This document shows positions 1 to 64,000 of a DNA stretch of 64,000 nt, one piece after another. The position numbers and the translations under genes are program-made. The first letter of the stretch is position 1. Each line of letters starts with the position of its first letter. The DNA lies in assembly GCF_902506165.1 (NCBI RefSeq), contig NZ_LR733817.1, positions 3,457,937 through 3,521,936 on the forward strand. The letters are read 5' to 3'. This DNA is from Bosea sp. 29B. GTDB taxonomy: Bacteria; Pseudomonadota; Alphaproteobacteria; Rhizobiales; Beijerinckiaceae. Under the pieces are notes generated by a model. The model saw nothing but the letters and a program-made list of their open reading frames with translations. It did not search any database and was not told where the DNA came from.

Positions 1-574
1 CGAGTGGCGGTGCCGTCAGGACCATCGGCAGGACCACGAGATTGCTGGAGAACTCGCTGGTCAGGAAGAACTCGAAGGCCTGCATCGGCGACTGGCCGAA
101 GTAGACGACCAGGCAGCCGCTGCCGATGGCCGAGGCCGAAGCCGCGGCGGCGAAGGCGATCAGCAGCAGGAACAGCAGCGATTGCGGCCGTTCGAGCCGG
201 CGATCCGCTCCGGCGACGTGCTGGAACAGCAGATACCCGACGCTGGCGGTGGTCAGGTTGCCCGCCGTCAGCCAGAGCGTGATGCCGAGGCTGCCGCCCA
301 TGGCGAAGTCTGCGGCGAGATACCCTATCGCGGCGCCCGCCCAGCCGAGTGGTCCAGCCCAGCCGGGATTGCGTACCATCACGCCCATCAACAGGGCATT
401 GGCGGGCCAGAAGGTGGAGAGGAAACCGAGCGGACGGGTGAGGTGGCCGAACAGGGCAGCAGTGAAGACGATGCCCGCGACCAGCATCGCTGCACGCCAG
501 GGAAGCAGGCGAGATGGTGCTGCTTGCTCCTGGTTGTGAGCGGGCCGGGAGGGAAAGGCGCGAGCAAGCTTCAT
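1..574 (-). CDS. Membrane sensor protein, MASE1-like N-terminal domain (partial, 3' end outside window)
   Basis: The minus strand is open from an ATG at 574 to the window edge (191 codons). The translation starts MKLARAFPSRPAHNQ and continues into several hydrophobic helices, with FWPANALLMGVMVRNPGW near residue 55 and an alanine-rich helix near residue 140. The FWPANA segment and helix layout resemble MASE1-type integral membrane sensing domains, which usually precede GGDEF, EAL or histidine-kinase modules. The output domain lies beyond the window, so a diguanylate cyclase is only the most likely guess. The overlapping plus-strand frames are Arg/Pro-rich shadows. Confidence 0.6.
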   Translation of the reverse strand, partial: MKLARAFPSRPAHNQEQAAPSRLLPWRAAMLVAGIVFTAALFGHLTRPLGFLSTFWPANALLMGVMVRNPGWAGPLGWAGAAIGYLAADFAMGGSLGITLWLTAGNLTTASVGYLLFQHVAGADRRLERPQSLLFLLLIAFAAAASASAIGSGCLVVYFGQSPMQAFEFFLTSEFSSNLVVLPMVLTAPPL

Positions 575-785
575 TGCCGTCGGAGCAAAGCAGACAAAGG
601 TGAAAGCAAGCTGAAATGGCGGCCATAAACTGTGGCCAACGACCAGCTTTCGGTCCTGCTGCATGCGCTCACGGCGGGGCCCGCATCGCCATTCATCGGG
701 CCATCCTGCATGGCCTTGCCGACATAAAACGGTTAAGACCGGCTCCTCAATTCGGTTTCAATTCGGTTAGGCACGAGGCTTTGCG

Positions 786-2231
786 ATGAATGCTCCCTTC
801 AAGAATCTGATCGCCGGTGAATGGACCGGCTCGCAGAACGCTTCGCGCAATATCAACCCCTCCAACACCAACGACGTCGTCGGTGAGTATTCGCAAGGGT
901 CCGTCGAGGATCTGAACAATGCGGTCGCCGCCGCCAAGGCCGCCTTCCCGGCCTGGAGCCGCACCACCCCGCAGGAGCGCTACGAGATCCTGAAGAAGGC
1001 CTCCGACGAGATCCTCGCCCGCAAGGAAGAGCTCGGAAAGCTGCTCTCGCGTGAGGAAGGCAAGACCCTGCCGGAAGGCATCGGCGAGGCGACCCGCGCC
1101 GGCCAGATCTTCGCCTTCTTCGCTGGCGAGTGCCTGCGTCTGAACGGCGAGAGCATCCCCTCCGTGCGCCCCGGCGTCGGCGTCGAGGTCACCCGCGAGC
1201 CGGTCGGCATCGTCGGCATGATCACGCCCTGGAACTTCCCGATCGCGATCCCGGCCTGGAAGGTCGCCCCTGCGCTCGCCTACGGCAATTGCGTCGTGAT
1301 CAAGCCGGCCGACCTCGTGCCCGGCTCGGCCTGGGCGCTGGTCGACATCATCCAGCGCGCCGGCCTGCCCAAGGGCGTGCTCAACCTGGTGATGGGCCGC
1401 GGCTCGGTCGTCGGCCAGGCGCTGCTCGAGCACAAGGATGTGCACGCGATCTCCTTCACCGGCTCGGTCTCGACCGGGCGCAAGGTCGCGGCGGCCTGCA
1501 TCTCCGGCAACCCGATGAAGAAGGTGCAGCTCGAGATGGGCGGCAAGAACCCGCTCGTCGTGCTCGATGACGCTGACCTCAAGGTCGCCGTCGAATGCGC
1601 GGTGCAGGGCGCCTTCTTCTCGACCGGCCAGCGCTGCACGGCCTCCTCGCGCCTGATCGTCCAGGCCGGGATCCATGACCGCTTCGTCGAGGCCTGCATC
1701 GAGCGGCTGAAGGGCGTCACCATCGACGACGCGCTGAAGGCCGGCACCACGATCGGCCCGGTGGTCGATCAGAGCCAGCTCGACCAGAACCTGAAATACA
1801 TCCAGATCGCCCGTGACGAAGGTGGCAAGCTCGCCTGGGGCGGCGAACTGCTCAACCGCGAGAACCCCGGCTTCTACCTGCAGCCGGCGCTGTTCACCGA
1901 GACCACCAACGCCATGCGCATCTCGCGCGAGGAGGTCTTCGGCCCGGTCGCCAACGTCGTCCGCGTCAAGGATTACGAGGAGGCGCTCGCCATCGCCAAC
2001 GACACCGAGTTCGGCCTGTCCTCGGGCATCTGCACGACCTCGCTGAAGTATGCGACGCACTTCAAGCGCAATGCCGAGGCCGGCATGGTGATGGTCAACC
2101 TCGCCACCGCGGGCGTCGACTACCATGTGCCGTTCGGCGGCCGGAAGGGCTCCAGCTACGGCCCGCGCGAGCAGGGCGCTTATGCTCGCGAGTTCTACAC
2201 CACGGTGAAGACCTCCTACACGCTCGCCTGA
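786..2231 (+). CDS. NAD(P)-dependent aldehyde dehydrogenase
   Basis: Full-length aldehyde dehydrogenase superfamily enzyme (481 aa) oxidising an aldehyde to a carboxylate in the cytoplasm. Landmarks: TPWNFP with Asn150, VIKPAD with Lys173, FTGS at 224-227, LEMGGKNPL with general base Glu250, GQRCTA with catalytic Cys284, and EEVFGP near the C-terminus. The overall pattern and the GRKGSSYGPREQG tail resemble alpha-ketoglutaric semialdehyde/sugar-acid pathway dehydrogenases, but no pathway gene is adjacent, so the substrate is not assigned. A GAGG element lies about 10 nt before the ATG. Monocistronic, followed by a clear terminator. Confidence 0.9.
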   Translation: MNAPFKNLIAGEWTGSQNASRNINPSNTNDVVGEYSQGSVEDLNNAVAAAKAAFPAWSRTTPQERYEILKKASDEILARKEELGKLLSREEGKTLPEGIGEATRAGQIFAFFAGECLRLNGESIPSVRPGVGVEVTREPVGIVGMITPWNFPIAIPAWKVAPALAYGNCVVIKPADLVPGSAWALVDIIQRAGLPKGVLNLVMGRGSVVGQALLEHKDVHAISFTGSVSTGRKVAAACISGNPMKKVQLEMGGKNPLVVLDDADLKVAVECAVQGAFFSTGQRCTASSRLIVQAGIHDRFVEACIERLKGVTIDDALKAGTTIGPVVDQSQLDQNLKYIQIARDEGGKLAWGGELLNRENPGFYLQPALFTETTNAMRISREEVFGPVANVVRVKDYEEALAIANDTEFGLSSGICTTSLKYATHFKRNAEAGMVMVNLATAGVDYHVPFGGRKGSSYGPREQGAYAREFYTTVKTSYTLA

Positions 2232-2256
2232 GCCGGGCCGTCATCCGGGACTATCG

Positions 2257-2283
2257 GGGCCGCGCTGCAAGCGCGGCCCTTTT
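2257..2283 (+). terminator. Rho-independent terminator of the aldehyde dehydrogenase gene
   Basis: A perfect 10-bp GC-rich stem (GGGCCGCGCT paired with AGCGCGGCCC) with a GCA loop is followed by TTTT. It lies 26 bp after the stop codon. Confidence 0.85.
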
Positions 2284-2362
2284 CATGATCCATCTGCTCG
2301 TGGCGGAGTGCTCTGGTATATGTCTTGCTCGGCTGGCCGATCGGCTTTTCGGAGACAAGACC

Positions 2363-3361
2363 ATGCCAGGATCGCTTCACCGTCGTAGCTTTCTCGCTCT
2401 CGCGGCAATGATGTCGTTGTCAGGCCGAGCCTTGGCTGCGGCGCCGAAGGTCGCTGCGCTCTTCGCCGGCAAGGTCGATGACAACGGCTTCATGCAGGCG
2501 GGCTATGAGGGCTTGAAGCTGGCGGAGAGCCGGCTCGGCGTTGCGGTCGCTTTCGAGCAGGGCGTTGCGCCCAAGCCAGAGGATCTGACTGCAGCACTGC
2601 GCAAGCTGGCGGGCAGCCGCCCCGATCTCGTCATTGCGCATGGCGGGCAGAACAATGCAGCGGCCAAGACGGTTGCAGCGGAGTTTCCTGACATCCGTTT
2701 CGTCGTCACTCAAGGCAATGTCACGGGTCCCAATCTCGCGAGTTACGAGGTGCTGCAGGAGCACTCGGCCTTCCTCGCTGGCATGCTCGCCGGCTTGACC
2801 ACCAGGACCGGCGTCGTCGGCCATATGTCCGGCATCAGGGTGACGCCCGGATTGAAGGGCCGGGCGGCCTATGCCGCCGGCGTGCGCTACGCCAATCTCG
2901 ATGCGAAGGTCCTGACCAATTTCTCCGGCAACCAGGACGACAATGCGTTGTCGAAGAAGATTGCCTCCGCGATGATCGCGGCCAAGGCCGACATCATCTT
3001 CACCATGCTCAACGCCGGGCGCGCTGGTGCGATCGAGGCCTGCCGCGAGGGCGGCGTAAAGCAGATCGGCAATGTCCGCGACTGGACGCTGGTGGTGCCG
3101 GATGTCTTTGTCGCCTCGGCCTTTGCCGATGCTGGGCGGGCGCTCTTCAACGCGACGGAGGACCTGGTTCAGGCGCGTCTCGCCGTGGGCCAGATCAGAC
3201 AGATCGGTCTGGAGTCGCCGGAAGCCGTGCGCCTGATCATTGTCCCATCCGTGCCAGCCGATGTCCGGAGCAAGGTCGAGGCGATGGCGGCCGAGATCGC
3301 CGCGCGCCGCTTCGAGGTTCCGACCGAATGGCAGGGTGAGGAATTTCAGAATCCGGCCTGA
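2363..3361 (+). CDS. BMP family (PnrA-like) substrate-binding protein with Tat-type signal
   Basis: 332-residue periplasmic binding protein of the BMP/PnrA family, whose characterised members bind nucleosides or related small molecules for ABC import. The N-terminus MPGSLHRRSFLALAAMMSLSGRALA has a twin-arginine motif and a signal cleavage region, then PKVAALFAGKVDDNGFMQAGYEGL, typical of the first lobe. The start was moved 26 codons inside the longest frame to the ATG at 2363, which has GGAG 8 nt upstream and begins exactly at the signal peptide. No permease or ATPase gene is next to it, so its transporter partner must be encoded elsewhere or it acts as a sensor. Confidence 0.82.
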   Translation: MPGSLHRRSFLALAAMMSLSGRALAAAPKVAALFAGKVDDNGFMQAGYEGLKLAESRLGVAVAFEQGVAPKPEDLTAALRKLAGSRPDLVIAHGGQNNAAAKTVAAEFPDIRFVVTQGNVTGPNLASYEVLQEHSAFLAGMLAGLTTRTGVVGHMSGIRVTPGLKGRAAYAAGVRYANLDAKVLTNFSGNQDDNALSKKIASAMIAAKADIIFTMLNAGRAGAIEACREGGVKQIGNVRDWTLVVPDVFVASAFADAGRALFNATEDLVQARLAVGQIRQIGLESPEAVRLIIVPSVPADVRSKVEAMAAEIAARRFEVPTEWQGEEFQNPA

Positions 3362-3373
3362 GCCGGCACCCTC

Positions 3374-4099
3374 TCAAGCAAACAGCGCCTGCTCCAGCCC
3401 GGCGATGCTCGGCAGCAGCAGATGGCTAAGTGGGCGCAAGGTCTCGGCGCTGCCGGCCCCGGTCAGGACTGCGACCCGCAGGCCAGCCCCGGCCGCAGCC
3501 GCCATGTGCATGTCATGGCTGGAATCGCCGACGACGGCGACGGCGTCCGCCGAAAGGCCGGTCGCCCTGCAGAAGCCGTCGACCATGCCGCGCTCCGGCT
3601 TGGGGCCATGGCCGGAATCATAGCCGCAGAGGAAGGCGAGATGGGGTTCAAGGCCGAAGCGCTCGGCCGTCGCTGCGACTGCCGCCTCGCTGTCGCTGGA
3701 GGCTATGCCGAGGACCAGCCCGCGGTCGGTCAGACCAGTGAACAGGGCGGCGAGATCGCAGACCGGCACGGCCGCGACGACCGCGGACCGAAAAAGCGTA
3801 TCGAGCCGATCGGTCAATTCCAGCATGCCGAACGGAGCGCCGGCCTCGACCCAGGCCTGCGCCACGTCCTCGGTATTGCCCGAGGCGAGCAGGCCGTCGG
3901 AGGTGGCGTAGCCGGTCGCGGGATCGACGCCGGCGATCGTCAGCAGCCGCGCCGCCAGCTCGGTGTCGCCCTGGGCTGCGAGCCGGCCGGCGCCGAGATT
4001 GGTTGGCGCCCAGCTCGCCTGGTAGTCGATCAGCGTGCCGTCCTTATCGAACAGGACGCCGCGGATGGAAGGACGCGCCATCATGTCGCCGGCAATCAT
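3374..4099 (-). CDS. HAD family hydrolase (phosphoglycolate phosphatase-like)
   Basis: 241-residue haloacid dehalogenase superfamily phosphatase. Motif I is VLFDKDGTLID with nucleophile Asp18 and Asp20. SSDSEAAV supplies motif II, a Lys in GHGPKPERG motif III, and VVGDSSHDMHMA motif IV; an alpha-helical cap lies between motifs I and II. Substrate unknown. The chosen ATG at 4099 overlaps the TGA of the transglutaminase gene (ATGA), so it is probably translationally coupled and is the last gene of the cluster running leftward from 10899. Internal ATGs at 4084 and 4081 are alternatives. Confidence 0.85.
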   Translation of the reverse strand: MIAGDMMARPSIRGVLFDKDGTLIDYQASWAPTNLGAGRLAAQGDTELAARLLTIAGVDPATGYATSDGLLASGNTEDVAQAWVEAGAPFGMLELTDRLDTLFRSAVVAAVPVCDLAALFTGLTDRGLVLGIASSDSEAAVAATAERFGLEPHLAFLCGYDSGHGPKPERGMVDGFCRATGLSADAVAVVGDSSHDMHMAAAAGAGLRVAVLTGAGSAETLRPLSHLLLPSIAGLEQALFA

Positions 4100-4974
4100 A
4101 TGACAGGGACCACGTCGACCTTGACGTCGAGCTTCTGGTTGCCCGGGCCGACCAGCACGCCGTCGAGCGGCGAGACGTCGGCATAGTCGCGCCCTGTCGC
4201 GGTGACGATATGGTCGTCGGCGACGACGAGATCGTTTGTCGGGTCGAGCCCGATCCAGCCGGTCTCCGGTCCGCACCAGAGCATCACCCAGGCGTGGGTG
4301 GCGTCGGCGCCCTCCAATCTGGGCTGGCCCGCTGGCGGGATGGTGCGCAGATAGCCGCTGACATAGGCGGCCGGCAGGCCGAGGCCCCTCAAGCCCGCGA
4401 TCATGATATGGGCGAAGTCCTGGCAGACGCCGTGGCGATTGGCGAAGGCCTCGCGGATCGGCGTCGAGACCTCGGTCGCCTCGGGATCGTAGACGAACTC
4501 CTTGCGGATGCGGGCCATCAGCTCGCTCGCCGCCTCGAAGACCGGCCGCTTCGTCGCAAAGCTCTTGCGGGCATAATCGGTGATCTCCGGCACGGTCGGC
4601 GCCAGCCGGCTGGGATAGAGATACTGGGCGGGGGAATCCGGAGAAAGGCTCTGCGCCTGCAATGCGAGTTCGGCGACCTCCTCCCAGCCTCGCGTCAGGG
4701 CCGGGAAGGGTGCGACCGCCCGCGTCACCTCGACCCGCGAGGTCATCTCGATCCTGAGTTCGCGATGCGGCTTGGCGATGGTCAGCGTCGTCGTGCGGTT
4801 GCCGAAGAAGCAGACGCCGTCGCGCCGCTCGGCGCCGCGCGGCGCCACGGAGAGCTGGCTCGTCAGGACACGCTGGCCGACGCCGTCGCGCGGCAGCACG
4901 CGCAGGATGCAGCGGGCAAACGGAACCGGCCGGCTATAGCTGTAAGCCGTGAGATGGCGGATGTCGTAGATCAC
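4096..4974 (-). CDS. Transglutaminase-like cysteine peptidase family protein
   Basis: 292 aa with the N-terminal bacterial transglutaminase domain (about 1-90, opening YDIRHLTAYSYSRPV) and a transglutaminase core. The papain-like triad is visible as Cys184 in RHGVCQDFAH, His227 in DATHAWV and Asp244 in WIGLDPTN. Members of this family are predicted to cleave or form amide or isopeptide bonds; the substrate is unknown. GTG start at 4974 with GGAAAG upstream, 10 bp after the ATP-grasp/alpha-E gene; it overlaps the HAD gene by 4 bp. Gene order matches a cluster common in proteobacteria. Confidence 0.9.
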   Translation of the reverse strand: MIYDIRHLTAYSYSRPVPFARCILRVLPRDGVGQRVLTSQLSVAPRGAERRDGVCFFGNRTTTLTIAKPHRELRIEMTSRVEVTRAVAPFPALTRGWEEVAELALQAQSLSPDSPAQYLYPSRLAPTVPEITDYARKSFATKRPVFEAASELMARIRKEFVYDPEATEVSTPIREAFANRHGVCQDFAHIMIAGLRGLGLPAAYVSGYLRTIPPAGQPRLEGADATHAWVMLWCGPETGWIGLDPTNDLVVADDHIVTATGRDYADVSPLDGVLVGPGNQKLDVKVDVVPVI

Positions 4975-4984
4975 GCGCTTTCCA

Positions 4985-7507
4985 CTATGCCAGACGCGTC
5001 ATCCGCGACCGTTCCGGCCTGGAGTTTTGCAGGAAATAGCGCTCGGCCACCGCGTTTGAGAGCCCCATCAGCAATTGCTCGAAATAGAGGATGCCGGTGC
5101 GATCAAGGCGGCTGGCTTCCGCCGTGCGGCATTCGGCAGCGAGCTTGAGCGCGAGCCGGCGCGGCTCTTCCAGCATCCCGTCATCGTTGAGGCAGGGCAG
5201 GGCTGCGATCTCGGCGTCGAGACGTTCGATCTGGAAGGCGACCGAGCGCGGATTGTAGGGATCCAGCATGACGAGATCGAGCACCGGCTGGAGCGAGGCG
5301 CCGAGCATGTAGCGCGAGCGATAGGTGATCTGCGAGTCCGTCAGGTCGAGCAGCGCGTCAAGGCTGTTGCCCGGCGCATCGTTCTCGACGAAATGCCGGG
5401 CGAAGCGGCAGGTGGTGACGCCACGTTCAACCCGCCGGCCGATGTCGAGGAAGCGCCAGCCGGCGCCGCGCACCATGTTCTCCTGTGAGAGACCGGAAAA
5501 GGCGGCGAGCGACTTCAAGGCGGTATCGGCGATCTCGAAGGCCTCGCCGGCGCTGGTCGGCTTGCCGGGGTCGGCGAGCTGGCGTTGCAGGTCGCCGAAC
5601 AGACGCCAGGCGTCGATCGAGAGCCGCTCGCGGATGACAGAGACGGTGCGGCGTGCCTCGCGGACGGAGGCGGCGGCGGAGCCGTATTGGTCGAGATCAT
5701 GCAGGGCCGAGCGCGCCTGCGCCGTGATGGACCGACCCTTGCTGCCCGTCGGCGCCGCACCCCAGGCGACCAGCAGATTGGCGAGCCGCTTGATCGTCTC
5801 GGCATGGCCCGGCGCCTGGTCGTCGGCATTGATCAGGCGCCCGAGCAAGGCGCGCACCAGCCTGAGCGTCGCTTCGCTGCGCTCCAGATAGCGCCCGAGC
5901 CAGAACAGGTTGTCGGCGGCGCGGCTCGGCAGGATGCCGACGATGCGACGGATGCCGATCCGGTCCGGGCTCGGCAGCAGCGTCACTTGCTCGACCGGCT
6001 GGTCGGAGGTCACCCAGACATCGCTGGAGCGCACGCCCGAGCGCATCGTCACGGCGCGCGCATCGCACTCCTCGGAGATGCGGCAGAAGCCGCCGGGCAT
6101 CACCTGCCAGCCATCGGGCGTCGCGGCGGCAAAGACGCGCAGTGTCATCGGCCGCGGCTCCAGCCGCCCGCCTTGCATCACCGGCATCGTCGAGAGGTTG
6201 ACCACCTCCTGCCCGACATAGTCGAGCCCGCGCTCGGCGATGCGAGCTCGCAAAGCCTCACGCTCGGCCTTGTCGAGATCGGCGACCAGCACGGTGCCGC
6301 CGTCGAGCCCGTCGCCGGGTGCGCGGAAGGCGGCGGAGACGCTCATCTCGTTCAGCCGGTCGAGCACGATCCCGCGCTCGCGCGGTTGACCGCACCACCA
6401 GGTCGCGACGTTCGGCAGGATCAGATCTTCCCCGAGGACGTCCCGCGCCAGCCGGGGCATGAAGCCCATCAGCGCCCGCGCCTCGACCACGCCGGAGCCG
6501 AGCCCGTTGGCGACGACGACGTTCTCGGCCCGCACCGACTCGACCAGCCCGGGCACGCCGAGCGCCGAGGCGGCATTGAGTTCGAGCGGGTCGGCGAAAT
6601 CGCCGTCGATGCGCCGCCAGATGATATCGGCGCGCTTGAAGCCGGCGATGGTGCGCACATGCACCAGCCCGTCGCGCATGACGAGGTCGCCGCCCTCGAC
6701 CAGCAGGAAGCCGAGATAGCGGGCGAGATAGGCCTGCTCGAAATAGCTTTCGTGCATCTGGCCCGGCGTCAGCAGGCAGATGCGCGGCTCGACCCGCCGG
6801 GCGCGCGAGACGAGCCCGGCGCGGAAGCCCTGGAAGAAGCCGGCGAGCCGCTCGACGTTCATCGTCCGGAACAGGTCCGGGAAGGCGCGGCCGAGAGCGA
6901 GCCGGTTCTCCAGCGCATAGCCCGCACCGGATGGTGCCTGGGTGCGGTCGTTCAGCACCCACCAGCGCCCGTCCGGACCGCGGCCGAGATCGGCGGCGTA
7001 GATCTGCAGTTGGCCCGCGCCGGCCGTGCCTTGCACCGGCCTGAGATAGTCGGGGCTGCCGGTGATGGCGGCGGCCGGCAGCGCGCCTTCCGCGATCAAT
7101 CGGCCGGGTCCGTAGATGTCGCCGAGCACGGTATCGAGCAGTTCAGCGCGCTGCGCGACGCCGGCGGCGATCGTCTTCCACTCCTGCCCGGTGAGTACGA
7201 GCGGTGCGTGATTGAGCGGCCATGAGCGCTCGCCGGCGAGGGGATCGCTCTCGTCGAGATCGCCATGGACGCGATAGGAGACGCCGGTGTCGCGCACATG
7301 CCGGTCGGCGAGGCCGAAACGGCGCTGCAGCTCGTCGCCGGAGAGCGCCGACCATTCCGCCAGGAACGGCTCCCAATGCGGCCGGATCGAGCCGTCAGGC
7401 GCCATCAGCTCGTCATAAGCGCCGGGCAGCGGCCGATAGCCCGCGAGCAGGGCATTGCGGCGCTCGTTGCGCGTCCGCGTCGAACTCGATCGGCGCTGCA
7501 AAGCCAT
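4985..7507 (-). CDS. Circularly permuted type 2 ATP-grasp protein fused to alpha-E domain
   Basis: 840 residues. The first about 480 residues form a circularly permuted ATP-grasp ligase (GYRPLPGAYDELM, WVLNDRTQAPSGAGYALENR, HVRTIAGFKRADIIWRRIDGDFADPLEL, ANGLGSGVVEARALM). The last about 310 form the helical alpha-E domain (RAADNLFWLGRYLERSEATLRLVRALL and QITYRSRYM). In many bacteria these are two adjacent genes; here they are one polypeptide. Family knowledge predicts ATP-dependent amide-bond formation with the neighbouring transglutaminases. The ATG at 7507 with GAGG 6 nt upstream was preferred to a TTG at 7519 that overlaps the preceding stop. Confidence 0.9.
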   Translation of the reverse strand: MALQRRSSSTRTRNERRNALLAGYRPLPGAYDELMAPDGSIRPHWEPFLAEWSALSGDELQRRFGLADRHVRDTGVSYRVHGDLDESDPLAGERSWPLNHAPLVLTGQEWKTIAAGVAQRAELLDTVLGDIYGPGRLIAEGALPAAAITGSPDYLRPVQGTAGAGQLQIYAADLGRGPDGRWWVLNDRTQAPSGAGYALENRLALGRAFPDLFRTMNVERLAGFFQGFRAGLVSRARRVEPRICLLTPGQMHESYFEQAYLARYLGFLLVEGGDLVMRDGLVHVRTIAGFKRADIIWRRIDGDFADPLELNAASALGVPGLVESVRAENVVVANGLGSGVVEARALMGFMPRLARDVLGEDLILPNVATWWCGQPRERGIVLDRLNEMSVSAAFRAPGDGLDGGTVLVADLDKAEREALRARIAERGLDYVGQEVVNLSTMPVMQGGRLEPRPMTLRVFAAATPDGWQVMPGGFCRISEECDARAVTMRSGVRSSDVWVTSDQPVEQVTLLPSPDRIGIRRIVGILPSRAADNLFWLGRYLERSEATLRLVRALLGRLINADDQAPGHAETIKRLANLLVAWGAAPTGSKGRSITAQARSALHDLDQYGSAAASVREARRTVSVIRERLSIDAWRLFGDLQRQLADPGKPTSAGEAFEIADTALKSLAAFSGLSQENMVRGAGWRFLDIGRRVERGVTTCRFARHFVENDAPGNSLDALLDLTDSQITYRSRYMLGASLQPVLDLVMLDPYNPRSVAFQIERLDAEIAALPCLNDDGMLEEPRRLALKLAAECRTAEASRLDRTGILYFEQLLMGLSNAVAERYFLQNSRPERSRMTRLA

Positions 7508-7515
7508 CCTTGACC

Positions 7516-10500
7516 TCAAACCCCCGGCGGGCGGCGCAGGTCGAGGGTCATCGGGAACTCCGGATTGCGCTCTTCTGCGGGAATCGCCAGCGGTCCCGGA
7601 CTATGGCCGATCGCTTCGAAGCGGGCCAGCCTCCTGGCTTCCGCCTCGTAGGAATTCACAGGCGGTGTCTCGTAATTGCGCCCGCCGGGATGCGCGACAT
7701 GATAGACGCAGCCGCCGAGCGAGCGCCCAGCCCATGTGTCGACGATGTCGAAGGTCAGCGGTGCATGCACCGGTATCGTCGGATGCAGTCCAGAGGCCGG
7801 CTGCCAGGCCTTGAAGCGCAGACCGGCGACGCTGGTCCCGGCGCCGATCTCGGTCATCGGCAGCGCGCGGCCATTGCAGGTGATCACATGCCGGCCGGGT
7901 GTCAGTCCGCTTGCCTTGACCTGCAGGCGCTCGACCGAGGAATCGACATAGCGGACCGTGCCGCCGATCGCACCCTCTTCGCCCATGACGTGCCAGGGCT
8001 CGAGCGCCTGGCGCAGTTCCAGTTCGACGCCGCCCTGGTTTACCCTCCCGAAGAAGGGAAAGCGGAATTCCTGCTGCGCCGAAAACCAGGCGGGATCGAA
8101 GCGGTAGCCGGCCCGTTCCAGATCGGCGAGCACGTCGCGGAAATCCTGCGAGACGATCTCCGGCAGCATGAAGCGGTCATGCAGGCTGGTGCCCCAACGC
8201 ACGAGCTTGCCTTGTTGCGGCTCGCGCCAGAACCAGGCGATCAGGGCCCGGATCAGGAGCTGCTGCGCCAGCGACATCCGCGCATCCGGCGGCATCTCGA
8301 AGGAACGGAACTCGATCAGCCCGAGCCGGCCTGTCGGCCCATCCGGCGAATAGAGCTTGTCGATGCAGATCTCGGTGCGGTGGGTGTTGCCGGAGACATC
8401 GACCAGGAGGTTGCGGTAGAGCCGATCGACCAGCCAGAGCGGGACGGCGGGATCGTGCGGGCCGGGTGTCTGCGCCAGCGCGATCTCGAGCTCGTAGAGC
8501 TGGTCGTGCCGAGCCTCGTCGATGCGCGGCGCCTGGCTGGTCGGGCCGATGAACAGGCCGGAGAACAGGTAGGACAGCGCGGGATGGCGCTGCCAGTAGA
8601 GCACGATGCTCTTCAGGAGGTCCGGCCGGCGAAGGAACGGGCTGTCGGCAGGGGTGACGCCGCCGAGCACGACATGGTTGCCGCCACCGGTGCCGGTGTG
8701 GCGGCCGTCGACCATGAACTTCTCGGCGCAGAGCCGCGATTGCCGTGCTTCCTCATAGACGCCGCGGGTGATCGCGACAGCTTCCGCCCAGCTCTTCGCC
8801 GGGTGAATGTTGACCTCGATGACGCCGGGGTCGGGCGTGACCTTGATGACGTTGAGGCGCGGATCGTGCGGCGGCGAGTAGCCCTCGATATGGACTGGCT
8901 GGCCCGTCTCTTCCGCTGTCGCCTCGATGCTGGCGATCAGATCGAGATAATCCTCCAGCCGCTCGACCGGCGGCAGGAAGACGCAGAGCACGCCGTCGCG
9001 CACCTCGATGCTGAGCGCGGTGCGTACCGACTCGGCGCCGAGCTCCTGCTCGACGATGTCCTGGCGCGCGGCCTGCGGCTCGCTGCTCCCGGCCGGCCGC
9101 GCCATCTGGACTGGGCCGTCGAAGCCAGGCGGGGGATCGGCGGCACGTGGCGCGCCGGGAGAGCCGGCCGTAGCCGGTGGCAGCGGCCCGCGCGGCTCCA
9201 GCGGGTCCTGCGGGTGGATATGCGGATAGGCCTTTGCCGGGACATGCGGCAGCGATCCGAGCGGCAGCCGGAAGCCGACGGGTGAATCGCCCGGCACCAG
9301 GAAGAGCTTGCCGCGCCGGAGTTTCCATTTCTCCGAGCGCCAGCGCCGGTCGTCCGCCGCGGCCTGCCAGCGCTGCACCGGGATGACATAGCCGCTCGGC
9401 TTGCCGAGCCCGCGCTCGAAGACGCGGACCATGCGAGCGCGCTCTTCAGGGTCGGAGAGCTTAGGGTCGAGCGGATCGACATTATCGGGCAGCTGGCCTT
9501 CCTTCACCAGCCAGTGCCCGGTGTCCTCATAGGCGGGCAGTACGTAGTCGGCGCCGAGGCCGAGCCGCTCGGACAGGCCTGCAGCCAGCGTTTCGACCGC
9601 AGCCGATGTCGGCACGACCTCGTGCTCGCGGTCGCCGCCCGTCTTGGTGCCGGGCTCGCGCGCGATCAGGGCGGTATTGCGCCAGATCGGCTCGCCATCC
9701 TCACGCCAGTAGAGCGCGAAGGCCCAGCGCGGCAGGCTCTCGCCGGGATACCATTTGCCCTGGCCGTAATGCAGCATGCCGCCCGGTGCGAAGCGCTCGC
9801 GCAGGCGCCGGATCAGCACATCGGCGCGCTCGCGCTTGGTCGGGCCGACGGCTGCGGTGTTCCATTCCTCGCCGGTCTGGTCGTCGATCGAGACGAAGGT
9901 CGGCTCGCCTCCCATGGTCAGGCGGACATCCTGCGCTGTGAGATCGGCCTCGACCTGCTCGCCGAGCGCATCGAGCTCGGTCCAGGAGGCATCCGAGAAG
10001 GGCAGGGTGATGCGTGGCACCTCGTGCACGCGCGTCACGCTCATGTCGAAAGCAAACTGCGTCTCGGCATAGCTCGCGACGCCGCTGACGGGGGCGGCCG
10101 AGCGGTAGTGCGGCGTCGCCGCCAGCGGCAGGTGGCCCTCGCCGGTGAGCAGGCCCGAGGTCGGGTCCATCCCGATCCAGCCGGCGCCGGGAAGATAGAC
10201 CTCGGCCCAGGCGTGCAGGTCGGTGAAGTCCTTGTCGGTGCCGCGCGGCCCTTCGAGCGGATCGACGTCCGCCTTCATCTGGATCAGGTAGCCGGAGACG
10301 AAGCGGGCGGCGAGGCCGATATGCCTGAGTATCTGGACGAGCAGCCAGGAGGTGTCGCGGCAGGAGCCGGATTTGATCGCCAGCGTCTGCTCGGGCTCCT
10401 GCACGCCCGGCTCCATCCGGATGCCATAGGCGATCATCTGCTGGAGACGGGCGTTGAGATCGACGACGAAGTTGACGGTGTTGGTCTTCTCGCGCGGGAT

Positions 10501-10899
10501 CGTGGCGAGGAAAGCGGCGAGCAGCGGCCCGGCTTCTTCCTTGACCAGATAGGGCGCGAGCTCGTCGCTCAATTCGTCCGGATAGGCGAAGGGGAACTCC
10601 TCGGCTTCGCTCGCGACGAAGAAGTCGAACGGATTGATGATCGAGAGCTCGGTGACGAGGTCGACCTCGATGCGGAATTCGGTGACCGGCTCGGGGAAGA
10701 CGTAGCGCGCCAGCCAGTTGCCGTTCGGGTCCTGCTGCCAGTTCACGAAATGCTCGGCCGGCGTGACCTTGAGCGAATAGCTCTTCACCGCCGAGCGGCA
10801 ATGGGGCGCCGGCCTCAGGCGAATGATCTGCGGGCCGAGCGTGACCGGGCGGTCATAGCGATAGTGGGTCAGGTGGTGCAGTGCGGCGATGATGGCCAA
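7516..10899 (-). CDS. Large transglutaminase/DUF2126 protein
   Basis: 1127 aa. Residues 1-90 are the transglutaminase N-terminal domain ([18 protein letters not shown]), followed by a core with Cys180 in [10 protein letters not shown], His in [10 protein letters not shown] and Asp in [10 protein letters not shown]. The remaining two thirds are DUF2126, with [28 protein letters not shown] and [10 protein letters not shown]. The longest frame extends 81 codons upstream but is low-complexity and overlaps the divergent promoter. The TTG at 10899 ([16 protein letters not shown]) matches the family start and has AGGA upstream. First gene of the leftward four-gene cluster; 8 bp before the ATP-grasp gene. 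Confidence 0.88.
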
Positions 10900-11156
10900 G
10901 AGCGGTGGTCCTGCTGTGCCATGAACCGGCCCGGGCTGGCCGCTGTCATTACGATAGCGGCAGGGGCAAGCGGAGCAAGCCCGTTCCTGCGCAGGAATGC
11001 GCCGGCAATTCAGGCTGTTGCGCAACAAGAGTGCATGCTGGGCACCATCCCTCGAACACTGCTCCGCCCCGGCTGGACATCGGCCATGATCTGGCCACAG
11101 AGTGCGCGCCAACGGGCGCCCCGGAGTGCCCGCAGACCACACAACGGGGATTTTCC

Positions 11157-12746
11157 ATGCGTCATGTAGCGAAATTGATGGCGGCTTCCGCTTTCGCCGC
11201 CCTGCTGGCGAGCGCTGCCCAGGCCCAGACGCCCAAAGACACCATCGTGATGGCCAAGCAGATCGACGACATCATCACGCTCGACCCGGCCGAGGCTTTC
11301 GAATTCTCCGGCGTCGAGGTCGGCGCCAATGTCTATGACAAGCTGATCGGCGTCGATCTCAAGAACAACAACGCCCTGATCGGCGATCTCGCCCAGAGCT
11401 GGACCGTCAGCCCGGACAACCTGACCTACACCTTCAAGCTCCGCCCGGGCGTCAAGTTTCACTCCGGCAATCCGCTTACCGCCGCCGACGTGGTCTATTC
11501 CTTCCAGCGTGCGGTCACGCTGAACAAGTCGCCGGGCTTCATCCTGACCCAGTTCGGCCTGACCAAGGACACCGTGCTGGAGAAGGTCAAGGCGACCGAC
11601 GACCTGACCGTCACCGTCACCGTCTCCAAGCCCTTCGCGCCCACCTTCTTCCTGAATTGCCTGACCTCGGGCGTCGCCGCGGTGGTCGACTCCAAGCTGG
11701 TCAAGGCGAATGAGAAGGATGGCGACTGGGGCAATGGCTGGCTCAAGCTGAATTCGGCTGGCTCAGGCGCCTACAAAGTCCGGGTCTATCGCCCGAACGA
11801 GCAATATGCGCTCGATGCCAATGAAGGCTGGTACAAGGGCGCGCCCAAGACCAAGCGCGTCATCGTCCGCCATGTCGCCGAGCCGGCCTCGCAGCGCCTG
11901 CTGCTGGAAAAGGGCGACATCGACATCGCTCGCAATCTCTCCAAGGACCAGCTCGCCGCGGTCAAGAGCAATGCCAATGTCGAGATCGTCCAGGGCGACA
12001 AGGGCTACATCCTCTATCTCGGCCTGAACCAGAAGAACCCGAACCTCGCCAAGCCCGAGGTACGCGAGGCCCTGAAGTGGCTGGTCGACTACGACTCGAT
12101 CGAGCGCAACATCGTCGAGGGCACCTATAAGGGCCATGAGAGCTTCCTGCCCAAGGGCTTCCTCGGCGCCATCGCGGACAAGCCCTACAAGCTCGACGTC
12201 GCCAAGGCCAAGGAACTGCTCGCCAAGGCTGGTCTGCCGAACGGTTTCACCGTCACCATCGACACCCGCTCGGTCAATCCGATCACCGACATCGCCCAGG
12301 CGATCCAGTCGACCTGGGCCCAGGCCGGGATCAAGCTCGAGATCCTTCCCGGCGACGGCAAGCAGACGCTGACCAAGTACCGCGCCCGCACTCACGACAT
12401 CTATATCGGCCAGTGGGGCCCGGACTATCTCGACCCGCACACCAATGCCGAGACCTTCGCCATCAACGAGGACAATGGCGAGGAAGCCAAGTCGAAGACC
12501 CTGGCCTGGCGCAATGCCTGGGATATTCCGGACATGACCAAGCTCACCCAGGCCAACGTCCTGGAGAGCGACGCGACCAAGCGCGCCAACGTCTATGGCG
12601 AGCTGCAGCGCGACCACCAGAAGGTCTCGCCCTTCGTCATCATGTTCCAGCAGGTCGAAGTCTCTGCCGACCGCAAGGGCATTGCCGGCTGGGTGATCGG
12701 ACCGACCTCCGACACCAATTTCTACGCTCCGATCACCAAGAACTGA
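11157..12746 (+). CDS. Peptide/nickel-type ABC transporter substrate-binding protein (family 5)
   Basis: 529-residue periplasmic solute-binding protein of the DppA/OppA family. A Sec signal ([23 protein letters not shown]) precedes [25 protein letters not shown]. The signature [43 protein letters not shown] lies near residues 75-115, with further matches around [10 protein letters not shown] and [10 protein letters not shown]. The ATG at 11157 with GGGGA 7 nt upstream begins the signal peptide. First gene of a complete five-gene importer (binding protein, two permeases, two ATPases) ending at 16465. Ligand is probably a peptide or a similar small compound. Confidence 0.92.
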
Positions 12747-12761
12747 GGCGTTTCGCTAGCG

Positions 12762-12799
12762 GAACCCGCCGTAGCCCATCATCAGGCTGCGGCGGGTTC
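12762..12799 (+). promoter_or_regulatory. Intergenic stem-loop between binding protein and permease genes
   Basis: GAACCCGCCGTAGCC pairs with GGCTGCGGCGGGTTC (14 of 15 positions) around an 8-nt loop, with no U-run. In binding-protein operons such structures often protect the upstream mRNA and lower permease expression; that role is inferred here. Confidence 0.6.
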
Positions 12800-12862
12800 T
12801 CGCCATTGGCCCCGACCTAATCTGGCCGACGCCCTCCAAGAACAAGAAGAACGGAGCCGACG

Positions 12863-13933
12863 ATGGTTTCCATCACTGCACCGACCCCGCCTGCACCGCC
12901 GCCACGCGCCAAGAGTGGTGTCGTTCGCTGGGCGAAGATCCTCGGCCGCGAGCTGACTACGGTCGCGATCACGATCTTCGGCCTGCTGCTGGTCACCTTC
13001 CTGATCGCGCGCGTCATGCCGATCGATCCGGTACTGGCCGTGGTCGGCGATCGCGCTCCCGCGGATGTCTACGACAAGGCCAGGCTCGCCCTCGGCCTCG
13101 ACAAGCCGTACTGGCAGCAATTCGCCGTCTATATCGGCAAGGTCTTCACTGGTGATCTCGGCACCTCCGTGCTGACTGCGCAGAAGGTCACCGACGACAT
13201 CAAGACCGTGTTCCCGGCGACGCTGGAGCTGGCGACGCTCGGCACCTTGATCGGCGTCGCGCTCGGCGTGCCGCTCGGCATCCTCGCCGCCGTCAACCAG
13301 GGCCGCTGGATCGACCAGATCGCCCGCGTGATCGGCCTGATCGGCTATTCGATCCCGGTGTTCTGGCTCGGCCTGATGGGGCTCCTGCTGTTCTACGCCA
13401 AGCTCGGTTGGGTTGCTGGTCCTGGGCGGCTCTCGGTCGCCTTCGAGGATTTCGTCACGCCGATCACCGGCATCGTCATGCTCGACGCCGCAATGCAGGG
13501 CGAGTGGGAGGCGGTCCGGGATGCTTTCTGGCACCTGATTCTGCCGGCTTCCGTACTCGGCCTGCTCTCTGTCGCCTATATCAGCCGCATGACCCGCAGC
13601 TTCATGATCACCGAGCTGCAGCAGCAATATGTCGTGGCGGCGCGGGTGAAGGGGCTGTCGGAATGGCGCGTCGTCTGCGGCCACGCGCTCGGCAACGCCC
13701 TCGTGCCGCTCGTCACCGTGATCGCGCTCTCGTACATGCATTTGCTCGAAGGCTCGGTGCTGACCGAGACGATCTTCGCCTGGCCGGGCCTCGGCCGCTA
13801 TCTCACCAATGCGCTGCTCAACGCCGACATGAACGCGGTGCTCGGCGCCACGCTCGTCGTCGGCGCCGTCTTCATCGCAGTCAACCTGTTCTCCGACATC
13901 CTCGGCCGCTTGGCCGATCCGCGAGCGCGCTGA
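12863..13933 (+). CDS. Peptide ABC transporter permease (DppB-like)
   Basis: 356-residue inner-membrane permease with six predicted helices. The first, TVAITIFGLLLVTFLIARVMPIDPVLAVVGDRAP, starts near residue 32 and is typical of DppB/OppB. The cytoplasmic EAA loop is visible as VVAARVKGLSEWRVVCGHALGNALVPLVTVIAL, contacting the ATPases, and ETIFAWPGLGRYLTNALLNAD is the usual C-terminal signature. A Pro-rich cytoplasmic N-terminus (TPPAPPPRA) is a little longer than in E. coli DppB. The gene lies 116 bp after the binding protein and is followed 11 bp later by the second permease. Confidence 0.93.
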   Translation: MVSITAPTPPAPPPRAKSGVVRWAKILGRELTTVAITIFGLLLVTFLIARVMPIDPVLAVVGDRAPADVYDKARLALGLDKPYWQQFAVYIGKVFTGDLGTSVLTAQKVTDDIKTVFPATLELATLGTLIGVALGVPLGILAAVNQGRWIDQIARVIGLIGYSIPVFWLGLMGLLLFYAKLGWVAGPGRLSVAFEDFVTPITGIVMLDAAMQGEWEAVRDAFWHLILPASVLGLLSVAYISRMTRSFMITELQQQYVVAARVKGLSEWRVVCGHALGNALVPLVTVIALSYMHLLEGSVLTETIFAWPGLGRYLTNALLNADMNAVLGATLVVGAVFIAVNLFSDILGRLADPRAR

Positions 13934-13944
13934 GGAGGATGGCC

Positions 13945-14856
13945 ATGAGCGACCACGCCTCCGCCCCTGTCAGCTGGCATGCCTGGCTGACCACGACCTC
14001 GCCGGAATCGCGCCGGCAGGCCAAGCTCGGCCAGCTCTACCGGCAATGGCTCGCCTTCAGGAAGAACCCGGCCGCCGTGGTCGGCCTCGTGATCGTGCTG
14101 GCGCTGTTGCTGATGGCCGCCTTCGCGCCGCTGATCGCGCAATACGATCCGCTCGCCCAGACGCTCGACCAGCGCCTGCTGGCGCCTTCGGCCAAGCACT
14201 GGTTCGGCACCGACGCGCTCGGCCGCGATATCTTCAGCCGCATCGTCTACGGCACCCGCGTCACGCTGGTGATCGTCATGCTCGTGGTCATCACGGTCGG
14301 GCCGCTCGGCCTCTTGATCGGCTGTGCCGCCGGCTATTTCGGCGGCTGGGTCGACACCGTGCTGATGCGCATCACCGACGTCTTCCTCGCCTTCCCACGG
14401 CTCGTCCTGGCACTCGCCTTCGTCGCGGCACTGGGCCCCGGACTGGAGAACGCCGTCATCGCCATCGCCTTCACCGCCTGGCCGCCTTACGCCCGTGTCG
14501 CCCGTGCCGAGACGATGATCATCCGCAATGCCGACTACATCTCGGCGATGCGCCTGCAGGGCGCCAGCCAGATGCGGATCGTGCTGAAGCATGTCGTGCC
14601 GATGTGCGTGCCCTCGCTGATCGTGCGCACCACCTATGACATGGCCGGCATCATCATCATCGCCGCCGGCCTCGGTTTCCTCGGCCTCGGCGCGCAGCCG
14701 CCGATCCCGGAATGGGGCGCGATGATCTCGACCGGCCGCGAGCAGATCTTCGACCAGTGGTGGGTCGCGACCTTTCCGGGCCTTGCCATCTGCATCGTCG
14801 CGCTCGGCTTCAACCTGCTCGGCGATGGCCTGCGCGACGTGCTGGATGCGAGGTGA
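13945..14856 (+). CDS. Peptide ABC transporter permease (DppC-like)
   Basis: 303-residue partner permease. It has an N-terminal cytoplasmic tail, a first membrane helix (AAVVGLVIVLALLLMAAFAPLIA), the periplasmic signature HWFGTDALGRDIFSRIVYGTR, and the EAA loop RNADYISAMRLQGASQMRIVLKHVVP. The ATG at 13945 was chosen because AGGAGG lies 6 nt upstream, ahead of the ATG two codons earlier at 13939. Its stop overlaps a GTG of the next gene (GTGA), so permease and ATPase are probably translationally coupled. Confidence 0.92.
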   Translation: MSDHASAPVSWHAWLTTTSPESRRQAKLGQLYRQWLAFRKNPAAVVGLVIVLALLLMAAFAPLIAQYDPLAQTLDQRLLAPSAKHWFGTDALGRDIFSRIVYGTRVTLVIVMLVVITVGPLGLLIGCAAGYFGGWVDTVLMRITDVFLAFPRLVLALAFVAALGPGLENAVIAIAFTAWPPYARVARAETMIIRNADYISAMRLQGASQMRIVLKHVVPMCVPSLIVRTTYDMAGIIIIAAGLGFLGLGAQPPIPEWGAMISTGREQIFDQWWVATFPGLAICIVALGFNLLGDGLRDVLDAR

Positions 14857-15713
14857 GCGCCAAGATGACTGCACCCTCTGATGCACCTCTGCTGACGCTC
14901 GACGATCTGCGCGTCGACTTCCATACCCCCACCGGCATCGTCAACGCGGTGCGCGGGCTCTCCTTCACGCTCGGCCGTGAACGGCTTGGCATCGTCGGCG
15001 AATCCGGCTCCGGCAAGTCGATGACCGGCCGCGCCATCCTCGACCTGATCCCGCATCCCGGCGTGGTCAGCGCGGAGCGCATGGAGTTCCGGGGCAAGGA
15101 CCTCACGACCATGGACAAGGCGAGCCGCCGCAAGCTGCGCGGCCGCCACATCTCCATGGTGATGCAGGACCCGAAGTTCTCGCTGAACCCGGTCCAGACC
15201 GTCGGTGACCAGATCGCCGAGGCCTATCGCGTCCACCACAAGGCGAGTGCACGGCAGGCCAAGGAGCGCAGCCTGTCGATGCTGGAGGCCGTGCAGATCC
15301 GCGAACCCCAGCGCGTCTACGACCTCTACCCGCACGAGGTCTCGGGCGGCATGGGCCAGCGCGTGATGATCGCGATGATGCTGATCGCCGAGCCGGAGAT
15401 CCTGATCGCCGATGAGCCGACCTCGGCGCTCGACGTCACCGTGCAATTGCAGGTGCTGAAGATCCTCGACGATCTCGTCACCAGCCGCGGCATGGGGCTG
15501 ATCTTCATCAGCCACGATCTGCATCTGGTGAAGTCGTTCTGCGACCGCGTCATCGTCATGTATGGCGGCAAGGCGCTGGAGACGCTTGCAGCAAGCGAAC
15601 TCGACCGGGCGCAGCACCCCTATACCCGCGGCCTGCTCGGCTGCCTGCCCGATCTCGATCATCCGCGCGAGAAGCTCGCGACCCTCACCCGCGATCCGGC
15701 ATGGCTGGCATGA
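14853..15713 (+). CDS. Peptide ABC transporter ATP-binding protein (DppD-like, short form)
   Basis: 286-residue ABC ATPase. Walker A GESGSGKS, Q-loop VMQDPKFSLNPV, signature SGGMGQRV, Walker B EILIADEPTSALD and switch His in FISHDLH are all present. It ends at about residue 286 without the roughly 50-residue C-terminal oligopeptide/dipeptide domain and its cysteine motif (GCxFxPRC) found in most DppD/OppD proteins. GTG at 14853 overlaps the previous stop; an ATG at 14865 is an alternative. The last 4 bp overlap the next ATPase gene (ATGA). Confidence 0.92.
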   Translation: MSAKMTAPSDAPLLTLDDLRVDFHTPTGIVNAVRGLSFTLGRERLGIVGESGSGKSMTGRAILDLIPHPGVVSAERMEFRGKDLTTMDKASRRKLRGRHISMVMQDPKFSLNPVQTVGDQIAEAYRVHHKASARQAKERSLSMLEAVQIREPQRVYDLYPHEVSGGMGQRVMIAMMLIAEPEILIADEPTSALDVTVQLQVLKILDDLVTSRGMGLIFISHDLHLVKSFCDRVIVMYGGKALETLAASELDRAQHPYTRGLLGCLPDLDHPREKLATLTRDPAWLA

Positions 15714-16465
15714 CGACACAATTCGCGATCAACATCGACAAGCTCAACGTCTCCTTCGGCGACTCGCATGTCGTGAAAGACCTCTCCTTCGCGGTCGCGC
15801 CGGGCGAGAGCTACGGCATCGTCGGTGAATCCGGCTCGGGCAAGTCGACCGTGCTGCGGGTGCTCGCCGGTCTCAACCGCGATTGGAGCGGTGAGGTCGA
15901 CATCCTCGGCAAGCGCCAACCCAAGATCCGCGACAAGGCCTTTTATCGCGCCGCCCAGATGGTCTTCCAGGACCCTTACGGCTCGCTGCATCCGAAGAAG
16001 ACGGTCGACGACACCCTGGCCGAGCCGCTCGCCATCCACGGCATCCGCGACGCTGAGGCCAAGATCAGCCGGGCCATGCAGGATGTCGGCCTGCCGACCT
16101 CGTTCCGCTTCCGCTATCCGCACCAGCTCTCCGGCGGTCAGCGCCAACGCGTCGCCATCGCCCGCGCCCTCGTGCTGGAGCCGACGATCCTGCTGCTCGA
16201 CGAGCCGACCTCGGCGCTCGACGTCTCGATCCAGGCCGAGGTGCTGAACCTGCTGCAGGCGCTGCGCCACGAGCGCAAGCTCACCTATATCCTGGTCAGC
16301 CACGACCTCGCCGTGGTTGGCCATATGTGCGAGCGATTGCTGGTCATGCAGTTCGGCCGCGGCGTCGAGGAAATGACGGCGGCGACGCTCGCCGCCCGCG
16401 CCCCGCAGACGGCCTATGCCCAGCAATTGCTGACCGCGAGCGAGGGTTTTCGGCGGGTCGGCTGA
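15710..16465 (+). CDS. Peptide ABC transporter ATP-binding protein (DppF-like, short form)
   Basis: 251-residue second ATPase of the importer. It has Walker A GESGSGKST, Q-loop MVFQDPYGSLHPKKTV, signature LSGGQRQRVAIARAL, Walker B ILLLDEPTSALDVS and switch His in LVSHDLAVVG. Like its partner it lacks the C-terminal oligopeptide-transport extension. The ATG at 15710 overlaps the upstream TGA; an ATG three codons earlier (15701) lies inside the upstream gene and is less likely. Last gene of the operon, followed by a palindromic repeat element. Confidence 0.92.
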   Translation: MTTQFAINIDKLNVSFGDSHVVKDLSFAVAPGESYGIVGESGSGKSTVLRVLAGLNRDWSGEVDILGKRQPKIRDKAFYRAAQMVFQDPYGSLHPKKTVDDTLAEPLAIHGIRDAEAKISRAMQDVGLPTSFRFRYPHQLSGGQRQRVAIARALVLEPTILLLDEPTSALDVSIQAEVLNLLQALRHERKLTYILVSHDLAVVGHMCERLLVMQFGRGVEEMTAATLAARAPQTAYAQQLLTASEGFRRVG

Positions 16466-16471
16466 GAAAGG

Positions 16472-16578
16472 CGTCATGCTCGGGCTCGACCCGAGTTCCC
16501 AGGCCGGAGGAGGCACCTGATAGCGCCTTCTTATCCTGAGATTCCCAGGTCTGCGCTTCGCTCCGCCCGAGAATGACG
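16472..16578. repeat. Dispersed palindromic intergenic repeat, copy A
   Basis: About 107 bp starting CGTCATGCTCGGGCTCGACC and ending with TCTGCGCTTCGCTCCGCC and GAATGACG. The reverse complement of the element at 20742-20839 aligns with it from end to end, including terminal CGTCAT/ATGACG and central GCGCC and TATCCTG blocks. Lies between the peptide transporter operon and zwf. Confidence 0.8.
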
Positions 16579-16743
16579 GCGCGCCGCGCCATCCCCGTGC
16601 CCAAAGCGTTTGGCAAGCTGCGTGCTTGGTCGCATTGTCGTCGCAGGATTCGGTTCGACTGGCGCGCTTTCCGATCGACCGGGACGGATCGATCGACGAG
16701 AATTCGCGCCGACCGCGTGTCAGCCGATCAGGAGTATGCCGCC

Positions 16744-18252
16744 ATGGACGCCATTGCTGAACGCCTGCTGAAGCCGGAGGCTGCGCCGGAGCGCACGCCG
16801 GTCCCGCCCTTCGATCTGGTGATCTTCGGCGCCGGTGGCGACCTCGCCTTGCGCAAGCTCTTCCCGGCGCTGGCCCAGCGCAACGAGGAGGGCGTGCTGC
16901 CGGAGGAGAGCCGCATCATCGGCATCGTCCGCAAGCAGGAGGATGTCGAGGGCATCCCCAACGAGATCGCCAGCAAGCTCGCCGCCGCCGGCCTGTCGCA
17001 AGACCGTATTGCCGCCTTCCGCCGGCGCCTGACCATGGTGCTGCTCGATGCGGTGAAGCCCGAGACCTATGGCGCGCTGAAAGAGGCGCTTGGCGACTCC
17101 CAGCGCGTGCGCTCCTTCTATCTCTCGACGCCGCCGGACCTGTTCATCCCGATCTGCGAGAACCTCGCCAACTCCGGCATCCTGACGCCGACTTCGCGCG
17201 TCATCCTGGAGAAGCCGCTCGGGCGCGATCTCGCCTCGGCGCGCGAGATCAACGATGCCGTCGCCCGCATCCTGCCGGAGAGCCGGACCTACCGGATCGA
17301 TCATTATCTCGGCAAGGAAACGGTGCAGAACCTGCTTGTCCTGCGCTTCGCCAACACGCTGTTCGAGCGCTCCTGGTCGAGCCGCGACATCGACAATGTC
17401 CAGATCACCGTGGCCGAGACGGTCGGGCTCGAATCCCGTGCCGGCTATTACGACAAGGCCGGCCATCTGCGCGACATGGTGCAGAACCATGTGCTGCAAC
17501 TGCTCTGCCTGTTCGCGATCGAGCCGCCGAACCAGCTCGAAGCCGACGCCGTCCGCGACGAGAAGGTGAGGGTGCTGAAGGCGCTGCGGCCGATCGTTGG
17601 CCCCGACGTCCAGCGTCACACCGTGCGCGGCCAGTACGGTCCGGGTGCGATCGACGGGCAGCGGGTCAAGGGCTACTCCGAGGAGCTCGGCCATGGCAGC
17701 GGCACCGAGACCTTCGTCGCGATCCGCTGCGAGCTCGACACCTGGCGCTGGGCCGGCGTGCCGATCTATCTGCGCACCGGCAAGCGCATGGCGCAGCGCT
17801 ATTCCGAGATCGCCGTCACCTTCAAGCCGGTGCCGCATTCGATCTTCGGCCGTGCCCCCGGTTGCGAGGAACTCTACGCCAACCGTCTGGTCATCCGGCT
17901 CCAGCCCAATGACGGCGTGCAGCTCCAGCTGATGATGAAGGTGCCGGGCTCCGGCAAGCTCAAGGTCGTGCCGCGCCAGCTCGATCTACGCTACGAGACT
18001 GCCTTCGACGTGCGCACGCCCGATGCCTATGAGCGCCTGCTCACCGACGTGATTCGCGGCGACCAGACCCTGTTCATGCGGCGCGACGAGGTCGAACAGG
18101 CCTGGACCTGGATCGACCCGATCCTCGCCGGTTGGCAGGAATACTATCCCCAGCCGCATCGCTATGCCGCCGGCTCCTGGGGGCCGTCACAGGCGATCGG
18201 GCTGATTGAGCGCGAGGGCCGCTCCTGGGCCGATCCGGAGTTCGGCGAGTGA
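16744..18252 (+). CDS. zwf: Glucose-6-phosphate 1-dehydrogenase
   Basis: 502-residue enzyme oxidising glucose 6-phosphate to 6-phosphogluconolactone with NAD(P)+. The nucleotide-binding loop reads FGAGGDLALRKLFPAL (residues 28-43; GASGDL in most family members), EKPLG is at 156-160, and the active site RIDHYLGKETVQN has Asp186, His187 and Lys191. The longest frame begins inside repeat copy A, so the ATG at 16744 (MDAIAERLLKPE) was chosen. GTGA overlap with pgl; with pgl and eda it feeds the Entner-Doudoroff route. Confidence 0.96.
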   Translation: MDAIAERLLKPEAAPERTPVPPFDLVIFGAGGDLALRKLFPALAQRNEEGVLPEESRIIGIVRKQEDVEGIPNEIASKLAAAGLSQDRIAAFRRRLTMVLLDAVKPETYGALKEALGDSQRVRSFYLSTPPDLFIPICENLANSGILTPTSRVILEKPLGRDLASAREINDAVARILPESRTYRIDHYLGKETVQNLLVLRFANTLFERSWSSRDIDNVQITVAETVGLESRAGYYDKAGHLRDMVQNHVLQLLCLFAIEPPNQLEADAVRDEKVRVLKALRPIVGPDVQRHTVRGQYGPGAIDGQRVKGYSEELGHGSGTETFVAIRCELDTWRWAGVPIYLRTGKRMAQRYSEIAVTFKPVPHSIFGRAPGCEELYANRLVIRLQPNDGVQLQLMMKVPGSGKLKVVPRQLDLRYETAFDVRTPDAYERLLTDVIRGDQTLFMRRDEVEQAWTWIDPILAGWQEYYPQPHRYAAGSWGPSQAIGLIEREGRSWADPEFGE

Positions 18253-18938
18253 GCGCGGCCGGCCCGCTGATCCGCCATCGCTTCGAGACGCTGGCCGACG
18301 CCTCGGAGGCGCTGGCCGAGGCGGTCGCGGTCCGGTTGCGCGCGCTTGTGGCGGAGCAGGGCAGGGCGCTTGTCGCGGTTCCCGGCGGGACGACGCCGGC
18401 GCGCTTTCTTGTAGCGCTCGGCGCGCATGATCTGCCCTGGGAGCGCATCACGCTGATGCCGACCGATGAGCGCTTCGTCGCGCCCGGCGACCAAGCGTCG
18501 AACGAGCGCATGATCCGGGCGACCTTCGCTCCCTTGCGCGAAGGACGGACCCCGTTCGTTTCCTTCCACAATGCCGGCGATGATCTCTCAGCCGCAGCCG
18601 CTAGCCTGGACCGGGTGTTGAAGACCCTGCCGCCGCTCGACATCGTCGTCAGCGGCATGGGCGCGGATGGGCACATCGCCTCGCTCTTCCCCGGCCAGAC
18701 GGCGGCGCTGGCCGCGCCAGCATCGGTCCATGCTGTTGCTGCCAGCCCGCCCGATCTGCCGCCGCGGCTCTCGCTGTCGCCGGCTCGGCTGCAGGGCGCC
18801 GGCCATGTCGCCCTGCTGATTTCGGGGCAGGAGAAGGACGAGGTCCTGGCCTCGGCCGTCGAATTGCCGGCGGCTTTCCCGGTCGGCCTGCTGCTCTCGC
18901 GTCCGCAGGGGCTCGACGTCTACTGGGCCAAGGCGTAA
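18249..18938 (+). CDS. pgl: 6-phosphogluconolactonase (DevB type)
   Basis: 229 aa, of the usual DevB/SOL length, hydrolysing 6-phosphogluconolactone to 6-phosphogluconate. It shows VAVPGGTTPARFLVAL near residue 40, ITLMPTDERFVAPGDQASNERMI near 70 and IVVSGMGADGHIASLFPG near 135, all family signatures. GTG start at 18249 overlaps the zwf TGA by GTGA, indicating coupled translation. The gene is followed by a long palindromic element before eda. Confidence 0.94.
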   Translation: MSAAGPLIRHRFETLADASEALAEAVAVRLRALVAEQGRALVAVPGGTTPARFLVALGAHDLPWERITLMPTDERFVAPGDQASNERMIRATFAPLREGRTPFVSFHNAGDDLSAAAASLDRVLKTLPPLDIVVSGMGADGHIASLFPGQTAALAAPASVHAVAASPPDLPPRLSLSPARLQGAGHVALLISGQEKDEVLASAVELPAAFPVGLLLSRPQGLDVYWAKA

Positions 18939-18954
18939 GCGACATCTTCAGCCC

Positions 18955-19066
18955 TCATCCTGAGGAGCAGCCGTAGGCTGCGTCTCGAAGGATGGTCGAG
19001 ACGTCTCCGGAACCTCCTGGAGCATCCTTCGAGACGCGAGCTTTGCTCGCTCCTCAGGATGAGGGC
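18955..19066. repeat. Long palindromic intergenic repeat between pgl and eda
   Basis: Outer arms CCTCATCCTGAGGAGC and GCTCCTCAGGATGAGG are perfect inverted copies. Inner arms built around CGTCTCGAAGGATG and CATCCTTCGAGACG also pair, giving a roughly 110-bp cruciform-capable element. The form is that of repeats scattered between rhizobial genes. It may act as a hairpin in the pgl-eda transcript. Confidence 0.85.
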
Positions 19067-19092
19067 CGAGGGTGAGATCAGGAGAAATGTCG

Positions 19093-19737
19093 ATGTCCAT
19101 GCCCGCCGAAATCGCCCGCCTCAAGGCTTGCGGCGTCGTTCCCGTCGTCGTCATCGACGAGGCCGGGATCGCCGTGCCGCTGGCGGAGGCCCTGCTCGCC
19201 GGCGGCATCGACGTGATCGAGATCACCCTGCGCCGCCCGGCCGCGATGGCGGCGCTCGAAATCGTGGCGAAGAAGGTGCCGGGCATCCTGCCCGTCGCCG
19301 GCACGGTGGTGACGCCGGCCCAGGCCGCCGAGGTCCACAATGCCGGCGCGCTCGCCGTGGTCAGCCCCGGCTTCACCGAAAGCGTCGACGAGGCCATGCG
19401 CAAGACCGGTTTGCCCTGGCTGCCGGGTGTCGCGACCGCCTCCGACTGCATGCGCGCCGTCTCGGCGGGCCGCCTGACCTGCAAATTCTTTCCGGCCGAG
19501 CAGGCCGGCGGGGTCGCCGGCCTCAAGGCGCTCTCGGGCCCGTTCCCGCAGATGCAGTTCTGCCCGACCGGCGGCGTCTCGCTCACCAATCTCGGCAATT
19601 ACCTCGCCCTACCGCAGGTGATTTGCGTCGGCGGCTCCTGGCTCGTCCCGGCCGATGCGGTGAAGAACCGCGACTGGGCGCAGGTGACGAAGCTCTCGCG
19701 GGAAGCGCGCGAAAGGGTCGCCGAGCTGCGCGGCTAA
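19093..19737 (+). CDS. eda: 2-dehydro-3-deoxy-phosphogluconate (KDPG) aldolase
   Basis: 214-residue TIM-barrel aldolase splitting KDPG into pyruvate and glyceraldehyde 3-phosphate. Catalytic Glu43 lies in VIEITLRRP and Schiff-base Lys131 in RLTCKFFPAE; CPTGGVS forms the phosphate site. The ATG at 19093 has AGGAG 8 nt upstream; the ATG at 19087 sits too close to it. The companion dehydratase edd is not in the window. Its stop overlaps the convergent DUF2239 gene by 4 bp. Confidence 0.95.
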   Translation: MSMPAEIARLKACGVVPVVVIDEAGIAVPLAEALLAGGIDVIEITLRRPAAMAALEIVAKKVPGILPVAGTVVTPAQAAEVHNAGALAVVSPGFTESVDEAMRKTGLPWLPGVATASDCMRAVSAGRLTCKFFPAEQAGGVAGLKALSGPFPQMQFCPTGGVSLTNLGNYLALPQVICVGGSWLVPADAVKNRDWAQVTKLSREARERVAELRG

Positions 19738-20297
19738 TCCTCGTCCCGCACTGCGCTCCAGGCCAGCTCCTGCGTGTAGGTGCGGATGTCGGCTGGCCAG
19801 CCCGCCGCTTGCCGGAAGAAGCCGATCTCGTCATTGGCGAAGAGCGCGCGTGTCGCCTCCTCGAAGCCCGGTAGATCGCCGGCGAGCGCGCTCATGAAGC
19901 GATAGGCCGCCTCGCGAGCGATGCGCCCTTGCGTCTCGCCGCGATCGCCACGCCGCGCCTCGTCGATCAGGCGTCTCAGTGCCTGCGAAGCGCCGCCCGG
20001 TTGCGCCGAAAGCCATTCCCAATGCCGTGGCAGCAGCGTCACCTCGCGTGCGACCACGCCGAGCTTCGGCCGTCCGCGCCCGCGTGGCTCGTCGCCCAGC
20101 CGCGCCACGATCTCGGCCGGCGTGCCGCGCAAATCGAGATCGATCACCCGCCCGCTCGTATCGTCGAAGGTCAGCAGCGCGGCTTCTGGGTGGTCGTCGA
20201 GGCGCTGCCGCACGGCGAGGGCAACCTCGGCGAGGCGGCCGCGGGCCAGGATGCTGTTGCCGTCGAAGGCGGTCGAGAGGCGGTCGGCGTCGGACAT
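19734..20297 (-). CDS. DUF2239 family protein
   Basis: 187 aa of unknown function. The sequence matches the DUF2239 layout: MSDADRLSTAFDGNSILARG at the start, LTFDDTSGRVIDLDLRGT, REVTLLPRHWEWLSAQPGGASQALRRLIDEARR in the middle, and AYRFMSALAGDLPGFEEATRALFA near the end. The central part looks like a small helical DNA-associated fold but has no catalytic motif I recognise. The ATG at 20297 was preferred to a start 28 codons upstream inside the AT-rich divergent promoter. Divergent from the GIY-YIG gene. Confidence 0.8.
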   Translation of the reverse strand: MSDADRLSTAFDGNSILARGRLAEVALAVRQRLDDHPEAALLTFDDTSGRVIDLDLRGTPAEIVARLGDEPRGRGRPKLGVVAREVTLLPRHWEWLSAQPGGASQALRRLIDEARRGDRGETQGRIAREAAYRFMSALAGDLPGFEEATRALFANDEIGFFRQAAGWPADIRTYTQELAWSAVRDED

Positions 20298-20320
20298 GGT
20301 AGATCCCCGAGTGACGCCAT

Positions 20321-20338
20321 TAAATACCCGGATAAAAA
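20321..20338. promoter_or_regulatory. Operator-like site 1 in DUF2239/GIY-YIG divergent promoter
   Basis: TAAATACCCGGATAAAAA is near-palindromic around CCGG (core TA-C-CCGG-A-TA). It lies 24 bp upstream of the DUF2239 start. Confidence 0.45.
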
Positions 20339-20350
20339 TACTTGAGTCAA

Positions 20351-20366
20351 TATTGCCCGGGTGATA
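20351..20366. promoter_or_regulatory. Operator-like site 2 in DUF2239/GIY-YIG divergent promoter
   Basis: TATTGCCCGGGTGATA is a TAT-N2-CCCGGG-N2-ATA palindrome, centred 29 bp from site 1. A possible -35 TTGAGT (20342) lies before it and AT-rich -10 candidates (GATATT, 20363) overlap its end. Confidence 0.5.
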
Positions 20367-20395
20367 TTTGCGGCGTCTCACACAAGGAGGGCGCG

Positions 20396-20731
20396 ATGCG
20401 TCACGAGGACAGGAAGGTCGCGGTCGCGGCCTATAAGGAGCGCAAGGTCGTGGCCGGCATCTATCTGGTGCGCTGCCTTGCGACCGGCGAACGCTGGGCC
20501 GGGCAGGCGCCGGACCTATCGACGATCCAGAACCGCGTCTGGTTCACGCTGCGCCATGGCAGCCATCGCGGGCGAAAGCTGCAGGACGCCTGGAATGCGC
20601 ATGGCGAAGACGCATTCGCCTTCGAGGAGATCGAGCGGCTCGACGAGAAGGCGCTGGAAGCCGGCCACGAACGCGTCATGAAGGCGCGTCTCGCGCATTG
20701 GTGCGCGGAATTGGGAGCGGAGGCAGTGTGA
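20396..20731 (+). CDS. GIY-YIG nuclease family protein
   Basis: 111-residue single-domain protein. KVVAGIYLVRCLATGERWAGQAPDLSTIQNRVWFTLRHGSHRGRKLQDAWNAHGEDAF aligns with the GIY-YIG core: GIY at about 22-24, W-A-G replacing Y-V-G, an Arg in the following helix and a conserved FEEIE-like Glu segment. The YIG half is degenerate, so nuclease activity is uncertain. The ATG at 20396 has a strong AAGGAGG 6 nt upstream. Divergent from DUF2239, with two shared palindromes between them. Confidence 0.82.
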   Translation: MRHEDRKVAVAAYKERKVVAGIYLVRCLATGERWAGQAPDLSTIQNRVWFTLRHGSHRGRKLQDAWNAHGEDAFAFEEIERLDEKALEAGHERVMKARLAHWCAELGAEAV

Positions 20732-20741
20732 AGCCCGCAGG

Positions 20742-20839
20742 CGTCATTCCCGGGCGGAGCGAAGCGCAGACCCGGGAATCTCGGGCAGGATAGGGCGCCC
20801 TTCCGTCCTGAGATGGTCGGGTCAAGCCCGACCATGACG
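20742..20839. repeat. Dispersed palindromic intergenic repeat, copy B
   Basis: About 98 bp from CGTCATTCCCGGGCGGAGCG to GTCGGGTCAAGCCCGACCAT and GACG. Its reverse complement is collinear with copy A at 16472-16578. Lies between two convergent genes (GIY-YIG and LhgO-like). Confidence 0.8.
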
Positions 20840-20854
20840 TGCAATCCGCCGTGC

Positions 20855-21958
20855 CTAGCGCAGCCGCTCCACCACCAGATCGGCGATCGCCAGCGAGCTC
20901 GTCAGCCCGGGGCTCTCGATGCCGAGCAGGTTGACCAGCCCCGGCACGCCATGCACCGCTGGCCCGTCGATGCGGAAATCCACGATCGGCTCGGTCGGCC
21001 CGTGCAGCTTCGGCCGGATGCCGGCATAGTCGGCGACGAGCGCGCCATCCGGCAGGCCGGGCCAATAGGTCCGGATCGCCGCGTAGAACTTCTCGGCGCG
21101 GGCGGGATCGACGACGAGGTCCTGGTCATCATCGACCCATTCGACATCGGGCCCGAACTTGACCCGGCCGGCCATGTCGATGGTGGCGTGGATGCCGAGG
21201 CCCGCCGCTTCCGGCACCGGATAGACCAGATGCGAGAAGGGCTGCTTTCCGAGCAGCGAGAAGTAGTTGCCCTTGGCGAAATACTGCTTCGGCACAAGCT
21301 CTGACGGAAAGCCATCGAGCTTGCCGAGCAGGCGCGGCGCGTTGTGGCCGGCCGCGTTCACCACGGTGTTCGCGGTATAGGTCGCGGGATCGTCGCCGCC
21401 GAAATCGACACTGAAGCCATCCGCCTCCCGTCGCCATGCCAGGATCGGCGTGTTGAGGGCCAGCGAGCCGCCGGCCGCCTCGCACTCGCCGAGTAGCGAC
21501 AGCATCAGCGCGTGGCTGTCGACCACGCCGGTCTCGGGCGAGAGCAGGGCGACCTCGCAGGTCACTTCCGGCTCCAGCACCTTGGCCTGCGCGCCATCGA
21601 GCCAGCGTACCGAGGTCACGCCCGAGGCTTCGGCGCGCGCCGCGATGGTTTCCAGCGCGGGGCGCTGGCCGGCATGGGTACCGACGATCAGCTTGCCGCA
21701 GGCTTTGTGCGGCAGGCCGCGCTCACGCAGATAGGCGTAGAGGCGCTGGCGCCCCTCGACGCAGACCCGCGCCTTCAGCGAGCCCGGCGGATAATAGATG
21801 CCGGCATGGATGACCTCGCTGTTGCGGGCTGAGGTCTGGGTGCCGATGCCGTCCGCGGCCTCGGCGATCACGACCTCACGGCCGGCGAGCGCAAGCGCGC
21901 GCGCCGTCGCGAGGCCGACGACGCCGGCCCCGATCACCAGGCAGTCGATGTCGCTCAT
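20855..21958 (-). CDS. FAD-dependent oxidoreductase, L-2-hydroxyglutarate dehydrogenase-like (LhgO family)
   Basis: 367 aa. A DAO-type FAD fold starts with CLVIGAGVVGLATARALALAG (residues 6-26). TSARNSEVIHAGIYYPPGSLKA follows near 42-63, the LhgO/L2HGDH signature, then NAAGHNAPRLL, KGNYFSLLG, and the C-terminal FAD contact VNLLGIESPGLTSSLAIADLV. The reaction is probably oxidation of L-2-hydroxyglutarate or a related hydroxy acid. Its ATG overlaps the stop of the upstream M20 amidohydrolase (ATGA), forming a two-gene operon. Confidence 0.87.
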   Translation of the reverse strand: MSDIDCLVIGAGVVGLATARALALAGREVVIAEAADGIGTQTSARNSEVIHAGIYYPPGSLKARVCVEGRQRLYAYLRERGLPHKACGKLIVGTHAGQRPALETIAARAEASGVTSVRWLDGAQAKVLEPEVTCEVALLSPETGVVDSHALMLSLLGECEAAGGSLALNTPILAWRREADGFSVDFGGDDPATYTANTVVNAAGHNAPRLLGKLDGFPSELVPKQYFAKGNYFSLLGKQPFSHLVYPVPEAAGLGIHATIDMAGRVKFGPDVEWVDDDQDLVVDPARAEKFYAAIRTYWPGLPDGALVADYAGIRPKLHGPTEPIVDFRIDGPAVHGVPGLVNLLGIESPGLTSSLAIADLVVERLR

Positions 21959-23130
21959 GCCGCGCGCTGCGGCATCGCCATCTCGACCAGGCTCGCCCAG
22001 TAGGTCATGCCCACCGGAATCGCCTTGTCGTTGAACTCATAGGCGGGGTGGTGCAGCCCGGCTGACTCGCCATTGCCCATGAAGATGTAGGCGCCAGGGC
22101 GCTCCTCGAGCATGAAGGAGAAGTCTTCCGAGCCCATGGTCGGCGGCACCGCGGTGTCGATCGCCTCCTTGCCGAAGGTGCTCTTCGTCGCGCTGGTGAC
22201 GAAGTCGGTCTGGCCGGCATGGTTGAAGGTGACCGGGTAGCCGCGATCATATTCGATGGTGACGCTGAGGCCGAAAGCCTGGCAGGTGCCGGTGACGATC
22301 TCGCGCAGGCGCTTCTCGGCGAGGTCGCGCATGTCCGGCGAAAGCGTGCGGACCGTGCCCTTGATCTCGACATGCTGCGGAATGACGTTGAAAGCCGTGC
22401 CTGCCTGCAGCGCCGTCACCGAGACGACGAGGGAATCGAGCGGATCGGCATTGCGCGAGGCGATGGTCTGCAGCGAGGTGACGAGCTGGCAGGCGGCGAC
22501 CAGCGGATCGATCGTCTCGTTCGGCTTGGCGGCATGGCCGCCGCGGCCTTCGAGCTTGAGCAGGAACTTGTCGGCTGCCGCCATCATCGGGCCCTTGCGG
22601 ATGGCGAACTGGCCGATCGGTAGACCGGGCATGTTGTGCAGGCCGTAGACCTCCTGCACGCCGAAGCGCTCCATCATACCGTCGGCGCACATCTCGCGGC
22701 CGCCGCCGCCACCTTCCTCGGCCGGCTGGAAGATCACGATCGCGGTGCCGTCGAAATCGCGGGTCTGCGCCAGATACTTGGCGGCGCCCAGCAGCATGGC
22801 GGTGTGCCCGTCATGGCCGCAGGCGTGCATCTTGCCCGCTACGGTCGAGCGATGCTCGAGATTGGTTTCCTCATGGATCGGCAGTGCGTCCATGTCGGCG
22901 CGCAGGCCGATGACCTTGCCGGAATCCTGGCCCTTGCCTCTGATCACGCCGACGACGCCGGTGCGCCCGATCCCGGTGACGACCTCGTCGACGCCCCATT
23001 CCCTCAGCTTGTCGGCGACGATGCCGGCGGTGCGCTCGACGTCGAAGAGCAGCTCGGGATGGCGATGGAAGTCGCGGCGGATCGCGCTGATCTCGGGTTC
23101 GATCGCGGCGATGAGATCGGATTTGGGCAT
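21955..23130 (-). CDS. M20 family amidohydrolase (hippurate/N-acyl amino acid hydrolase-like)
   Basis: 391-residue dinuclear metallohydrolase removing acyl groups from N-acyl amino acids. Metal-site motifs: HACGHDGHTAMLLGAAKYL with Cys104 and His106, QPAEEGGGGG with the catalytic Glu pair, and GSEDFSFML near the end. The M20D insertion/dimerisation domain carries GRGGHAAKPNETIDP. The start was placed at the ATG at 23130 (MPKSDLIAAIEPEISAIRRDFHRHPEL), because the 51 upstream codons are not protein-like. First gene of the operon with the LhgO-like oxidoreductase. Confidence 0.9.
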   Translation of the reverse strand: MPKSDLIAAIEPEISAIRRDFHRHPELLFDVERTAGIVADKLREWGVDEVVTGIGRTGVVGVIRGKGQDSGKVIGLRADMDALPIHEETNLEHRSTVAGKMHACGHDGHTAMLLGAAKYLAQTRDFDGTAIVIFQPAEEGGGGGREMCADGMMERFGVQEVYGLHNMPGLPIGQFAIRKGPMMAAADKFLLKLEGRGGHAAKPNETIDPLVAACQLVTSLQTIASRNADPLDSLVVSVTALQAGTAFNVIPQHVEIKGTVRTLSPDMRDLAEKRLREIVTGTCQAFGLSVTIEYDRGYPVTFNHAGQTDFVTSATKSTFGKEAIDTAVPPTMGSEDFSFMLEERPGAYIFMGNGESAGLHHPAYEFNDKAIPVGMTYWASLVEMAMPQRAA

Positions 23131-23358
23131 TGTGTCCTCGACAGGTCGCGGCCCTGCGGAAAGCAGGTCGGCAGAAAACGGGTTGCCAGGCGCGCACGCT
23201 AGCCCGGAGCCATGTCTCCTGTCCAAGCCGAATGCGGCATGAGGGGTGGGAGGCTGGCGAATGCGTAGCGCCCCGCTGTCCACATCGCTGCGAAAGCGTT
23301 AAGAGCCACGCAACCGGAGAGTGTCGCTCCGGGCGATCCCGAGCTGACGAGCGCTGCC

Positions 23359-24309
23359 ATGTCCGAGGCGAACACCATCCGCGATGTCACGATCCCGGAG
23401 CTGCCGAACCATTATCGCGGCAAGGTCCGCGAGAATTACGACCTGCCGGACGGCCGCCGGATCATCATCGCCACCGATCGCCTGTCCGCCTTCGACCGCG
23501 CCATCGCCTGCATTCCGTTCAAGGGGCAGGTGCTGACGCAGACGGCGCGCTTCTGCTTCGAGCAGACCGCCGACATCTGCCCCAACCATGTCCTCGATTA
23601 CCCCGACCCGAATGTCGTGGTCGGCCAGCGGCTCGACATCCTCCCCGTGGAGATCGTGGTGCGCGGCTATCTCGCCGGTACCACCGGCACCTCGATCCTG
23701 ACCATGTACAAGCAGGGTCAGCGGGAGATGTATGGCGCCCGCTTCCCCGACGGTCTCCGGGACAACGAGGCGCTGCCGCAGGCGATCATCACCCCGACCA
23801 GCAAGGCCTTCGACGGCGGCCATGACGAGCCGCTCTCGCCGGCGCAGATTCTGGAGCAGGGGCTGCTGACAACGGAGCAATGGGAGACGCTGTCGGACTA
23901 TGCGCTGAAGCTCTTCGCGCGCGGTCAGAAGCTCGCGGCCGAGCGCGGCCTCATCCTCGCCGACACTAAATACGAGTTCGGCACCGATGCCGACGGCAGG
24001 ATCATCCTGGCCGACGAGATCCACACCCCCGATTCGAGCCGCTACTGGTTCGCTGGCAGCTATCCCGAGCGCTTCGCGAAGGGGGAGAAGCCCGAGAGCT
24101 TCGACAAGGATTTCGTACGCAACTGGGTCGCGGCGCGTTGCGACCCCTATAACGAGCCGATCCCCGCGATCCCGGACGAGCTGATCGAGCAGACCTCGCA
24201 GGTCTATATCCGGGCCTTCGAGACGATCACCGGCCAGACCTTCGTGCCGCCGGCGGTCGATGTGCCGCCGCTGGAGCGGATCCGGCGGAACCTGGCGCGT
24301 TATTTCTGA
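23359..24309 (+). CDS. purC: Phosphoribosylaminoimidazole-succinocarboxamide synthase
   Basis: 316-residue SAICAR synthetase of de novo purine synthesis. [38 protein letters not shown] (about 19-56) is the ATP-binding and active-site start; [27 protein letters not shown] and [14 protein letters not shown] follow in order. This is the longer form (about 300 residues), unlike the 237-residue E. coli type. Monocistronic. A GC-rich inverted repeat (CGGCTCGG with CCGAGCCG) lies 9 bp after the stop but has no U-run. Confidence 0.96.
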
Positions 24310-24406
24310 GCGGGTTGCGGCTCGGCTGGCCCGAGCCGGCGCCACGGAACAGCCGCAGTGCGCGCGCGTTAATGGTTGACCGTCCTTGTCGCCGAGGGAG
24401 GCTGCC

Positions 24407-24982
24407 ATGCGCCGCCTGATCGTTCTTGCCGCTTCGCTTGTTCCCCTGCTCGCCTTCTCCGCCAACGACGTCTCCGCGCAGGCCTTGAGCGGCGGTGCCT
24501 TTCCAGGCGGCGGTCCCCGCGTGGGTGGCGCTCTCAGCGGTGGAGGCCGGGCCTTGTCCGGTGGCGGCTTCGGCGGTGGCAATCGTGCCGCCTTGGGCGG
24601 CGCAGGCTACGGCTATCGCGGCGGTTCCTACCGCGGTGGCGGCAATTGGGGCTACCGCCCCAACCGCTGGTCTGGCGGCGGCTATTACGGGCGGCGCGGC
24701 TATTATGGCGGCGGCTGGGGATGGGGCGGCGGGGCCCTGGCAGCCGGCGCCATTCTCGGCAGTGCCGCAGCCTATCCCTATTACTATGGCGCGCCGTATT
24801 ACGACGAGCCGGCCTATTATTATTACCGCAGGCCCTATTACGCCGCTCCGGTGTCGTCAGGCATTGGCGACTACTGCCGGACGCCGATCCGGACTTGCCA
24901 GTTGATCAATCCGGCCGAGCTCGGCGCGAGCTGCTCGTGCCGGGTCGCCGGCGGGCGGGCTCGCGGCAGCGTCGTTCCTTAG
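24407..24982 (+). CDS. Secreted Gly/Tyr-rich protein with C-terminal Cys motif
   Basis: 191 aa, no family recognised. A Sec signal (MRRLIVLAASLVPLLAFSANDVSAQA) is followed by a low-complexity part rich in GGG, GGY and YYG repeats (about 30-110), a short hydrophobic stretch (ALAAGAILGSAAA), a tyrosine-dense block (YPYYYGAPYYDEPAYYYYRRPYY) and a tail with four Cys in YCRTPIRTCQ and ASCSCRVAGG. Similar Gly/Tyr-rich exported proteins are common in Hyphomicrobiales and probably sit in or on the envelope. The ATG at 24407 follows GGGAGG at ideal spacing. Confidence 0.75.
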   Translation: MRRLIVLAASLVPLLAFSANDVSAQALSGGAFPGGGPRVGGALSGGGRALSGGGFGGGNRAALGGAGYGYRGGSYRGGGNWGYRPNRWSGGGYYGRRGYYGGGWGWGGGALAAGAILGSAAAYPYYYGAPYYDEPAYYYYRRPYYAAPVSSGIGDYCRTPIRTCQLINPAELGASCSCRVAGGRARGSVVP

Positions 24983-25034
24983 GAGCTGCACGCTAAACGA
25001 GCGCGCGCCGTGACCTGCGCTCTTTCCGTCTGCC

Positions 25035-26003
25035 TCAGACCCCGAATTCCTGCCGCCAGCGCTCGATGTCGTCGAGCGCGACGTTCGAGCCGCACAGCAC
25101 CAGGGCGACGCGATCCCCCGGCTTGAACTGATCCTTGCGCGCCATCGCGGCCGCGACCGTGCAGGAGGCGGCCGGTTCGAGCAGGACGCGCCCGTTCTGC
25201 AACACCCAGACCAGTTCTCTCACGGCTTCCGTGTCCGACACCACGACGATCTCTTCGAGGAATTGGCGCGCTGCCGCCATGGTCCGCTCGGTCGCGAAGG
25301 GCGCTCCGAGCGTGCGCGCGATCGAGGTCGGGCGGATCGGTACCGGCTTTCCAGCCTCCAGTGCCTGCGTCATCGTCGTCGCGCCTTCGGTCTCGACGCC
25401 ATGGATGCGCACGGCGGGGTCCAGCCCCTTCAGTGCCGCGCCGACGCCTGCCGAGAAACCGCCGCCGCCGATCGAGATGAAGACATGGTCGATCCGCCCG
25501 CCGGCATCGGCCGCGAGCTCGAGGCCGACCGTGCCATGGCCGGCGATGATCGCCGGATCGTCATAGGAATGGACATGGGTCATGCCCTTGCCCTCGTATT
25601 CCTCTGCCTTGGAGAAGGCAGCCAGCGCGTCCTCGCAGAGCTCGACCTCGCCGCCCGCCTCCTGCGTCAGGCGGATGTTGAGCGGTGCGACGTTCTTCGG
25701 CATCAGCACCAGGGCCTTGATGCCGAGCATGCTGGCGACCAGCGAGACCGCGATCGCGTGGTTGCCGCCGGAGACGGTGACGACGCCGCGCGCCCGCTCG
25801 GCGTCGGAGAGCCCGAGCAGCTTGTTGTAGCAGCCGCGCACCTTGAACGAGCCGGCGAGCTGAAGGCTCTCGACCTTGACCACGGTCTCGACGCCGAGTC
25901 GGGCCGAGAGGCCGGCGCTCATGAAGGTCGGCGTGCGCCGGACCTTGCCGGCGATGCGGGTGGCGGCGGCCTGGATATCGGCGAGGGAGACGTCGAAGAG
26001 CAT
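25035..26003 (-). CDS. Threonine/serine dehydratase-like PLP enzyme
   Basis: 322-residue fold-type II PLP enzyme of the threonine dehydratase/serine racemase group. Schiff-base Lys54 is in LAGSFKVRGCYNKL, TVSGGNHAIAVSLVASMLG is the substrate loop, and ISIGGGGFSAGVGAALK is the phosphate-binding glycine loop. There is no C-terminal ACT domain, so it is the short catabolic-type form. Ammonia-releasing dehydration of Ser/Thr or a hydroxy-aspartate-like substrate is expected. The ATG at 26003 is preferred to a start 40 codons upstream. Divergent from argE-like. Confidence 0.87.
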   Translation of the reverse strand: MLFDVSLADIQAAATRIAGKVRRTPTFMSAGLSARLGVETVVKVESLQLAGSFKVRGCYNKLLGLSDAERARGVVTVSGGNHAIAVSLVASMLGIKALVLMPKNVAPLNIRLTQEAGGEVELCEDALAAFSKAEEYEGKGMTHVHSYDDPAIIAGHGTVGLELAADAGGRIDHVFISIGGGGFSAGVGAALKGLDPAVRIHGVETEGATTMTQALEAGKPVPIRPTSIARTLGAPFATERTMAAARQFLEEIVVVSDTEAVRELVWVLQNGRVLLEPAASCTVAAAMARKDQFKPGDRVALVLCGSNVALDDIERWRQEFGV

Positions 26004-26155
26004 GGCGGACTCACGGGGAAGCTTTGCTTGGCCGGCACATGAGCGCGCCGGGCGCAGCCCGGTCAAGCGCGCAGAAGCGATTGACGACAGGCAATGCCAG
26101 CGTAGCCTGCCGGCACGGTTCATGCCTCTCGGCCGATTTCTGGAGATTTTTACCC

Positions 26156-27304
26156 GTGCGATATTCCCCCAAGGAAATGCTGGCCAAGCTGGTGTCGTTC
26201 AACACCGAGTCCTGGCGCAGCAATCTCGAGCTGATCCATTTCTGCCGCGACTATCTCGCGGCGCATGGGGTCGAGAGCACGATCGTGCCGAGCCCGGACG
26301 GCGAGAAGGCCAATCTCTACGCGACTGTGGGCCCCAAGGTCGAAGGCGGCATCGTCCTCTCCGGCCATACCGATGTCGTTCCGGTCGAGGGCCAGGACTG
26401 GAGTTCCGATCCGTGGACGCTGACCGAACGCGACGGCAAGCTCTATGGCCGCGGCTCCTGCGATATGAAGGGGTTCGATGCGATCGCGCTGGCGCTGGTG
26501 CCGGAGATGCTGGAAGCGGGCTTGAAGCGGCCCTTCCACATCGCGCTCTCCTATGACGAGGAGGTTGGCTGCATCGGCGCCGCGATCATGATCGACGCCA
26601 TGGCGGAGGCGGGCTTGAAGCCGTCGGCGGTGATCGTCGGCGAGCCCTCGATGATGCAGGTCGTCACTGGCCACAAGGGTGGCACGCGCATGAAGACGAC
26701 GGTGCGCGGCCACGCCGTGCATTCGAGCCGCGTCGATATCGGCGTGCCCGCTGTGATGGTCGCCGGCAAGCTGATCGCCTGGCACGATGACGTCATGCAG
26801 GAGAACAAGGCGAAGGCTAAAGCCGGCATTGCGTTCGAGCCGCCCTATTCGACGCTGCATGTCGGTGTCGTCGCCGGCGGCACGGCGGTCAACATCACCG
26901 CCGAGCATGCCAGCTTCAGCCATGAGGTTCGCGTCATGCCGGGCGACAATGCGGACTATGTCGCGCGCTATCGGGCGAAGATCGCCGAGCTCGAAGGGCC
27001 GATGAAAGCGATCGCCCCCGAAACCGGCATCACGATGGAGATCACCTCGCAGACGCCGCCGTTGGCGCCGGAGAAAGACGGGGTGGCCGAGACGCTGTCC
27101 CGCCGCGTCACCGGCGACAATGGCAGCCATGTCGTCGCCTATGGTACGGAGGGCGGCCTGTTCCAGGCGGCTGGCTGGTCGACGGTGGTCTGCGGGCCCG
27201 GGGATATCGCCCAGGCGCACCAGCCGGACGAGTTCCTCACCGTGGCCCAGCTCGACGCCGGCACCGCCTTCGTCCGTGCGCTGATCACGGAGCTGGCCCG
27301 CTGA
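26156..27304 (+). CDS. argE: Acetylornithine deacetylase-like M20 peptidase (ArgE family)
   Basis: 382 aa. ArgE/DapE-type dinuclear zinc hydrolase: SGHTDVVPVEGQDWSSDPW and LYGRGSCDMKGFDAIAL carry the metal His and Asp ligands, SYDEEVGCIGA the catalytic Glu, and GTEGGLFQAAGW and GPGDIAQAHQPDEF the C-terminal motifs. Most likely it deacetylates N-acetylornithine in arginine synthesis, though paralogues act on other acyl amino acids. GTG at 26156 (MRYSPKEMLAKLVSFNTES) with GGAG 10 nt upstream; ATG at 26177 is possible but would trim the conserved N-terminus. Confidence 0.86.
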   Translation: MRYSPKEMLAKLVSFNTESWRSNLELIHFCRDYLAAHGVESTIVPSPDGEKANLYATVGPKVEGGIVLSGHTDVVPVEGQDWSSDPWTLTERDGKLYGRGSCDMKGFDAIALALVPEMLEAGLKRPFHIALSYDEEVGCIGAAIMIDAMAEAGLKPSAVIVGEPSMMQVVTGHKGGTRMKTTVRGHAVHSSRVDIGVPAVMVAGKLIAWHDDVMQENKAKAKAGIAFEPPYSTLHVGVVAGGTAVNITAEHASFSHEVRVMPGDNADYVARYRAKIAELEGPMKAIAPETGITMEITSQTPPLAPEKDGVAETLSRRVTGDNGSHVVAYGTEGGLFQAAGWSTVVCGPGDIAQAHQPDEFLTVAQLDAGTAFVRALITELAR

Positions 27305-27541
27305 GAGCGCAGGGCGGGGCGCTTCATTGCAGGCTTTTGCCCCGCCCTTCGCAGCTTCGTGCGTTGCATTAGTTGGATTCGCAACAAAGTTCGATCTGGG
27401 ACGAAGTCGATCGACCGCACTGGACGCGGGCTTCGAACCGTCATTAATCTGCCGCCTTCGTCGGTCCGCCGCCAAAATAAGCAGGCAGCCGGCACCGCTC
27501 CTGGGGAGGAGTGGTTTCTAACCAAACGGGAGCAGTCTCAC

Positions 27542-29131
27542 ATGTCGTTCAAGACCCATTGCCTGGCAGCTGTTGCCGCCCTGGCCTTGATGTGCGGGGC
27601 TGTGCAAGCCCAGACCTTGCGATACGCCAACCAGGGCGAGCTGAAGTCGCTCGACCCCTATACCGTCAACGAGACCACCACCAACGCCCATCTCGGCCAC
27701 CCCTATGAGGGCCTGACCGCGCGCGGCAAGGACCTCAAGATCGAGCCGGCCCTCGCCGAGAAGTGGGAGATTTCCGCCGACGGCCTGAAATGGCGCTTCT
27801 TCCTGCGCAAGGGCGTCAAGTTCCATGACGGCTCGGATTTCACCGCCGATGACGTGCTCTTCTCGGCCGAACGCGTCCGCGCCACGGGCTCGAACTTCAC
27901 CACCCGCATCCCGACCAGCGCCAAGTTCGTCAAGGTCGACGACCACACGGTCGACGTGATCCTGACCACGCCGAACCCGATCCTGAACGCGCAGTGGGAC
28001 ACCTGGTACATCATGTCGAAGAAGTGGGCGGAGGCGAACAACGCCGTCGCCCCGACGCCTGCGGCCGCGACGACCCCGAGCCACGCCTCGCTCAACGCCA
28101 ACGGCACCGGTCCCTACAAGATCGAGAGCCACCAGCCGGGCGTGAAGACCGTCTTCAAGCTCAACGAGAACTACTGGAAGAAGATCGAGGGCAATATCAA
28201 GGAGATCATCTTCACCCCGATCTCCTCGGACGCGACCCGTGTCGCGGCGCTGCTCTCCGGCGAGGTCGACGTGATCGAGCCGGTTCCGATCCAGGACATC
28301 CAGCGCGTCAACGCCTCCGGCAATGCCCAGGTCCTGACCGGCCCCGAGCTGCGCACCATCTTCCTCGGCTTCGACCAGACTCGCGACGAGCTGCTGGAAT
28401 CGAGCGTCAAGGGCAAGAACCCGTTCAAGGACGTCAAGGTCCGCCAGGCCTTCTTCCAGGCGATCGATATCGAGACGATCAAGAGCCGCGTCATGCGTGG
28501 GCTCTCGACGCCCTCGCCGCTGATGATCGCCCCTGAGCTGTTCTCGACCGCCGGCTTCATCCGCGCCAAGTTCGACACCGAGGCCGCCAAGAAGCTGCTC
28601 GCCGAGGCCGGCTATCCGAACGGCTTCGAGCTCGGCATGGACTGCCCGAACGACCGCTACGTCAATGACGGCCAGATCTGCCAGGCCGTGGTCGGCATGC
28701 TCGCCCGCATCGGCGTCAAGGTGAACCTCAATGCCCAGCCCAAGGCGCAGTATTTCGCCAAGGTGCTGAAGCCGGGTGGCTACAAGACCTCGTTCTACCT
28801 GCTCGGCTGGACCCCCGGCACCTTCGACAGCCACAATGTCCTCTATGACATCCTCGGCTGCCGTGACGTTGCCGGCTCCTCCCGCGGCGAGTCGAACCTC
28901 GGCAACTACTGCAACAAGAAGGTCGACGAGCTGACCGACAAGATCCTGGTCGAGTCGGACACCGCCAAGCGCAACGCCATGATCGGCGAGGCCTTCAAGA
29001 TGACCGTCGACGAGTTCTCCTACATCCCGCTGCATCAGCAGGCCCTGGCCTGGGGGGTGTCGAAGAAGGTGAAGCTCGCCCAGCGCGCCGACAATTCGGT
29101 GCTGCTCTACTACGCCACCAAGGAGCAGTGA
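27542..29131 (+). CDS. Peptide-type ABC transporter substrate-binding protein (family 5), second system
   Basis: 529-residue periplasmic binding protein. A Sec signal (MSFKTHCLAAVAALALMCGAVQAQ) is followed by TLRYANQGELKSLDPYTVNET and PALAEKWEISADGLKWRFFLRKGVKFHDGSDFTADDVLFSAERV, the family 5 signature. It is only distantly similar to the binding protein at 11157, so the ligands probably differ. The ATG at 27542 with GGAG upstream starts the signal peptide; the 61 upstream codons of the longest frame are non-coding. First gene of a five-gene importer ending at 33166. Confidence 0.92.
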   Translation: MSFKTHCLAAVAALALMCGAVQAQTLRYANQGELKSLDPYTVNETTTNAHLGHPYEGLTARGKDLKIEPALAEKWEISADGLKWRFFLRKGVKFHDGSDFTADDVLFSAERVRATGSNFTTRIPTSAKFVKVDDHTVDVILTTPNPILNAQWDTWYIMSKKWAEANNAVAPTPAAATTPSHASLNANGTGPYKIESHQPGVKTVFKLNENYWKKIEGNIKEIIFTPISSDATRVAALLSGEVDVIEPVPIQDIQRVNASGNAQVLTGPELRTIFLGFDQTRDELLESSVKGKNPFKDVKVRQAFFQAIDIETIKSRVMRGLSTPSPLMIAPELFSTAGFIRAKFDTEAAKKLLAEAGYPNGFELGMDCPNDRYVNDGQICQAVVGMLARIGVKVNLNAQPKAQYFAKVLKPGGYKTSFYLLGWTPGTFDSHNVLYDILGCRDVAGSSRGESNLGNYCNKKVDELTDKILVESDTAKRNAMIGEAFKMTVDEFSYIPLHQQALAWGVSKKVKLAQRADNSVLLYYATKEQ

Positions 29132-29137
29132 GGTTTG

Positions 29138-29170
29138 AAGGGCGCGTAGGCGAAGAGCTCTCGCGCCCTT
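29138..29170 (+). promoter_or_regulatory. Intergenic stem-loop between binding protein and permease genes (second operon)
   Basis: AAGGGCGCG and CGCGCCCTT form a 9-bp stem 6 bp after the binding-protein stop. A second small hairpin (CCGTCCC/GGGGCGG) followed by TCTCGTTTTCC lies about 20 bp downstream. The position matches the stem-loop in the first peptide operon and suggests partial termination or mRNA protection. Confidence 0.55.
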
Positions 29171-29234
29171 TCTCCATCTGCAGCACAGACGCCGTCCCGC
29201 ATGGGGCGGTCTCGTTTTCCTTGTAAGGGCGACC

Positions 29235-30215
29235 ATGCTCGCATTTGTCCTGCGCCGCCTGTTCCAGTCGTTGATCGTGATGCTCGCGGTTGCGCTCATC
29301 GCCTTCACCATGTTCCGCTTCGTCGGCGATCCGGTGAACCAGATGGTCGGCGTCGACACGCCGCAGGAGCAGGTCGCGCAATTGCGCCAGACGCTCGGCC
29401 TCGACGAGCCGGTCGTCGTCCAGTTCGCGCGCTACATCTACAACGCCGCGCGGCTCGAATTCGGCGTCTCCTACCAGTTCCGCTTGCCAGTGATCTCGCT
29501 GCTCGGCGAGCGCGCGCCGGCGACGCTGGAGCTCGCCTTCATGTCGGCGCTGTTCTCGCTCTTGGTCGGCATACCCATGGGCGTCTACACGGCGCTGCGC
29601 CGCGACAGCTGGCTGGCGAAGATCTTCCAGACGGTCTCGCTGGTCGGTATCAGCCTGCCGACCTTCCTGATCGGTATCCTCCTGATCTACCTGTTCTCGG
29701 TCACGCTCGGCTGGCTGCCCTCCTTCGGGCGTGGCGAGGTCGTCAAGCTCGGCAACTGGTGGACGACCGGTCTCCTGACCGCCTCCGGTTGGAAGGCGCT
29801 GATCCTGCCGTCGATCACGCTCGGCCTGTTCCAGATGACGCTGATCATGCGCCTCGTCAGGGCCGAGATGCTCGAGGTGCTGCGCACCGACTACATCAAG
29901 TTCGCCCGCGCCCGCGGCCTCAAGACCCGCGCCATCCATTTCGGCCATGCGCTGAAGAACACGCTGGTGCCGGTCATCACCATCGCCGGCCTGCAGCTCG
30001 GCTCGATCATCGCTTTCGCCATCATCACCGAGACGGTGTTCCAGTGGCCGGGGATGGGCCTGCTCTTCCTCAAGGCGGTGCAGCAGGTCGATATCCCGAT
30101 CATGGCCGCCTACCTCATGTTGATTTCCTTCCTGTTCGTTAGCATCAACCTGATCGTCGACCTGCTCTACGCACTGGTCGATCCGCGCCTGCGCGCGACG
30201 ATCGGGGCGCATTGA
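29235..30215 (+). CDS. Peptide ABC transporter permease (DppB-like), second system
   Basis: 326-residue inner-membrane permease. The first helix begins at once (MLAFVLRRLFQSLIVMLAVALIAFTMFRFVGDPVN), with GVDTPQEQVAQLRQTLGLDEPV in the periplasmic loop. The EAA loop reads YIKFARARGLKTRAIHFGHALKNTLVPVITIAGLQLG, and ETVFQWPGMGLLFLKAVQQVD is the usual C-terminal signature. It lies 103 bp after the binding protein, with two hairpins between. Confidence 0.93.
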   Translation: MLAFVLRRLFQSLIVMLAVALIAFTMFRFVGDPVNQMVGVDTPQEQVAQLRQTLGLDEPVVVQFARYIYNAARLEFGVSYQFRLPVISLLGERAPATLELAFMSALFSLLVGIPMGVYTALRRDSWLAKIFQTVSLVGISLPTFLIGILLIYLFSVTLGWLPSFGRGEVVKLGNWWTTGLLTASGWKALILPSITLGLFQMTLIMRLVRAEMLEVLRTDYIKFARARGLKTRAIHFGHALKNTLVPVITIAGLQLGSIIAFAIITETVFQWPGMGLLFLKAVQQVDIPIMAAYLMLISFLFVSINLIVDLLYALVDPRLRATIGAH

Positions 30216-30223
30216 GGCCGGTC

Positions 30224-31171
30224 ATGAGCGCGCAACCCGCTTCCCCCTCGAAACAGCCGCCCTCGCTCTGGGCCCGCATCCTCGACAGCGACATCCTCGC
30301 GAGCTTCCTGCGCTCGAAGGTGACGATGGTCGCCGCCGTGATCGTGCTGGCGCTGTTCATCGGCGCCTTCTTCTCGCCCTGGATCGCGCCGACCAACCCG
30401 TTCGACCCGGCGACCGTCTTCCTCGCCGACGCCAACATCCCGCCGGCCTGGCAGCAGGGTGGCGATCCCAAGTTCATCCTCGGCACCGACGACCAGGGCC
30501 GCGATCTCTATTCGGCGATCCTCTATGGCCTGCGCGTCTCGCTGATCGTCGGCCTGCTCGGGGTCGCATTGGCGGCGACGATCGGCATCACGCTCGGCCT
30601 GCTCGCCGGCTATCTCGGCGGCCGCGTCGATTCGCTGATCATGCGCATCGCCGACGTGCAATTGACCTTCCCGGCAATCCTGATCGCGCTTCTGATCGAC
30701 GGCGTCGTCCGCGGTATCTTCAAGCACGCCAACCGCGAGGACACTGCGCTCTATGTGCTAGTGATCTCGATCGGGCTGTCCTTCTGGGTGCAGTACGCCC
30801 GCACGATCCGCGGCTCGACCCTGGTCGAGCGCAACAAGGACTATGTCCAGGCAGCCCGCCTCGTGGGCCTGCCGGCGCCTCTCATCATGCTGCGCCATGT
30901 CCTGCCGAACGTCATCGGCCCGGTGCTGGTCATCCTGACCATCAACCTCGCGCTCGCCGTCATCACCGAGGCGACGCTCTCCTTCCTCGGCGTCGGCCTG
31001 CCGCCGACCCAGCCCTCGCTGGGCACGCTGATCTCGATCGGCAACCGCTACCTGTTCTCCGGCGACTGGTGGATCGTCACCTTCCCCGGCGTGACGCTCG
31101 CTATCCTGGTGCTGGCGGTGAATCTGCTCGGCGACTGGCTGCGCGACGCCCTGAACCCGCGGTTGAGGTGA
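30224..31171 (+). CDS. Peptide ABC transporter permease (DppC-like), second system
   Basis: 315-residue partner permease with an N-terminal cytoplasmic segment (SAQPASPSKQPPSLWARILDS), a first helix VTMVAAVIVLALFIGAFFSPWIAPTNP, the signature LGTDDQGRDLYSAILYGLRVSL and the EAA loop RNKDYVQAARLVGLPAPLIMLRHVLPN. The ATG at 30224 with GAGG 6 nt upstream was preferred to a TTG at 30212 overlapping the previous stop. It is followed 4 bp later by the first ATPase gene. Confidence 0.92.
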   Translation: MSAQPASPSKQPPSLWARILDSDILASFLRSKVTMVAAVIVLALFIGAFFSPWIAPTNPFDPATVFLADANIPPAWQQGGDPKFILGTDDQGRDLYSAILYGLRVSLIVGLLGVALAATIGITLGLLAGYLGGRVDSLIMRIADVQLTFPAILIALLIDGVVRGIFKHANREDTALYVLVISIGLSFWVQYARTIRGSTLVERNKDYVQAARLVGLPAPLIMLRHVLPNVIGPVLVILTINLALAVITEATLSFLGVGLPPTQPSLGTLISIGNRYLFSGDWWIVTFPGVTLAILVLAVNLLGDWLRDALNPRLR

Positions 31172-31175
31172 GCCG

Positions 31176-32177
31176 ATGAGCGAGACCGTTCTCTCCGTCC
31201 AGGATCTCACTGTCGAGTTCGTCACCCGCCGCGGCACGCTGCGCGCGCTCGACAAGATCTCCTTCGACATCGCCCGCGGCGAGGTGCTCGGTGTCGTCGG
31301 AGAATCCGGCGCCGGCAAGTCGGTCACCGGCTCGGCCATCATCGGCCTGATCGATCCGCCCGGCCGCATCGCCGATGGCAAGGTTGTGCTCTCCGGCGAG
31401 CGCGTCGACCATCTCCCGCCGGAGCAGATGCGCCGCGTCCGTGGCAAGCGCATCGGTATGATCTTCCAGGATCCGTTGACCAGCCTGAACCCGCTCTACC
31501 GGGTCGGCGAGCAATTGATCGAGACGATCCAGACCCATACCGATCTCAACGCTGCGGACGCCCGCAAGCGCGCCATCGCCCTGCTCGACGAGGTCGGCAT
31601 TCCCGCGCCTGAGCGGCGCATCGACGGCTATCCGCACGAATTCTCCGGCGGCATGCGCCAGCGCGTCGTCATCGCGCTCGCGCTCTGCGCCGAGCCGGAA
31701 TTCATCATCGCCGACGAGCCGACGACCGCGCTCGACGTTTCGGTGCAGGCGCAGATCATCGCCCTGATCAAGCGGCTCTGCAAGGAACGCGGGACCTCGG
31801 TGATGTTGGTCACCCACGATATGGGCGTGATCGCCGAGACGGCCGACCGGGTCGCGGTGATGTATGCCGGCCGCGTCGCCGAGATCGGTCCGGTGCGCGA
31901 CGTGATCAAGCAGCCGCTCCATCCCTATACGCAGGGGCTGATGGGCGCGATTCCCTCGATCACGGGTGACGCCGAGCGGCTCGTGCAGATCCCCGGCTCG
32001 ATGCCCAGGCTCTCCAGCATCCCTCAGGGCTGCGCCTTCAACCCGCGCTGCTCCAAGGTGTTCGACCGCTGCCGTGTCAACCGGCCGGAGCTCATCGATG
32101 TCGGCGGCCATCAGGTCGCCTGCCATCTCTACGACAAGGCCAAGGCGCCGGCCGGCAAGACGGAGATCGCGGCGTGA
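31176..32177 (+). CDS. Peptide ABC transporter ATP-binding protein (DppD/OppD-like), second system
   Basis: 333-residue ATPase with Walker A GESGAGKSV, Q-loop IFQDPLTSLNPLYRV, signature FSGGMRQRV, Walker B FIIADEPTTALDVS and switch His VTHDMGVIA. Unlike the ATPases of the first operon it keeps the C-terminal oligopeptide domain, including PGSMPRLSSIPQGCAFNPRC and a further Cys in VFDRC. The stop overlaps the GTG of the next gene. Confidence 0.94.
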   Translation: MSETVLSVQDLTVEFVTRRGTLRALDKISFDIARGEVLGVVGESGAGKSVTGSAIIGLIDPPGRIADGKVVLSGERVDHLPPEQMRRVRGKRIGMIFQDPLTSLNPLYRVGEQLIETIQTHTDLNAADARKRAIALLDEVGIPAPERRIDGYPHEFSGGMRQRVVIALALCAEPEFIIADEPTTALDVSVQAQIIALIKRLCKERGTSVMLVTHDMGVIAETADRVAVMYAGRVAEIGPVRDVIKQPLHPYTQGLMGAIPSITGDAERLVQIPGSMPRLSSIPQGCAFNPRCSKVFDRCRVNRPELIDVGGHQVACHLYDKAKAPAGKTEIAA

Positions 32178-33166
32178 GCGACAAAGCCTTCGTCCAGGTC
32201 CGCGACCTCAAACGCGTCTTCGACGTCTCCCGGCCCTGGCTCAACCGGGTGCTGGAGAACGCGCCGAAGCAGTATCTCAAGGCCGTCGACGGCGTCTCCT
32301 TCGACATCCGCAAGGGCGAGACCTTCGCGCTGGTCGGCGAGTCCGGCTCGGGCAAGTCGACCGTGGCGCGCATGGTCGTCGGCCTGCTGAACCCGTCCGG
32401 CGGTACGGTCTCGATCGACGGCGTCTCGATGAACGACGTCAACGTCGCCCAGGAGCGCCAGCGCCTGCGCAAGCGCATCCAGATGATCTTCCAGGACCCT
32501 TACGCCTCGCTCAATCCGCGCTGGCGCGTCGGGCGGATCATCGCCGAGCCGATCCACGCCTTCGGCATCATCCAAGGCGATGCGGCGGTCGCAGAGCGCG
32601 TTGGCGAACTGCTCTCGCTGGTTGGCCTGCATCCGGACGACAGCAAGAAGTTTCCCCACGAATTCTCCGGCGGCCAGCGCCAGCGTATCGCGATCGCCCG
32701 CGCGCTTGCCTCCAATGCCGAGTTCATCGTCTGCGACGAGCCGACCTCGGCGCTCGACGTTTCCGTCCAGGCGCAGATCCTCAACCTGATGCGCGACCTG
32801 CAGGAGAAGTTCGGGCTGACCTATCTCTTCATCAGCCACAATCTCGCGGTCGTCCGGCACATGGCGACGCGGATCGGCGTGATGTATCTCGGCCGCCTCG
32901 TCGAGGTCTCCGACGGCAAGCAGCTCTTCGCCGCCCCGCGTCACCCCTATACCAGGATGCTGCTCGACGCGGTGCCGGACCTTGCCATGATCGGCAAGCC
33001 GCACGAGGGCGTGAAGGGCGAGATCCCGAACCCGATCAACCCGCCATCGGGCTGCACCTTCCATCCGCGCTGCCCGCTTGTCTTCGACCGCTGCCGCATC
33101 GAAAACCCGCCGGCGATCGATGGTGTCGCCTGCCATGCGGTGAATGCCGGGCGGGAAGCGGCGTAA
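32174..33166 (+). CDS. Peptide ABC transporter ATP-binding protein (OppF-like), second system
   Basis: 330-residue second ATPase with an OppF-type N-terminal insertion (KRVFDVSRPWLNRVLENAPKQYLKAVDG) ahead of Walker A GESGSGKST, Q-loop MIFQDPYASLNPRW, signature FSGGQRQRIAIARAL, Walker B FIVCDEPTSALDVS and switch His FISHNLAVV. The C-terminal oligopeptide domain (NPPSGCTFHPRCPLVFDRC) is present. GTG start in a GTGA overlap with the preceding gene. Last gene of the operon. Confidence 0.94.
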   Translation: MSDKAFVQVRDLKRVFDVSRPWLNRVLENAPKQYLKAVDGVSFDIRKGETFALVGESGSGKSTVARMVVGLLNPSGGTVSIDGVSMNDVNVAQERQRLRKRIQMIFQDPYASLNPRWRVGRIIAEPIHAFGIIQGDAAVAERVGELLSLVGLHPDDSKKFPHEFSGGQRQRIAIARALASNAEFIVCDEPTSALDVSVQAQILNLMRDLQEKFGLTYLFISHNLAVVRHMATRIGVMYLGRLVEVSDGKQLFAAPRHPYTRMLLDAVPDLAMIGKPHEGVKGEIPNPINPPSGCTFHPRCPLVFDRCRIENPPAIDGVACHAVNAGREAA

Positions 33167-33175
33167 GGGGCTTGT

Positions 33176-33400
33176 TCAGGCGGCGCGCCGGCCGCTTGTG
33201 CCGAGCAACTCCCGGCCTTTTGCCGTTACCGTGATCAGCCTGCCCTGCCGTGCGAGATAGCCATGCTCGACCGCGTCCTCCCAGACCGTCAGGCGCGGGC
33301 AGGATGTGCGCCAGCTTTCCATGAGATCGGCATGGCTGCGCTCCTCGCGCGCGACCCATTCGACGAGATCGAGGATGAGCGGATCGTCTGCGGTAAGCAT
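33176..33400 (-). CDS. Small conserved protein of unknown function, possible winged-helix fold
   Basis: 74 residues: MLTADDPLILDLVEWVAREE, then RPRLTVWED-like core (CPRLTVWEDAVEHGYLARQG) and LITVTAKGRELL. The spacing of a helix pair followed by LITVTAKGRELL resembles the recognition helix and wing of MarR/ArsR-like folds, but no function can be assigned. The ATG at 33400 has GAGG 5 nt upstream. Read convergently with the second peptide operon, 9 bp away. Confidence 0.68.
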   Translation of the reverse strand: MLTADDPLILDLVEWVAREERSHADLMESWRTSCPRLTVWEDAVEHGYLARQGRLITVTAKGRELLGTSGRRAA

Positions 33401-33474
33401 CGCGGCCTCGCTTTCCGACCGGGGCGGACGCGCAACGATAGCGCTCCGCAGCGGGCGAGAAAAGCTGCGCCCGC

Positions 33475-34728
33475 TCACTCTCCAATCGGAACGTTCGGCG
33501 CCTTCGGCCGTCGCCCGAGTGGCGCCACCGGCCGCTCGGTGCGGTACTGGCCGCGCGCGATCGCGGTGAACAGCAGCGCGACGGCGGTCAGAGTCATCAG
33601 CCACCAGGTCTGGAACGAGGCGAAGCCGAGCGCCGCCAACGCGAAGGCGGTGACATAAGCCGCGACACCGCCGGCGGCGAGCGCGCCCGGCATCCGGCCG
33701 GCGGCGCTGACCGCGAAATAGAGGCAGAGCGCCGCCGTTGCCGCGCCGACCAGGCCGAGCTCGTACCAGGTCTCGAACAGGATGGTGGTCGGCACCTCCA
33801 GCGGCAGCGCCCCGGTGGTGCGTCCGCGCAGCACCGTATCGAGTCCATGGCCGGTGATCAGCTGCACCGGCCGGCTCGATATGATGTCGGCCCAGATGTC
33901 GAGGCCGACGCCGACCGTGCTGAACACCGCCGGCGAGAGCCGGAAGAACGGCAGCAGCAGGAAGGGCAGCAGCGGGGCGAGCAGCATCAGCCCGGCCATG
34001 ATCCCGCCCATCAGCCGCGCGCCGACGATGCGGTTGGCGCTGACCGCGCCGAAGGCGATCGCGCCGCACAGCATCGCCATCGCTTCGCCGTCTTCGATGC
34101 GCGAGAGCGCAAGCAGCCCGACGACGAGTGCCAGTCCCAGCGCTGTCAGCCCGCGCTCGCGCGACAGCAGCCAGGCGAGCGCCGGCCAGGACATGATCAG
34201 CACGACGCTGATGCCGCGCTCGACACTGCCGGCGGCGTCGGCGGCGCGTGAGTCGACCGGGCCGAGCGCTTCGGTCAGGAGCAGCCCGAGCGCGAAGATC
34301 GCAGCGGCGCCGGCGCCGAGCGCAGCGAGGTTGAGATTCGAGGCGCGCATGCGCTCGGGCAGCGCCGCCGCGCCGGCGAAGCCGAGTGCCACGGCAAGAA
34401 ACAGGTTGGCCGCCTTTTCAGTGGCCGAGCCGGTATAGGGGCTCCAGATCAGCGAGAGCACGGCCCAGCCGACCAGCGCCCACAGCGTGACGCCCGCGCG
34501 GCTGAAGATCGCTGCCCTGATGTTGCCGGCAAACCAGCGCGGCGCCTCGATCAGCGCAGCGATCGACAAAAGGATCACCCCGATGGGCACCAGCACGACG
34601 GCGGCGCGGCGCGAGACCAGCGAGGCCAGCGGCAGGGCGAGCGCCAGCGTCGCAAAGCCGATGCGGCGCAGCAGCAGCGCGGCGTCGGTTGCAGGGTCGA
34701 GGGGCGTCTGGGCGTTGGGGCGGATCAT
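33475..34728 (-). CDS. O-antigen ligase-like multi-pass membrane protein
   Basis: 417 aa, about 11-12 hydrophobic helices. The WaaL/Wzy_C-type signature region reads LITGHGLDTVLRGRTTGALPLEVPTTILFETWYELGLVGAATAAL near residues 300-345, with the Gly-His before the large periplasmic loop and the E-L-G-L-V-G helix. It may join polymer units to a lipid or other acceptor. No lipopolysaccharide or polysaccharide genes are adjacent, so the substrate is unknown. The ATG at 34728 (MIRPNAQTPLDP) was chosen over a start 40 codons upstream. Confidence 0.72.
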   Translation of the reverse strand: MIRPNAQTPLDPATDAALLLRRIGFATLALALPLASLVSRRAAVVLVPIGVILLSIAALIEAPRWFAGNIRAAIFSRAGVTLWALVGWAVLSLIWSPYTGSATEKAANLFLAVALGFAGAAALPERMRASNLNLAALGAGAAAIFALGLLLTEALGPVDSRAADAAGSVERGISVVLIMSWPALAWLLSRERGLTALGLALVVGLLALSRIEDGEAMAMLCGAIAFGAVSANRIVGARLMGGIMAGLMLLAPLLPFLLLPFFRLSPAVFSTVGVGLDIWADIISSRPVQLITGHGLDTVLRGRTTGALPLEVPTTILFETWYELGLVGAATAALCLYFAVSAAGRMPGALAAGGVAAYVTAFALAALGFASFQTWWLMTLTAVALLFTAIARGQYRTERPVAPLGRRPKAPNVPIGE

Positions 34729-34867
34729 GGGCAAGCAGGTACTCGGCGAGCCGCGCCCGGCCAGGATGCCGGGAACAGCCCACGTCACCCTAGCGCCTGC
34801 CTCAAGCTTCGACTGTAGGTGCGCTGCAACACTGGCAAAGCATCTCATGCAGTTTGGAACACCTAAA

Positions 34868-34884
34868 GTTCACTGGCCGTGAAC
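34868..34884. promoter_or_regulatory. Dyad upstream of the DUF2478-fdhD-mobA operon
   Basis: GTTCAC-N5-GTGAAC, a perfect 6-bp inverted repeat ending 26 bp before the DUF2478 start. Possible operator; no known regulator recognised. Confidence 0.35.
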
Positions 34885-34910
34885 GCCGTTCCGTGGGATG
34901 AAGGCAGACG

Positions 34911-35429
34911 ATGACTGCTCCGCTTGCCGCGATCGTCTATTCCTCGGGCTTCCCCATCGACGAACTGATGGCGGAGGTCGCCGATACCCTGAAGCGCGAG
35001 GCCGTCCGGCTTGGCGGCGTCGTCCAGCACAACAATGGCGACTGCATGAGCGGCTGCGCCAGCATGGCGCTCGAGGACCTTGCCTCCGGCCGGCTCTTCC
35101 CGATCAGCGAGGATCGCGGTGCCGGCTCGGCCGGCTGCCGGCTTGACGCGGCCGGGCTTGCTGCTGCCGGTGCCGCCGTCTCGGGGGCGCTTGCCGGGCC
35201 GGTCGACCTCGTGATCGTCAACAAGTTCGGCAAGCAGGAGGTGCTAGGCCAGGGGCTGCGCGCCGAGATCGCCGCCGGCGTCGTCGCCGGCCTGCCGCTC
35301 TTGACCGCCGTGCGCGATGACATGCTCGCCGCCTGGTCCGAGTTCGCCGGCGAGGACTGGCAGCGCCTGCCGCCCGAATCTGCCGCGGTGACGGGCTGGG
35401 CGATGGCGGCGCTCCGCCAGCCGGCCTGA
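34911..35429 (+). CDS. DUF2478 domain protein (molybdenum-associated)
   Basis: 172 aa. Family features are IVYSSGFPIDELMAEVADTLKREAVRLGGVVQHN at the N-terminus, GCASMALEDLASGRLFPISEDRG with the family Cys/Asp residues, GCRLDAAGLAAA, and VDLVIVNKFGKQEVLGQGLR. DUF2478 proteins have a P-loop-NTPase-like layout but no clear Walker A, and often lie beside molybdate transport or molybdenum-cofactor genes. Here fdhD follows 21 bp later, supporting a role in molybdenum handling for formate dehydrogenase. ATG at 34911. Confidence 0.82.
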   Translation: MTAPLAAIVYSSGFPIDELMAEVADTLKREAVRLGGVVQHNNGDCMSGCASMALEDLASGRLFPISEDRGAGSAGCRLDAAGLAAAGAAVSGALAGPVDLVIVNKFGKQEVLGQGLRAEIAAGVVAGLPLLTAVRDDMLAAWSEFAGEDWQRLPPESAAVTGWAMAALRQPA

Positions 35430-35450
35430 AGGCTCGCAAGGAAGCATCCC

Positions 35451-36341
35451 GTGCCTGTTGGCAGCGATTTTCTCGACGATTATCTGATCCGGCCCGACCC
35501 GGCCGCCGCGCGGCTCGGCGCGACGGTCACCGGCATCGACCATAGCGGCGCCCGCGTCGAGACCCGCGTCGTCACCGAGCGGGCGTTGACGCTCTACCTG
35601 AACAGCCAGGAGATCGTCACCATGATGACGATCGGCGACCATCCCGAATATCTCGCGCTCGGCTATCTCCTCAACCAGAACATGCTCAGGCGCGGCGACC
35701 CGGTCGAGGCGGTCGACTACGACGAGGAGCTCGAGGTCGTGGTGGTGCGCACGCCGGAGCGCACCGATTTCGAGCAGAAGCTGAAGAAGAAGACGCTGAC
35801 TTCCGGCTGCGCACAGGGGACGGCCTTCGGCGACCTGATGGAGGCGATCGACGAGATCGTCTTGCCCAAAGCCGAATTGCGCACCGGCTGGCTCTATGCG
35901 CTGACCCGCAAGATCAACACCACCCCCTCGCTCTATCTGGAGGCCGGCGCGATCCATGGCTGCGTGCTCTGCGAGCGTGACAAGCCACTGGTTTATATGG
36001 AGGATGTCGGCCGCCACAACGCCGTCGACAAGGTCGCCGGGTGGCTCTTCCGCCACGAGGTCGATCCCGGCAAGATGATCTTCTACACCACCGGCCGGTT
36101 GACCTCGGAGATGGTGATCAAGACCGTGCGTATGGGCATCCCGATCCTGGTCTCGCGCTCGGGCTTCACCGAATGGGGCGTCGAACTCGCCCGCAAGGCC
36201 GGCCTCACTTTGATCGGCCGCGCCCGCGGCAAGCGTTTCCTGGCGCTGGCCGGCGAGAATCGCATCATCTTCGACCAGGACCCGGACAGCGTCGAGGAGG
36301 AGGGCGGCAAGCATCGTCGCAAGGGGTCCGGCGATGACTGA
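35451..36341 (+). CDS. fdhD: FdhD, sulfurtransferase for formate dehydrogenase cofactor sulfuration
   Basis: 296 aa. FdhD passes sulfur from IscS to the bis-MGD cofactor of formate dehydrogenase, which is needed for activity. [31 protein letters not shown] is the conserved N-terminal core. Cys120 in [13 protein letters not shown] matches the first of the two E. coli cysteines (CxxC); the second is Gly-Thr here, so this is a one-cysteine version. [16 protein letters not shown] and [23 protein letters not shown] bind the nucleotide part. GTG start; overlaps mobA by 8 bp. Confidence 0.95.
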
Positions 36342-36966
36342 TCCCGGCCCGCCGACCCTCGGCCTCCTGCTCGCCGGCGGGCTTGCCCGTCGCATGGGGG
36401 GCGGCGACAAGCCGCTGCGTACGATTGCCGGCCGTACGATCCTCGCCCATGTAATCGAGCGGCTGGCGTCGCAATGCGACGGGCTGCTGCTCAACGCCAA
36501 TGGCGACCCAGCGCGTTTTTCGGAGTACGGCCTGCCCGTGGTCGCCGACAGCGTGCCGGATTTCGCCGGGCCGCTCGCCGGCATCCTCGCTGGGCTCGAC
36601 TGGCTGGCCGCGAACCGGCCGGGCGCGGAGTGGCTGGTCAGCGTCGCCGCCGACACGCCTTTCATCCCGCGCGATCTGGTGACGCGGCTGCATGCGGCGC
36701 GTGCGGAGGCGAATGTCCCGTTCGCCTGCGCCGCCTCGGGCGGTTGGACCCATCCGGTGATCGGGCTCTGGCCGGTCGCGCTGCGCGAGGAACTGCGCCA
36801 TGCTCTCACCGTCGAGGACGAGCGCAAGATCGACCGCTGGACGGCGCGCCATGGCGTCGTTTCGGTCGAATGGCCGGTCACACCGGTCGACCCCTTCTTT
36901 AACGCCAACCGGCCTGATGATCTCGCCGAGGCCGAGCGGCTCCATGCCGCGCTGGGTGATGCTTGA
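36334..36966 (+). CDS. mobA: Molybdenum cofactor guanylyltransferase
   Basis: 210 aa. MobA adds GMP to molybdopterin to make the MGD form used by formate dehydrogenase. The nucleotide-binding start is [29 protein letters not shown] (residues 9-37), followed by [32 protein letters not shown] and [16 protein letters not shown], and [14 protein letters not shown] at the C-terminus. Its ATG lies inside the end of fdhD, indicating coupled expression. Confidence 0.94.
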
Positions 36967-36996
36967 TCGGGGGCAGCGCCGCCCCTAGATTCAACT

Positions 36997-37013
36997 GATA
37001 AGCGAAGCTTATT
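36997..37013. promoter_or_regulatory. GATAA-N7-TTAT dyad, site 1 (upstream of the 40-aa ORF)
   Basis: GATAAGCGAAGCTTATT contains the perfect palindrome ATAAGC-GAA-GCTTAT and lies 23 bp upstream of the ATG at 37037. It shares the GATAA-N7-TTAT form with sites at 43166 and 46808, and ATAA-N7-TTAT fits the 15-bp T-N11-A boxes of LysR-type regulators. Confidence 0.5.
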
Positions 37014-37036
37014 CGCCTGCCTCTGGGGGAAGTCGC

Positions 37037-37159
37037 ATGAAGTCCTTTGCCATCGCCGTCGTCTTCGCCGCCATCGCCGCCTACGGGGCGAGCCTGGTGC
37101 TGGCGACCTATCAGCGCCCGGTCGACGTCGCCTACGCGACCAGCAGCGTGCGGCTCTGA
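37037..37159 (+). CDS. 40-residue single-span membrane microprotein
   Basis: The frame encodes 40 aa: MKSFAIAVVFAAIAAYGASL (one hydrophobic helix, about residues 3-23) followed by VLATYQRPVDVAYATSSVRL. A GGGGGA element lies 6-7 nt before the ATG, and codon use (G/C third positions) is that of the neighbours. It has its own upstream dyad (36997-37013) shared with the formate dehydrogenase promoters and follows mobA by 70 bp. No family is recognised; a small partner of the FDH membrane complex or assembly is an inference. Confidence 0.65.
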   Translation: MKSFAIAVVFAAIAAYGASLVLATYQRPVDVAYATSSVRL

Positions 37160-37168
37160 AGCTCAGCT

Positions 37169-37570
37169 TCAGCCTTCCAGCAGCTTTTTCAAGCGCGCGA
37201 GATCAGATGCGACCCATTCGGCATCGCGCGCAAACTCGTCATCAGTCATCTCCGGACGCCTGAACAGCGTGAACACCACCTCGCTGCCGCTGCCATTCGG
37301 CAGCGCGCGCATCGGGTTGTGCATCGGCGCGCCGTTGTCGGGCACCACGGCGTGGTCGAGCACGCCGTAGCGGTTGGGCTCGCTGAACATCACCCGCATC
37401 GGCCCCATCGGTGTCTTCGCGCGATAGGTCATGCCCTCGACATGGCTGAACTCAGCCCCGAGCCCCTCCGCCCATTTCGGGAAGTTCATGGGATCGGCGA
37501 GGAAGCCGTAGACCTCCTCGATCGACCGGTCGATCGTGATGCTGATATGGCGCGTTGGCAGGATGGGCAT
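37169..37570 (-). CDS. SRPBCC family protein
   Basis: 133-residue START/Bet v 1-like fold. HISITIDRSIEEVYGFLADPMNFPKWAEGLG is the typical first strand and helices, followed by TPMGPMRVMFSEPNRYGVLDHAVV and a long C-terminal helix (DDEFARDAEWVASDLARLKKLLEG). Such proteins bind hydrophobic ligands or act as stress or polyketide-cyclase-like proteins; the ligand is unknown. Start ATG at 37570. An AT-rich promoter with a GAAC-N7-GAAC element lies 26 bp upstream. Confidence 0.82.
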   Translation of the reverse strand: MPILPTRHISITIDRSIEEVYGFLADPMNFPKWAEGLGAEFSHVEGMTYRAKTPMGPMRVMFSEPNRYGVLDHAVVPDNGAPMHNPMRALPNGSGSEVVFTLFRRPEMTDDEFARDAEWVASDLARLKKLLEG

Positions 37571-37596
37571 GGTCGCGTCTCCATAGTTTTCACTTA

Positions 37597-37611
37597 GAAC
37601 ATAACATGAAC
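37597..37611 (-). promoter_or_regulatory. LexA-box-like element upstream of the SRPBCC gene
   Basis: GAACATAACATGAAC on the plus strand reads GTTCATGTTATGTTC on the minus strand. This matches the alphaproteobacterial SOS box GTTC-N7-GTTC and lies within an AT-rich promoter 26 bp before the start codon. Confidence 0.4.
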
Positions 37612-37730
37612 AAAATTATCTGTCATCGCGGATCGGTGATGGGCCGTGCGCGAGCTCGCCGCGGATCGATCAAGAATCCGCCGGTTTCGCCCGCCCTCTA
37701 TTCCAGCGGCGACGGATCAGGAGATTCGAC

Positions 37731-38219
37731 ATGAAGCAGACCATCGGCTTGGGCCTGGCGATTTTCGTGCAGCACGGGCGTGAGCAGGAGGCCGCGGATT
37801 TCTACAGCGAGGCCTTCGAGGCGCGGCAATTCAAGACACACAGGATCGACGGCGAGCTCGCCGGGGTCGAGATGCTCATCGGTGGAACCCGTGTTTCCGT
37901 CGCCGGTTCCAATCCGCGCCGCGAGGAGGAACCGTCCTATGGCGGCCCGTTCTTCCCCAAGGCGGCCGGGGCGGTCAGCATGACGATCCTGCTGACGGTT
38001 CCCGATATCGAGACCTGTTTCGCGCAAGCGATCGTTGCTGGTGCCGCGCTGCGTGACCGCGTCCAGACCGATACCGAAGGCAGGCGGGTCGCCTCGCTCT
38101 TCGATCCGTTCGGCCATATCTGGATGCTGACGGAGCGAGAGGCGGAAGCCGAGAGAGCGTCTTCCGACCAGCTCGTGGCGCAGGCGGATAGGCCTGGTAT
38201 TTCGGCGCTTCGGGCCTAG
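37731..38219 (+). CDS. VOC family protein (PhnB-like)
   Basis: 162 aa, vicinal oxygen chelate fold of the PhnB/glyoxalase-related type. GREQEAADFYSEAFEARQFKTHRIDGELAGVEMLIGGTRVSVAGSN forms the first module and ILLTVPDIETCFAQAIVAGAALRDRVQTDTEGRRVASLFDPFGHIWML the second. The DPFGHIW motif is typical. Function unassigned. The ATG at 37731 has AGGAG 7 nt upstream. Divergent from the SRPBCC gene, with about 160 bp between them. Confidence 0.85.
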   Translation: MKQTIGLGLAIFVQHGREQEAADFYSEAFEARQFKTHRIDGELAGVEMLIGGTRVSVAGSNPRREEEPSYGGPFFPKAAGAVSMTILLTVPDIETCFAQAIVAGAALRDRVQTDTEGRRVASLFDPFGHIWMLTEREAEAERASSDQLVAQADRPGISALRA

Positions 38220-38228
38220 CGGTTGGCC

Positions 38229-39359
38229 TTACTCGATCACGATCCGCGGTGCGGCCCGCGCCGGCCCGGCGAGGCCGGCCTTCACCTGCCGCGCCAGGGC
38301 GACATAGGCCTTGGCATGGGGGCTGTCCGGGTCGCTCGCGACGATCGGGCGGCCGCCATCGGAGGTCTCGCGGATCGGCATGGCGAGCGGGATTTCGCCG
38401 AGGAAAGGCACGCCCTGCCGCTCCGCCTCATGCCGGGCCCCGCCATGGGCGAAGATGTCCGAGCGGTGGCCGCATTCCGGGCAGATGAAATAGCTCATGT
38501 TCTCGACGATGCCGAGGATCGGCACCTCGACCTTCCTGAACATGGCGACGCCGCGGCGGGCATCGAGCAGCGCAAGATCCTGCGGCGTCGAGACGATCAC
38601 GGCGCCGGCGAGCGGGGTCTGCTGGGCCATGGTGAGCTGGGCGTCGCCGGTGCCGGGCGGCATGTCGACGACGAGCACGTCAAGCTCGCCCCAGGCGACC
38701 TCGCGTAGCATCTGGGTGATCGCCGAGATCACCATCGGCCCGCGCCAGATCATCGGCGTTTCCTCGTCAATCAGGAAGCCGATCGACATGATCTTCAGGC
38801 CATAGGCCTCCATCGGCGCGAGTGTGCGGCCCGAGACCAGCCGCGGCTTGCCGGTGATGCCGAAGATTTTTGGCACGGACGGGCCGTAGATGTCGGCATC
38901 GAGCACGCCGACCTTGAGGCCGAGCGTCGCCAGGCCGACGGCGAGATTGGCGGTGGTGGTCGACTTGCCGACACCGCCCTTGCCGCTCGCCACCGCGATG
39001 ATCTGCTTGACGCCGGGAATGCCGGCCGCCTTCGGCACCGGACCGCCGGGTGCAGGCTGGCCATGCGCCTGTCGGCGCGCCTCGGCCGCTTGCGAGGGCG
39101 CGCGCCCCGGCACCTTGTCGGCAGTAAGGCCGACCAAGACCTGCGTTACGCCGGGAATGCCGCCGATCGCGCTTTCGGCCGCCTTGCGCACGGGCTCCAT
39201 CGCGCCGGCTTCGGTCGCATCGATGCCGATCGCGAAGATCACCTTGCCGTCGTTGATCAGGATGTCGCCGATGCGGCCTGACGCCGCCAGCGATTGCCCG
39301 CTCGCCGGTAGCTTCACCAGCTCGAGCGCGCGCAGGATGTCGTTTTGCGAAAGGGCCAC
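38229..39359 (-). CDS. apbC: Mrp/ApbC-family iron-sulfur cluster carrier ATPase
   Basis: 376 residues. An N-terminal MIP18/DUF59 domain (about 1-85) is joined by an Ala/Gly/Pro linker to a deviant-Walker P-loop ATPase: VASGKGGVGKSTT (125-135), VLDADIYGPSVPKIFG, VDMPPGTGDAQLTMAQ, and the Fe-S-binding FICPECGH pair of cysteines. It carries 4Fe-4S clusters to apoproteins. The TusA-like gene lies 27 bp upstream on the same strand, so the two are probably co-transcribed, next to an Fe-S-rich FDH island. Confidence 0.94.
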   Translation of the reverse strand: MALSQNDILRALELVKLPASGQSLAASGRIGDILINDGKVIFAIGIDATEAGAMEPVRKAAESAIGGIPGVTQVLVGLTADKVPGRAPSQAAEARRQAHGQPAPGGPVPKAAGIPGVKQIIAVASGKGGVGKSTTTANLAVGLATLGLKVGVLDADIYGPSVPKIFGITGKPRLVSGRTLAPMEAYGLKIMSIGFLIDEETPMIWRGPMVISAITQMLREVAWGELDVLVVDMPPGTGDAQLTMAQQTPLAGAVIVSTPQDLALLDARRGVAMFRKVEVPILGIVENMSYFICPECGHRSDIFAHGGARHEAERQGVPFLGEIPLAMPIRETSDGGRPIVASDPDSPHAKAYVALARQVKAGLAGPARAAPRIVIE

Positions 39360-39386
39360 GATCTGGGCTCCGATTGTTGCGCGACG

Positions 39387-39617
39387 CTAGGCCGCGGCCT
39401 TGCGGATGTGGAAGACCAGCAACTCGCCCTCGCGGCTGCTCAGTTCGATCGCGTCCCCGGTCTCGCGCGTCAGGTTCGGGATGTCGATCGCCGCCATCGG
39501 GTCGGTGCATTCGACCAGGAAGAGATCGCCGGGAGCCGCGCTTTTCAACGCCTTGCGCACGCGTAGGGCGGGGAGGGGGCACTTCAGGCCGCGCAGATTG
39601 AGCGGGATGGAAGACAT
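39387..39617 (-). CDS. TusA-like sulfurtransferase
   Basis: 76 residues, the usual TusA/SirA length. LNLRGLKCPLPALRVRKAL carries the active-site Cys-Pro at residues 13-14, followed by LVECTDPMAAIDIPNLTRETG and LVFHIRKA. TusA proteins carry persulfide sulfur for tRNA thiolation, Moco or other uses. The position beside Mrp and 3-4 kb from fdhD suggests Fe-S or Moco sulfur transfer, which is inferred. ATG at 39617. Confidence 0.9.
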   Translation of the reverse strand: MSSIPLNLRGLKCPLPALRVRKALKSAAPGDLFLVECTDPMAAIDIPNLTRETGDAIELSSREGELLVFHIRKAAA

Positions 39618-39686
39618 GGGCGAAGGCCAATCGAACGATGTTGCGCTTCATATGATGGCTTTTCGCGTGGGAGCAACAGCACCTAT

Positions 39687-39811
39687 CCTTCTCCCCTCGG
39701 GGGAGAAGGTGTCTGCGAAGCAGACGGATGAGGGAAGTTATGCGCCGACGCCTTTCATGCCCTCATCCGTCAGCGCTGCGCGCTGCCACCTTCTCCCCCG
39801 AGGGGAGAAGG
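39687..39811. repeat. Palindromic intergenic repeat overlapping the WD40-cytochrome start
   Basis: Outer arms CCTTCTCCCCTCGGGGGAGA and TCTCCCCCGAGGGGAGAAGG are inverted copies; inner GGATGAGGG and CCCTCATCC pair as well. The 125-bp element contains the RBS, ATG (39740) and first 24 codons of the WD40-cytochrome frame. It resembles CTTCTCCC-type repeats frequent in Hyphomicrobiales. Confidence 0.85.
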
Positions 39812-41077
39812 GTTCGCCTGGCAGTCCTCGCGCTTGTCCTTGCAACAATGCCTGCTTCCGCTCAGGAACTGCGCGGCCATGGTGGGCCGGTACGCGCTGC
39901 GGCCGTCTCGGCCGATGGTACGCTGGCGCTGACCGGCTCCTTCGACCAGTCGGCGATCCTATGGGACCTCGCCCGCGGCAGCGCGATCAAGGTGCTGCGT
40001 TTCCATCAGGGCGCGGTCAATGCCGCCATCACCGTGAACGGCCTCGGCTTCGCCACGGGCGGCGAGGACGGCAGGATCGCACTCTGGCGCGGCGATGCGC
40101 CCGAGCCGGCGAAGGTCATCGAAGGGCACAAGGGGCCGGTCGCGGCGCTCGCAATCTCGCCGGAAGGGCAGCACCTCGCCTCCGCCTCCTGGGACGGGAC
40201 GGTGCGCGTCACCGCTCTGGCCGACGGCGCGGCCCGGGTGCTCGAAGGCCATCAGGGTCCGGTCAACGGCGTCGCCTTCGCTCCGGGCGGCATGGTCGTC
40301 TCCTCCGGCTATGACGCGACCTTGCGGCTTTGGCCGGCGGATCGCGGGGCGCCGTTGATCGTCACCACGCCGGCGCCGCTCAACGGCGTCGTCGTCGCGC
40401 CCGATGGCGAGATCGTCGCCGCCGCTGCCGATGGCCGCCTGCGCCTGTTCGGCCCGGACAGCGCCCAGCGCGCCGAGATCGTCGTCGGCGACACCCCGCT
40501 GATCGCACTCGCAATCTCGCCCGACGGCGCCACGATCGCCGCCGGCGGCCTGCGCGGTCAGGTCGCTCTGATCGACCGCAAGGCGCGCAGCATCCGCGCC
40601 ACGCTGGTCGGACCTGGCCTGCCGGTCTGGTCGCTCGCTTTCCTGCCGGACGGCAAGCATCTCCTGTCCGGCGGCGCCGACCGGCTGGTCCGGCGCTGGA
40701 ACGCCGTCACTGGCGAGCATGTCGGGGCGGTGGTGCCGCGGGCCGGCGAGGATGCGCTCGCCGGCTTCCAAGCCGAGCGGGGCGCGCAGGTCTTCCGCGC
40801 CTGCGCGGCTTGTCACACCTTGACGCCGGCGGATGGCAATCGCGCCGGTCCCACTCTGCACGGCATCTTCGGCCGCCGGATCGCCACAGCGCCAGCTTAT
40901 GCCTATTCCGACGCGCTCAAGGGCATGGACATCGTCTGGAGCAAGGAGAGCGTCGCGAAGCTGTTCGAGATCGGCCCGAACGCCTACACGCCCGGCACCA
41001 AGATGCCGGAGCAGACCATCGGCTCGGCGGAAGACAGGCAGGCGCTGGTCGACTGGCTGGAGAAGGTGACGCGCTGA
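39740..41077 (+). CDS. Exported WD40-repeat protein fused to cytochrome c domain
   Basis: 445 aa. After an N-region, RVRLAVLALVLATMPASAQE is a signal-peptide core. Then follow about seven WD40 blades (ELRGHGGPVRAAAVSADGTLALTGSFDQSAILWDL is the first; GHKGPVAALAISPEG, GHQGPVNGVAFAPGG and others repeat). A class I cytochrome c domain follows with Cys355-x2-Cys358-His359 (FRACAACHTL) and a distal Met in GTKMPEQTIGS. Probably a periplasmic haem protein. The start and the Arg-rich N-region lie inside a palindromic repeat, so the native start may have been replaced. Confidence 0.85.
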   Translation: MRRRLSCPHPSALRAATFSPEGRRVRLAVLALVLATMPASAQELRGHGGPVRAAAVSADGTLALTGSFDQSAILWDLARGSAIKVLRFHQGAVNAAITVNGLGFATGGEDGRIALWRGDAPEPAKVIEGHKGPVAALAISPEGQHLASASWDGTVRVTALADGAARVLEGHQGPVNGVAFAPGGMVVSSGYDATLRLWPADRGAPLIVTTPAPLNGVVVAPDGEIVAAAADGRLRLFGPDSAQRAEIVVGDTPLIALAISPDGATIAAGGLRGQVALIDRKARSIRATLVGPGLPVWSLAFLPDGKHLLSGGADRLVRRWNAVTGEHVGAVVPRAGEDALAGFQAERGAQVFRACAACHTLTPADGNRAGPTLHGIFGRRIATAPAYAYSDALKGMDIVWSKESVAKLFEIGPNAYTPGTKMPEQTIGSAEDRQALVDWLEKVTR

Positions 41078-41078
41078 G

Positions 41079-43118
41079 CTAGCCCAGCGGATCCTCGCCT
41101 CGTTCCGCCCGCTCGCGCAGATAGTCGTCGGTGGTGCGCACCGGCGGGCGCTGCGGCGAGAGGTGCGGGTCGAAGCTCTCGTTGACCACGGCCTCGACCC
41201 GGCAATCCTCGCACATGCGCAGGATCGAGGCGCGCTTGGCGCCTTCGCCAGCGAACATCCAGTGCTTGTTCTCGAGCTTGGCCGCGATCTTCTCGATCGT
41301 GCTGCGGACGCCGAACGGCTTGGCGCAGGCGATGCAGTGGAACGGCTCCTCCTGCTTGACGATCCGGCGGCCGCCCTTCCAGGCGTCGAAATCGACGCGT
41401 GGCTCCAGCGTGATCACCTTTTCCGGGCAGGTCGCGGAGCAGAGCCCGCACTGCACGCAGAGGTCTTCCTGGAAAGTGAGCGTCGGCCGCTCCGGGTTGT
41501 CGCCGAGTGCGCTGACCGGGCAGGCGGAGACGCAGGCGAGGCAGAGCGTGCAACCCTCCGTGTCGACATGAACAGTGCCGAAGGGCGCGCGCGGCGGCAT
41601 CGCCACGTTTGCCACGGGCGTCGGCGCGGCGGCGTGCAATTCGCCGATCGCCTGGCGCAGCAGCGGCCGGCCGCTTCCCATCGGCCGGAAGCGGGCGGGC
41701 TGCGCGGCGCTCGTTCCGGGCGCGACCTTCGACAGGGCGGCGGCGAGCGCGTCGGGATCGTCGGTCTCGATCAGCGCGGCGCGGGCCTCGCCATAGCCGA
41801 GCGCGCCGGCAAGAGCATTGGCGTAGTCGAGATTGCGGGTGAGACCGGACAGATCGTGCTTCGGCTTGGCCCGGCCGAGCACGCGGATGGCCGACGCGCC
41901 GAAGGCGAGCGCAGCGGCGAAGCTTTCCAGTCCGAGCTGCGTGATCTCGTTGACACGCAGGGGCAAAACCCGCGCCGGCAGACCGGCGCCGTGGCGGGCG
42001 AGCGCCTCGATCAGGGGCTCGCCATGGTCGCCGTCGTGCAGCAGCACGACCGGCTCGCGCCCGCCGGCCTCGGCATAGGTGACGAGCAGCGTCCGCAGCT
42101 TCCGCAGCAGCGCATCGGCCGGCGGCAGCGCGTAGGTCACCGCGCCGGTCGGGCAGACGGCGGCGCAGGCGCCGCAGCCGGCGCAGATCTCAGCGGAGAT
42201 CGCGACATGGTCGCCGGCCGGGGTGATCGCGCCGGTCGGGCAAAGTTCGAGGCAGCGCGTGCAACCGGCTTTCTGCGAGCGGGCATGGGCGCAGAGGCCT
42301 TCGTTCAGGGCGATATAGGCCGGCTTGTCGAACTCGCCGAGGAGCCCGCTCGCCTGGAAGGCGAGCCGCTCGACCGCGGCCGCATCGCGTGGATCGGCGC
42401 GCAGATAGCCGGCGCGGAGGTCACCGGCCGGGAAGAGCGGCGTGCCGCCAGAGACGTCGATCACGACATCGCATTGCGAGACCGCGCCATTGCGCGGCGC
42501 CTCGAAGATGAGCTTGCCGCGCGAGGACGGGCTCGGCGCGGCATAGTCGTTGACGGTGAGCTCGAAGGCGCCGAGCCAGCCGCTCGCCTGCGCGATCGTG
42601 CCCTTCAGCACCGGGAATTCGTCGCTGCGCGGTGGCGCGATCTCGCTTGGGCGCGACAGCAGCACGGTGACGTCGAGATGCTCGGCGAGCCGATGCGCCA
42701 GCGTGATCGCGATCTCGTCGCGGCCATAGATCAGCGCGACGCCTTTGCTGGTCAGCGTGGTGAAGGAGGCCGGCGGCATGGGTTCGCTCGCCGCGGCGAG
42801 CAGGGCGGCCATCTTCGGGCCGGCGGCCCTGGCCTCGTCCGACCAGCCGGCCTGTTCGCGGATGTTGGTGAAGATGAGATCGCCGGTGTAATCGAGGTCT
42901 GCAGCGATCTCCTCAAAGAGCGGCGCCTCCTGCGTGCAGGCGACGGTGATTGCATCGCTCTTAGCCAGCATGGCGTGGAAGCGTTCGACCTGGCTGCGGC
43001 AGAGGTGGCGATGCTCGCTGACCGCAGCACCGCTGCAGCCGCGCCGGATCGCCGCGCCATCGAGCGGCATCGTGTCTTCGCACGAGCAGACCATCAGCGT
43101 GCGGGCGACATCGGTCAT
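41079..43118 (-). CDS. 679-residue polyferredoxin-type 4Fe-4S protein of the FDH island
   Basis: At least four 4Fe-4S motifs are visible: GCTRCLELCPTGA, CAGCGACAAVCPTGA, CTLCLACVSACPVSA and CVQCGLCSATCPEKV, plus single pairs in HCIACAKPFG and CEDC near the C-terminus. The N-terminal third (MVCSCEDTMPLDG, RHLCRSQVERF, TVACTQEAPLFEEIAADL) has its own Cys set. Proteins of this type accompany FDH accessory genes in proteobacteria and may supply electrons or clusters to FDH assembly. Divergent from the ligase/DUF operon, sharing a 126-bp promoter region with dyad 43166-43182. Confidence 0.88.
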   Translation of the reverse strand: MTDVARTLMVCSCEDTMPLDGAAIRRGCSGAAVSEHRHLCRSQVERFHAMLAKSDAITVACTQEAPLFEEIAADLDYTGDLIFTNIREQAGWSDEARAAGPKMAALLAAASEPMPPASFTTLTSKGVALIYGRDEIAITLAHRLAEHLDVTVLLSRPSEIAPPRSDEFPVLKGTIAQASGWLGAFELTVNDYAAPSPSSRGKLIFEAPRNGAVSQCDVVIDVSGGTPLFPAGDLRAGYLRADPRDAAAVERLAFQASGLLGEFDKPAYIALNEGLCAHARSQKAGCTRCLELCPTGAITPAGDHVAISAEICAGCGACAAVCPTGAVTYALPPADALLRKLRTLLVTYAEAGGREPVVLLHDGDHGEPLIEALARHGAGLPARVLPLRVNEITQLGLESFAAALAFGASAIRVLGRAKPKHDLSGLTRNLDYANALAGALGYGEARAALIETDDPDALAAALSKVAPGTSAAQPARFRPMGSGRPLLRQAIGELHAAAPTPVANVAMPPRAPFGTVHVDTEGCTLCLACVSACPVSALGDNPERPTLTFQEDLCVQCGLCSATCPEKVITLEPRVDFDAWKGGRRIVKQEEPFHCIACAKPFGVRSTIEKIAAKLENKHWMFAGEGAKRASILRMCEDCRVEAVVNESFDPHLSPQRPPVRTTDDYLRERAERGEDPLG

Positions 43119-43165
43119 CGAGCAGGCATCCTCAAGATCGCAGCAGCGTCTTTGGTCGCGCTTGC

Positions 43166-43182
43166 GATAATCTCATCTTATA
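43166..43182. promoter_or_regulatory. GATAA-N7-TTAT dyad, site 2 (divergent promoter of FDH accessory genes)
   Basis: GATAATCTCATCTTATA lies 48 bp from the polyferredoxin start and 62 bp from the ligase-like gene start. It carries the same outer GATAA and TTAT arms and an internal TCTCAT that recurs at 46808-46824. Confidence 0.55.
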
Positions 43183-43244
43183 TGGAATTGGAATGGCTCC
43201 AAAGAAGCAAGCCTTCCTTGGGATGAGACGTTAGGCGGCGGGTG

Positions 43245-43988
43245 ATGGCGGCAGGGCCGATCAGGCAGGACGATCTCAGGCGCGAGCCGGTGCTGCCGCC
43301 GGGCTTTTCGCTCGTCACCCTGCGTGAATCCGGCGATGCCTTCGCCCATGCGCAGGCGATTGCGGCCGAGGCTGGCGCCGCGACTTTGGTCTGGGTGCGA
43401 CGTTTCGACATCGTCGAGTTCGCGGTGGTGCTGGAGCCCGATGCCATCCTCGCCGAGGCCCGGCTCGCCCACTACCTCGCCATGAACGCGCTTGCCGATG
43501 CGCTTGCCGTGCATTCGCCGCCGGAGCGGCCGGTGCTGTTCCGCTGGCCGGATGCGCTGACCTATGATCTCGGCCTGATCGGCGGCGGGCGCCTCGGCTG
43601 GCCGGCTGGTTGCCCGGAAGGGCAGGTGCCGGATTGGCTCGTCTTCGGCGCCATGGTCCGGGCGACCACGATGTCGCCCTTCGAACTCGGCCAGACCGGC
43701 GTCGGCATGGCCGAGGAAGGGTTCGAGGAGGTCGATGCCGTCGACCTGATCGAGGCCTTCTGCCGCCATCTCATGCTCGGTGTCAGCCACTGGCAGGAGG
43801 AGGGAGCTAAGGCGGCGGCGCGGCGCTGGCTCGATCGGCTCGAAAAGGTGGTTGGCGTCCGCCACGGCATCGAGCCGAACGGCGATCTGATCGCGACCTC
43901 GCAGTTTGGCACCGAGCGCCGGAGCATGGTCGAGGCTCTGGCCAGGATCGACTGGCTCGACCGTGACAGCGGAGCGCCGAAGCTGTGA
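43245..43988 (+). CDS. Biotin/lipoate protein ligase-like protein of the FDH accessory operon
   Basis: 247 aa. The fold is that of the biotin/lipoate ligase (LplA/BirA) superfamily: ATLVWVRRFDIVEFAVVLEPD, ALADALAVHSPPERPVLFRWPDALTYDLGLIGGGRLGWPAGC and PDWLVFGAMVRATTMSP. The conserved GR-type reactive loop and catalytic Lys of true ligases are not evident, and the C-terminal part (GMAEEGFEEVDAVDLIEAFCRHLM) is special to FDH-linked members. Role unknown, presumed FDH maturation. The ATG at 43245 follows a purine-rich stretch; a GTG one codon earlier is possible. GTGA overlap with the next gene. Confidence 0.78.
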   Translation: MAAGPIRQDDLRREPVLPPGFSLVTLRESGDAFAHAQAIAAEAGAATLVWVRRFDIVEFAVVLEPDAILAEARLAHYLAMNALADALAVHSPPERPVLFRWPDALTYDLGLIGGGRLGWPAGCPEGQVPDWLVFGAMVRATTMSPFELGQTGVGMAEEGFEEVDAVDLIEAFCRHLMLGVSHWQEEGAKAAARRWLDRLEKVVGVRHGIEPNGDLIATSQFGTERRSMVEALARIDWLDRDSGAPKL

Positions 43989-44536
43989 GCGCTCTCAAGC
44001 TCCCCCGCGCGATCCGGCTCGATCCGTCGGACAGCTTCGTCTTCCGCAAGGCGGCAGAGGCCGGCGAATGGCTGGTCACCGGCTCCTTCCTGTTCACGCC
44101 GGAAAGCGTCGCTGAACTCGACACCAAGGGCCGCGTCGCCTTCCGCTCCGGCTTCCTCGGCATCGACAGCTTCGGCTGGAGCACGCTTGCGGTCGTCACC
44201 GAAGTGACGGTGGAGGAACGCCAGGAAGCGGTTGCCCAGCTTGCGACGCAACTCGTCGACAAACTCGGCGCGCCCGATCTCGCGGCCGCGCGGGCTGCCG
44301 CGGAGGAGGAGATCGCCTTCGCCGCCTCGCTCTGTGATCATCCGGCGCAGACCTTGCTCGCTTTGCATCGCACGCTCGATGATGGCGAGATCCGCGAGCG
44401 CTTCCGGACCTTAATGCCGCGCGGCGATACGCCGAAGGATGCGTTCCGCGCCTTCGAGTTCGTCGAGACCGATGGCGAGGACGAGCCGCAGGAGCAGGTC
44501 GACCTGATGCAGTTGATCAAGGACGCGCCGCGATGA
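43985..44536 (+). CDS. FDH-associated conserved protein (DUF6505-like)
   Basis: 183 aa, no catalytic motif. It begins LKLPRAIRLDPSDSFVFRKAAEAGEWLVTGSFLF, has AFRSGFLGIDSFGWSTLAVVTEVTVEERQEAVAQLATQLVDKLGAPDLAAARAAAEEEIAFAASLCDHP, and an acidic tail (ETDGEDEPQEQVDLMQ). This matches small conserved proteins found in alphaproteobacterial FDH clusters (DUF6505, from memory). GTG start overlapping the previous stop; ATGA overlap with the next gene. Cytoplasmic. Confidence 0.7.
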   Translation: MSALKLPRAIRLDPSDSFVFRKAAEAGEWLVTGSFLFTPESVAELDTKGRVAFRSGFLGIDSFGWSTLAVVTEVTVEERQEAVAQLATQLVDKLGAPDLAAARAAAEEEIAFAASLCDHPAQTLLALHRTLDDGEIRERFRTLMPRGDTPKDAFRAFEFVETDGEDEPQEQVDLMQLIKDAPR

Positions 44537-45543
44537 CCCATTTCTGGGCGAGCTCCGGCCATCTCCTGCTCGACCGCGAGGAAGGCGGCGGGCTCGTCGT
44601 CACCGATGATTTCCTGAAAGCCTATCTGGCGCGGCCGGAAGTGCTGCCGCCGGAAGAGGCCTGCGCAGCCGAGCGGGCGCTGCATGCCCGGCTGATGGCG
44701 CAGCCGCAGGCGGGGGTCACAGAACGCGAGGTCGCGGCCATCGCCGATGCCGATGCGCGCGAGAACTGGCGCTTCCTGCTCGGCTGGCGCGGGCGGCTGC
44801 TGGCGGCGCCGACCTTGCAGGGCGCCTATGCCGGGATCATCCGCCGCGGCGTCTCCGGCATTCCGCCGGTGTTCCTCGACCAGCTCGTCCACGTCATCCT
44901 GCGGGCCGGGCTCGACGAAGAGAGCGACCCCTTCGTGGTGCGCGCCGCCGAATGCCTGTTCCGGCCGCAGCGCGTCACCCTGCACGAGAACACGATCCTG
45001 CTCGCCGATGCCGAGATGATCGAGGGGCACGAGACCGACCGGCATGCCTCGCCCTTGCTCGCCATGCTGGGCGGTCCGGCCGTGACCTCGCTCGATATCC
45101 TCAAGCAGGCGGATGCCGACCGCTATTGGCAGCGCTCGGACGCTTTCGACATGGTGCTCGATTTGGGCGGCAAGCCCTCGGGCCGCGTCGCGCTCGGCAA
45201 GGCGATCGCGCACTGGATCCGGCAGATCCATGGTTTCGAGGTCGCGATTGAAGCCGTCGAGACTGTCCGCGATGCCGATTGGCGCTGGTTCGTCGGCCTC
45301 GATGCGCAGGCGACGGCGATCGGCAATGCACTCTGGAAGGGCGAGGCGCTTGATGAGGACAAGGCCTCGCGCCTGATCGCGCTCTATCGTCTGACATTGC
45401 CACCGGAGGTGCCGGTGCTACCGGCGGCCAAGGGGGCACCCATCTATCTGATGTTGGCAATGGACGGCGACCGGACCGTCCGGATGAAGCCGCAGAACCT
45501 GGTGACCGGCCTGCCACTCGCCGTGCACGAGATGGTGAACTGA
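44533..45543 (+). CDS. FDH-associated conserved protein (DUF6352-like)
   Basis: 336 aa, no enzymatic motif. It opens MTHFWASSGHLLLDREEGGG and has DFLKAYLARPEVLPPEEACAAERALHARLM, then LAAPTLQGAYAGIIRRG and FLDQLVHVILRAGLD, and ends PIYLMLAMDGDRTVRMKPQNLVTGLPLAVHEMVN. Homologues sit with DUF3305, DUF3306 and FDH genes (DUF6352, from memory). ATG overlaps the previous TGA by 4 bp. Probably a cytoplasmic maturation or quality-control factor; the function is not established. Confidence 0.75.
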   Translation: MTHFWASSGHLLLDREEGGGLVVTDDFLKAYLARPEVLPPEEACAAERALHARLMAQPQAGVTEREVAAIADADARENWRFLLGWRGRLLAAPTLQGAYAGIIRRGVSGIPPVFLDQLVHVILRAGLDEESDPFVVRAAECLFRPQRVTLHENTILLADAEMIEGHETDRHASPLLAMLGGPAVTSLDILKQADADRYWQRSDAFDMVLDLGGKPSGRVALGKAIAHWIRQIHGFEVAIEAVETVRDADWRWFVGLDAQATAIGNALWKGEALDEDKASRLIALYRLTLPPEVPVLPAAKGAPIYLMLAMDGDRTVRMKPQNLVTGLPLAVHEMVN

Positions 45544-45553
45544 GGACGAGGCC

Positions 45554-46060
45554 ATGCAGCAGCATCACGAGGTCGGTGTCGTGGTCGAGCGGCGCAAGCT
45601 CGATTCGCCCTGGGCCGACCATGCCTGGGCGCCGATCGCGGTGCTGCCCGAGCCGCCGCCGCTCGCGCCCTGGAGCCGGCTCGCCGGCGATGACAGGCGC
45701 GAGCGGTTCTATCTCGGTTCGGCCGTGCTGACCTTGCATTCGGTCGACACCGCCCATTTTCGCGAGAACTTCGCAACAGGCCAGGCCAGGCTCTGGGTCT
45801 CCGTCAGGCCGACCGGGATCGAGCCGGCGCTGGAGCTGGTCGGCGTCACCGCCGATCCGTCCGAGGGCGAGGTCTTCCTTGAGAATGTCGATGATATCGT
45901 CGAGGCTGTGCCGATGCCGGCCGCGATTGCTGAGGCCGTGCTCGCCTTCTTCGAGGTGCATCATGTCGAGCGCGAATTCGTCAAGCGCAAGAGGACCGAG
46001 CATGATCCGCGCAAGGGCGGATTGCGGCCGCGCCCGGGCATCGATCGCGGAGAGGATTGA
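45554..46060 (+). CDS. DUF3305 domain protein
   Basis: 168 aa. HEVGVVVERRKLDSPWADHAWAPIAVLPEPPPLAPWSRLAGDDRRERFYLGSAVLTLHSVDTAHFRENF is the DUF3305 signature, followed by LWVSVRPTGIEPALELVGVTADPSEGEVFLENVDDIVEAVPMP. Cytoplasmic, function unknown, found almost only beside DUF3306 and formate dehydrogenase genes. Preceded by GAGG; its TGA overlaps the next ATG by 1 nt (TGATG). Confidence 0.86.
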   Translation: MQQHHEVGVVVERRKLDSPWADHAWAPIAVLPEPPPLAPWSRLAGDDRRERFYLGSAVLTLHSVDTAHFRENFATGQARLWVSVRPTGIEPALELVGVTADPSEGEVFLENVDDIVEAVPMPAAIAEAVLAFFEVHHVEREFVKRKRTEHDPRKGGLRPRPGIDRGED

Positions 46061-46776
46061 TGTCACGCCCCGATGACGAGGATCAGGGCGAAGGGTTTCT
46101 CGGCCGCTGGGCGCGCCGCAAGAAAGAGGCGCAGCAGCCGGCTGTGCCGGTTGTCACAGAGTCGCCAGTTCAACCGGTTGTCTCGGCTGACCCCGCTGCG
46201 CCTGCACCAGAGCCCGAGATGGTCGAGCCGCCTTCGCTCGATCTCGTCGACAAGGATTTCGACCTCGCTCATTGGCTGAAGCAGAACGTACCCGAGGAGT
46301 GGAAGCTCAAGGCGCTGCGGCGCGCCTGGGAGAGCGATCCGATGATCTCCAGCTATCTCGACCCGGCCCGTGACTACGCGCTCGACTGGAACACGCCGGG
46401 TGGCGCGCCGGGCTATGGGCCGCTCAGCGAGTCGGACAATGTCGAGGAGATGCTGGCCAACATCTTCGGCAAGCCGCCCGAGCCGGTTGCCGACCCGACC
46501 GAGGCGGTGCGTAACGACGTCGCAGTTGTTCGACCTTCGTCTAATGACGAGAGCGGGTCTGATTCTGCTGCGGCGCAGCAGGGTTTGGCAACGGCGGCTG
46601 ACGATCCCCAGCCGGTGCGGTTGAGCGACGAGGGTGTTTCCCGAAAATCTACTGAAAATGCTGCTGAAACAGGTGGTTCTTCAGGCGGCAATTCTGTTGC
46701 AGCGCAAAAAACACCCGAAATTCCACCGTCCCAGCAACGCTCGAGACGACGCGGCGGCGGTGCGACACCGCTCTGA
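46060..46776 (+). CDS. DUF3306 domain protein
   Basis: 238 aa. EGFLGRWARRKKEA at the N-terminus and LVDKDFDLAHWLKQNVPEEWKLKALRRAWESDPMISSYLDPARDYALDWNTPGGAPGYGPL (about 68-128) define DUF3306. The last about 100 residues are disordered and rich in Ser, Pro, Glu and Gln, with a basic end (QQRSRRRGG). GC content falls in that tail. It is always paired with DUF3305 in FDH clusters. ATG at 46060 with AGAGGA upstream; last gene of the five-gene accessory operon. Confidence 0.86.
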   Translation: MSRPDDEDQGEGFLGRWARRKKEAQQPAVPVVTESPVQPVVSADPAAPAPEPEMVEPPSLDLVDKDFDLAHWLKQNVPEEWKLKALRRAWESDPMISSYLDPARDYALDWNTPGGAPGYGPLSESDNVEEMLANIFGKPPEPVADPTEAVRNDVAVVRPSSNDESGSDSAAAQQGLATAADDPQPVRLSDEGVSRKSTENAAETGGSSGGNSVAAQKTPEIPPSQQRSRRRGGGATPL

Positions 46777-46793
46777 GCTTCAGTTCAGAACAA

Positions 46794-46823
46794 TTGCAAT
46801 CTAGAACGATAAGGTCTCATTAT
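46794..46823 (+). promoter_or_regulatory. Putative sigma70-type promoter of the torD-FDH operon
   Basis: TTGCAA (46794-46799) is separated by 18 bp from CATTAT (46818-46823) in an AT-rich patch within high-GC DNA. The -10 overlaps the GATAA-N7-TTATC dyad, which would suit repression. Confidence 0.4.
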
Positions 46824-46824
46824 C
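46808..46824. promoter_or_regulatory. GATAA-N7-TTAT dyad, site 3 (torD-FDH promoter)
   Basis: GATAAGGTCTCATTATC has perfect 5-bp arms (GATAA/TTATC) and contains TCTCAT as in site 2. It lies 57 bp before the HTH-TorD start. Confidence 0.55.
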
Positions 46825-46881
46825 ACTGCATGTTCCGGCGCCTCCAGGCGTGCCGGTGCGGGATTGGAGACGCCTTCGTTC

Positions 46882-47673
46882 ATGCGGGACCAGGCTCTGG
46901 AGCGGGCGATCGAAGCGGCCGGCGGCGTGCGTGCGCTGGCGCGGGCGGTCGGCGTCTCGCAGCCGGCGATCTCGACCTGGAAGCGCGTCCCGGCGGATCG
47001 CGTGCTTTCAGTGGAAGCTCTGACAGGGGTCTCGCGAAACGACCTTCGACCTGACCTCTATCCGCACGAGCCGATCATCATCGAGGCCCCTGCGCCTGCG
47101 ATCGACGAGATCGACGCCGCCCGCGCCGAGGAGTTCGAGCTGATCGGTGCGCTGCTCTGGCGTGCTCCCACAGCCGAGACGCTGGCCGCCCTGCAGGGCC
47201 TGCGCGGCGACGCCTCGCCGCTCGGTATGGCCCATCTGGCGCTGGCCGAGGCGGCCGCCGAGGCGAGCCCCGAGCAGGTCCGCGACGAGTTCTTCCAGCT
47301 TTTCATCGGCGTCGGCCGCGGCGAGCTCCTGCCTTACGCCTCCTACTACCTCACCGGCTTCCTGCATGAGCGCCCACTGGCTCTGGTGCGCGAGGACATG
47401 GGCAAGCTCGGTCTCGCCCGGGCCGAGCGCGTCGGCGAGCCCGAAGACCATATCGCCGTGCTGATGGATATCGAGGCCAAGCTGATCCGTGGCGAGGTCT
47501 CGGGCGAGGGGGTCGACGAGGCCTCCTTCTTCGCCCGCCATATCCGGCCCTGGGCCGACCGCTTCTTCGCCGATCTCGAAACCGCCGAGACGGCGCGCTT
47601 CTACCGCGCCGTCGGCCGGGTCGGCAGCCTCTACCTTTCGATCGAGACGCAGGCCGCGAGCCTGCCCGCATGA
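46882..47673 (+). CDS. TorD-family FDH chaperone with N-terminal YdaS/Cro-like HTH domain
   Basis: 263 aa. Residues 1-60 (QALERAIEAAGGVRALARAVGVSQPAISTWKRVPADRV, then LTGVSRNDLRPDLYP) form a Cro/YdaS-type helix-turn-helix: a helix, ARAVGVSQPAISTWKR recognition unit and a C-terminal LRPDLYP typical of YdaS. Residues about 80-258 are an all-helical TorD/DmsD fold (ELIGALLWRAP, FFQLFIGVGRGELLPYASYYLTGFLHERPL, EDHIAVLMDIEAKLI). TorD proteins guard Tat molybdoenzymes until the cofactor is inserted. ATG at 46882; a TTG at 46864 is an alternative. First gene of the FDH operon. Confidence 0.88.
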   Translation: MRDQALERAIEAAGGVRALARAVGVSQPAISTWKRVPADRVLSVEALTGVSRNDLRPDLYPHEPIIIEAPAPAIDEIDAARAEEFELIGALLWRAPTAETLAALQGLRGDASPLGMAHLALAEAAAEASPEQVRDEFFQLFIGVGRGELLPYASYYLTGFLHERPLALVREDMGKLGLARAERVGEPEDHIAVLMDIEAKLIRGEVSGEGVDEASFFARHIRPWADRFFADLETAETARFYRAVGRVGSLYLSIETQAASLPA

Positions 47674-47696
47674 TTTACGGCACGGAGGAGACGACG

Positions 47697-47891
47697 ATGT
47701 CGCAGAAGAGCAAGGAGACGGCTCTCGACCGCCGCAACTTCTTCAAGGCGCTCGGCGCCGGCGCGACGGTGGCCGTCGCTCCCGTCGCGATCACGCCTGC
47801 CGCCGCCGTCGACCCCGGCAAGGACGAGACGAAGGCGCGCTATCGCGAGAGCGAGCACGTCAAGGACTTCTACCGCGTCAACCGTTACTGA
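47697..47891 (+). CDS. Small Tat-signal protein of the formate dehydrogenase region
   Basis: 64 residues: KETALDRRNFFKALGAGATVAVAPVAITPAAA is a twin-arginine signal (RRNFFK at about 13-18), followed by a short hydrophilic tail ending VKDFYRVNRY. This is the small protein that precedes FDH alpha in many proteobacteria (formate dehydrogenase region Tat target family); its role is not established. The ATG at 47697 with GGAGGAG upstream is preferred to a start 9 codons earlier inside the preceding gene. Confidence 0.9.
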   Translation: MSQKSKETALDRRNFFKALGAGATVAVAPVAITPAAAVDPGKDETKARYRESEHVKDFYRVNRY

Positions 47892-47903
47892 GGAGGCGGC
47901 GTC

Positions 47904-50882
47904 ATGCTGATCAAGCGTAAATCCGCCGACGTCCAGCGCGGCCGCCTGCAGAGCGCCCTTGGAGGCCTCGCCTCCGGCGTGATGGATCGCCGCTCCTTCC
48001 TGCGCCGCTCCGGCCTGGTCGCCGGCGGTGTCGCGGCCGCTGGCGCGCTGCAGATCGGCGCCGTTCGCAAGGCCGAGGCCGCCGAGCTCGGCCCGGCCAC
48101 CGGCACCAAGGTCGTCAAGAACATCTGCACGCATTGCTCGGTGGGCTGCACTGTCCGCGCCGAGGTCAACAACGGCGTCTGGGTCGGCCAGGAGCCGGCC
48201 TGGGAAAGCCCGATCAATCGCGGCAGCCATTGCGCCAAGGGTGCCTCGGTGCGCGAGCTCGTCCATGGCGACCGCCGCATCAAGTACCCGATGAAGCTGG
48301 TCGACGGGCAATGGCAGCGCCTGTCCTGGGACCAGGCGGTCAACGAGATCGGCGACAAGATGATGGAGATCCGGGCCAAGTCCGGCGCGGATTCCGTCTA
48401 TCTGCTCGGCTCGGCCAAGTTCTCCAATGAAGGCTCCTACCTGTTCCGCAAGTTTGCAGCCTTCTGGGGCACCAACAACGTCGACCATCAGGCGCGCATC
48501 TGCCACTCGACCACGGTCGCGGGCGTCGCGAACGTCTGGGGCTACGGCGCCATGACCAATTCCTACAACGACATCCGCAATTCGAAGACCGTGCTGTTCA
48601 TGGGCTCGAACGCGGCCGAGGCGCATCCGGTCTCGATGCAGCACATCCTGACCGGCAAGGAGCAGCAGCGCGCCAACGTCATCGTCTTCGATCCGCGCCT
48701 GACCCGCACTGCGGCGCACGCCACCGATTATGTCCGCTTCCGCTCCGGCACCGACATCGCGGTGATCTGGGGCTTGATGTGGCACATCTTCAAGAACGGC
48801 TGGGAGGACAAGGCCTTCATCGCGGCGCGCGTCCACGGCATGGACGACGTCCGCAAGGAGGTCGAGAAATACGATCCCAAGACGGTCGAGGACATCACCG
48901 GCGTCCCCGGCGAGCAGATGAAGCGCGTCGCCCAGACCTTCGCCACGGTGAAGCCGGCGACCTTCGTCTGGTGCATGGGCGTGACCCAGCACTCGGTCGG
49001 CACGGCCAATGTCCGCGCCATCTGCACGCTCCTGCTGGCGACCGGCAATGTCGGCGCGCGCGGCACCGGCGCCAACATCTTCCGCGGCCACTGCAACGTC
49101 CAGGGCGCGACCGACTTCGGCTTGGATATCTCGAACCTGCCTTGCTATTACGGCCTGGTCGAAGGCGCCTGGCGCCATTGGGCCCGCGTCTGGGGCGTCG
49201 ATTACGACTATTTCGTCTCGCGCTTTGACGAGGTTCCGGCCAAGGGCGGCCGCGCTGCACGCACCCGCAAGCAGAACATGGAGACCTCTGGCCACACCTC
49301 GACCCGCTGGTTCGATGCAGCCAATCTGCCGGCCGAGCAGGTCGATCAGAAGGACAATCTCAAGGCCATGTTCGTCATGGGCCATGGCGGCAACACCATC
49401 CCGCGCATGCCCGATGCCGTGAAAGGCCTCGAGAAGCTTGAGCTGCTCGTGGTCTGCGATCCGCACCCGACCAATTTCGTCTCGCTCGGCGGGCGCAAGA
49501 ACGGCACTTACATCCTGCCGATCTGCACCCAGTTCGAGACCTCGGGCTCGCGCACCTGCTCCAACCGCTCGGTGCAATGGGGCGAGAAGGTCGTCGAACC
49601 GATCTTCGAATCCGCCAGCGACTATGCGGTCATCTATAAATTCTCGCAGAAGCTCGGCTTCGCCACCGAGATGTTCCGGCCCTACGAGATGGTTCAGGGC
49701 AAGATCGGGCTGGAGCCGACGGCTGAATCGATCCTCAGGGAGATCAACCGCGGCGGCTGGTCGACCGGCTATACTGGTCAGTCGCCCGAGCGCCTGAAGC
49801 TGCACATGGCGAACCAGGACAAGTTCGACATCGTGACGTTGCGCGGCGCCAAGGGCTCGCCGGTCGAGAACGATTTCTACGGCCTGCCCTGGCCGTGCTG
49901 GGGCACGCCCGAATACAAGCACCCGGGCACGCACATCCTCTACAATACCTCGCTCGCGGCCAAGGATGGCGGCGGCACCTTCCGCCCGCGTTTCGGCCTC
50001 ACCCGCGAGCGCACGTTGCCCGATGGCAGCAAGGTCGAGGACACCCTGCTCGCCGAGGGTGGCTCCTACTCGCTGAACTCGGACATCAAGGATGGCTACC
50101 CCGAGTTCACCATGGGGGTGCTGAAGAAGCTCGGCTGGGACAAGGACCTGACGCCGGCGGAGCTGGCGACGATCTCCTGGATCGGCGGCAACACGATCGA
50201 CACCGTCTCCTGGTCGACCGACCTGTCGGGCGGCATCCAGCGCGTCGCGATGGAGCATGGCTGCGTGCCCTACGGCAACGGCAAGGCCAGAGCCAATGCC
50301 TGGAATCTGCCTGATCCGGTGCCGGTCCACCGCGAGCCTATCTATTCGCCGCGCGTCGATCTCGTGGCGAAATGGCCGGCCAGGCCGGACGAACGCACGC
50401 TGCGCATCCCGAACCTGCACACCTCCGTGCAGAAGGCGGCGGTCGAGAAGGGCATCGCCAAGTCGTTCCCGATCGTGCTGACCTCCGGCCGCCTCGTCGA
50501 ATACGAGGGCGGCGGCGAGGAGACGCGCTCGAACAAGTGGCTGGCCGAGCTGCAGCAGGACATGTTCGTCGAGATCAACACGGCGGATGCGGCCGAGCGC
50601 GGCATCAGGGACGGTGCGATGGTCTGGGTCACCGGCCCGGAGAACAACTCCAAGGCCAGGGTCAAGGCGCTGGTCACCGAGCGGGTCGGCAAGGGCGCGG
50701 CCTTCATGCCCTTCCATTTCGGCGGCTTCTTCCAGGGCGTCGACCAGCGCGGCAACTACCCCAAGGGGCTGGATCCGATCGTGCTCGGCGAGTCCGTCAA
50801 CACGATCACCACCTATGGCTACGACCCCGTGACCGCCATGCACGAAGGCAAGGTCACGCTCTGCCAGATCGCGGCGGCGTGA
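47904..50882 (+). CDS. fdoG: Formate dehydrogenase alpha subunit (bis-MGD, periplasmic)
   Basis: 992-residue molybdopterin oxidoreductase oxidising formate to CO2. A Tat motif DRRSFLRRSG (28-37) directs export. The N-terminal 4Fe-4S cluster uses Cys75, Cys78, Cys82 and Cys110 (NICTHCSVGC...SHC). Cys200 in DHQARICHSTTVAGVA takes the place of the E. coli selenocysteine as Mo/W ligand, with the conserved His201 next to it. Later motifs include NDIRNSKTVLFMGSNAAEAHPV and FFPMHFGG-like AFMPFHFGGFFQG. No UGA is needed. 14 bp before the beta subunit. Confidence 0.95.
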   Translation: MLIKRKSADVQRGRLQSALGGLASGVMDRRSFLRRSGLVAGGVAAAGALQIGAVRKAEAAELGPATGTKVVKNICTHCSVGCTVRAEVNNGVWVGQEPAWESPINRGSHCAKGASVRELVHGDRRIKYPMKLVDGQWQRLSWDQAVNEIGDKMMEIRAKSGADSVYLLGSAKFSNEGSYLFRKFAAFWGTNNVDHQARICHSTTVAGVANVWGYGAMTNSYNDIRNSKTVLFMGSNAAEAHPVSMQHILTGKEQQRANVIVFDPRLTRTAAHATDYVRFRSGTDIAVIWGLMWHIFKNGWEDKAFIAARVHGMDDVRKEVEKYDPKTVEDITGVPGEQMKRVAQTFATVKPATFVWCMGVTQHSVGTANVRAICTLLLATGNVGARGTGANIFRGHCNVQGATDFGLDISNLPCYYGLVEGAWRHWARVWGVDYDYFVSRFDEVPAKGGRAARTRKQNMETSGHTSTRWFDAANLPAEQVDQKDNLKAMFVMGHGGNTIPRMPDAVKGLEKLELLVVCDPHPTNFVSLGGRKNGTYILPICTQFETSGSRTCSNRSVQWGEKVVEPIFESASDYAVIYKFSQKLGFATEMFRPYEMVQGKIGLEPTAESILREINRGGWSTGYTGQSPERLKLHMANQDKFDIVTLRGAKGSPVENDFYGLPWPCWGTPEYKHPGTHILYNTSLAAKDGGGTFRPRFGLTRERTLPDGSKVEDTLLAEGGSYSLNSDIKDGYPEFTMGVLKKLGWDKDLTPAELATISWIGGNTIDTVSWSTDLSGGIQRVAMEHGCVPYGNGKARANAWNLPDPVPVHREPIYSPRVDLVAKWPARPDERTLRIPNLHTSVQKAAVEKGIAKSFPIVLTSGRLVEYEGGGEETRSNKWLAELQQDMFVEINTADAAERGIRDGAMVWVTGPENNSKARVKALVTERVGKGAAFMPFHFGGFFQGVDQRGNYPKGLDPIVLGESVNTITTYGYDPVTAMHEGKVTLCQIAAA

Positions 50883-50896
50883 GGAGGAACTGAACC

Positions 50897-51493
50897 ATGG
50901 CCCGGATGAAATTCCTCTGCGACGCCGACCGCTGCATCGAGTGCAACGCCTGCGTCACCGCCTGCAAGAACGAGAACGACGTGCCCTGGGGCATCAACCG
51001 CCGGCGCGTCGTCACCATCAATGACGGCAAGCCCGGCGAGCGCTCGGTCTCAATGGCCTGCATGCACTGCACCGACGCGCCCTGCGCCGCGGTCTGCCCG
51101 GTCGACTGCTTCTACACCACGGCCGATGCGGTGGTGCTGCACAACAAGGACCTGTGCATCGGCTGCGGCTACTGCTTCTACGCCTGCCCGTTCGGCGCCC
51201 CGCAATATCCGAAGGTCAGCAACTTCGGCTCGCGCGGCAAGATGGACAAGTGCACCTACTGCTCCGGCGGACCGGAGGTCGACCTCTCGCCGGCCGAGTA
51301 CCAGAAATACGGCTCGAACCGTCTTGCCGAAGGCAAGCTGCCGCTCTGCGCCGAGATGTGCTCGACCAAGTCGCTCCTCGCCGGCGACGGCGAGGTGATC
51401 GCGCAGATCTACAAGGAACGGGTGGTCAAGCGCGGCTACGGCTCGGGAGCCTGGGGTTGGCAGACGGCCTACCGGGAAACCATCACGATCTGA
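50897..51493 (+). CDS. fdh3B: Formate dehydrogenase beta (iron-sulfur) subunit
   Basis: 198 residues with four 4Fe-4S motifs: CIECNACVTACKNE, CMHCTDAPCAAVCPVDC, CIGCGYCFYACPFGAPQYP, and KCTYC with LPLCAEMC. It transfers electrons from FDH alpha to the cytochrome b subunit. E. coli FdoH/FdnH carry an extra C-terminal membrane helix; this protein ends at YRETITI without one, as in the three-subunit fdh3 type. GGAGGAACTG precedes the ATG. Confidence 0.94.
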   Translation: MARMKFLCDADRCIECNACVTACKNENDVPWGINRRRVVTINDGKPGERSVSMACMHCTDAPCAAVCPVDCFYTTADAVVLHNKDLCIGCGYCFYACPFGAPQYPKVSNFGSRGKMDKCTYCSGGPEVDLSPAEYQKYGSNRLAEGKLPLCAEMCSTKSLLAGDGEVIAQIYKERVVKRGYGSGAWGWQTAYRETITI

Positions 51494-51579
51494 GCTGGGG
51501 GAGGGGGGCGCATCACGACTCGAAAAGGGTCGGGTGCGTTTCTCCCTAGGTCGATACCGCCTTCGCAAAGGATGCCGCC

Positions 51580-52584
51580 ATGTCGCTCCGCGCTCATCTC
51601 CGCTTCCTGGTCACGGCGCTGCTACTGGCCGTCGCGGTCGGCTTTGCTCAGCCCGGCACGGCCCAGCAGGTCAATCCGACCGCCGACTCGGTCAAGGAAA
51701 AGCAGTTCCTCGACGCGCTGAAGGGTAACCCCTCGGCCGAGTTGCAGGGCCGCATCACGATTCCCGACACCAAGGCGGCGACGCTGGAGCGGCCGGCAGG
51801 GCGCGAATGGCGCGCCTTCCATCAGAACACCATGACCAAGATCGGCGCGGTTTCCGTGCTCGGCATGCTGATCGTGCTGATCGCCTTCTACCTCATTCGC
51901 GGCCGCATTCGGATCGAGAGTGGCCCGTCCGGGCAGACCCTGACGCGCTTCAACGGCTTCGAGCGCTTCATGCACTGGCTCACCGCCGCCTGCTTCATCG
52001 TGCTGGCGCTGTCGGGTCTGAATGTCACCTTCGGCAAGGCGCTGCTGCTGCCGCTCATCGGCCCGGAGGCCTTCACCAATATCTCGATCGCGGCGAAATG
52101 GGCCCATAACTATCTCGCCTGGCCGTTCATGCTCGGCATCGCCCTGATGCTCCTGGTCTGGATCAAGGACAATATCCCGTCGATGATCGACGTCCGCTGG
52201 TTTGCGGCCGGCGGCGGCATCGTCGGCAAGGGCCACCCGCCGGCGAAGCGCTTCAATGGCGGCCAGAAGATCGTGTTCTGGACCGTCGTCCTCGGCGGTG
52301 CAGCGCTCTCGGTCTCCGGCATCTATCTGCTCTTCCCCGCGACGGCCGGCGGCGTGCTCAACCTGCAATTCTGGAACGTGGTCCACGGCATCGTCGGCGT
52401 GCTGATGATCGCCGCTATCCTCGCCCACATCTATATCGGCACCGTCGGCATGGAGGGCGCCTTCGACGCGATGGGCTCCGGCGAGGTCGATCTCAACTGG
52501 GCCAGGGAGCACCATTCGCTCTGGGTCGCCGAGGAGATGAAGAAGGGGCACGTCCATGACGGCAAGCTGCAGCCGGCGGAGTGA
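51580..52584 (+). CDS. fdoI: Formate dehydrogenase gamma subunit (cytochrome b556)
   Basis: 334-residue membrane subunit. A signal-like helix (FLVTALLLAVAVGFAQPGTAQ) and a periplasmic segment of about 60 residues precede TM segments KIGAVSVLGMLIVLIAFYLI, FMHWLTAACFIVLALSGLNVTF, YLAWPFMLGIALMLLVWI, IVFWTVVLGGAALSVSGIYLLFP and VVHGIVGVLMIAAILAHIYIG. His residues in RFMHWL, WAHNY, VVHG and AHIY are the likely haem b ligands. It passes electrons to quinone. Longer than E. coli FdoI (211 aa), as usual in alphaproteobacteria. Last FDH subunit before a strong terminator. Confidence 0.93.
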   Translation: MSLRAHLRFLVTALLLAVAVGFAQPGTAQQVNPTADSVKEKQFLDALKGNPSAELQGRITIPDTKAATLERPAGREWRAFHQNTMTKIGAVSVLGMLIVLIAFYLIRGRIRIESGPSGQTLTRFNGFERFMHWLTAACFIVLALSGLNVTFGKALLLPLIGPEAFTNISIAAKWAHNYLAWPFMLGIALMLLVWIKDNIPSMIDVRWFAAGGGIVGKGHPPAKRFNGGQKIVFWTVVLGGAALSVSGIYLLFPATAGGVLNLQFWNVVHGIVGVLMIAAILAHIYIGTVGMEGAFDAMGSGEVDLNWAREHHSLWVAEEMKKGHVHDGKLQPAE

Positions 52585-52627
52585 GCTTTTGCCGCGCTTG
52601 ACCGGCTGACGGCATTTGCACGATGAC

Positions 52628-52662
52628 AGCCGGGCGCGTCTCGCGCCCGGCTTTGTGTTTTT
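52628..52662 (+). terminator. Rho-independent terminator of the FDH operon
   Basis: A perfect 11-bp stem (AGCCGGGCGCG with CGCGCCCGGCT), TCT loop, then TTGTGTTTTT. It separates fdoI from mobB, so mobB-moeA need read-through or their own promoter. Confidence 0.88.
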
Positions 52663-52678
52663 GAGGATGTCGTTGTCG

Positions 52679-53209
52679 ATGCGCGTGATCGGACTGGCGG
52701 GCTGGAGCGGAGCCGGCAAGACGACGCTCCTCACAAAGCTGATCCCGGAGTTCAATCGCCGCGGCGTCAGGGTCTCGACGATCAAGCACGCCCATCACGC
52801 CTTCGATCTCGACACGCCCGGCAAGGATTCCTGGGCGCACCGGCAGGCCGGCGCCTCCGAGGTGCTGATCTCCTCGGCCAAGCGCTGGGCGCTGCTGCAC
52901 GAATTGCGCGACGAGCCGGAAGCGGCGCTGCCGGAGCTGCTGGCGCGGCTGTCTCCGGTCGATATCGTTCTCGTCGAAGGCTTCAAGCGCGATCCGCATG
53001 CCAAGCTCGAGGTCTACCGCGCCGCCAATGGCAAGCCACCCTTGCATCCGGACGATCCGAGCATCGTCGCGATCGCCAGCGACACCGCCTTTCCGGATGC
53101 CGGTCGCCCGGTGATCGGGCTCGACGACGTCGCCGCCATCGCCGATTGTCTCTTCGCCAATGCGCAGCCGCTCGACGCGGTGCTGGCCCGGGTGAAAGAG
53201 GATTTCTGA
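52679..53209 (+). CDS. mobB: Molybdopterin-guanine dinucleotide biosynthesis protein B
   Basis: 176 aa P-loop GTPase that assists MGD formation. Walker A VIGLAGWSGAGKTTLLTKLI is at residues 3-22, STIKHAHHAFDLDTPGKDSWAHRQAGA carries the phosphate/His motif, and VDIVLVEGFKRDPHAKLEVYR the conserved VEGFK. Starts at 52667, 52673 (TTG) or 52679 are all possible because the GAGG at 52663 serves several; 52679 gives the usual family N-terminus. 2 bp before moeA. Confidence 0.93.
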   Translation: MRVIGLAGWSGAGKTTLLTKLIPEFNRRGVRVSTIKHAHHAFDLDTPGKDSWAHRQAGASEVLISSAKRWALLHELRDEPEAALPELLARLSPVDIVLVEGFKRDPHAKLEVYRAANGKPPLHPDDPSIVAIASDTAFPDAGRPVIGLDDVAAIADCLFANAQPLDAVLARVKEDF

Positions 53210-53211
53210 CG

Positions 53212-54462
53212 ATGGCGCAGCTCAGCGCGGATGCCGACGCCTTCGGGCCGATGCTGACGATCGAGCAGGCGGCCGAACATGCCGCCGAGCGCATCGCGAC
53301 GGTGACCGGCATCGAGGCGATCCCGCTCGCTGTGGCAGATGGGCGCGTGCTGGCCGCGGATGTCGTCGCGCCGCTCGACCTGCCGCCCTTCTCCAATTCG
53401 GCGGTCGATGGCTATGCCGTCCGTTTCGCCGATCTGGCGGCCGGGGAAACGCGGCTTCCGCTCTCGGGCCGGGTTGCGGCCGGCGCCGACGCCGCCGGCG
53501 TCGCGACGGCGGGAATGGCCGTGCGCGTCTTTACCGGCGCGCCGATGCCGGCGGGTGCCGATACCGTCTTCATGCAGGAGGACGTCACGCTGAATGCCGG
53601 CGCGGTCATCCTGCCGCCAGGGCTGAAGCGTGGCGCCAACGCCCGGCCGGCGGGCGAAGACCTGCCGCGCGGCCACGTCGCGCTCGCCGCCGGCCGGCGC
53701 CTGCGCCCACAGGATCTGGCGCTGCTCGCCGCGCTCGGCTTGACCGAGGTTTTAGTGCGCCGCCGCGTCCGCGTGGCGATCTTCTCGACCGGGGATGAGC
53801 TCAACGAGCCTGGCACGGCACTGCCGCCGGCCGGCATCTACGATGCCAATCGCAGCCTGCTGCGCGCGCTCGTCGCCCGCGCCGGAGCGGAGATCGTCGA
53901 TCTCGGCATCCTCAAGGATGAGCCGGAGAGCCTCGCCGCACGACTGCTCCAGGCTGCGGAAAGCTGCGACCTGATCCTGACCTCGGGCGGCGTCTCCACC
54001 GGCGAGGAGGACCACGTCAAGGCGGCGGTCGAGCGCGGCGGCGAGCTCGCCTTCTGGCGTGTCGCGATCAAGCCCGGCCGTCCGGTGGCGATGGGGCTGG
54101 TCGCCGGCACGCCCTTCATCGGTCTCCCCGGCAATCCGGTCGCGGTCTTCGTCACCTTTGCCTTCGTTGCCCGCACCGTGATCGCGCTCCTCTCGGGCAC
54201 GCAGCCGATCAGGCTGCCTGGACTGCCGGTCAGGCTCGGCTTTCCCTACAAGAAGAAGGCGGGTCGGCGCGAATATGTCCGTGTCTCACTGGCCTTCGGG
54301 CCGGACGGCATCGCCGTGGCGCGCAAGCATCCACGCGATGGCGCAGGCGTGCTGACCTCGCTGACCGAGACCGACGGGTTGGTCGAGCTCGCCGACGAAC
54401 TGACGAGCGTGGCGGAAGGCACGATCGTGCCCTTCCTCGCCTATGAGATTCTGACGGGCTGA
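53212..54462 (+). CDS. moeA: Molybdopterin molybdenumtransferase
   Basis: 416 aa, inserts molybdate into adenylylated molybdopterin. Landmarks in order: LTIEQAAEHAAERI near the N-terminus, DLPPFSNSAVDGYAVRFADL, FTGAPMPAGADTVFMQE, VAIFSTGDELNEPG, YDANRSLLRALVARAGAEIVDLGILKDEPESL, DLILTSGGVSTGEEDHVKAAVE and GTPFIGLPGNPVAVFVTFAFVARTVI. All four domains are present. Start ATG at 53212. Followed by a palindromic repeat element. Confidence 0.95.
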   Translation: MAQLSADADAFGPMLTIEQAAEHAAERIATVTGIEAIPLAVADGRVLAADVVAPLDLPPFSNSAVDGYAVRFADLAAGETRLPLSGRVAAGADAAGVATAGMAVRVFTGAPMPAGADTVFMQEDVTLNAGAVILPPGLKRGANARPAGEDLPRGHVALAAGRRLRPQDLALLAALGLTEVLVRRRVRVAIFSTGDELNEPGTALPPAGIYDANRSLLRALVARAGAEIVDLGILKDEPESLAARLLQAAESCDLILTSGGVSTGEEDHVKAAVERGGELAFWRVAIKPGRPVAMGLVAGTPFIGLPGNPVAVFVTFAFVARTVIALLSGTQPIRLPGLPVRLGFPYKKKAGRREYVRVSLAFGPDGIAVARKHPRDGAGVLTSLTETDGLVELADELTSVAEGTIVPFLAYEILTG

Positions 54463-54463
54463 A

Positions 54464-54509
54464 GCATCGGGCCGAAAAGTGGAATCCACTTTTCGGAGCA
54501 ACCTGATGC
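54464..54509. repeat. Palindromic repeat (AAAAGTGG type), left copy
   Basis: A perfect 12-bp inverted repeat CCGAAAAGTGGA/TCCACTTTTCGG around one base lies inside outer arms GCATCGGG and CCTGATGC. Resembles the copy at 56258-56312 on the other side of the TIGR02186/TauE pair. Could also serve as a bidirectional terminator for the converging moeA and TIGR02186 genes. Confidence 0.85.
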
Positions 54510-54521
54510 CCAATCCAGAAC

Positions 54522-55292
54522 TCAGTCGCGTCGGAAGATCACCGTCGCCAGCCAGCCCAGCAGCAGCGCCACCGTGACGGTCGCCAGGCCGTAGAGAAGC
54601 GGCCGGTCATGCGCGGCCGAGGTCATGCGCTGTTCCGCGCCGGTCTTCACCACCTCGAAATTGGTGGTCTGGCGCGCCAGGATCGAGCCGCCGGCATAGA
54701 GCAGGACCTCGACCTCATAGGGGCCGGTCGGCGCGATCGCGGGAATCTTGATCTGCGAGCTGAACAGGGCCGGTGACAGGAAGGTCACGCCTCGTTCGTC
54801 CAGCCCATAGAGCTGCTTGCCTTCGAGCGTCCGGATCAGCGCTTCGCGAAAGCGGGCGATATCGAGCTCGAAGTCGAAGCCCGTCGGTGTGCGCTGCGCA
54901 TTGGCCAGGCCGATCTTGTCGCGCCGCGCCGCCTCTTCCGACAGGATCTCCTTGATCGGCCGGTTGGTCGCGACCGAGAGATAGATCGAGCGGTCCGGGA
55001 AGCGGCGCTGGGTGCGGTTGATCCAGAGCGGGCCGACGCGCTCCTTCTCGCGCACGATCAGCATGCGCCGCGGGCCGCGGACGGTGACGACGATGTCGTA
55101 GGGGTCGGCTCGCGCGACGGAACGGCCATCGCGCTCGACCAGGCCGAACACCGCTAGCTGGTCGCCGGTGAAGTTGGAGGCGATCGCGATCCGGTGGGTC
55201 GACAGGGCCGCGATCAGCGCCTCGGCCTTCGCGGGGAGGGCAGCGAGGGCCGCGAGGCAGGCCGCTATGAGGGCGAGCGCCGCGCGTCTCAT
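54522..55292 (-). CDS. TIGR02186-type membrane-anchored periplasmic protein
   Basis: 256 aa. A signal peptide (MRRAALALIAACLAALAALPAKA) precedes a periplasmic domain (EALIAALSTHRIAIASNFTGDQLAVFGLVERDGRS and DPYDIVVTVRGPRRMLIVREKERVGPLWINRTQ), and one C-terminal membrane helix (LLYGLATVTVALLLGWLATVIF) ends in FRRD. This layout is the TIGR02186 family, often found beside TauE/SafE exporters. Function unknown; a partner of the exporter is likely. ATGA overlap with the exporter stop. The ATG at 55292 begins the signal peptide. Confidence 0.83.
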   Translation of the reverse strand: MRRAALALIAACLAALAALPAKAEALIAALSTHRIAIASNFTGDQLAVFGLVERDGRSVARADPYDIVVTVRGPRRMLIVREKERVGPLWINRTQRRFPDRSIYLSVATNRPIKEILSEEAARRDKIGLANAQRTPTGFDFELDIARFREALIRTLEGKQLYGLDERGVTFLSPALFSSQIKIPAIAPTGPYEVEVLLYAGGSILARQTTNFEVVKTGAEQRMTSAAHDRPLLYGLATVTVALLLGWLATVIFRRD

Positions 55293-56221
55293 CGCTGCGC
55301 TCCTTCCGGCACGACCACCGAATAGGGCTCGCTCGGAGGCAGGAAGAGCTCGACCGCGAAGCGCAGGCCGACCGACAGGATCAGCAGCGCCAGCAGCAGC
55401 CGGAACGACGAGACGTTGAGGTTGCGCGCTGCCCGGCCGCCGAACTGCGCGCCGATGACGCCGCCGACCAGCAGCAGCATGGCCAGGATGATGTCGACCG
55501 ACTGGTTGGTGACGGCGTGCAACACCGTCGCGCCGGTCATGGTGACCAGGATCTGGAACAGCGAGGTGCCGACCACCACGGCCGGCGGGATGCGGAAGAA
55601 GTAGATCAGCGCCGGCACGAGCATGAAACCGCCGCCGACGCCGAGCACGGCGCCGATGAAGCCGATGATCACGGCGAGCGCCGCGATCGGGATCACGCTG
55701 GCATAGAGCTGGGAGCGCGGGAAGCGCATGCGCAGCGGCAGGCCCATCCAGGGCGGGTGCGAACCGGCCTCGCGCAGGCGGCGGGCCGGCTTGCCCCTGC
55801 GGTCGCGCAGCGCGGCGCGCACCGCGTCGAACAGCATCAACCCGCCGATACAGGTGAAGAGCGTGACATAGGCCAGGGTGATCACCAGCTCGAGCTGGCC
55901 GAGCCGCCGCATCGAGTTGAAGAACAGCACGCCCAGGATCGTGCCGACTATGCCGCCCGAGACCAGGATGCCGCCGAGCTTGAAGTCGAGCGCGTTGCGT
56001 CGCCAGTAGGTCAGCACGCCCGTCATCGATGAGCCGGCGACCTGCGCGGCGACGGTCGCGACCGCGACGGCCGGGGGGATGTCGAGGAAGATCAGCAAGG
56101 GTGTCAGCAGGAAGCCGCCGCCGACGCCGAACAGGCCGGAGATGAAGCCGACCGCGCCGCTCAGCCCGAGCACCAGGAAAATGCTGATCGGCAGTTCCGC
56201 GATCGGGAGATAGATCTGCAC
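55289..56221 (-). CDS. Sulfite exporter TauE/SafE family permease
   Basis: 310 aa, about eight membrane helices in two repeats, each opening with the family motif: GAVGFISGLFGVGGGFLLTPLLIF (about 18-41) and AVIIGFIGAVLGVGGGFMLVPALIYF. Members export sulfite, sulfoacetate or related organosulfur anions. The GTG at 56221 (MQIYLPIAELPISIF) matches the family start; the longer frame begins inside the palindromic repeat 56258-56312. First gene of the pair with the TIGR02186-type gene. Confidence 0.85.
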   Translation of the reverse strand: MQIYLPIAELPISIFLVLGLSGAVGFISGLFGVGGGFLLTPLLIFLDIPPAVAVATVAAQVAGSSMTGVLTYWRRNALDFKLGGILVSGGIVGTILGVLFFNSMRRLGQLELVITLAYVTLFTCIGGLMLFDAVRAALRDRRGKPARRLREAGSHPPWMGLPLRMRFPRSQLYASVIPIAALAVIIGFIGAVLGVGGGFMLVPALIYFFRIPPAVVVGTSLFQILVTMTGATVLHAVTNQSVDIILAMLLLVGGVIGAQFGGRAARNLNVSSFRLLLALLILSVGLRFAVELFLPPSEPYSVVVPEGAQR

Positions 56222-56257
56222 GCTTCCAAACCTTGCCGGCCGTCGATGCCATCCCAT

Positions 56258-56312
56258 GTCGGGCATGAGCCGCAAAAGTGGATACGACTTTTGCGACGAG
56301 AACATGCCCGAC
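56258..56312. repeat. Palindromic repeat (AAAAGTGG type), right copy
   Basis: Outer arms GTCGGGCATG and CATGCCCGAC are perfect inverted copies; inside lie CGCAAAAGTGGATACGACTT and TTGCG, with CGCAAAAGT/ACTTTTGCG pairing. 37 bp upstream of the TauE/SafE start. The core is similar to the copy at 54464-54509. Confidence 0.85.
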
Positions 56313-56423
56313 GTGCTGAGCCGGCACGAATTTCTGCTGCTCGGCCGCGACCGGCCAAACGGAAATCACGCCGTAGCGGTGATGCTACAGCGGAAACCTT
56401 TTCAATTTGTGCAGTTTTGAGTG

Positions 56424-56456
56424 GCTTTCGGTGCAGGTCCGGCCTGCACCGAAAGC
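56424..56456 (-). terminator. Hairpin directly after the PodJ-like gene stop
   Basis: A perfect 14-bp stem (GCTTTCGGTGCAGG with CCTGCACCGAAAGC) around a 5-nt loop abuts the minus-strand stop codon at 56457. There is no U-run after it on the minus strand, so it may be a 3'-end stabiliser or a Rho-linked terminator. Confidence 0.65.
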
Positions 56457-59400
56457 TCAGCCGCGGCTCGGCTTGGCCGGCTTTTTGGCGGCGACCGGCG
56501 GCTCGTCCCAGCCCTTGGGCGGCTGCGTGACCTCGTTGGCGTTCGCTTCCAGCGGCTTCGGCTTCCAGCTCTCCGCCGCTGCCTTGGCGGCGGCGAGATC
56601 ACCGGCCGGCAGCCGGCTCGCCACTTCGTCGCGCTTGCGGCCGGCATCCTCGTCGCCCTGGGCGGCCGCGATCGCGAACCAGCGATAGGACTGGCTAAGA
56701 TCGGCCGGAGCGCCGAGGCCGCGGCCGAGCAGGATGGCGAGGTTGTACTGGCTGTCGCGCACGCCGTGCTCGGCGGCGCGGCGGAACCAGTCGGTCGCCG
56801 TGGCATAGTCCGGCTTGCCGCCGGCACCCTCGGCGTAGAGCACTGCGAGATTGTGCATCGCCTTGGCGTTGCCGCGCTCGGCGGCGCGCCCATACCAGAC
56901 CTTGGCCAGCGCCGGGTCGCGATTGGTGCCGATGCCCTTCTCGAACATGTTGCCGAGGCGGAACTGCGCCGGCCCGAGACCGGCGACGGCGGCGCGCTCG
57001 AACAGGCGCAGCGCCAGCTTCGGGTCGCGGTTGCCGGGGCCGTCGGCCGCCTGGGCCGCGATCTGGTAGACGGCGCGGGCGTCGCCCGCGAGCGCCGCCT
57101 TGCGCAGGCCGGTAGTGCCCGCGGTCGGCGGCAGCTCGCCGATGCCGGTGACGGTCTCGACCGCCTCGGACGGGCTCTGCAGCGGCAGCGAGGCCACCAT
57201 GGAGGGCACGGAGGCTGCCGGCGGCGGCGACTCGGCACTCGCCGTCTGGGCCGGCGCGGGAACGGCGGCTTGCGCCGGCGTCGTGCCGATCTGCAGCGGC
57301 GGCAGGGCCGAGCTCTGGTCCTTCACCGGCGGTGCCGCCGGCTCGGTCGGGGCCCCTTGCGGGGCTGGCTTGGCCGCAGGAGCTTCGGCGGGGGCGGGCC
57401 GGGTCGTTTCGGTCCGGCTGCTGCTCTCGTTCACCACCTGCTTCTTGGCGCTGCCCTGCTGGCTGCTGGAGAAGACCTGGGCGGCGCCGATCGCGAGAAC
57501 CAGCGCGGCGAGGCCGAGCAGCAGCGGCCGCCGGCGCTTTTCGAGAATCTCCTTGAGGCGCCCGCTGCCGGAGGCGGACTTGGCCGCCTTGCCGGGCTTG
57601 GTCGTCTCGGTCGCGGCCGGGTTGGTCGCCGCAGCGTCGCTGGCGGCCTTGGCAGAGCGACGCGCCGCGGCGATCAGGCTCTGGCGGACGGCCTGCGGAT
57701 CATTGCCCTGTGGGGCGGGTGCCTCGGGACGCGGCCGGCCGGAGCCCGGCTCCAGCGGCAGGTCGAGCCCGCCGGTGCGCGGCAGGCGCGTCTCGGCGGC
57801 GAAGCGCTCGGCCATCGGGATGGCGGGAGCCACCGCCCTGATCTCGTCGGCGGCAGCGGGAGTGCGCACGCGCGGCGTGGGTGCGCCACCGCGCCGGTCG
57901 TCGCCCAGCTCGGCTTCGAGATCCCCGAGGCGACCGATGATGGTCTCCAGCGTCCGGTGCACGGCGCCGATCGCATCCTGGGTCTCGCGTCCGGTCGAGA
58001 CATGGGTCTCGCGCAGGCCGCTCATCAGGTCGCTGAGCTCCGACAGGCTGGCGCCGCGAGACGGCGGCAGGTCGGCCATGGCGGCGCGCGCCGCGCGCTC
58101 GGCCGCTGCTGTGGTGTCCTCGCGCATGCCCTGGAGATGGACGACGAGGTCCTGCAGCGTCCGCTCGATGCCGTTTTCGGCCGAGCGGGTCGCGGCCTGC
58201 TGGTCCAGCCGCTGGGTCAGGCCGGCGATCTGGCGCTCGAGCGCATCGAAGGAATCGGAGCCGGCGCCGGGCCGGCCGGCCTCGTCGATCTTGGCGGCGA
58301 GGCCGCGCAGCATGTCCTCGACCGGGCGCATATCAACCCGGGCGAGGGGCGCGCCGCCATCGTCCACCATCTGGGCGAGCCTGCTCGACGCGGCGAGCTG
58401 CTCGACGCGATCGGTCAGCGTCTCGATCCGGTCTTCGAGCCGGCTTGGCGGCCGGTCGGCCAGGTCTTCGAGCTTGATCACCAGCGATTCGATGCGCCCG
58501 GCGAGCTCGTTGGAGGCCGGCCGGCCGATGGCGTCGAGTTCGCCGAGGCGGGCGACGAGCTGGTCGACCTGCCCGTCGATCACCGAGGTCTTCATCGTCG
58601 GCAGCGAGTCGAGCTTCTGGGCGAGCGATTCGACCTGGCGCGACAGGGCCAGCAGCGGGGCGCTGTCACCGGTGCGCTCGCGCAGGCGATCGGTGTGCAG
58701 GCTCTCGCGCACATCCTCGATCGCCAGCGACAGGCTGCGCAGGTCGCGGGTGTCGTCGCGCAGGCGCCCGACATCCGAGGTCAGCGCGTTGAGCTGCAGC
58801 GACAGGTCGTCGAAGCGCCGGCCGTCCGGAGTGGAGACGATCTCTCGTAACTCGGCCAGTTCGTTCAGGATCGGAGCGATCATCTGGCGGTCGCCGCCGC
58901 GTGCGGCGAGCGCATCGACCTTGGCGGCGAGATGGGCGACTTCGAGCTCGAAGCGATTGTAGCTTTCCTGTGAGCGTCCGTCGGACAGGCGGCTGATCTC
59001 GGCCTCGATCCGCGCCAGCGGCTTCAGGACGGGGTCGAGCCGTTCACGCCCGTCGAGGCGGTCGAGCCTGGCTCCAAGCTCGCTGATCGCCCGTTCGAGC
59101 GGCTTGTAGGCGGCGCGCTGCTCCTCGACCCGCATCGCCGGCTGGGCCGGGGCGATGCGATCGTTCAGCTGGCGCAGATCCTCGCGCAGGCTCGCGAGCG
59201 TCGGTGCGGCGGTGGCAGGGCGCTCAAAGGCTGCAGCGGCAGGGCGCTCGAAGGCTGCGGCGCGCGCATCGCCGTCGAGGGCGCGCTGGCGCGAGCGGAT
59301 GTCGGACACGGCGGCGGCGAGGCCGTCGCGGCTGAGCACGACGGGGCGCGTGGCTTGCGGCGGGGGCGGGGGTGGCACAGCCGGCCTGCGGCTTACGTCC

Positions 59401-59906
59401 TCGGCCCGGCGTTCGATGTCGCTGAGGCGGGTGCCCATCGTCTTGATCGCGTCGGCGATCACGGCGGTGGCGCGCTCCTGGCGCTCGACCGTGGCGCGCT
59501 CGCCATGCGACAGGCGGCCCTCGGTGCGCTCCATCCATTGCGCGATCGAGTCGAGAGCGCTTGCGGTGCGCGCATTGCTGTCGCGCGTCAGGCGCTCGGC
59601 CATGGCGGCCTGGGTTATGAACGCGTCCATGCGGTCGCGCGTGAACTCGGGTCTGGCTGGGGCGGCCTGCGGGGCCGCAGCCGTCTGCATGCCGCCCTGG
59701 GAGAGGCGGGCAAGGCGCTCGGAGAGCGCGGCGATGTCCTGCTCCTCGGCGTCCTGTGCGACGGTCTCCGGCTCCCCGGCCTCTTCGCGAATCTTGTTGT
59801 CGAGCCACTCGCCGAGCGTCATCCCGGCACGGCGCGCGGCCGCCTTCGCCGCGTCGCGTGTGCGCGGATCGACGCCCTTGACGCTCCAGGGCAGGCTGGT
59901 CGCCAT
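56457..59906 (-). CDS. PodJ-like polar localisation factor with SEL1 repeats
   Basis: 1149 aa. The N-terminus (MATSLPWSVKGVDPRTRDAAKAAARRAGMTLGEWLDNKI) is the conserved start of PodJ/PodJ-like proteins. A long coiled-coil-rich region follows (about 60-700, repeated IERRAEDV-, LSDLMSGLRET-like heptads). A single membrane helix (RPLLLGLAALVLAIGAAQVF) lies at about 792-812. After a Pro/Ala-rich linker there are SEL1 repeats at about 925-1090 (YQIAAQAADGPGNRDPKLALRLFERAA and others). This matches a polar organiser of asymmetric division. Start ATG at 59906. Confidence 0.87.
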   Translation of the reverse strand: MATSLPWSVKGVDPRTRDAAKAAARRAGMTLGEWLDNKIREEAGEPETVAQDAEEQDIAALSERLARLSQGGMQTAAAPQAAPARPEFTRDRMDAFITQAAMAERLTRDSNARTASALDSIAQWMERTEGRLSHGERATVERQERATAVIADAIKTMGTRLSDIERRAEDVSRRPAVPPPPPPQATRPVVLSRDGLAAAVSDIRSRQRALDGDARAAAFERPAAAAFERPATAAPTLASLREDLRQLNDRIAPAQPAMRVEEQRAAYKPLERAISELGARLDRLDGRERLDPVLKPLARIEAEISRLSDGRSQESYNRFELEVAHLAAKVDALAARGGDRQMIAPILNELAELREIVSTPDGRRFDDLSLQLNALTSDVGRLRDDTRDLRSLSLAIEDVRESLHTDRLRERTGDSAPLLALSRQVESLAQKLDSLPTMKTSVIDGQVDQLVARLGELDAIGRPASNELAGRIESLVIKLEDLADRPPSRLEDRIETLTDRVEQLAASSRLAQMVDDGGAPLARVDMRPVEDMLRGLAAKIDEAGRPGAGSDSFDALERQIAGLTQRLDQQAATRSAENGIERTLQDLVVHLQGMREDTTAAAERAARAAMADLPPSRGASLSELSDLMSGLRETHVSTGRETQDAIGAVHRTLETIIGRLGDLEAELGDDRRGGAPTPRVRTPAAADEIRAVAPAIPMAERFAAETRLPRTGGLDLPLEPGSGRPRPEAPAPQGNDPQAVRQSLIAAARRSAKAASDAAATNPAATETTKPGKAAKSASGSGRLKEILEKRRRPLLLGLAALVLAIGAAQVFSSSQQGSAKKQVVNESSSRTETTRPAPAEAPAAKPAPQGAPTEPAAPPVKDQSSALPPLQIGTTPAQAAVPAPAQTASAESPPPAASVPSMVASLPLQSPSEAVETVTGIGELPPTAGTTGLRKAALAGDARAVYQIAAQAADGPGNRDPKLALRLFERAAVAGLGPAQFRLGNMFEKGIGTNRDPALAKVWYGRAAERGNAKAMHNLAVLYAEGAGGKPDYATATDWFRRAAEHGVRDSQYNLAILLGRGLGAPADLSQSYRWFAIAAAQGDEDAGRKRDEVASRLPAGDLAAAKAAAESWKPKPLEANANEVTQPPKGWDEPPVAAKKPAKPSRG

Positions 59907-60260
59907 GTCACGCTCGCCTCGAGGGGCAATCTCGACCAAAGGCGCTCGCAGCCCCCTCAGGCGGCGGCGCCTTTGCGATCTCGGCAATCATGAACATCGG
60001 GTTGATGCGAACGATACTGGAGACCACGGCAGCGACTTTTGGCCGTCACGGTAAATAGAGCGTTAAGATCGCGGGGCCGGACGTTAATTTTCTGGAAACG
60101 CCTGTCGGGGGAGGTTGCCCGGGCCGGGCATAACGGTAACTTACCCCCGGCCGGCAGCTAACGACGTGACGTAAGGGAGCCGTCGCGCCTACATTGCCGG
60201 CAACGCAGGGGCGCCCTCCAGTGGGTAGCCGTCCCCGCTTCGCAACCTTAAGGATCAGAC
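59907..60260. other. Divergent intergenic region between PodJ-like and MerR genes
   Basis: 354 bp without a gene-like frame. It holds two TTAA half-sites at 60063-60066 and 60084-60087 (17 bp apart, not the 7 of a CtrA box) and ACGTGACGT at 60164-60172. Promoters for both flanking genes are expected here but no convincing pair of -35/-10 boxes is visible. Confidence 0.4.
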
Positions 60261-60722
60261 ATGCCGCGCCAAAGCTCAGCTCTGGCGGCCACACCAAGTC
60301 ACGACGGCCGCTCCGCCTCCCCGCAGACCACGAATCCCGCCGAAGCCGATGGCTTCACCATCAGCGACCTCGCCCGCGAATTCGGGGTCACCCTGCGCAC
60401 GCTGCGCTTTTACGAATCGCGCGGCCTGCTTGCGCCGGCCCGTTCCGGCCTGACCCGGATCTATTCCGGGCGCGACCGCGCCCGGCTCGCTCTCATCCTC
60501 AAGGGCAAGCAGCTCGGCTTCACCCTGGTCGAGATTCGCGCCATGCTCGCCAACGAGGAAGGCAAGGAGCTCAAGGGCAAGGAACCGTCCGCCTCGGTCG
60601 GCGGCCTGCAGCTCAGCCGCAGCCAGATCGCCGAGCAGCTCGAATTGCTGCGCAGCCAGCGCACAGAGATCGAGACCGCTATTGCCGAGCTCGAAGCCAC
60701 GCTCGCGCGCCTCGACGCCTGA
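60261..60722 (+). CDS. MerR family transcriptional regulator
   Basis: 153 aa. After a 30-residue tail, FTISDLAREFGVTLRTLRFYESRGLLAPARSGLTRIYSGRDRARLALILKGKQLGFTLVEIRAML (about 32-95) is the MerR winged HTH. The C-terminal coiled-coil (IAEQLELLRSQRTEIETAIAELEATLARLDA) makes the dimer. There is no conserved metal-binding Cys set, so it is the non-metal type, as in fatty-acid and acyl-CoA regulators. The acyl-CoA dehydrogenase lies about 260 bp downstream. ATG at 60261. Confidence 0.87.
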   Translation: MPRQSSALAATPSHDGRSASPQTTNPAEADGFTISDLAREFGVTLRTLRFYESRGLLAPARSGLTRIYSGRDRARLALILKGKQLGFTLVEIRAMLANEEGKELKGKEPSASVGGLQLSRSQIAEQLELLRSQRTEIETAIAELEATLARLDA

Positions 60723-60761
60723 AGCCGCCCGGTCCTGAGACCGGCAGCCGCTACGATCACG

Positions 60762-60795
60762 ATGCCCCGAACCCTCGCCGGTTCGGGGCATTTTT
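60762..60795 (+). terminator. Rho-independent terminator of the MerR gene
   Basis: A 12-bp stem (ATGCCCCGAACC with GGTTCGGGGCAT) with CTCGCC loop, then TTTT. The regulator is therefore transcribed separately from the downstream acyl-CoA dehydrogenase. Confidence 0.88.
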
Positions 60796-60885
60796 CGTTT
60801 GCACGTACCGCGTGCGGCGCGCCAATCTCTCCCGACTACGCTGTCCGGAAGAAAAAGTGGGCTGGCCCCTTGGCAAGCTGCGACT

Positions 60886-60909
60886 AGATAGTTTATATAT
60901 GAACTATCT
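60886..60909. promoter_or_regulatory. AT-rich operator-like dyad upstream of the acyl-CoA dehydrogenase
   Basis: AGATAGTT and AACTATCT are perfect 8-bp inverted repeats separated by TATATATG. The dyad lies 72 bp before the acyl-CoA dehydrogenase start and contains -10-like TATATAT/TTATAT sequences. Confidence 0.6.
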
Positions 60910-60981
60910 CGAAGCGCCGCTGTCATATCGAGCCGGCAAGCTTCGTCACGAAGGCTGCACGAAACGCCAGGGAGGGATGCG

Positions 60982-62778
60982 ATGCCGGTCTACAAGGCGC
61001 CTGTCGAGGACACGCTGTTCCTGCTCAACGACGTCTTCCAGTTCGAGCGCTACAACAACCTCCCGGGCTTTGCCGAGGCGACGCCGGACCTGGTCGAGGC
61101 CGTGCTCGGCGAAGGCGCCAAGCTCTGCGAGGAGGTGCTGCAGCCGATCAACCATTCTGGCGACCAGGAAGGCTGCAAGCGCAATGCCGACGGCTCGGTG
61201 ACGACGCCGAAGGGCTTCAAGCAGGCCTATGAAGCCTACGCCGCCGGCGGCTGGGTCGGGCTCGCGATGGATCCCGAATACGGCGGCCAGGGCCTGCCCT
61301 ACACGCTCGGCGCCATCATGAACGAGTTCTCTTCGTCGGCGAACATGGCTTTCGCCATGTATCCGGGCCTTACCATGGGCGCTATGGCCGCGCTCTATGT
61401 CCACGGCTCTGACGAGCAGAAGCGCACCTATCTGCCAAAGATGGCCGAGGGTATCTGGTCGGGCACGATGAACCTGACCGAGCCGCATTGCGGCACCGAT
61501 CTCGGCCTGATCAAGACCAAGGCCGTGCCGAACGGCGATGGCTCCTATGCTATCACCGGCACCAAGATCTTCATCTCGGCCGGCGAGCAGGACATCACCG
61601 AGAACATCATCCATCTCGTGCTCGCTCGCATTGAGGGCGCCCCTGCCGGCGTCAAGGGCATCTCGCTCTTCGTCGTGCCGCGCAACGAGGTCGGTTCTGA
61701 CGGATCGGTCGGCGCGAACAACCACGTCTCCTGCGGCTCGATCGAGCACAAGATGGGCATTCACGGCAACTCGACCTGCGTCATGAACTATGACGGGGCC
61801 AGGGGCTGGCTGATCGGGACCGAGAACAAGGGTCTCAACGCCATGTTCGTGATGATGAACGAGGCCCGCCTCGGTGTCGCGATCCAGGGGCTGGCCCAGT
61901 CCGAGGTCGCCTATCAGAACGCCGTCGCCTACGCCAAGGACCGCCTGCAGGGCCGGGCGCTGACCGGTTCCAAGAACCCCGACAAGCCGGCCGATCCGCT
62001 CTTCGTCCATCCGGACGTGCGCCGCACGCTGATGTCGATCAAGGCCTTCAACGAGGCCGCGCGCGCCTTCGTCATCTGGAACGCGATCAAGTCCGACGTT
62101 GCTCACCGCTCCGGCGACGATGCCGAGCGTCAGGCTGCCGACGACCAGCTCGGCCTCATGACGCCGGTGCTCAAGGGCGTGCTCACCGATGTCGGCTTCG
62201 ACAATGCGGTGAAGGCCCAGCAGATGTATGGCGGCCATGGCTACATCGCCGAGCACGGCATGGAGCAGTTCGTCCGCGATGCCCGCATCGCCATGATCTA
62301 CGAGGGCGCCAACGGCGTGCAGGCGATGGACCTGGTCGGCCGCAAGCTTGGCCGCGACGGTGGCCGCGCCATCATGGCCTTCTTCAACGAGGTCGGTGCC
62401 TTCGTGAAGGAGAACGAGGGCGACGAGGCGCTGAAGCCGCTGCTGGCCTCTCTCCAGGTCTCGCTGAATCACCTGCAACAAGCGACAATGTGGTTCATGC
62501 AGAACGCGCTCGCCAAGCCCGACAATGCCGGCGCGGGCGCACATGACTACATGCACCTGCTCGGCCTGGTCTCGCTCGGCTATATGTGGGCGAAGATGGC
62601 CAAGGTCGCGCAGGACAAGCTCAAGGCCGGCGCCAATGGTGCGACCGAGCGCATGAACGCCAAGCTCGTCACCGCCCGTTTCTTCATGGAGCGTTCGCTG
62701 CCTGAGACCGCCGCGCATCTGGCGCGGATCACCTCCGGCTCCGACACCACCATGGCGCTGAGCGCCGAGCAGTTCTGA
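60982..62778 (+). CDS. Acyl-CoA dehydrogenase (long, DmdC-like type)
   Basis: 598 aa, an FAD enzyme making the 2,3-double bond of an acyl-CoA. MPVYKAPVEDTLFLLNDVFQFERY is the extended N-terminus of this group. GIWSGTMNLTEPHCGTDLGLIKTKAV is the FAD/substrate loop, and catalytic Glu lies in MIYEGANGVQAMDLVGRKL. A C-terminal extension of about 130 residues (FFNEVGAFVKENEGDEAL to ITSGSDTTMALSAEQF) is typical of this long type. GGGAGG precedes the ATG at 60982. The thiolase follows after repeat copy C, so an acyl-CoA degradation unit. Confidence 0.9.
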   Translation: MPVYKAPVEDTLFLLNDVFQFERYNNLPGFAEATPDLVEAVLGEGAKLCEEVLQPINHSGDQEGCKRNADGSVTTPKGFKQAYEAYAAGGWVGLAMDPEYGGQGLPYTLGAIMNEFSSSANMAFAMYPGLTMGAMAALYVHGSDEQKRTYLPKMAEGIWSGTMNLTEPHCGTDLGLIKTKAVPNGDGSYAITGTKIFISAGEQDITENIIHLVLARIEGAPAGVKGISLFVVPRNEVGSDGSVGANNHVSCGSIEHKMGIHGNSTCVMNYDGARGWLIGTENKGLNAMFVMMNEARLGVAIQGLAQSEVAYQNAVAYAKDRLQGRALTGSKNPDKPADPLFVHPDVRRTLMSIKAFNEAARAFVIWNAIKSDVAHRSGDDAERQAADDQLGLMTPVLKGVLTDVGFDNAVKAQQMYGGHGYIAEHGMEQFVRDARIAMIYEGANGVQAMDLVGRKLGRDGGRAIMAFFNEVGAFVKENEGDEALKPLLASLQVSLNHLQQATMWFMQNALAKPDNAGAGAHDYMHLLGLVSLGYMWAKMAKVAQDKLKAGANGATERMNAKLVTARFFMERSLPETAAHLARITSGSDTTMALSAEQF

Positions 62779-62782
62779 ACGT

Positions 62783-62867
62783 GAATCTCAGCCCGGGCTC
62801 TGGCCCGGGCATCTCTTGCAGAATTGCCTCGTCGTGAAATGGTCGGGCCAAGCCCGGCCATGACGGC
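62783..62867. repeat. Dispersed palindromic intergenic repeat, copy C (partial)
   Basis: About 85 bp. CAGCCCGGGCTCTGGCCCGG at the left and AATGGTCGGGCCAAGCCCGG with CCATGACG at the right. The right half matches repeats A and B (GGTCGGGCCAAGCCCGGCCA resembles GGTCGGGTCAAGCCCGACCA in B); the left half is divergent. Confidence 0.6.
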
Positions 62868-62912
62868 GGGGACCGAAACGAGCCGCAATTGCGGCCAGCC
62901 CGGGAGGCCTTG

Positions 62913-64000
62913 ATGGCTGAAGCCTTCATCTACGATCACGTCCGGACGCCGCGCGGCAAAGGCAAGGCCGATGGTTCGCTCCACGAAGTCACAGCGATCG
63001 AACTGGGCACGCAGACCCTGCGCGCCCTCAAGGAGCGCAACACCCTCGACACCAAGCTGGTCGAGGACGTCGTCTTCGGTTGTGTCGATCCGGTCGGCGA
63101 GGCCGGTGCCGACATCGCTCGCACGGTTGCGCTGAAAGCCGGCTACGGCAAGGAAGTGCCGGGCGTGCAGATCAACCGCTTCTGCGCTTCGGGCCTCGAC
63201 GCGGTGAACCTCGCCGCGGCGCAGGTCATGTCCGGCCAGAAGGAAATGACGATCGGTGGCGGCGTCGAGAGCATGTCCCGCATCGGCATGGGCGCCTCGG
63301 GCTTCGGCATCGCGGTCGACCCATCCGTCGCGATCGACACCTATTTCATGCCGCAGGGCGTTTCGGCCGACCTGATCGCGACCAAATACGGCTTCTCGCG
63401 CGACGATGTCGACGCCTATGCCGTGCGCTCGCACAAGCGCGCCGCGGCCGCCTGGCAGGCTGGCCACTTCAAGAACTCGGTGATCCCGGTCACCGACGTC
63501 AACGGGCTGATCATCCTCGACCGTGACGAGACCATTCGTCCGAACACCGACATGCAGGCGCTGGCCTCGCTCAAGGCCTCTTTCGTCCAGATGGGCGAGA
63601 TGGGCGGCTTCGATGCGGTCGCGACTGCGGCGCATCCGGATGTCGAGTTCGTCAACCACGTCCACCATGCCGGCAATTCCTCGGGCATCGTTGACGGCGC
63701 CGCTGCCGTGCTGGTCGGCTCGAAGAAGGCCGGCAAGGCCGCGGGTCTGAAGCCACGCGCCCGCATCAAGGCCTTCGCCACCACCGGCTCCGATCTAGCG
63801 CTGATGCTGACCGGCCCGGTCGACGTCACCGAACTGGTGCTGAAGAAGGCCGGGATGAGCGTCAAGGACATCGACCTGTTCGAATTGAACGAGGCCTTCT
63901 CCTCGGTCGTGCTGCGCTATCAGCAGGCCTTCGACATCGACGACGCCGTGCTCAACGTCAATGGTGGCGCCATCGCCATGGGTCACCCGCTCGGCGCCAC
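62913..64000 (+). CDS. Acetyl-CoA C-acyltransferase/thiolase (partial, 3' end outside window)
   Basis: 362 codons in the window. A thiolase fold with nucleophile Cys91 in NRFCASGLDAVNLAAAQVMSG, GGGVESMSRIGMG, NHVHHAGNSSGIVDGAAAVLVGSKKA, and LNEAFSSVVLRYQQAF. The last residues seen, VNGGAIAMGHPLGA, hold the catalytic His. The enzyme cleaves 3-ketoacyl-CoA in beta-oxidation or condenses acetyl-CoA. GGGAGG lies before the ATG at 62913. It is 134 bp after the acyl-CoA dehydrogenase and probably in the same operon. Confidence 0.93.
   Translation, partial: MAEAFIYDHVRTPRGKGKADGSLHEVTAIELGTQTLRALKERNTLDTKLVEDVVFGCVDPVGEAGADIARTVALKAGYGKEVPGVQINRFCASGLDAVNLAAAQVMSGQKEMTIGGGVESMSRIGMGASGFGIAVDPSVAIDTYFMPQGVSADLIATKYGFSRDDVDAYAVRSHKRAAAAWQAGHFKNSVIPVTDVNGLIILDRDETIRPNTDMQALASLKASFVQMGEMGGFDAVATAAHPDVEFVNHVHHAGNSSGIVDGAAAVLVGSKKAGKAAGLKPRARIKAFATTGSDLALMLTGPVDVTELVLKKAGMSVKDIDLFELNEAFSSVVLRYQQAFDIDDAVLNVNGGAIAMGHPLGA

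Follow-up and report, generated by a model that had tools for sequence, protein, structure and literature searches.

In the formate dehydrogenase (FDH) island of Bosea sp. 29B, the torD gene encodes a helix-turn-helix (HTH) domain fused to a TorD-type chaperone, and a 15-bp dyad, ATAR-N7-YTAT, lies upstream of this gene and of every other gene of this fusion examined. HTH-TorD very probably binds the dyad, as judged from the sequence comparisons below. We propose, with a probability of roughly 0.4, that the protein is a one-chain load sensor, in which the chaperone's client would report immature, membrane-bound FDH awaiting its cofactor and HTH-TorD would set transcription accordingly.

Results

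The torD product joins a Cro-type HTH to a chaperone

The protein is composed of an N-terminal Cro/YdaS-type HTH (residues 6–62), a linker and a C-terminal TorD chaperone domain, an architecture that was overlooked in the sequence-only reading of this DNA. The HTH matches profiles PF15943 (4e-16) and PF14549 (6.5e-9) and is Cro-like, resembling 3bd1 both by sequence (44% identity) and by fold. The chaperone half matches Nitrate_red_del (PF02613, 9.6e-28) and its all-helical fold matches DmsD and YcdY. Downstream, the fdhA product bears a twin-arginine signal (Table 1). In database entries such proteins are named Cro/CI regulator, TorD chaperone, or both. A search of 378 genomes of the phylum listed no full fusion beyond those known, so that none was seen outside the class.

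Table 1. Features of the FDH island, numbered within the window (the whole 64,000-nt stretch that was analysed)
Feature	Position	Strand	Basis or remark
Site 1 dyad GATAAGCGAAGCTTATT	36997..37013		Upstream of 40-aa gene; in other Bosea the orthologue is preceded by a dyad, exact or with one mismatch
Gene for 40-aa small membrane protein (MKSFAIAVV...SSVRL)	37037..37159	+	
Polyferredoxin (4Fe-4S) gene	41079..43118	-	Divergent from accessory operon; Pfam Fer4 matches
Site 2 dyad GATAATCTCATCTTATA	43166..43182		Divergent promoter region
Accessory operon	43242..46776	+	Pfam; operon inferred from overlapping or close genes
Lipoate-ligase-like gene (accessory operon)	43242-43988	+	Pfam
DUF6505 gene (accessory operon)	43985-44536	+	Pfam
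DUF6352 gene (accessory operon)	44533-45543	+	Pfam
DUF3305 gene (accessory operon)	45554-46060	+	Pfam
DUF3306 gene (accessory operon)	46057-46776	+	Pfam
Site 3 dyad GATAAGGTCTCATTATC	46808..46824		Putative operator of torD-fdh operon
torD, HTH-TorD fusion gene	46882..47673	+	
Gene for what we take to be a small Tat-target protein (MSQKSKETALDRRNFFKALG...)	47697..47891	+	ORF list
fdhA, FDH alpha subunit	47904..50882	+	N-terminal twin-arginine signal
fdhB, iron-sulphur subunit	50897..51493	+	
fdhC, cytochrome b subunit	51580..52584	+	
mobB (52616-53209) and moeA (53146-54462)	52616..54462	+	Cofactor genes behind fdhC

Three dyads mark the promoters of the island

The sequence-only reading had picked out three GATAA-N7-TTAT dyads, rare by chance and shortly before starts in three promoter regions, with no further copy noticed in the intergenic gaps of the window, and all of this is borne out. 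A scan of the window finds the pattern at those three places alone, all of them promoters of the FDH island, versus 0.02 expected. None of 100 shuffles reached four matches, the fourth listed match being site 3 on the other strand. The shorter ATAA-N7-TTAT occurs at the same three places (0.00 expected). Site 1 is 23 bp from the ATG at 37037; site 2 is 47 bp from the polyferredoxin start at 43118 on the minus strand and 59 bp from the GTG at 43242 on the plus strand; and site 3 is 57 bp from the torD ATG at 46882. The hexamer TCTCAT, which had been noted as common to sites 2 and 3, carries no weight because its two copies do not line up in the dyads and because other Bosea show that the spacer can change freely.

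A whole-genome motif scan, which had been suggested as a check, finds GATAA-N7-TTAT at seven distinct places in 6.33 Mb, three of which are inside the 10-kb island. Another has a lysR gene on one side and, on the other, fdsG, which belongs to the soluble NAD-FDH operon. At the remaining three (L003, L005 and L010), no FDH gene was seen in the ORF lists; L005 lies at a lysR gene's 3' end.

The dyad accompanies the HTH-TorD fusion

An exact ATAR-N7-YTAT dyad is present upstream of 57/57 HTH-TorD genes, comprising 53/53 fusion genes and a further 4/4 found in other orders of the class, whereas dinucleotide shuffling gives 0.155 expected. Together with the three window places against 0.02, this led us to reject a chance origin. 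Other spacer lengths give hardly any match. The dyad lies 41–165 bp from the start; in several distant genomes it is found further upstream of torD, where an activator could also sit. These counts leave out L226, which duplicates G082, and L032-L061, whose genes are already counted through the window, L016, L017 or L062-L096.

TorD genes without this HTH have the dyad in only 4 of 94 cases (0/6, 3/60, 0/20 and 1/8 by control set), a figure to be read with the caveat that torD is perhaps not first in its operon in the control genomes, so that the DNA before it need not be a promoter. About 33 torD places without this HTH were left out of this count, for the later searches it covers locus-backed places only, and the class-level controls leave out L231 (a repeat of G117). 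One control, L103, has a good dyad, and no relative of the HTH was found in its genome at E <= 1e-9. The dyad is missing (0/18) where the HTH belongs to the same family but has a different recognition helix, and fusions with another HTH type (L227–L229), which stand outside the 57, have none.

Further support came from an unbiased search over gapped 4-mer palindromes (256 half-sites x 13 gaps), in which ATAG-N7-CTAT ranks first, occurring in 22 of 28 clade representatives, hand-picked from the tree, versus 0/80 controls. Another element that recurs upstream of torD, T[AG]GAA[TC]N[AG][TC]T[CG], was discarded as not tied to the fusion because it is found in 13/57 fusions and 5/80 controls. In 1.03 Mb of sequence from 52 fusion loci, torD accounts for 52 dyads and other places for 18, 15 of the latter being in polyferredoxin/ligase or 40-aa gene promoters.

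The sequence-only reading had expected the dyads to be kept at orthologous promoters in relatives, and this is the case for torD; at sites 1 and 2 it does not hold generally. At site 2, ATAR-N7-YTAT is found in 9 of the 14 covering Bosea loci (including the window and the hybrid of L016) and is missing from 5; loci L022 and L026, whose flanks end short of the site, are not counted. Upstream of the 40-aa gene, 3/30 relatives have an exact dyad.

As an alternative, the dyad could be part of the promoter itself or be bound by a different, unlinked regulator whose presence merely coincides with that of the fusion. In Bosea, the left arm does fall on a possible -10 box. However, a -10 box requires no second arm, and the two arms and their exact spacing persist at distances to the start ranging from -41 to -165; an unlinked regulator, for its part, would have to come and go with one HTH type. 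We consider this explanation quite unlikely.

Recognition helices and arm classes

The arms of the dyad fall into two classes. QPA recognition helices pair with ATAA arms in 18 of 19 cases, the remaining one being a hybrid, and QPS or QPT helices pair with ATAG arms in 34/34. The covariation amounts to two or three independent changes and is not significant, and it was rejected as proof since such changes are too few. Locus L224 (QPS) has a proper ATAG-N7-CTAT plus an adjoining hybrid, ATAA-N7-CTAT.

LysR-like boxes at the fds promoters

The sequence-only reading had described the island dyads as fitting the form of LysR-type boxes and suggested an FDH regulon. Their form, ATAA-N7-TTAT, does agree with T-N11-A, the geometry of a LysR box, and a small FDH regulon is upheld; the assignment to LysR is not. 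It was a fair guess about the neighbouring system because LysR-like boxes of similar shape are found at fds promoters. There, GATAG-N7-CTATC boxes adjoin a lysR gene and are likely to be FdsR boxes, and ATAR-N7-YTAT occurs at fds in 8/23 loci from genomes without HTH-TorD and in 7/7 loci with it. All of this would fit FdsR or a relative binding at both FDH systems. Against this, presence of the dyad does not follow LysR: the torD dyad is present in each of the 38 fusion genomes in the order-wide set, whereas 14 of them have an FdsR-like LysR (E <= 1e-60), which in one genome carries a stop, and 11 have fdsG (E <= 1e-25), the other 27 lacking it. In the 24 genomes where no FdsR-like LysR was found at E <= 1e-60, the torD dyad is still there. 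In addition, the LysR-class boxes at Bosea fds stay ATAG and the island sites are ATAA; in most Bosea genomes seen, these boxes flank a separate ATAA-type dyad. Given also the 4/94 among TorD genes without the HTH, ownership of the island dyads by FdsR was rejected for most genomes and is, overall, highly improbable. Some other, unlinked LysR may own them.

Discussion

A predicted operator and its possible regulation

In the mechanism that we propose, the two Cro-type HTH heads of a dimer would contact ATAR and YTAT; the centres of these arms are 11 bp apart, about one helical turn. HTH-TorD would then control its own operon, consisting of torD, the Tat-target gene and fdhABC, and in Bosea its control would extend to the polyferredoxin and lipoate-ligase/DUF operons, the 40-aa gene and probably fds. 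As the left arm coincides with the presumed -10 box, Bosea HTH-TorD is most likely an autorepressor, with the odds modestly in favour.

That the TorD half makes operator binding depend on the client is the most likely reading of its role, at just under even odds. Here, free chaperone would occupy the operator, and chaperone busy with FDH precursor would release it. The targets of such a load sensor would be the membrane-bound FDH and the genes for its assembly; in Bosea, the second, soluble FDH would join them. At the shared Bosea fds promoter, the QPA helix and ATAA arms would keep HTH-TorD operators apart from the ATAG boxes of FdsR.

HTH-TorD may instead be a plain autoregulator that binds the dyads while its TorD half has no effect on binding, an account that shares the core of the load-sensor proposal and drops client sensing alone. 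All of the results concern the HTH and the dyad and none concerns sensing, and we tentatively give this account a chance below one half; yet a lasting fusion of chaperone and repressor across several families would be easier to understand if the halves communicate.

Relation to known systems

Phage Cro/CI-type repressors (P22 Cro-like, YdaS) share with HTH-TorD the HTH fold, a probable recognition helix and, as predicted here, a small dimer-type operator beside their own promoter. HTH-TorD, by contrast, carries its HTH on a molybdoenzyme chaperone, and its predicted targets are chromosomal FDH genes and not a phage switch. FdsR and other LysR-type fds regulators likewise have a 15-bp T-N11-A dyad (GATAG-N7-CTATC) and a link to formate metabolism; however, FdsR belongs to a different protein family, its boxes are present at fds also in genomes without HTH-TorD, and FdsR-like LysRs are absent from most fusion genomes.

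In HrcA/GroEL and IpgC/MxiE, chaperone load sets the transcription of the chaperone's own system. There, chaperone and regulator are separate proteins, whereas HTH-TorD is one chain.

Among TorD/DmsD/NarJ chaperones, the TorD-fdh clade, as described in the main text of PMC4464133, likewise has PF02613 beside fdh genes, DUF3305 and DUF3306; HTH-TorD differs in its extra N-terminal HTH. That main text contains none of the words helix-turn-helix, HTH, DNA-binding and fusion, and the parts of the literature covered by our search yielded nothing on an operator or regulon of the fusion.

A defined 15-bp operator, with two sequence classes that track one recognition-helix residue, would make two questions directly testable: whether the load of a Tat-enzyme chaperone feeds back on transcription, and by what means two formate dehydrogenases are coordinated in alphaproteobacteria.

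The HTH-TorD protein and its probable operator dyads

The torD product of the formate dehydrogenase (FDH) island is a fusion, in which an N-terminal Cro/YdaS helix-turn-helix (HTH) precedes a C-terminal TorD chaperone. When the PDB was searched by sequence and by fold, the HTH head matched the Xfaso 1 Cro protein (3bd1) and the chaperone body matched DmsD and YcdY. In an AlphaFold2 model (35 rows, mean pLDDT 85.6), residues 4–13, 16–23, 27–31 and 38–48 are helical; a linker of low confidence follows, and residue 76 onwards forms the chaperone. By its position in the model, the predicted recognition helix is residues 27–31 (QPAIS). In protein collections, 7994 of 7999 scored candidates match the fusion at E <= 1e-20; PF15943, PF14549 and PF02613 are present in every one of the best 120 of the 7994, and the fusion proteins among the matches listed are named Cro/CI regulator, TorD or both. 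No paper among the matches listed concerns the fusion by title or abstract, in a search that covers subscription papers poorly, and a printed description is possible. The word helix-turn-helix is absent from the accessible parts of PMC4464133, PMC10609526 and PMC2997495; Hall et al. is cited in the accessible part of PMC4997575.

Features of the FDH island and its HTH-TorD protein
Feature	Position	Detail
Site 1, GATAA-N7-TTAT	36997	before 40-aa gene
40-aa gene	37037–37159
Inverted repeat	~39689–39810	found by eye
Site 2, GATAA-N7-TTAT	43166	polyferredoxin/ligase divergent promoter
Site 3, GATAA-N7-TTAT	46808	before torD
torD	start 46882	site 3 upstream
Cro/YdaS HTH of torD product	residues 6–62	PF15943 4e-16; PF14549 6.5e-9
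TorD/nitrate-reductase-delta domain of torD product	residues 111–230	PF02613 9.6e-28

The three dyads reported by the sequence-only reading are real, with no further copy in the 64 kb, where 0.02 are expected. Across the 6.33 Mb genome the motif occurs at seven distinct places, these three included. A fourth has a lysR gene on one side and, on the other, fdsG, which belongs to the soluble NAD-FDH operon (fds); no FDH gene was seen near the remaining three.

Another 15 Bosea or Bosea-like loci keep the dyad at torD; here, the arms are constant while the 7-bp spacer varies, which is the pattern of a dimer site. The closest torD product among the compared loci, 98% identical, is that of Bosea sp. 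Root483D1. More distant fusions mostly have ATAG-N7-CTAT at the equivalent place, and an exact match to the general form, ATAR-N7-YTAT, lies within 165 bp of the start in 53/53 fusion genes, and likewise in four of four from other orders of the class. When the 250-bp upstream stretches were shuffled 400 times each, 0.155 loci were expected versus the 57 observed, and any single other spacer from 3 to 12 matches in at most one of the 57.

Specificity for the HTH

Where torD lacks this HTH, the dyad was found in 4/94 genes (0/6, 3/60, 0/20 and 1/8 by set), although such a torD may be a non-first gene of its operon. The best exception, L103, has GATAG-N7-TTATC 109 bp ahead of the first matched TorD codon; a search of its genome gave no HTH relative at E <= 1e-9, and the dyad could be left over from a lost HTH. 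A scan of all 256 4-mers as half-sites, at gaps of 0–12, ranked ATAG-N7-CTAT first (22/28 clade representatives versus 0/80 controls), with ATAA-N7-TTAT in 5/28 and 1/80. Sixty control loci contain only four dyads in 264 kb; in 52 fusion loci (1.03 Mb) there are 52 at torD and another 18 away from it. Among proteins that have another HTH of this kind and a different recognition helix, whether stand-alone or fused, 0/18 have the dyad within 250 bp; a 19th row, L289, is really a first-type fusion and has it.

A second kind of HTH-TorD fusion (L227–L229, also L286–L288) has the recognition helices KQANVWHW and SQGHVWHW, and lacks the ATAR-N7-YTAT dyad. The sequence GCGACT-GAG-AGTCGC, upstream of L229 and nearly identical in L228, may be its own operator. 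A further dyad-like element, such as CTGGAATAATTCCAG, stands in some torD promoters (for example at -76 in L064, at -45 in L121 and L140), with and without the HTH (13/57 fusions, 5/80 controls).

Among the 53 fusions, alanine at position 29 (QPA) goes with ATAA-N7-TTAT in 18/19, the other being a hybrid, ATAG-N7-TTAT, and serine or threonine goes with ATAG-N7-CTAT in 34/34. The QPA–ATAA combination recurs in L085, which is phylogenetically distant from Bosea. Outside the 53, L224 (QPS) has one ATAG-N7-CTAT and one hybrid ATAA-N7-CTAT. This pairing of helix and arm sequence is consistent with recognition by the HTH, short of proof because only two to three independent pairs differ on the tree, too few for significance.

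FdsR and the fds promoters

The dyads had been proposed as LysR-type boxes, and FdsR, the LysR-type regulator of fds, is a serious rival as their binder because GATAG-N7-CTATC adjoins lysR at fds promoters even in genomes without HTH-TorD, whose fds loci match ATAR-N7-YTAT in 8/23. The GATAG-N7-CTATC copies upstream of fdsG (L162–L164, L266–L272, L181, L188–L191) are likely FdsR boxes. For the island dyads FdsR is not supported as the binder: the torD dyad is present in 38/38 fusion genomes across the order, whereas only 14 of them yielded an FdsR-like LysR (E <= 1e-60) and only 11 yielded fdsG (E <= 1e-25).

In ten Bosea fds promoters, one ATAG box lies within -212 to -239 and another within -106 to -112 (one mismatched, L269). 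The place between them, at -164 to -180, holds an exact ATAA-N7-TTAT in seven; L268 has a hybrid there, L271 a dyad with one mismatch and L164 no dyad. Two site classes therefore share the Bosea fds promoter, and by their sequence the island sites belong to that of HTH-TorD rather than to the FdsR boxes. We infer that HTH-TorD also acts at fds.

Other proposed targets

The dyads of the FDH regulon suggested earlier are general among fusions at torD and partial elsewhere. Of the 18 non-torD dyads, 15 are either in the divergent polyferredoxin/ligase promoter or upstream of the 40-aa gene; two are within torD genes and one precedes a WD40-cytochrome gene. Site 2 occurs in 9/14 Bosea loci covering the place, and an exact dyad precedes three of 30 relatives of the 40-aa gene (a one-mismatch dyad, two). 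These putative targets are limited to part of Bosea and the G070/G106 genus. Relatives of the 40-aa gene (E <= 0.1, many weak) occur in 30/38 fusion genomes, and in 23 of these 30 they share a contig with torD, at a distance of up to ~14 kb; its product is a candidate for a small membrane subunit of FDH or for a helper of the enzyme. A long inverted repeat in the window, CTTCTCCCCTCGGGGGAGAAGGTG ... CACCTTCTCCCCCGAGGGGAGAAG, is probably a common intergenic repeat element.

Proposed mechanism

In 16 Bosea torD promoters, the left dyad arm follows a -35-like hexamer (TTGGAA/TTAGAA plus 17 bp in nine, TTGAGA plus 18 bp in five, TTCAGA plus 18 bp in two). HTH-TorD bound to the dyad would cover the presumed -10 box, so the simplest reading of these promoters is that it would be an autorepressor in Bosea; an activator role is possible in other families. 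TorD-type chaperones bind the Tat signals of molybdoenzymes, and the S. massilia TorD is reportedly a domain-swapped dimer. As fdhA of the torD operon carries a Tat signal, the proposal is that the FDH precursor would titrate HTH-TorD off its operators.
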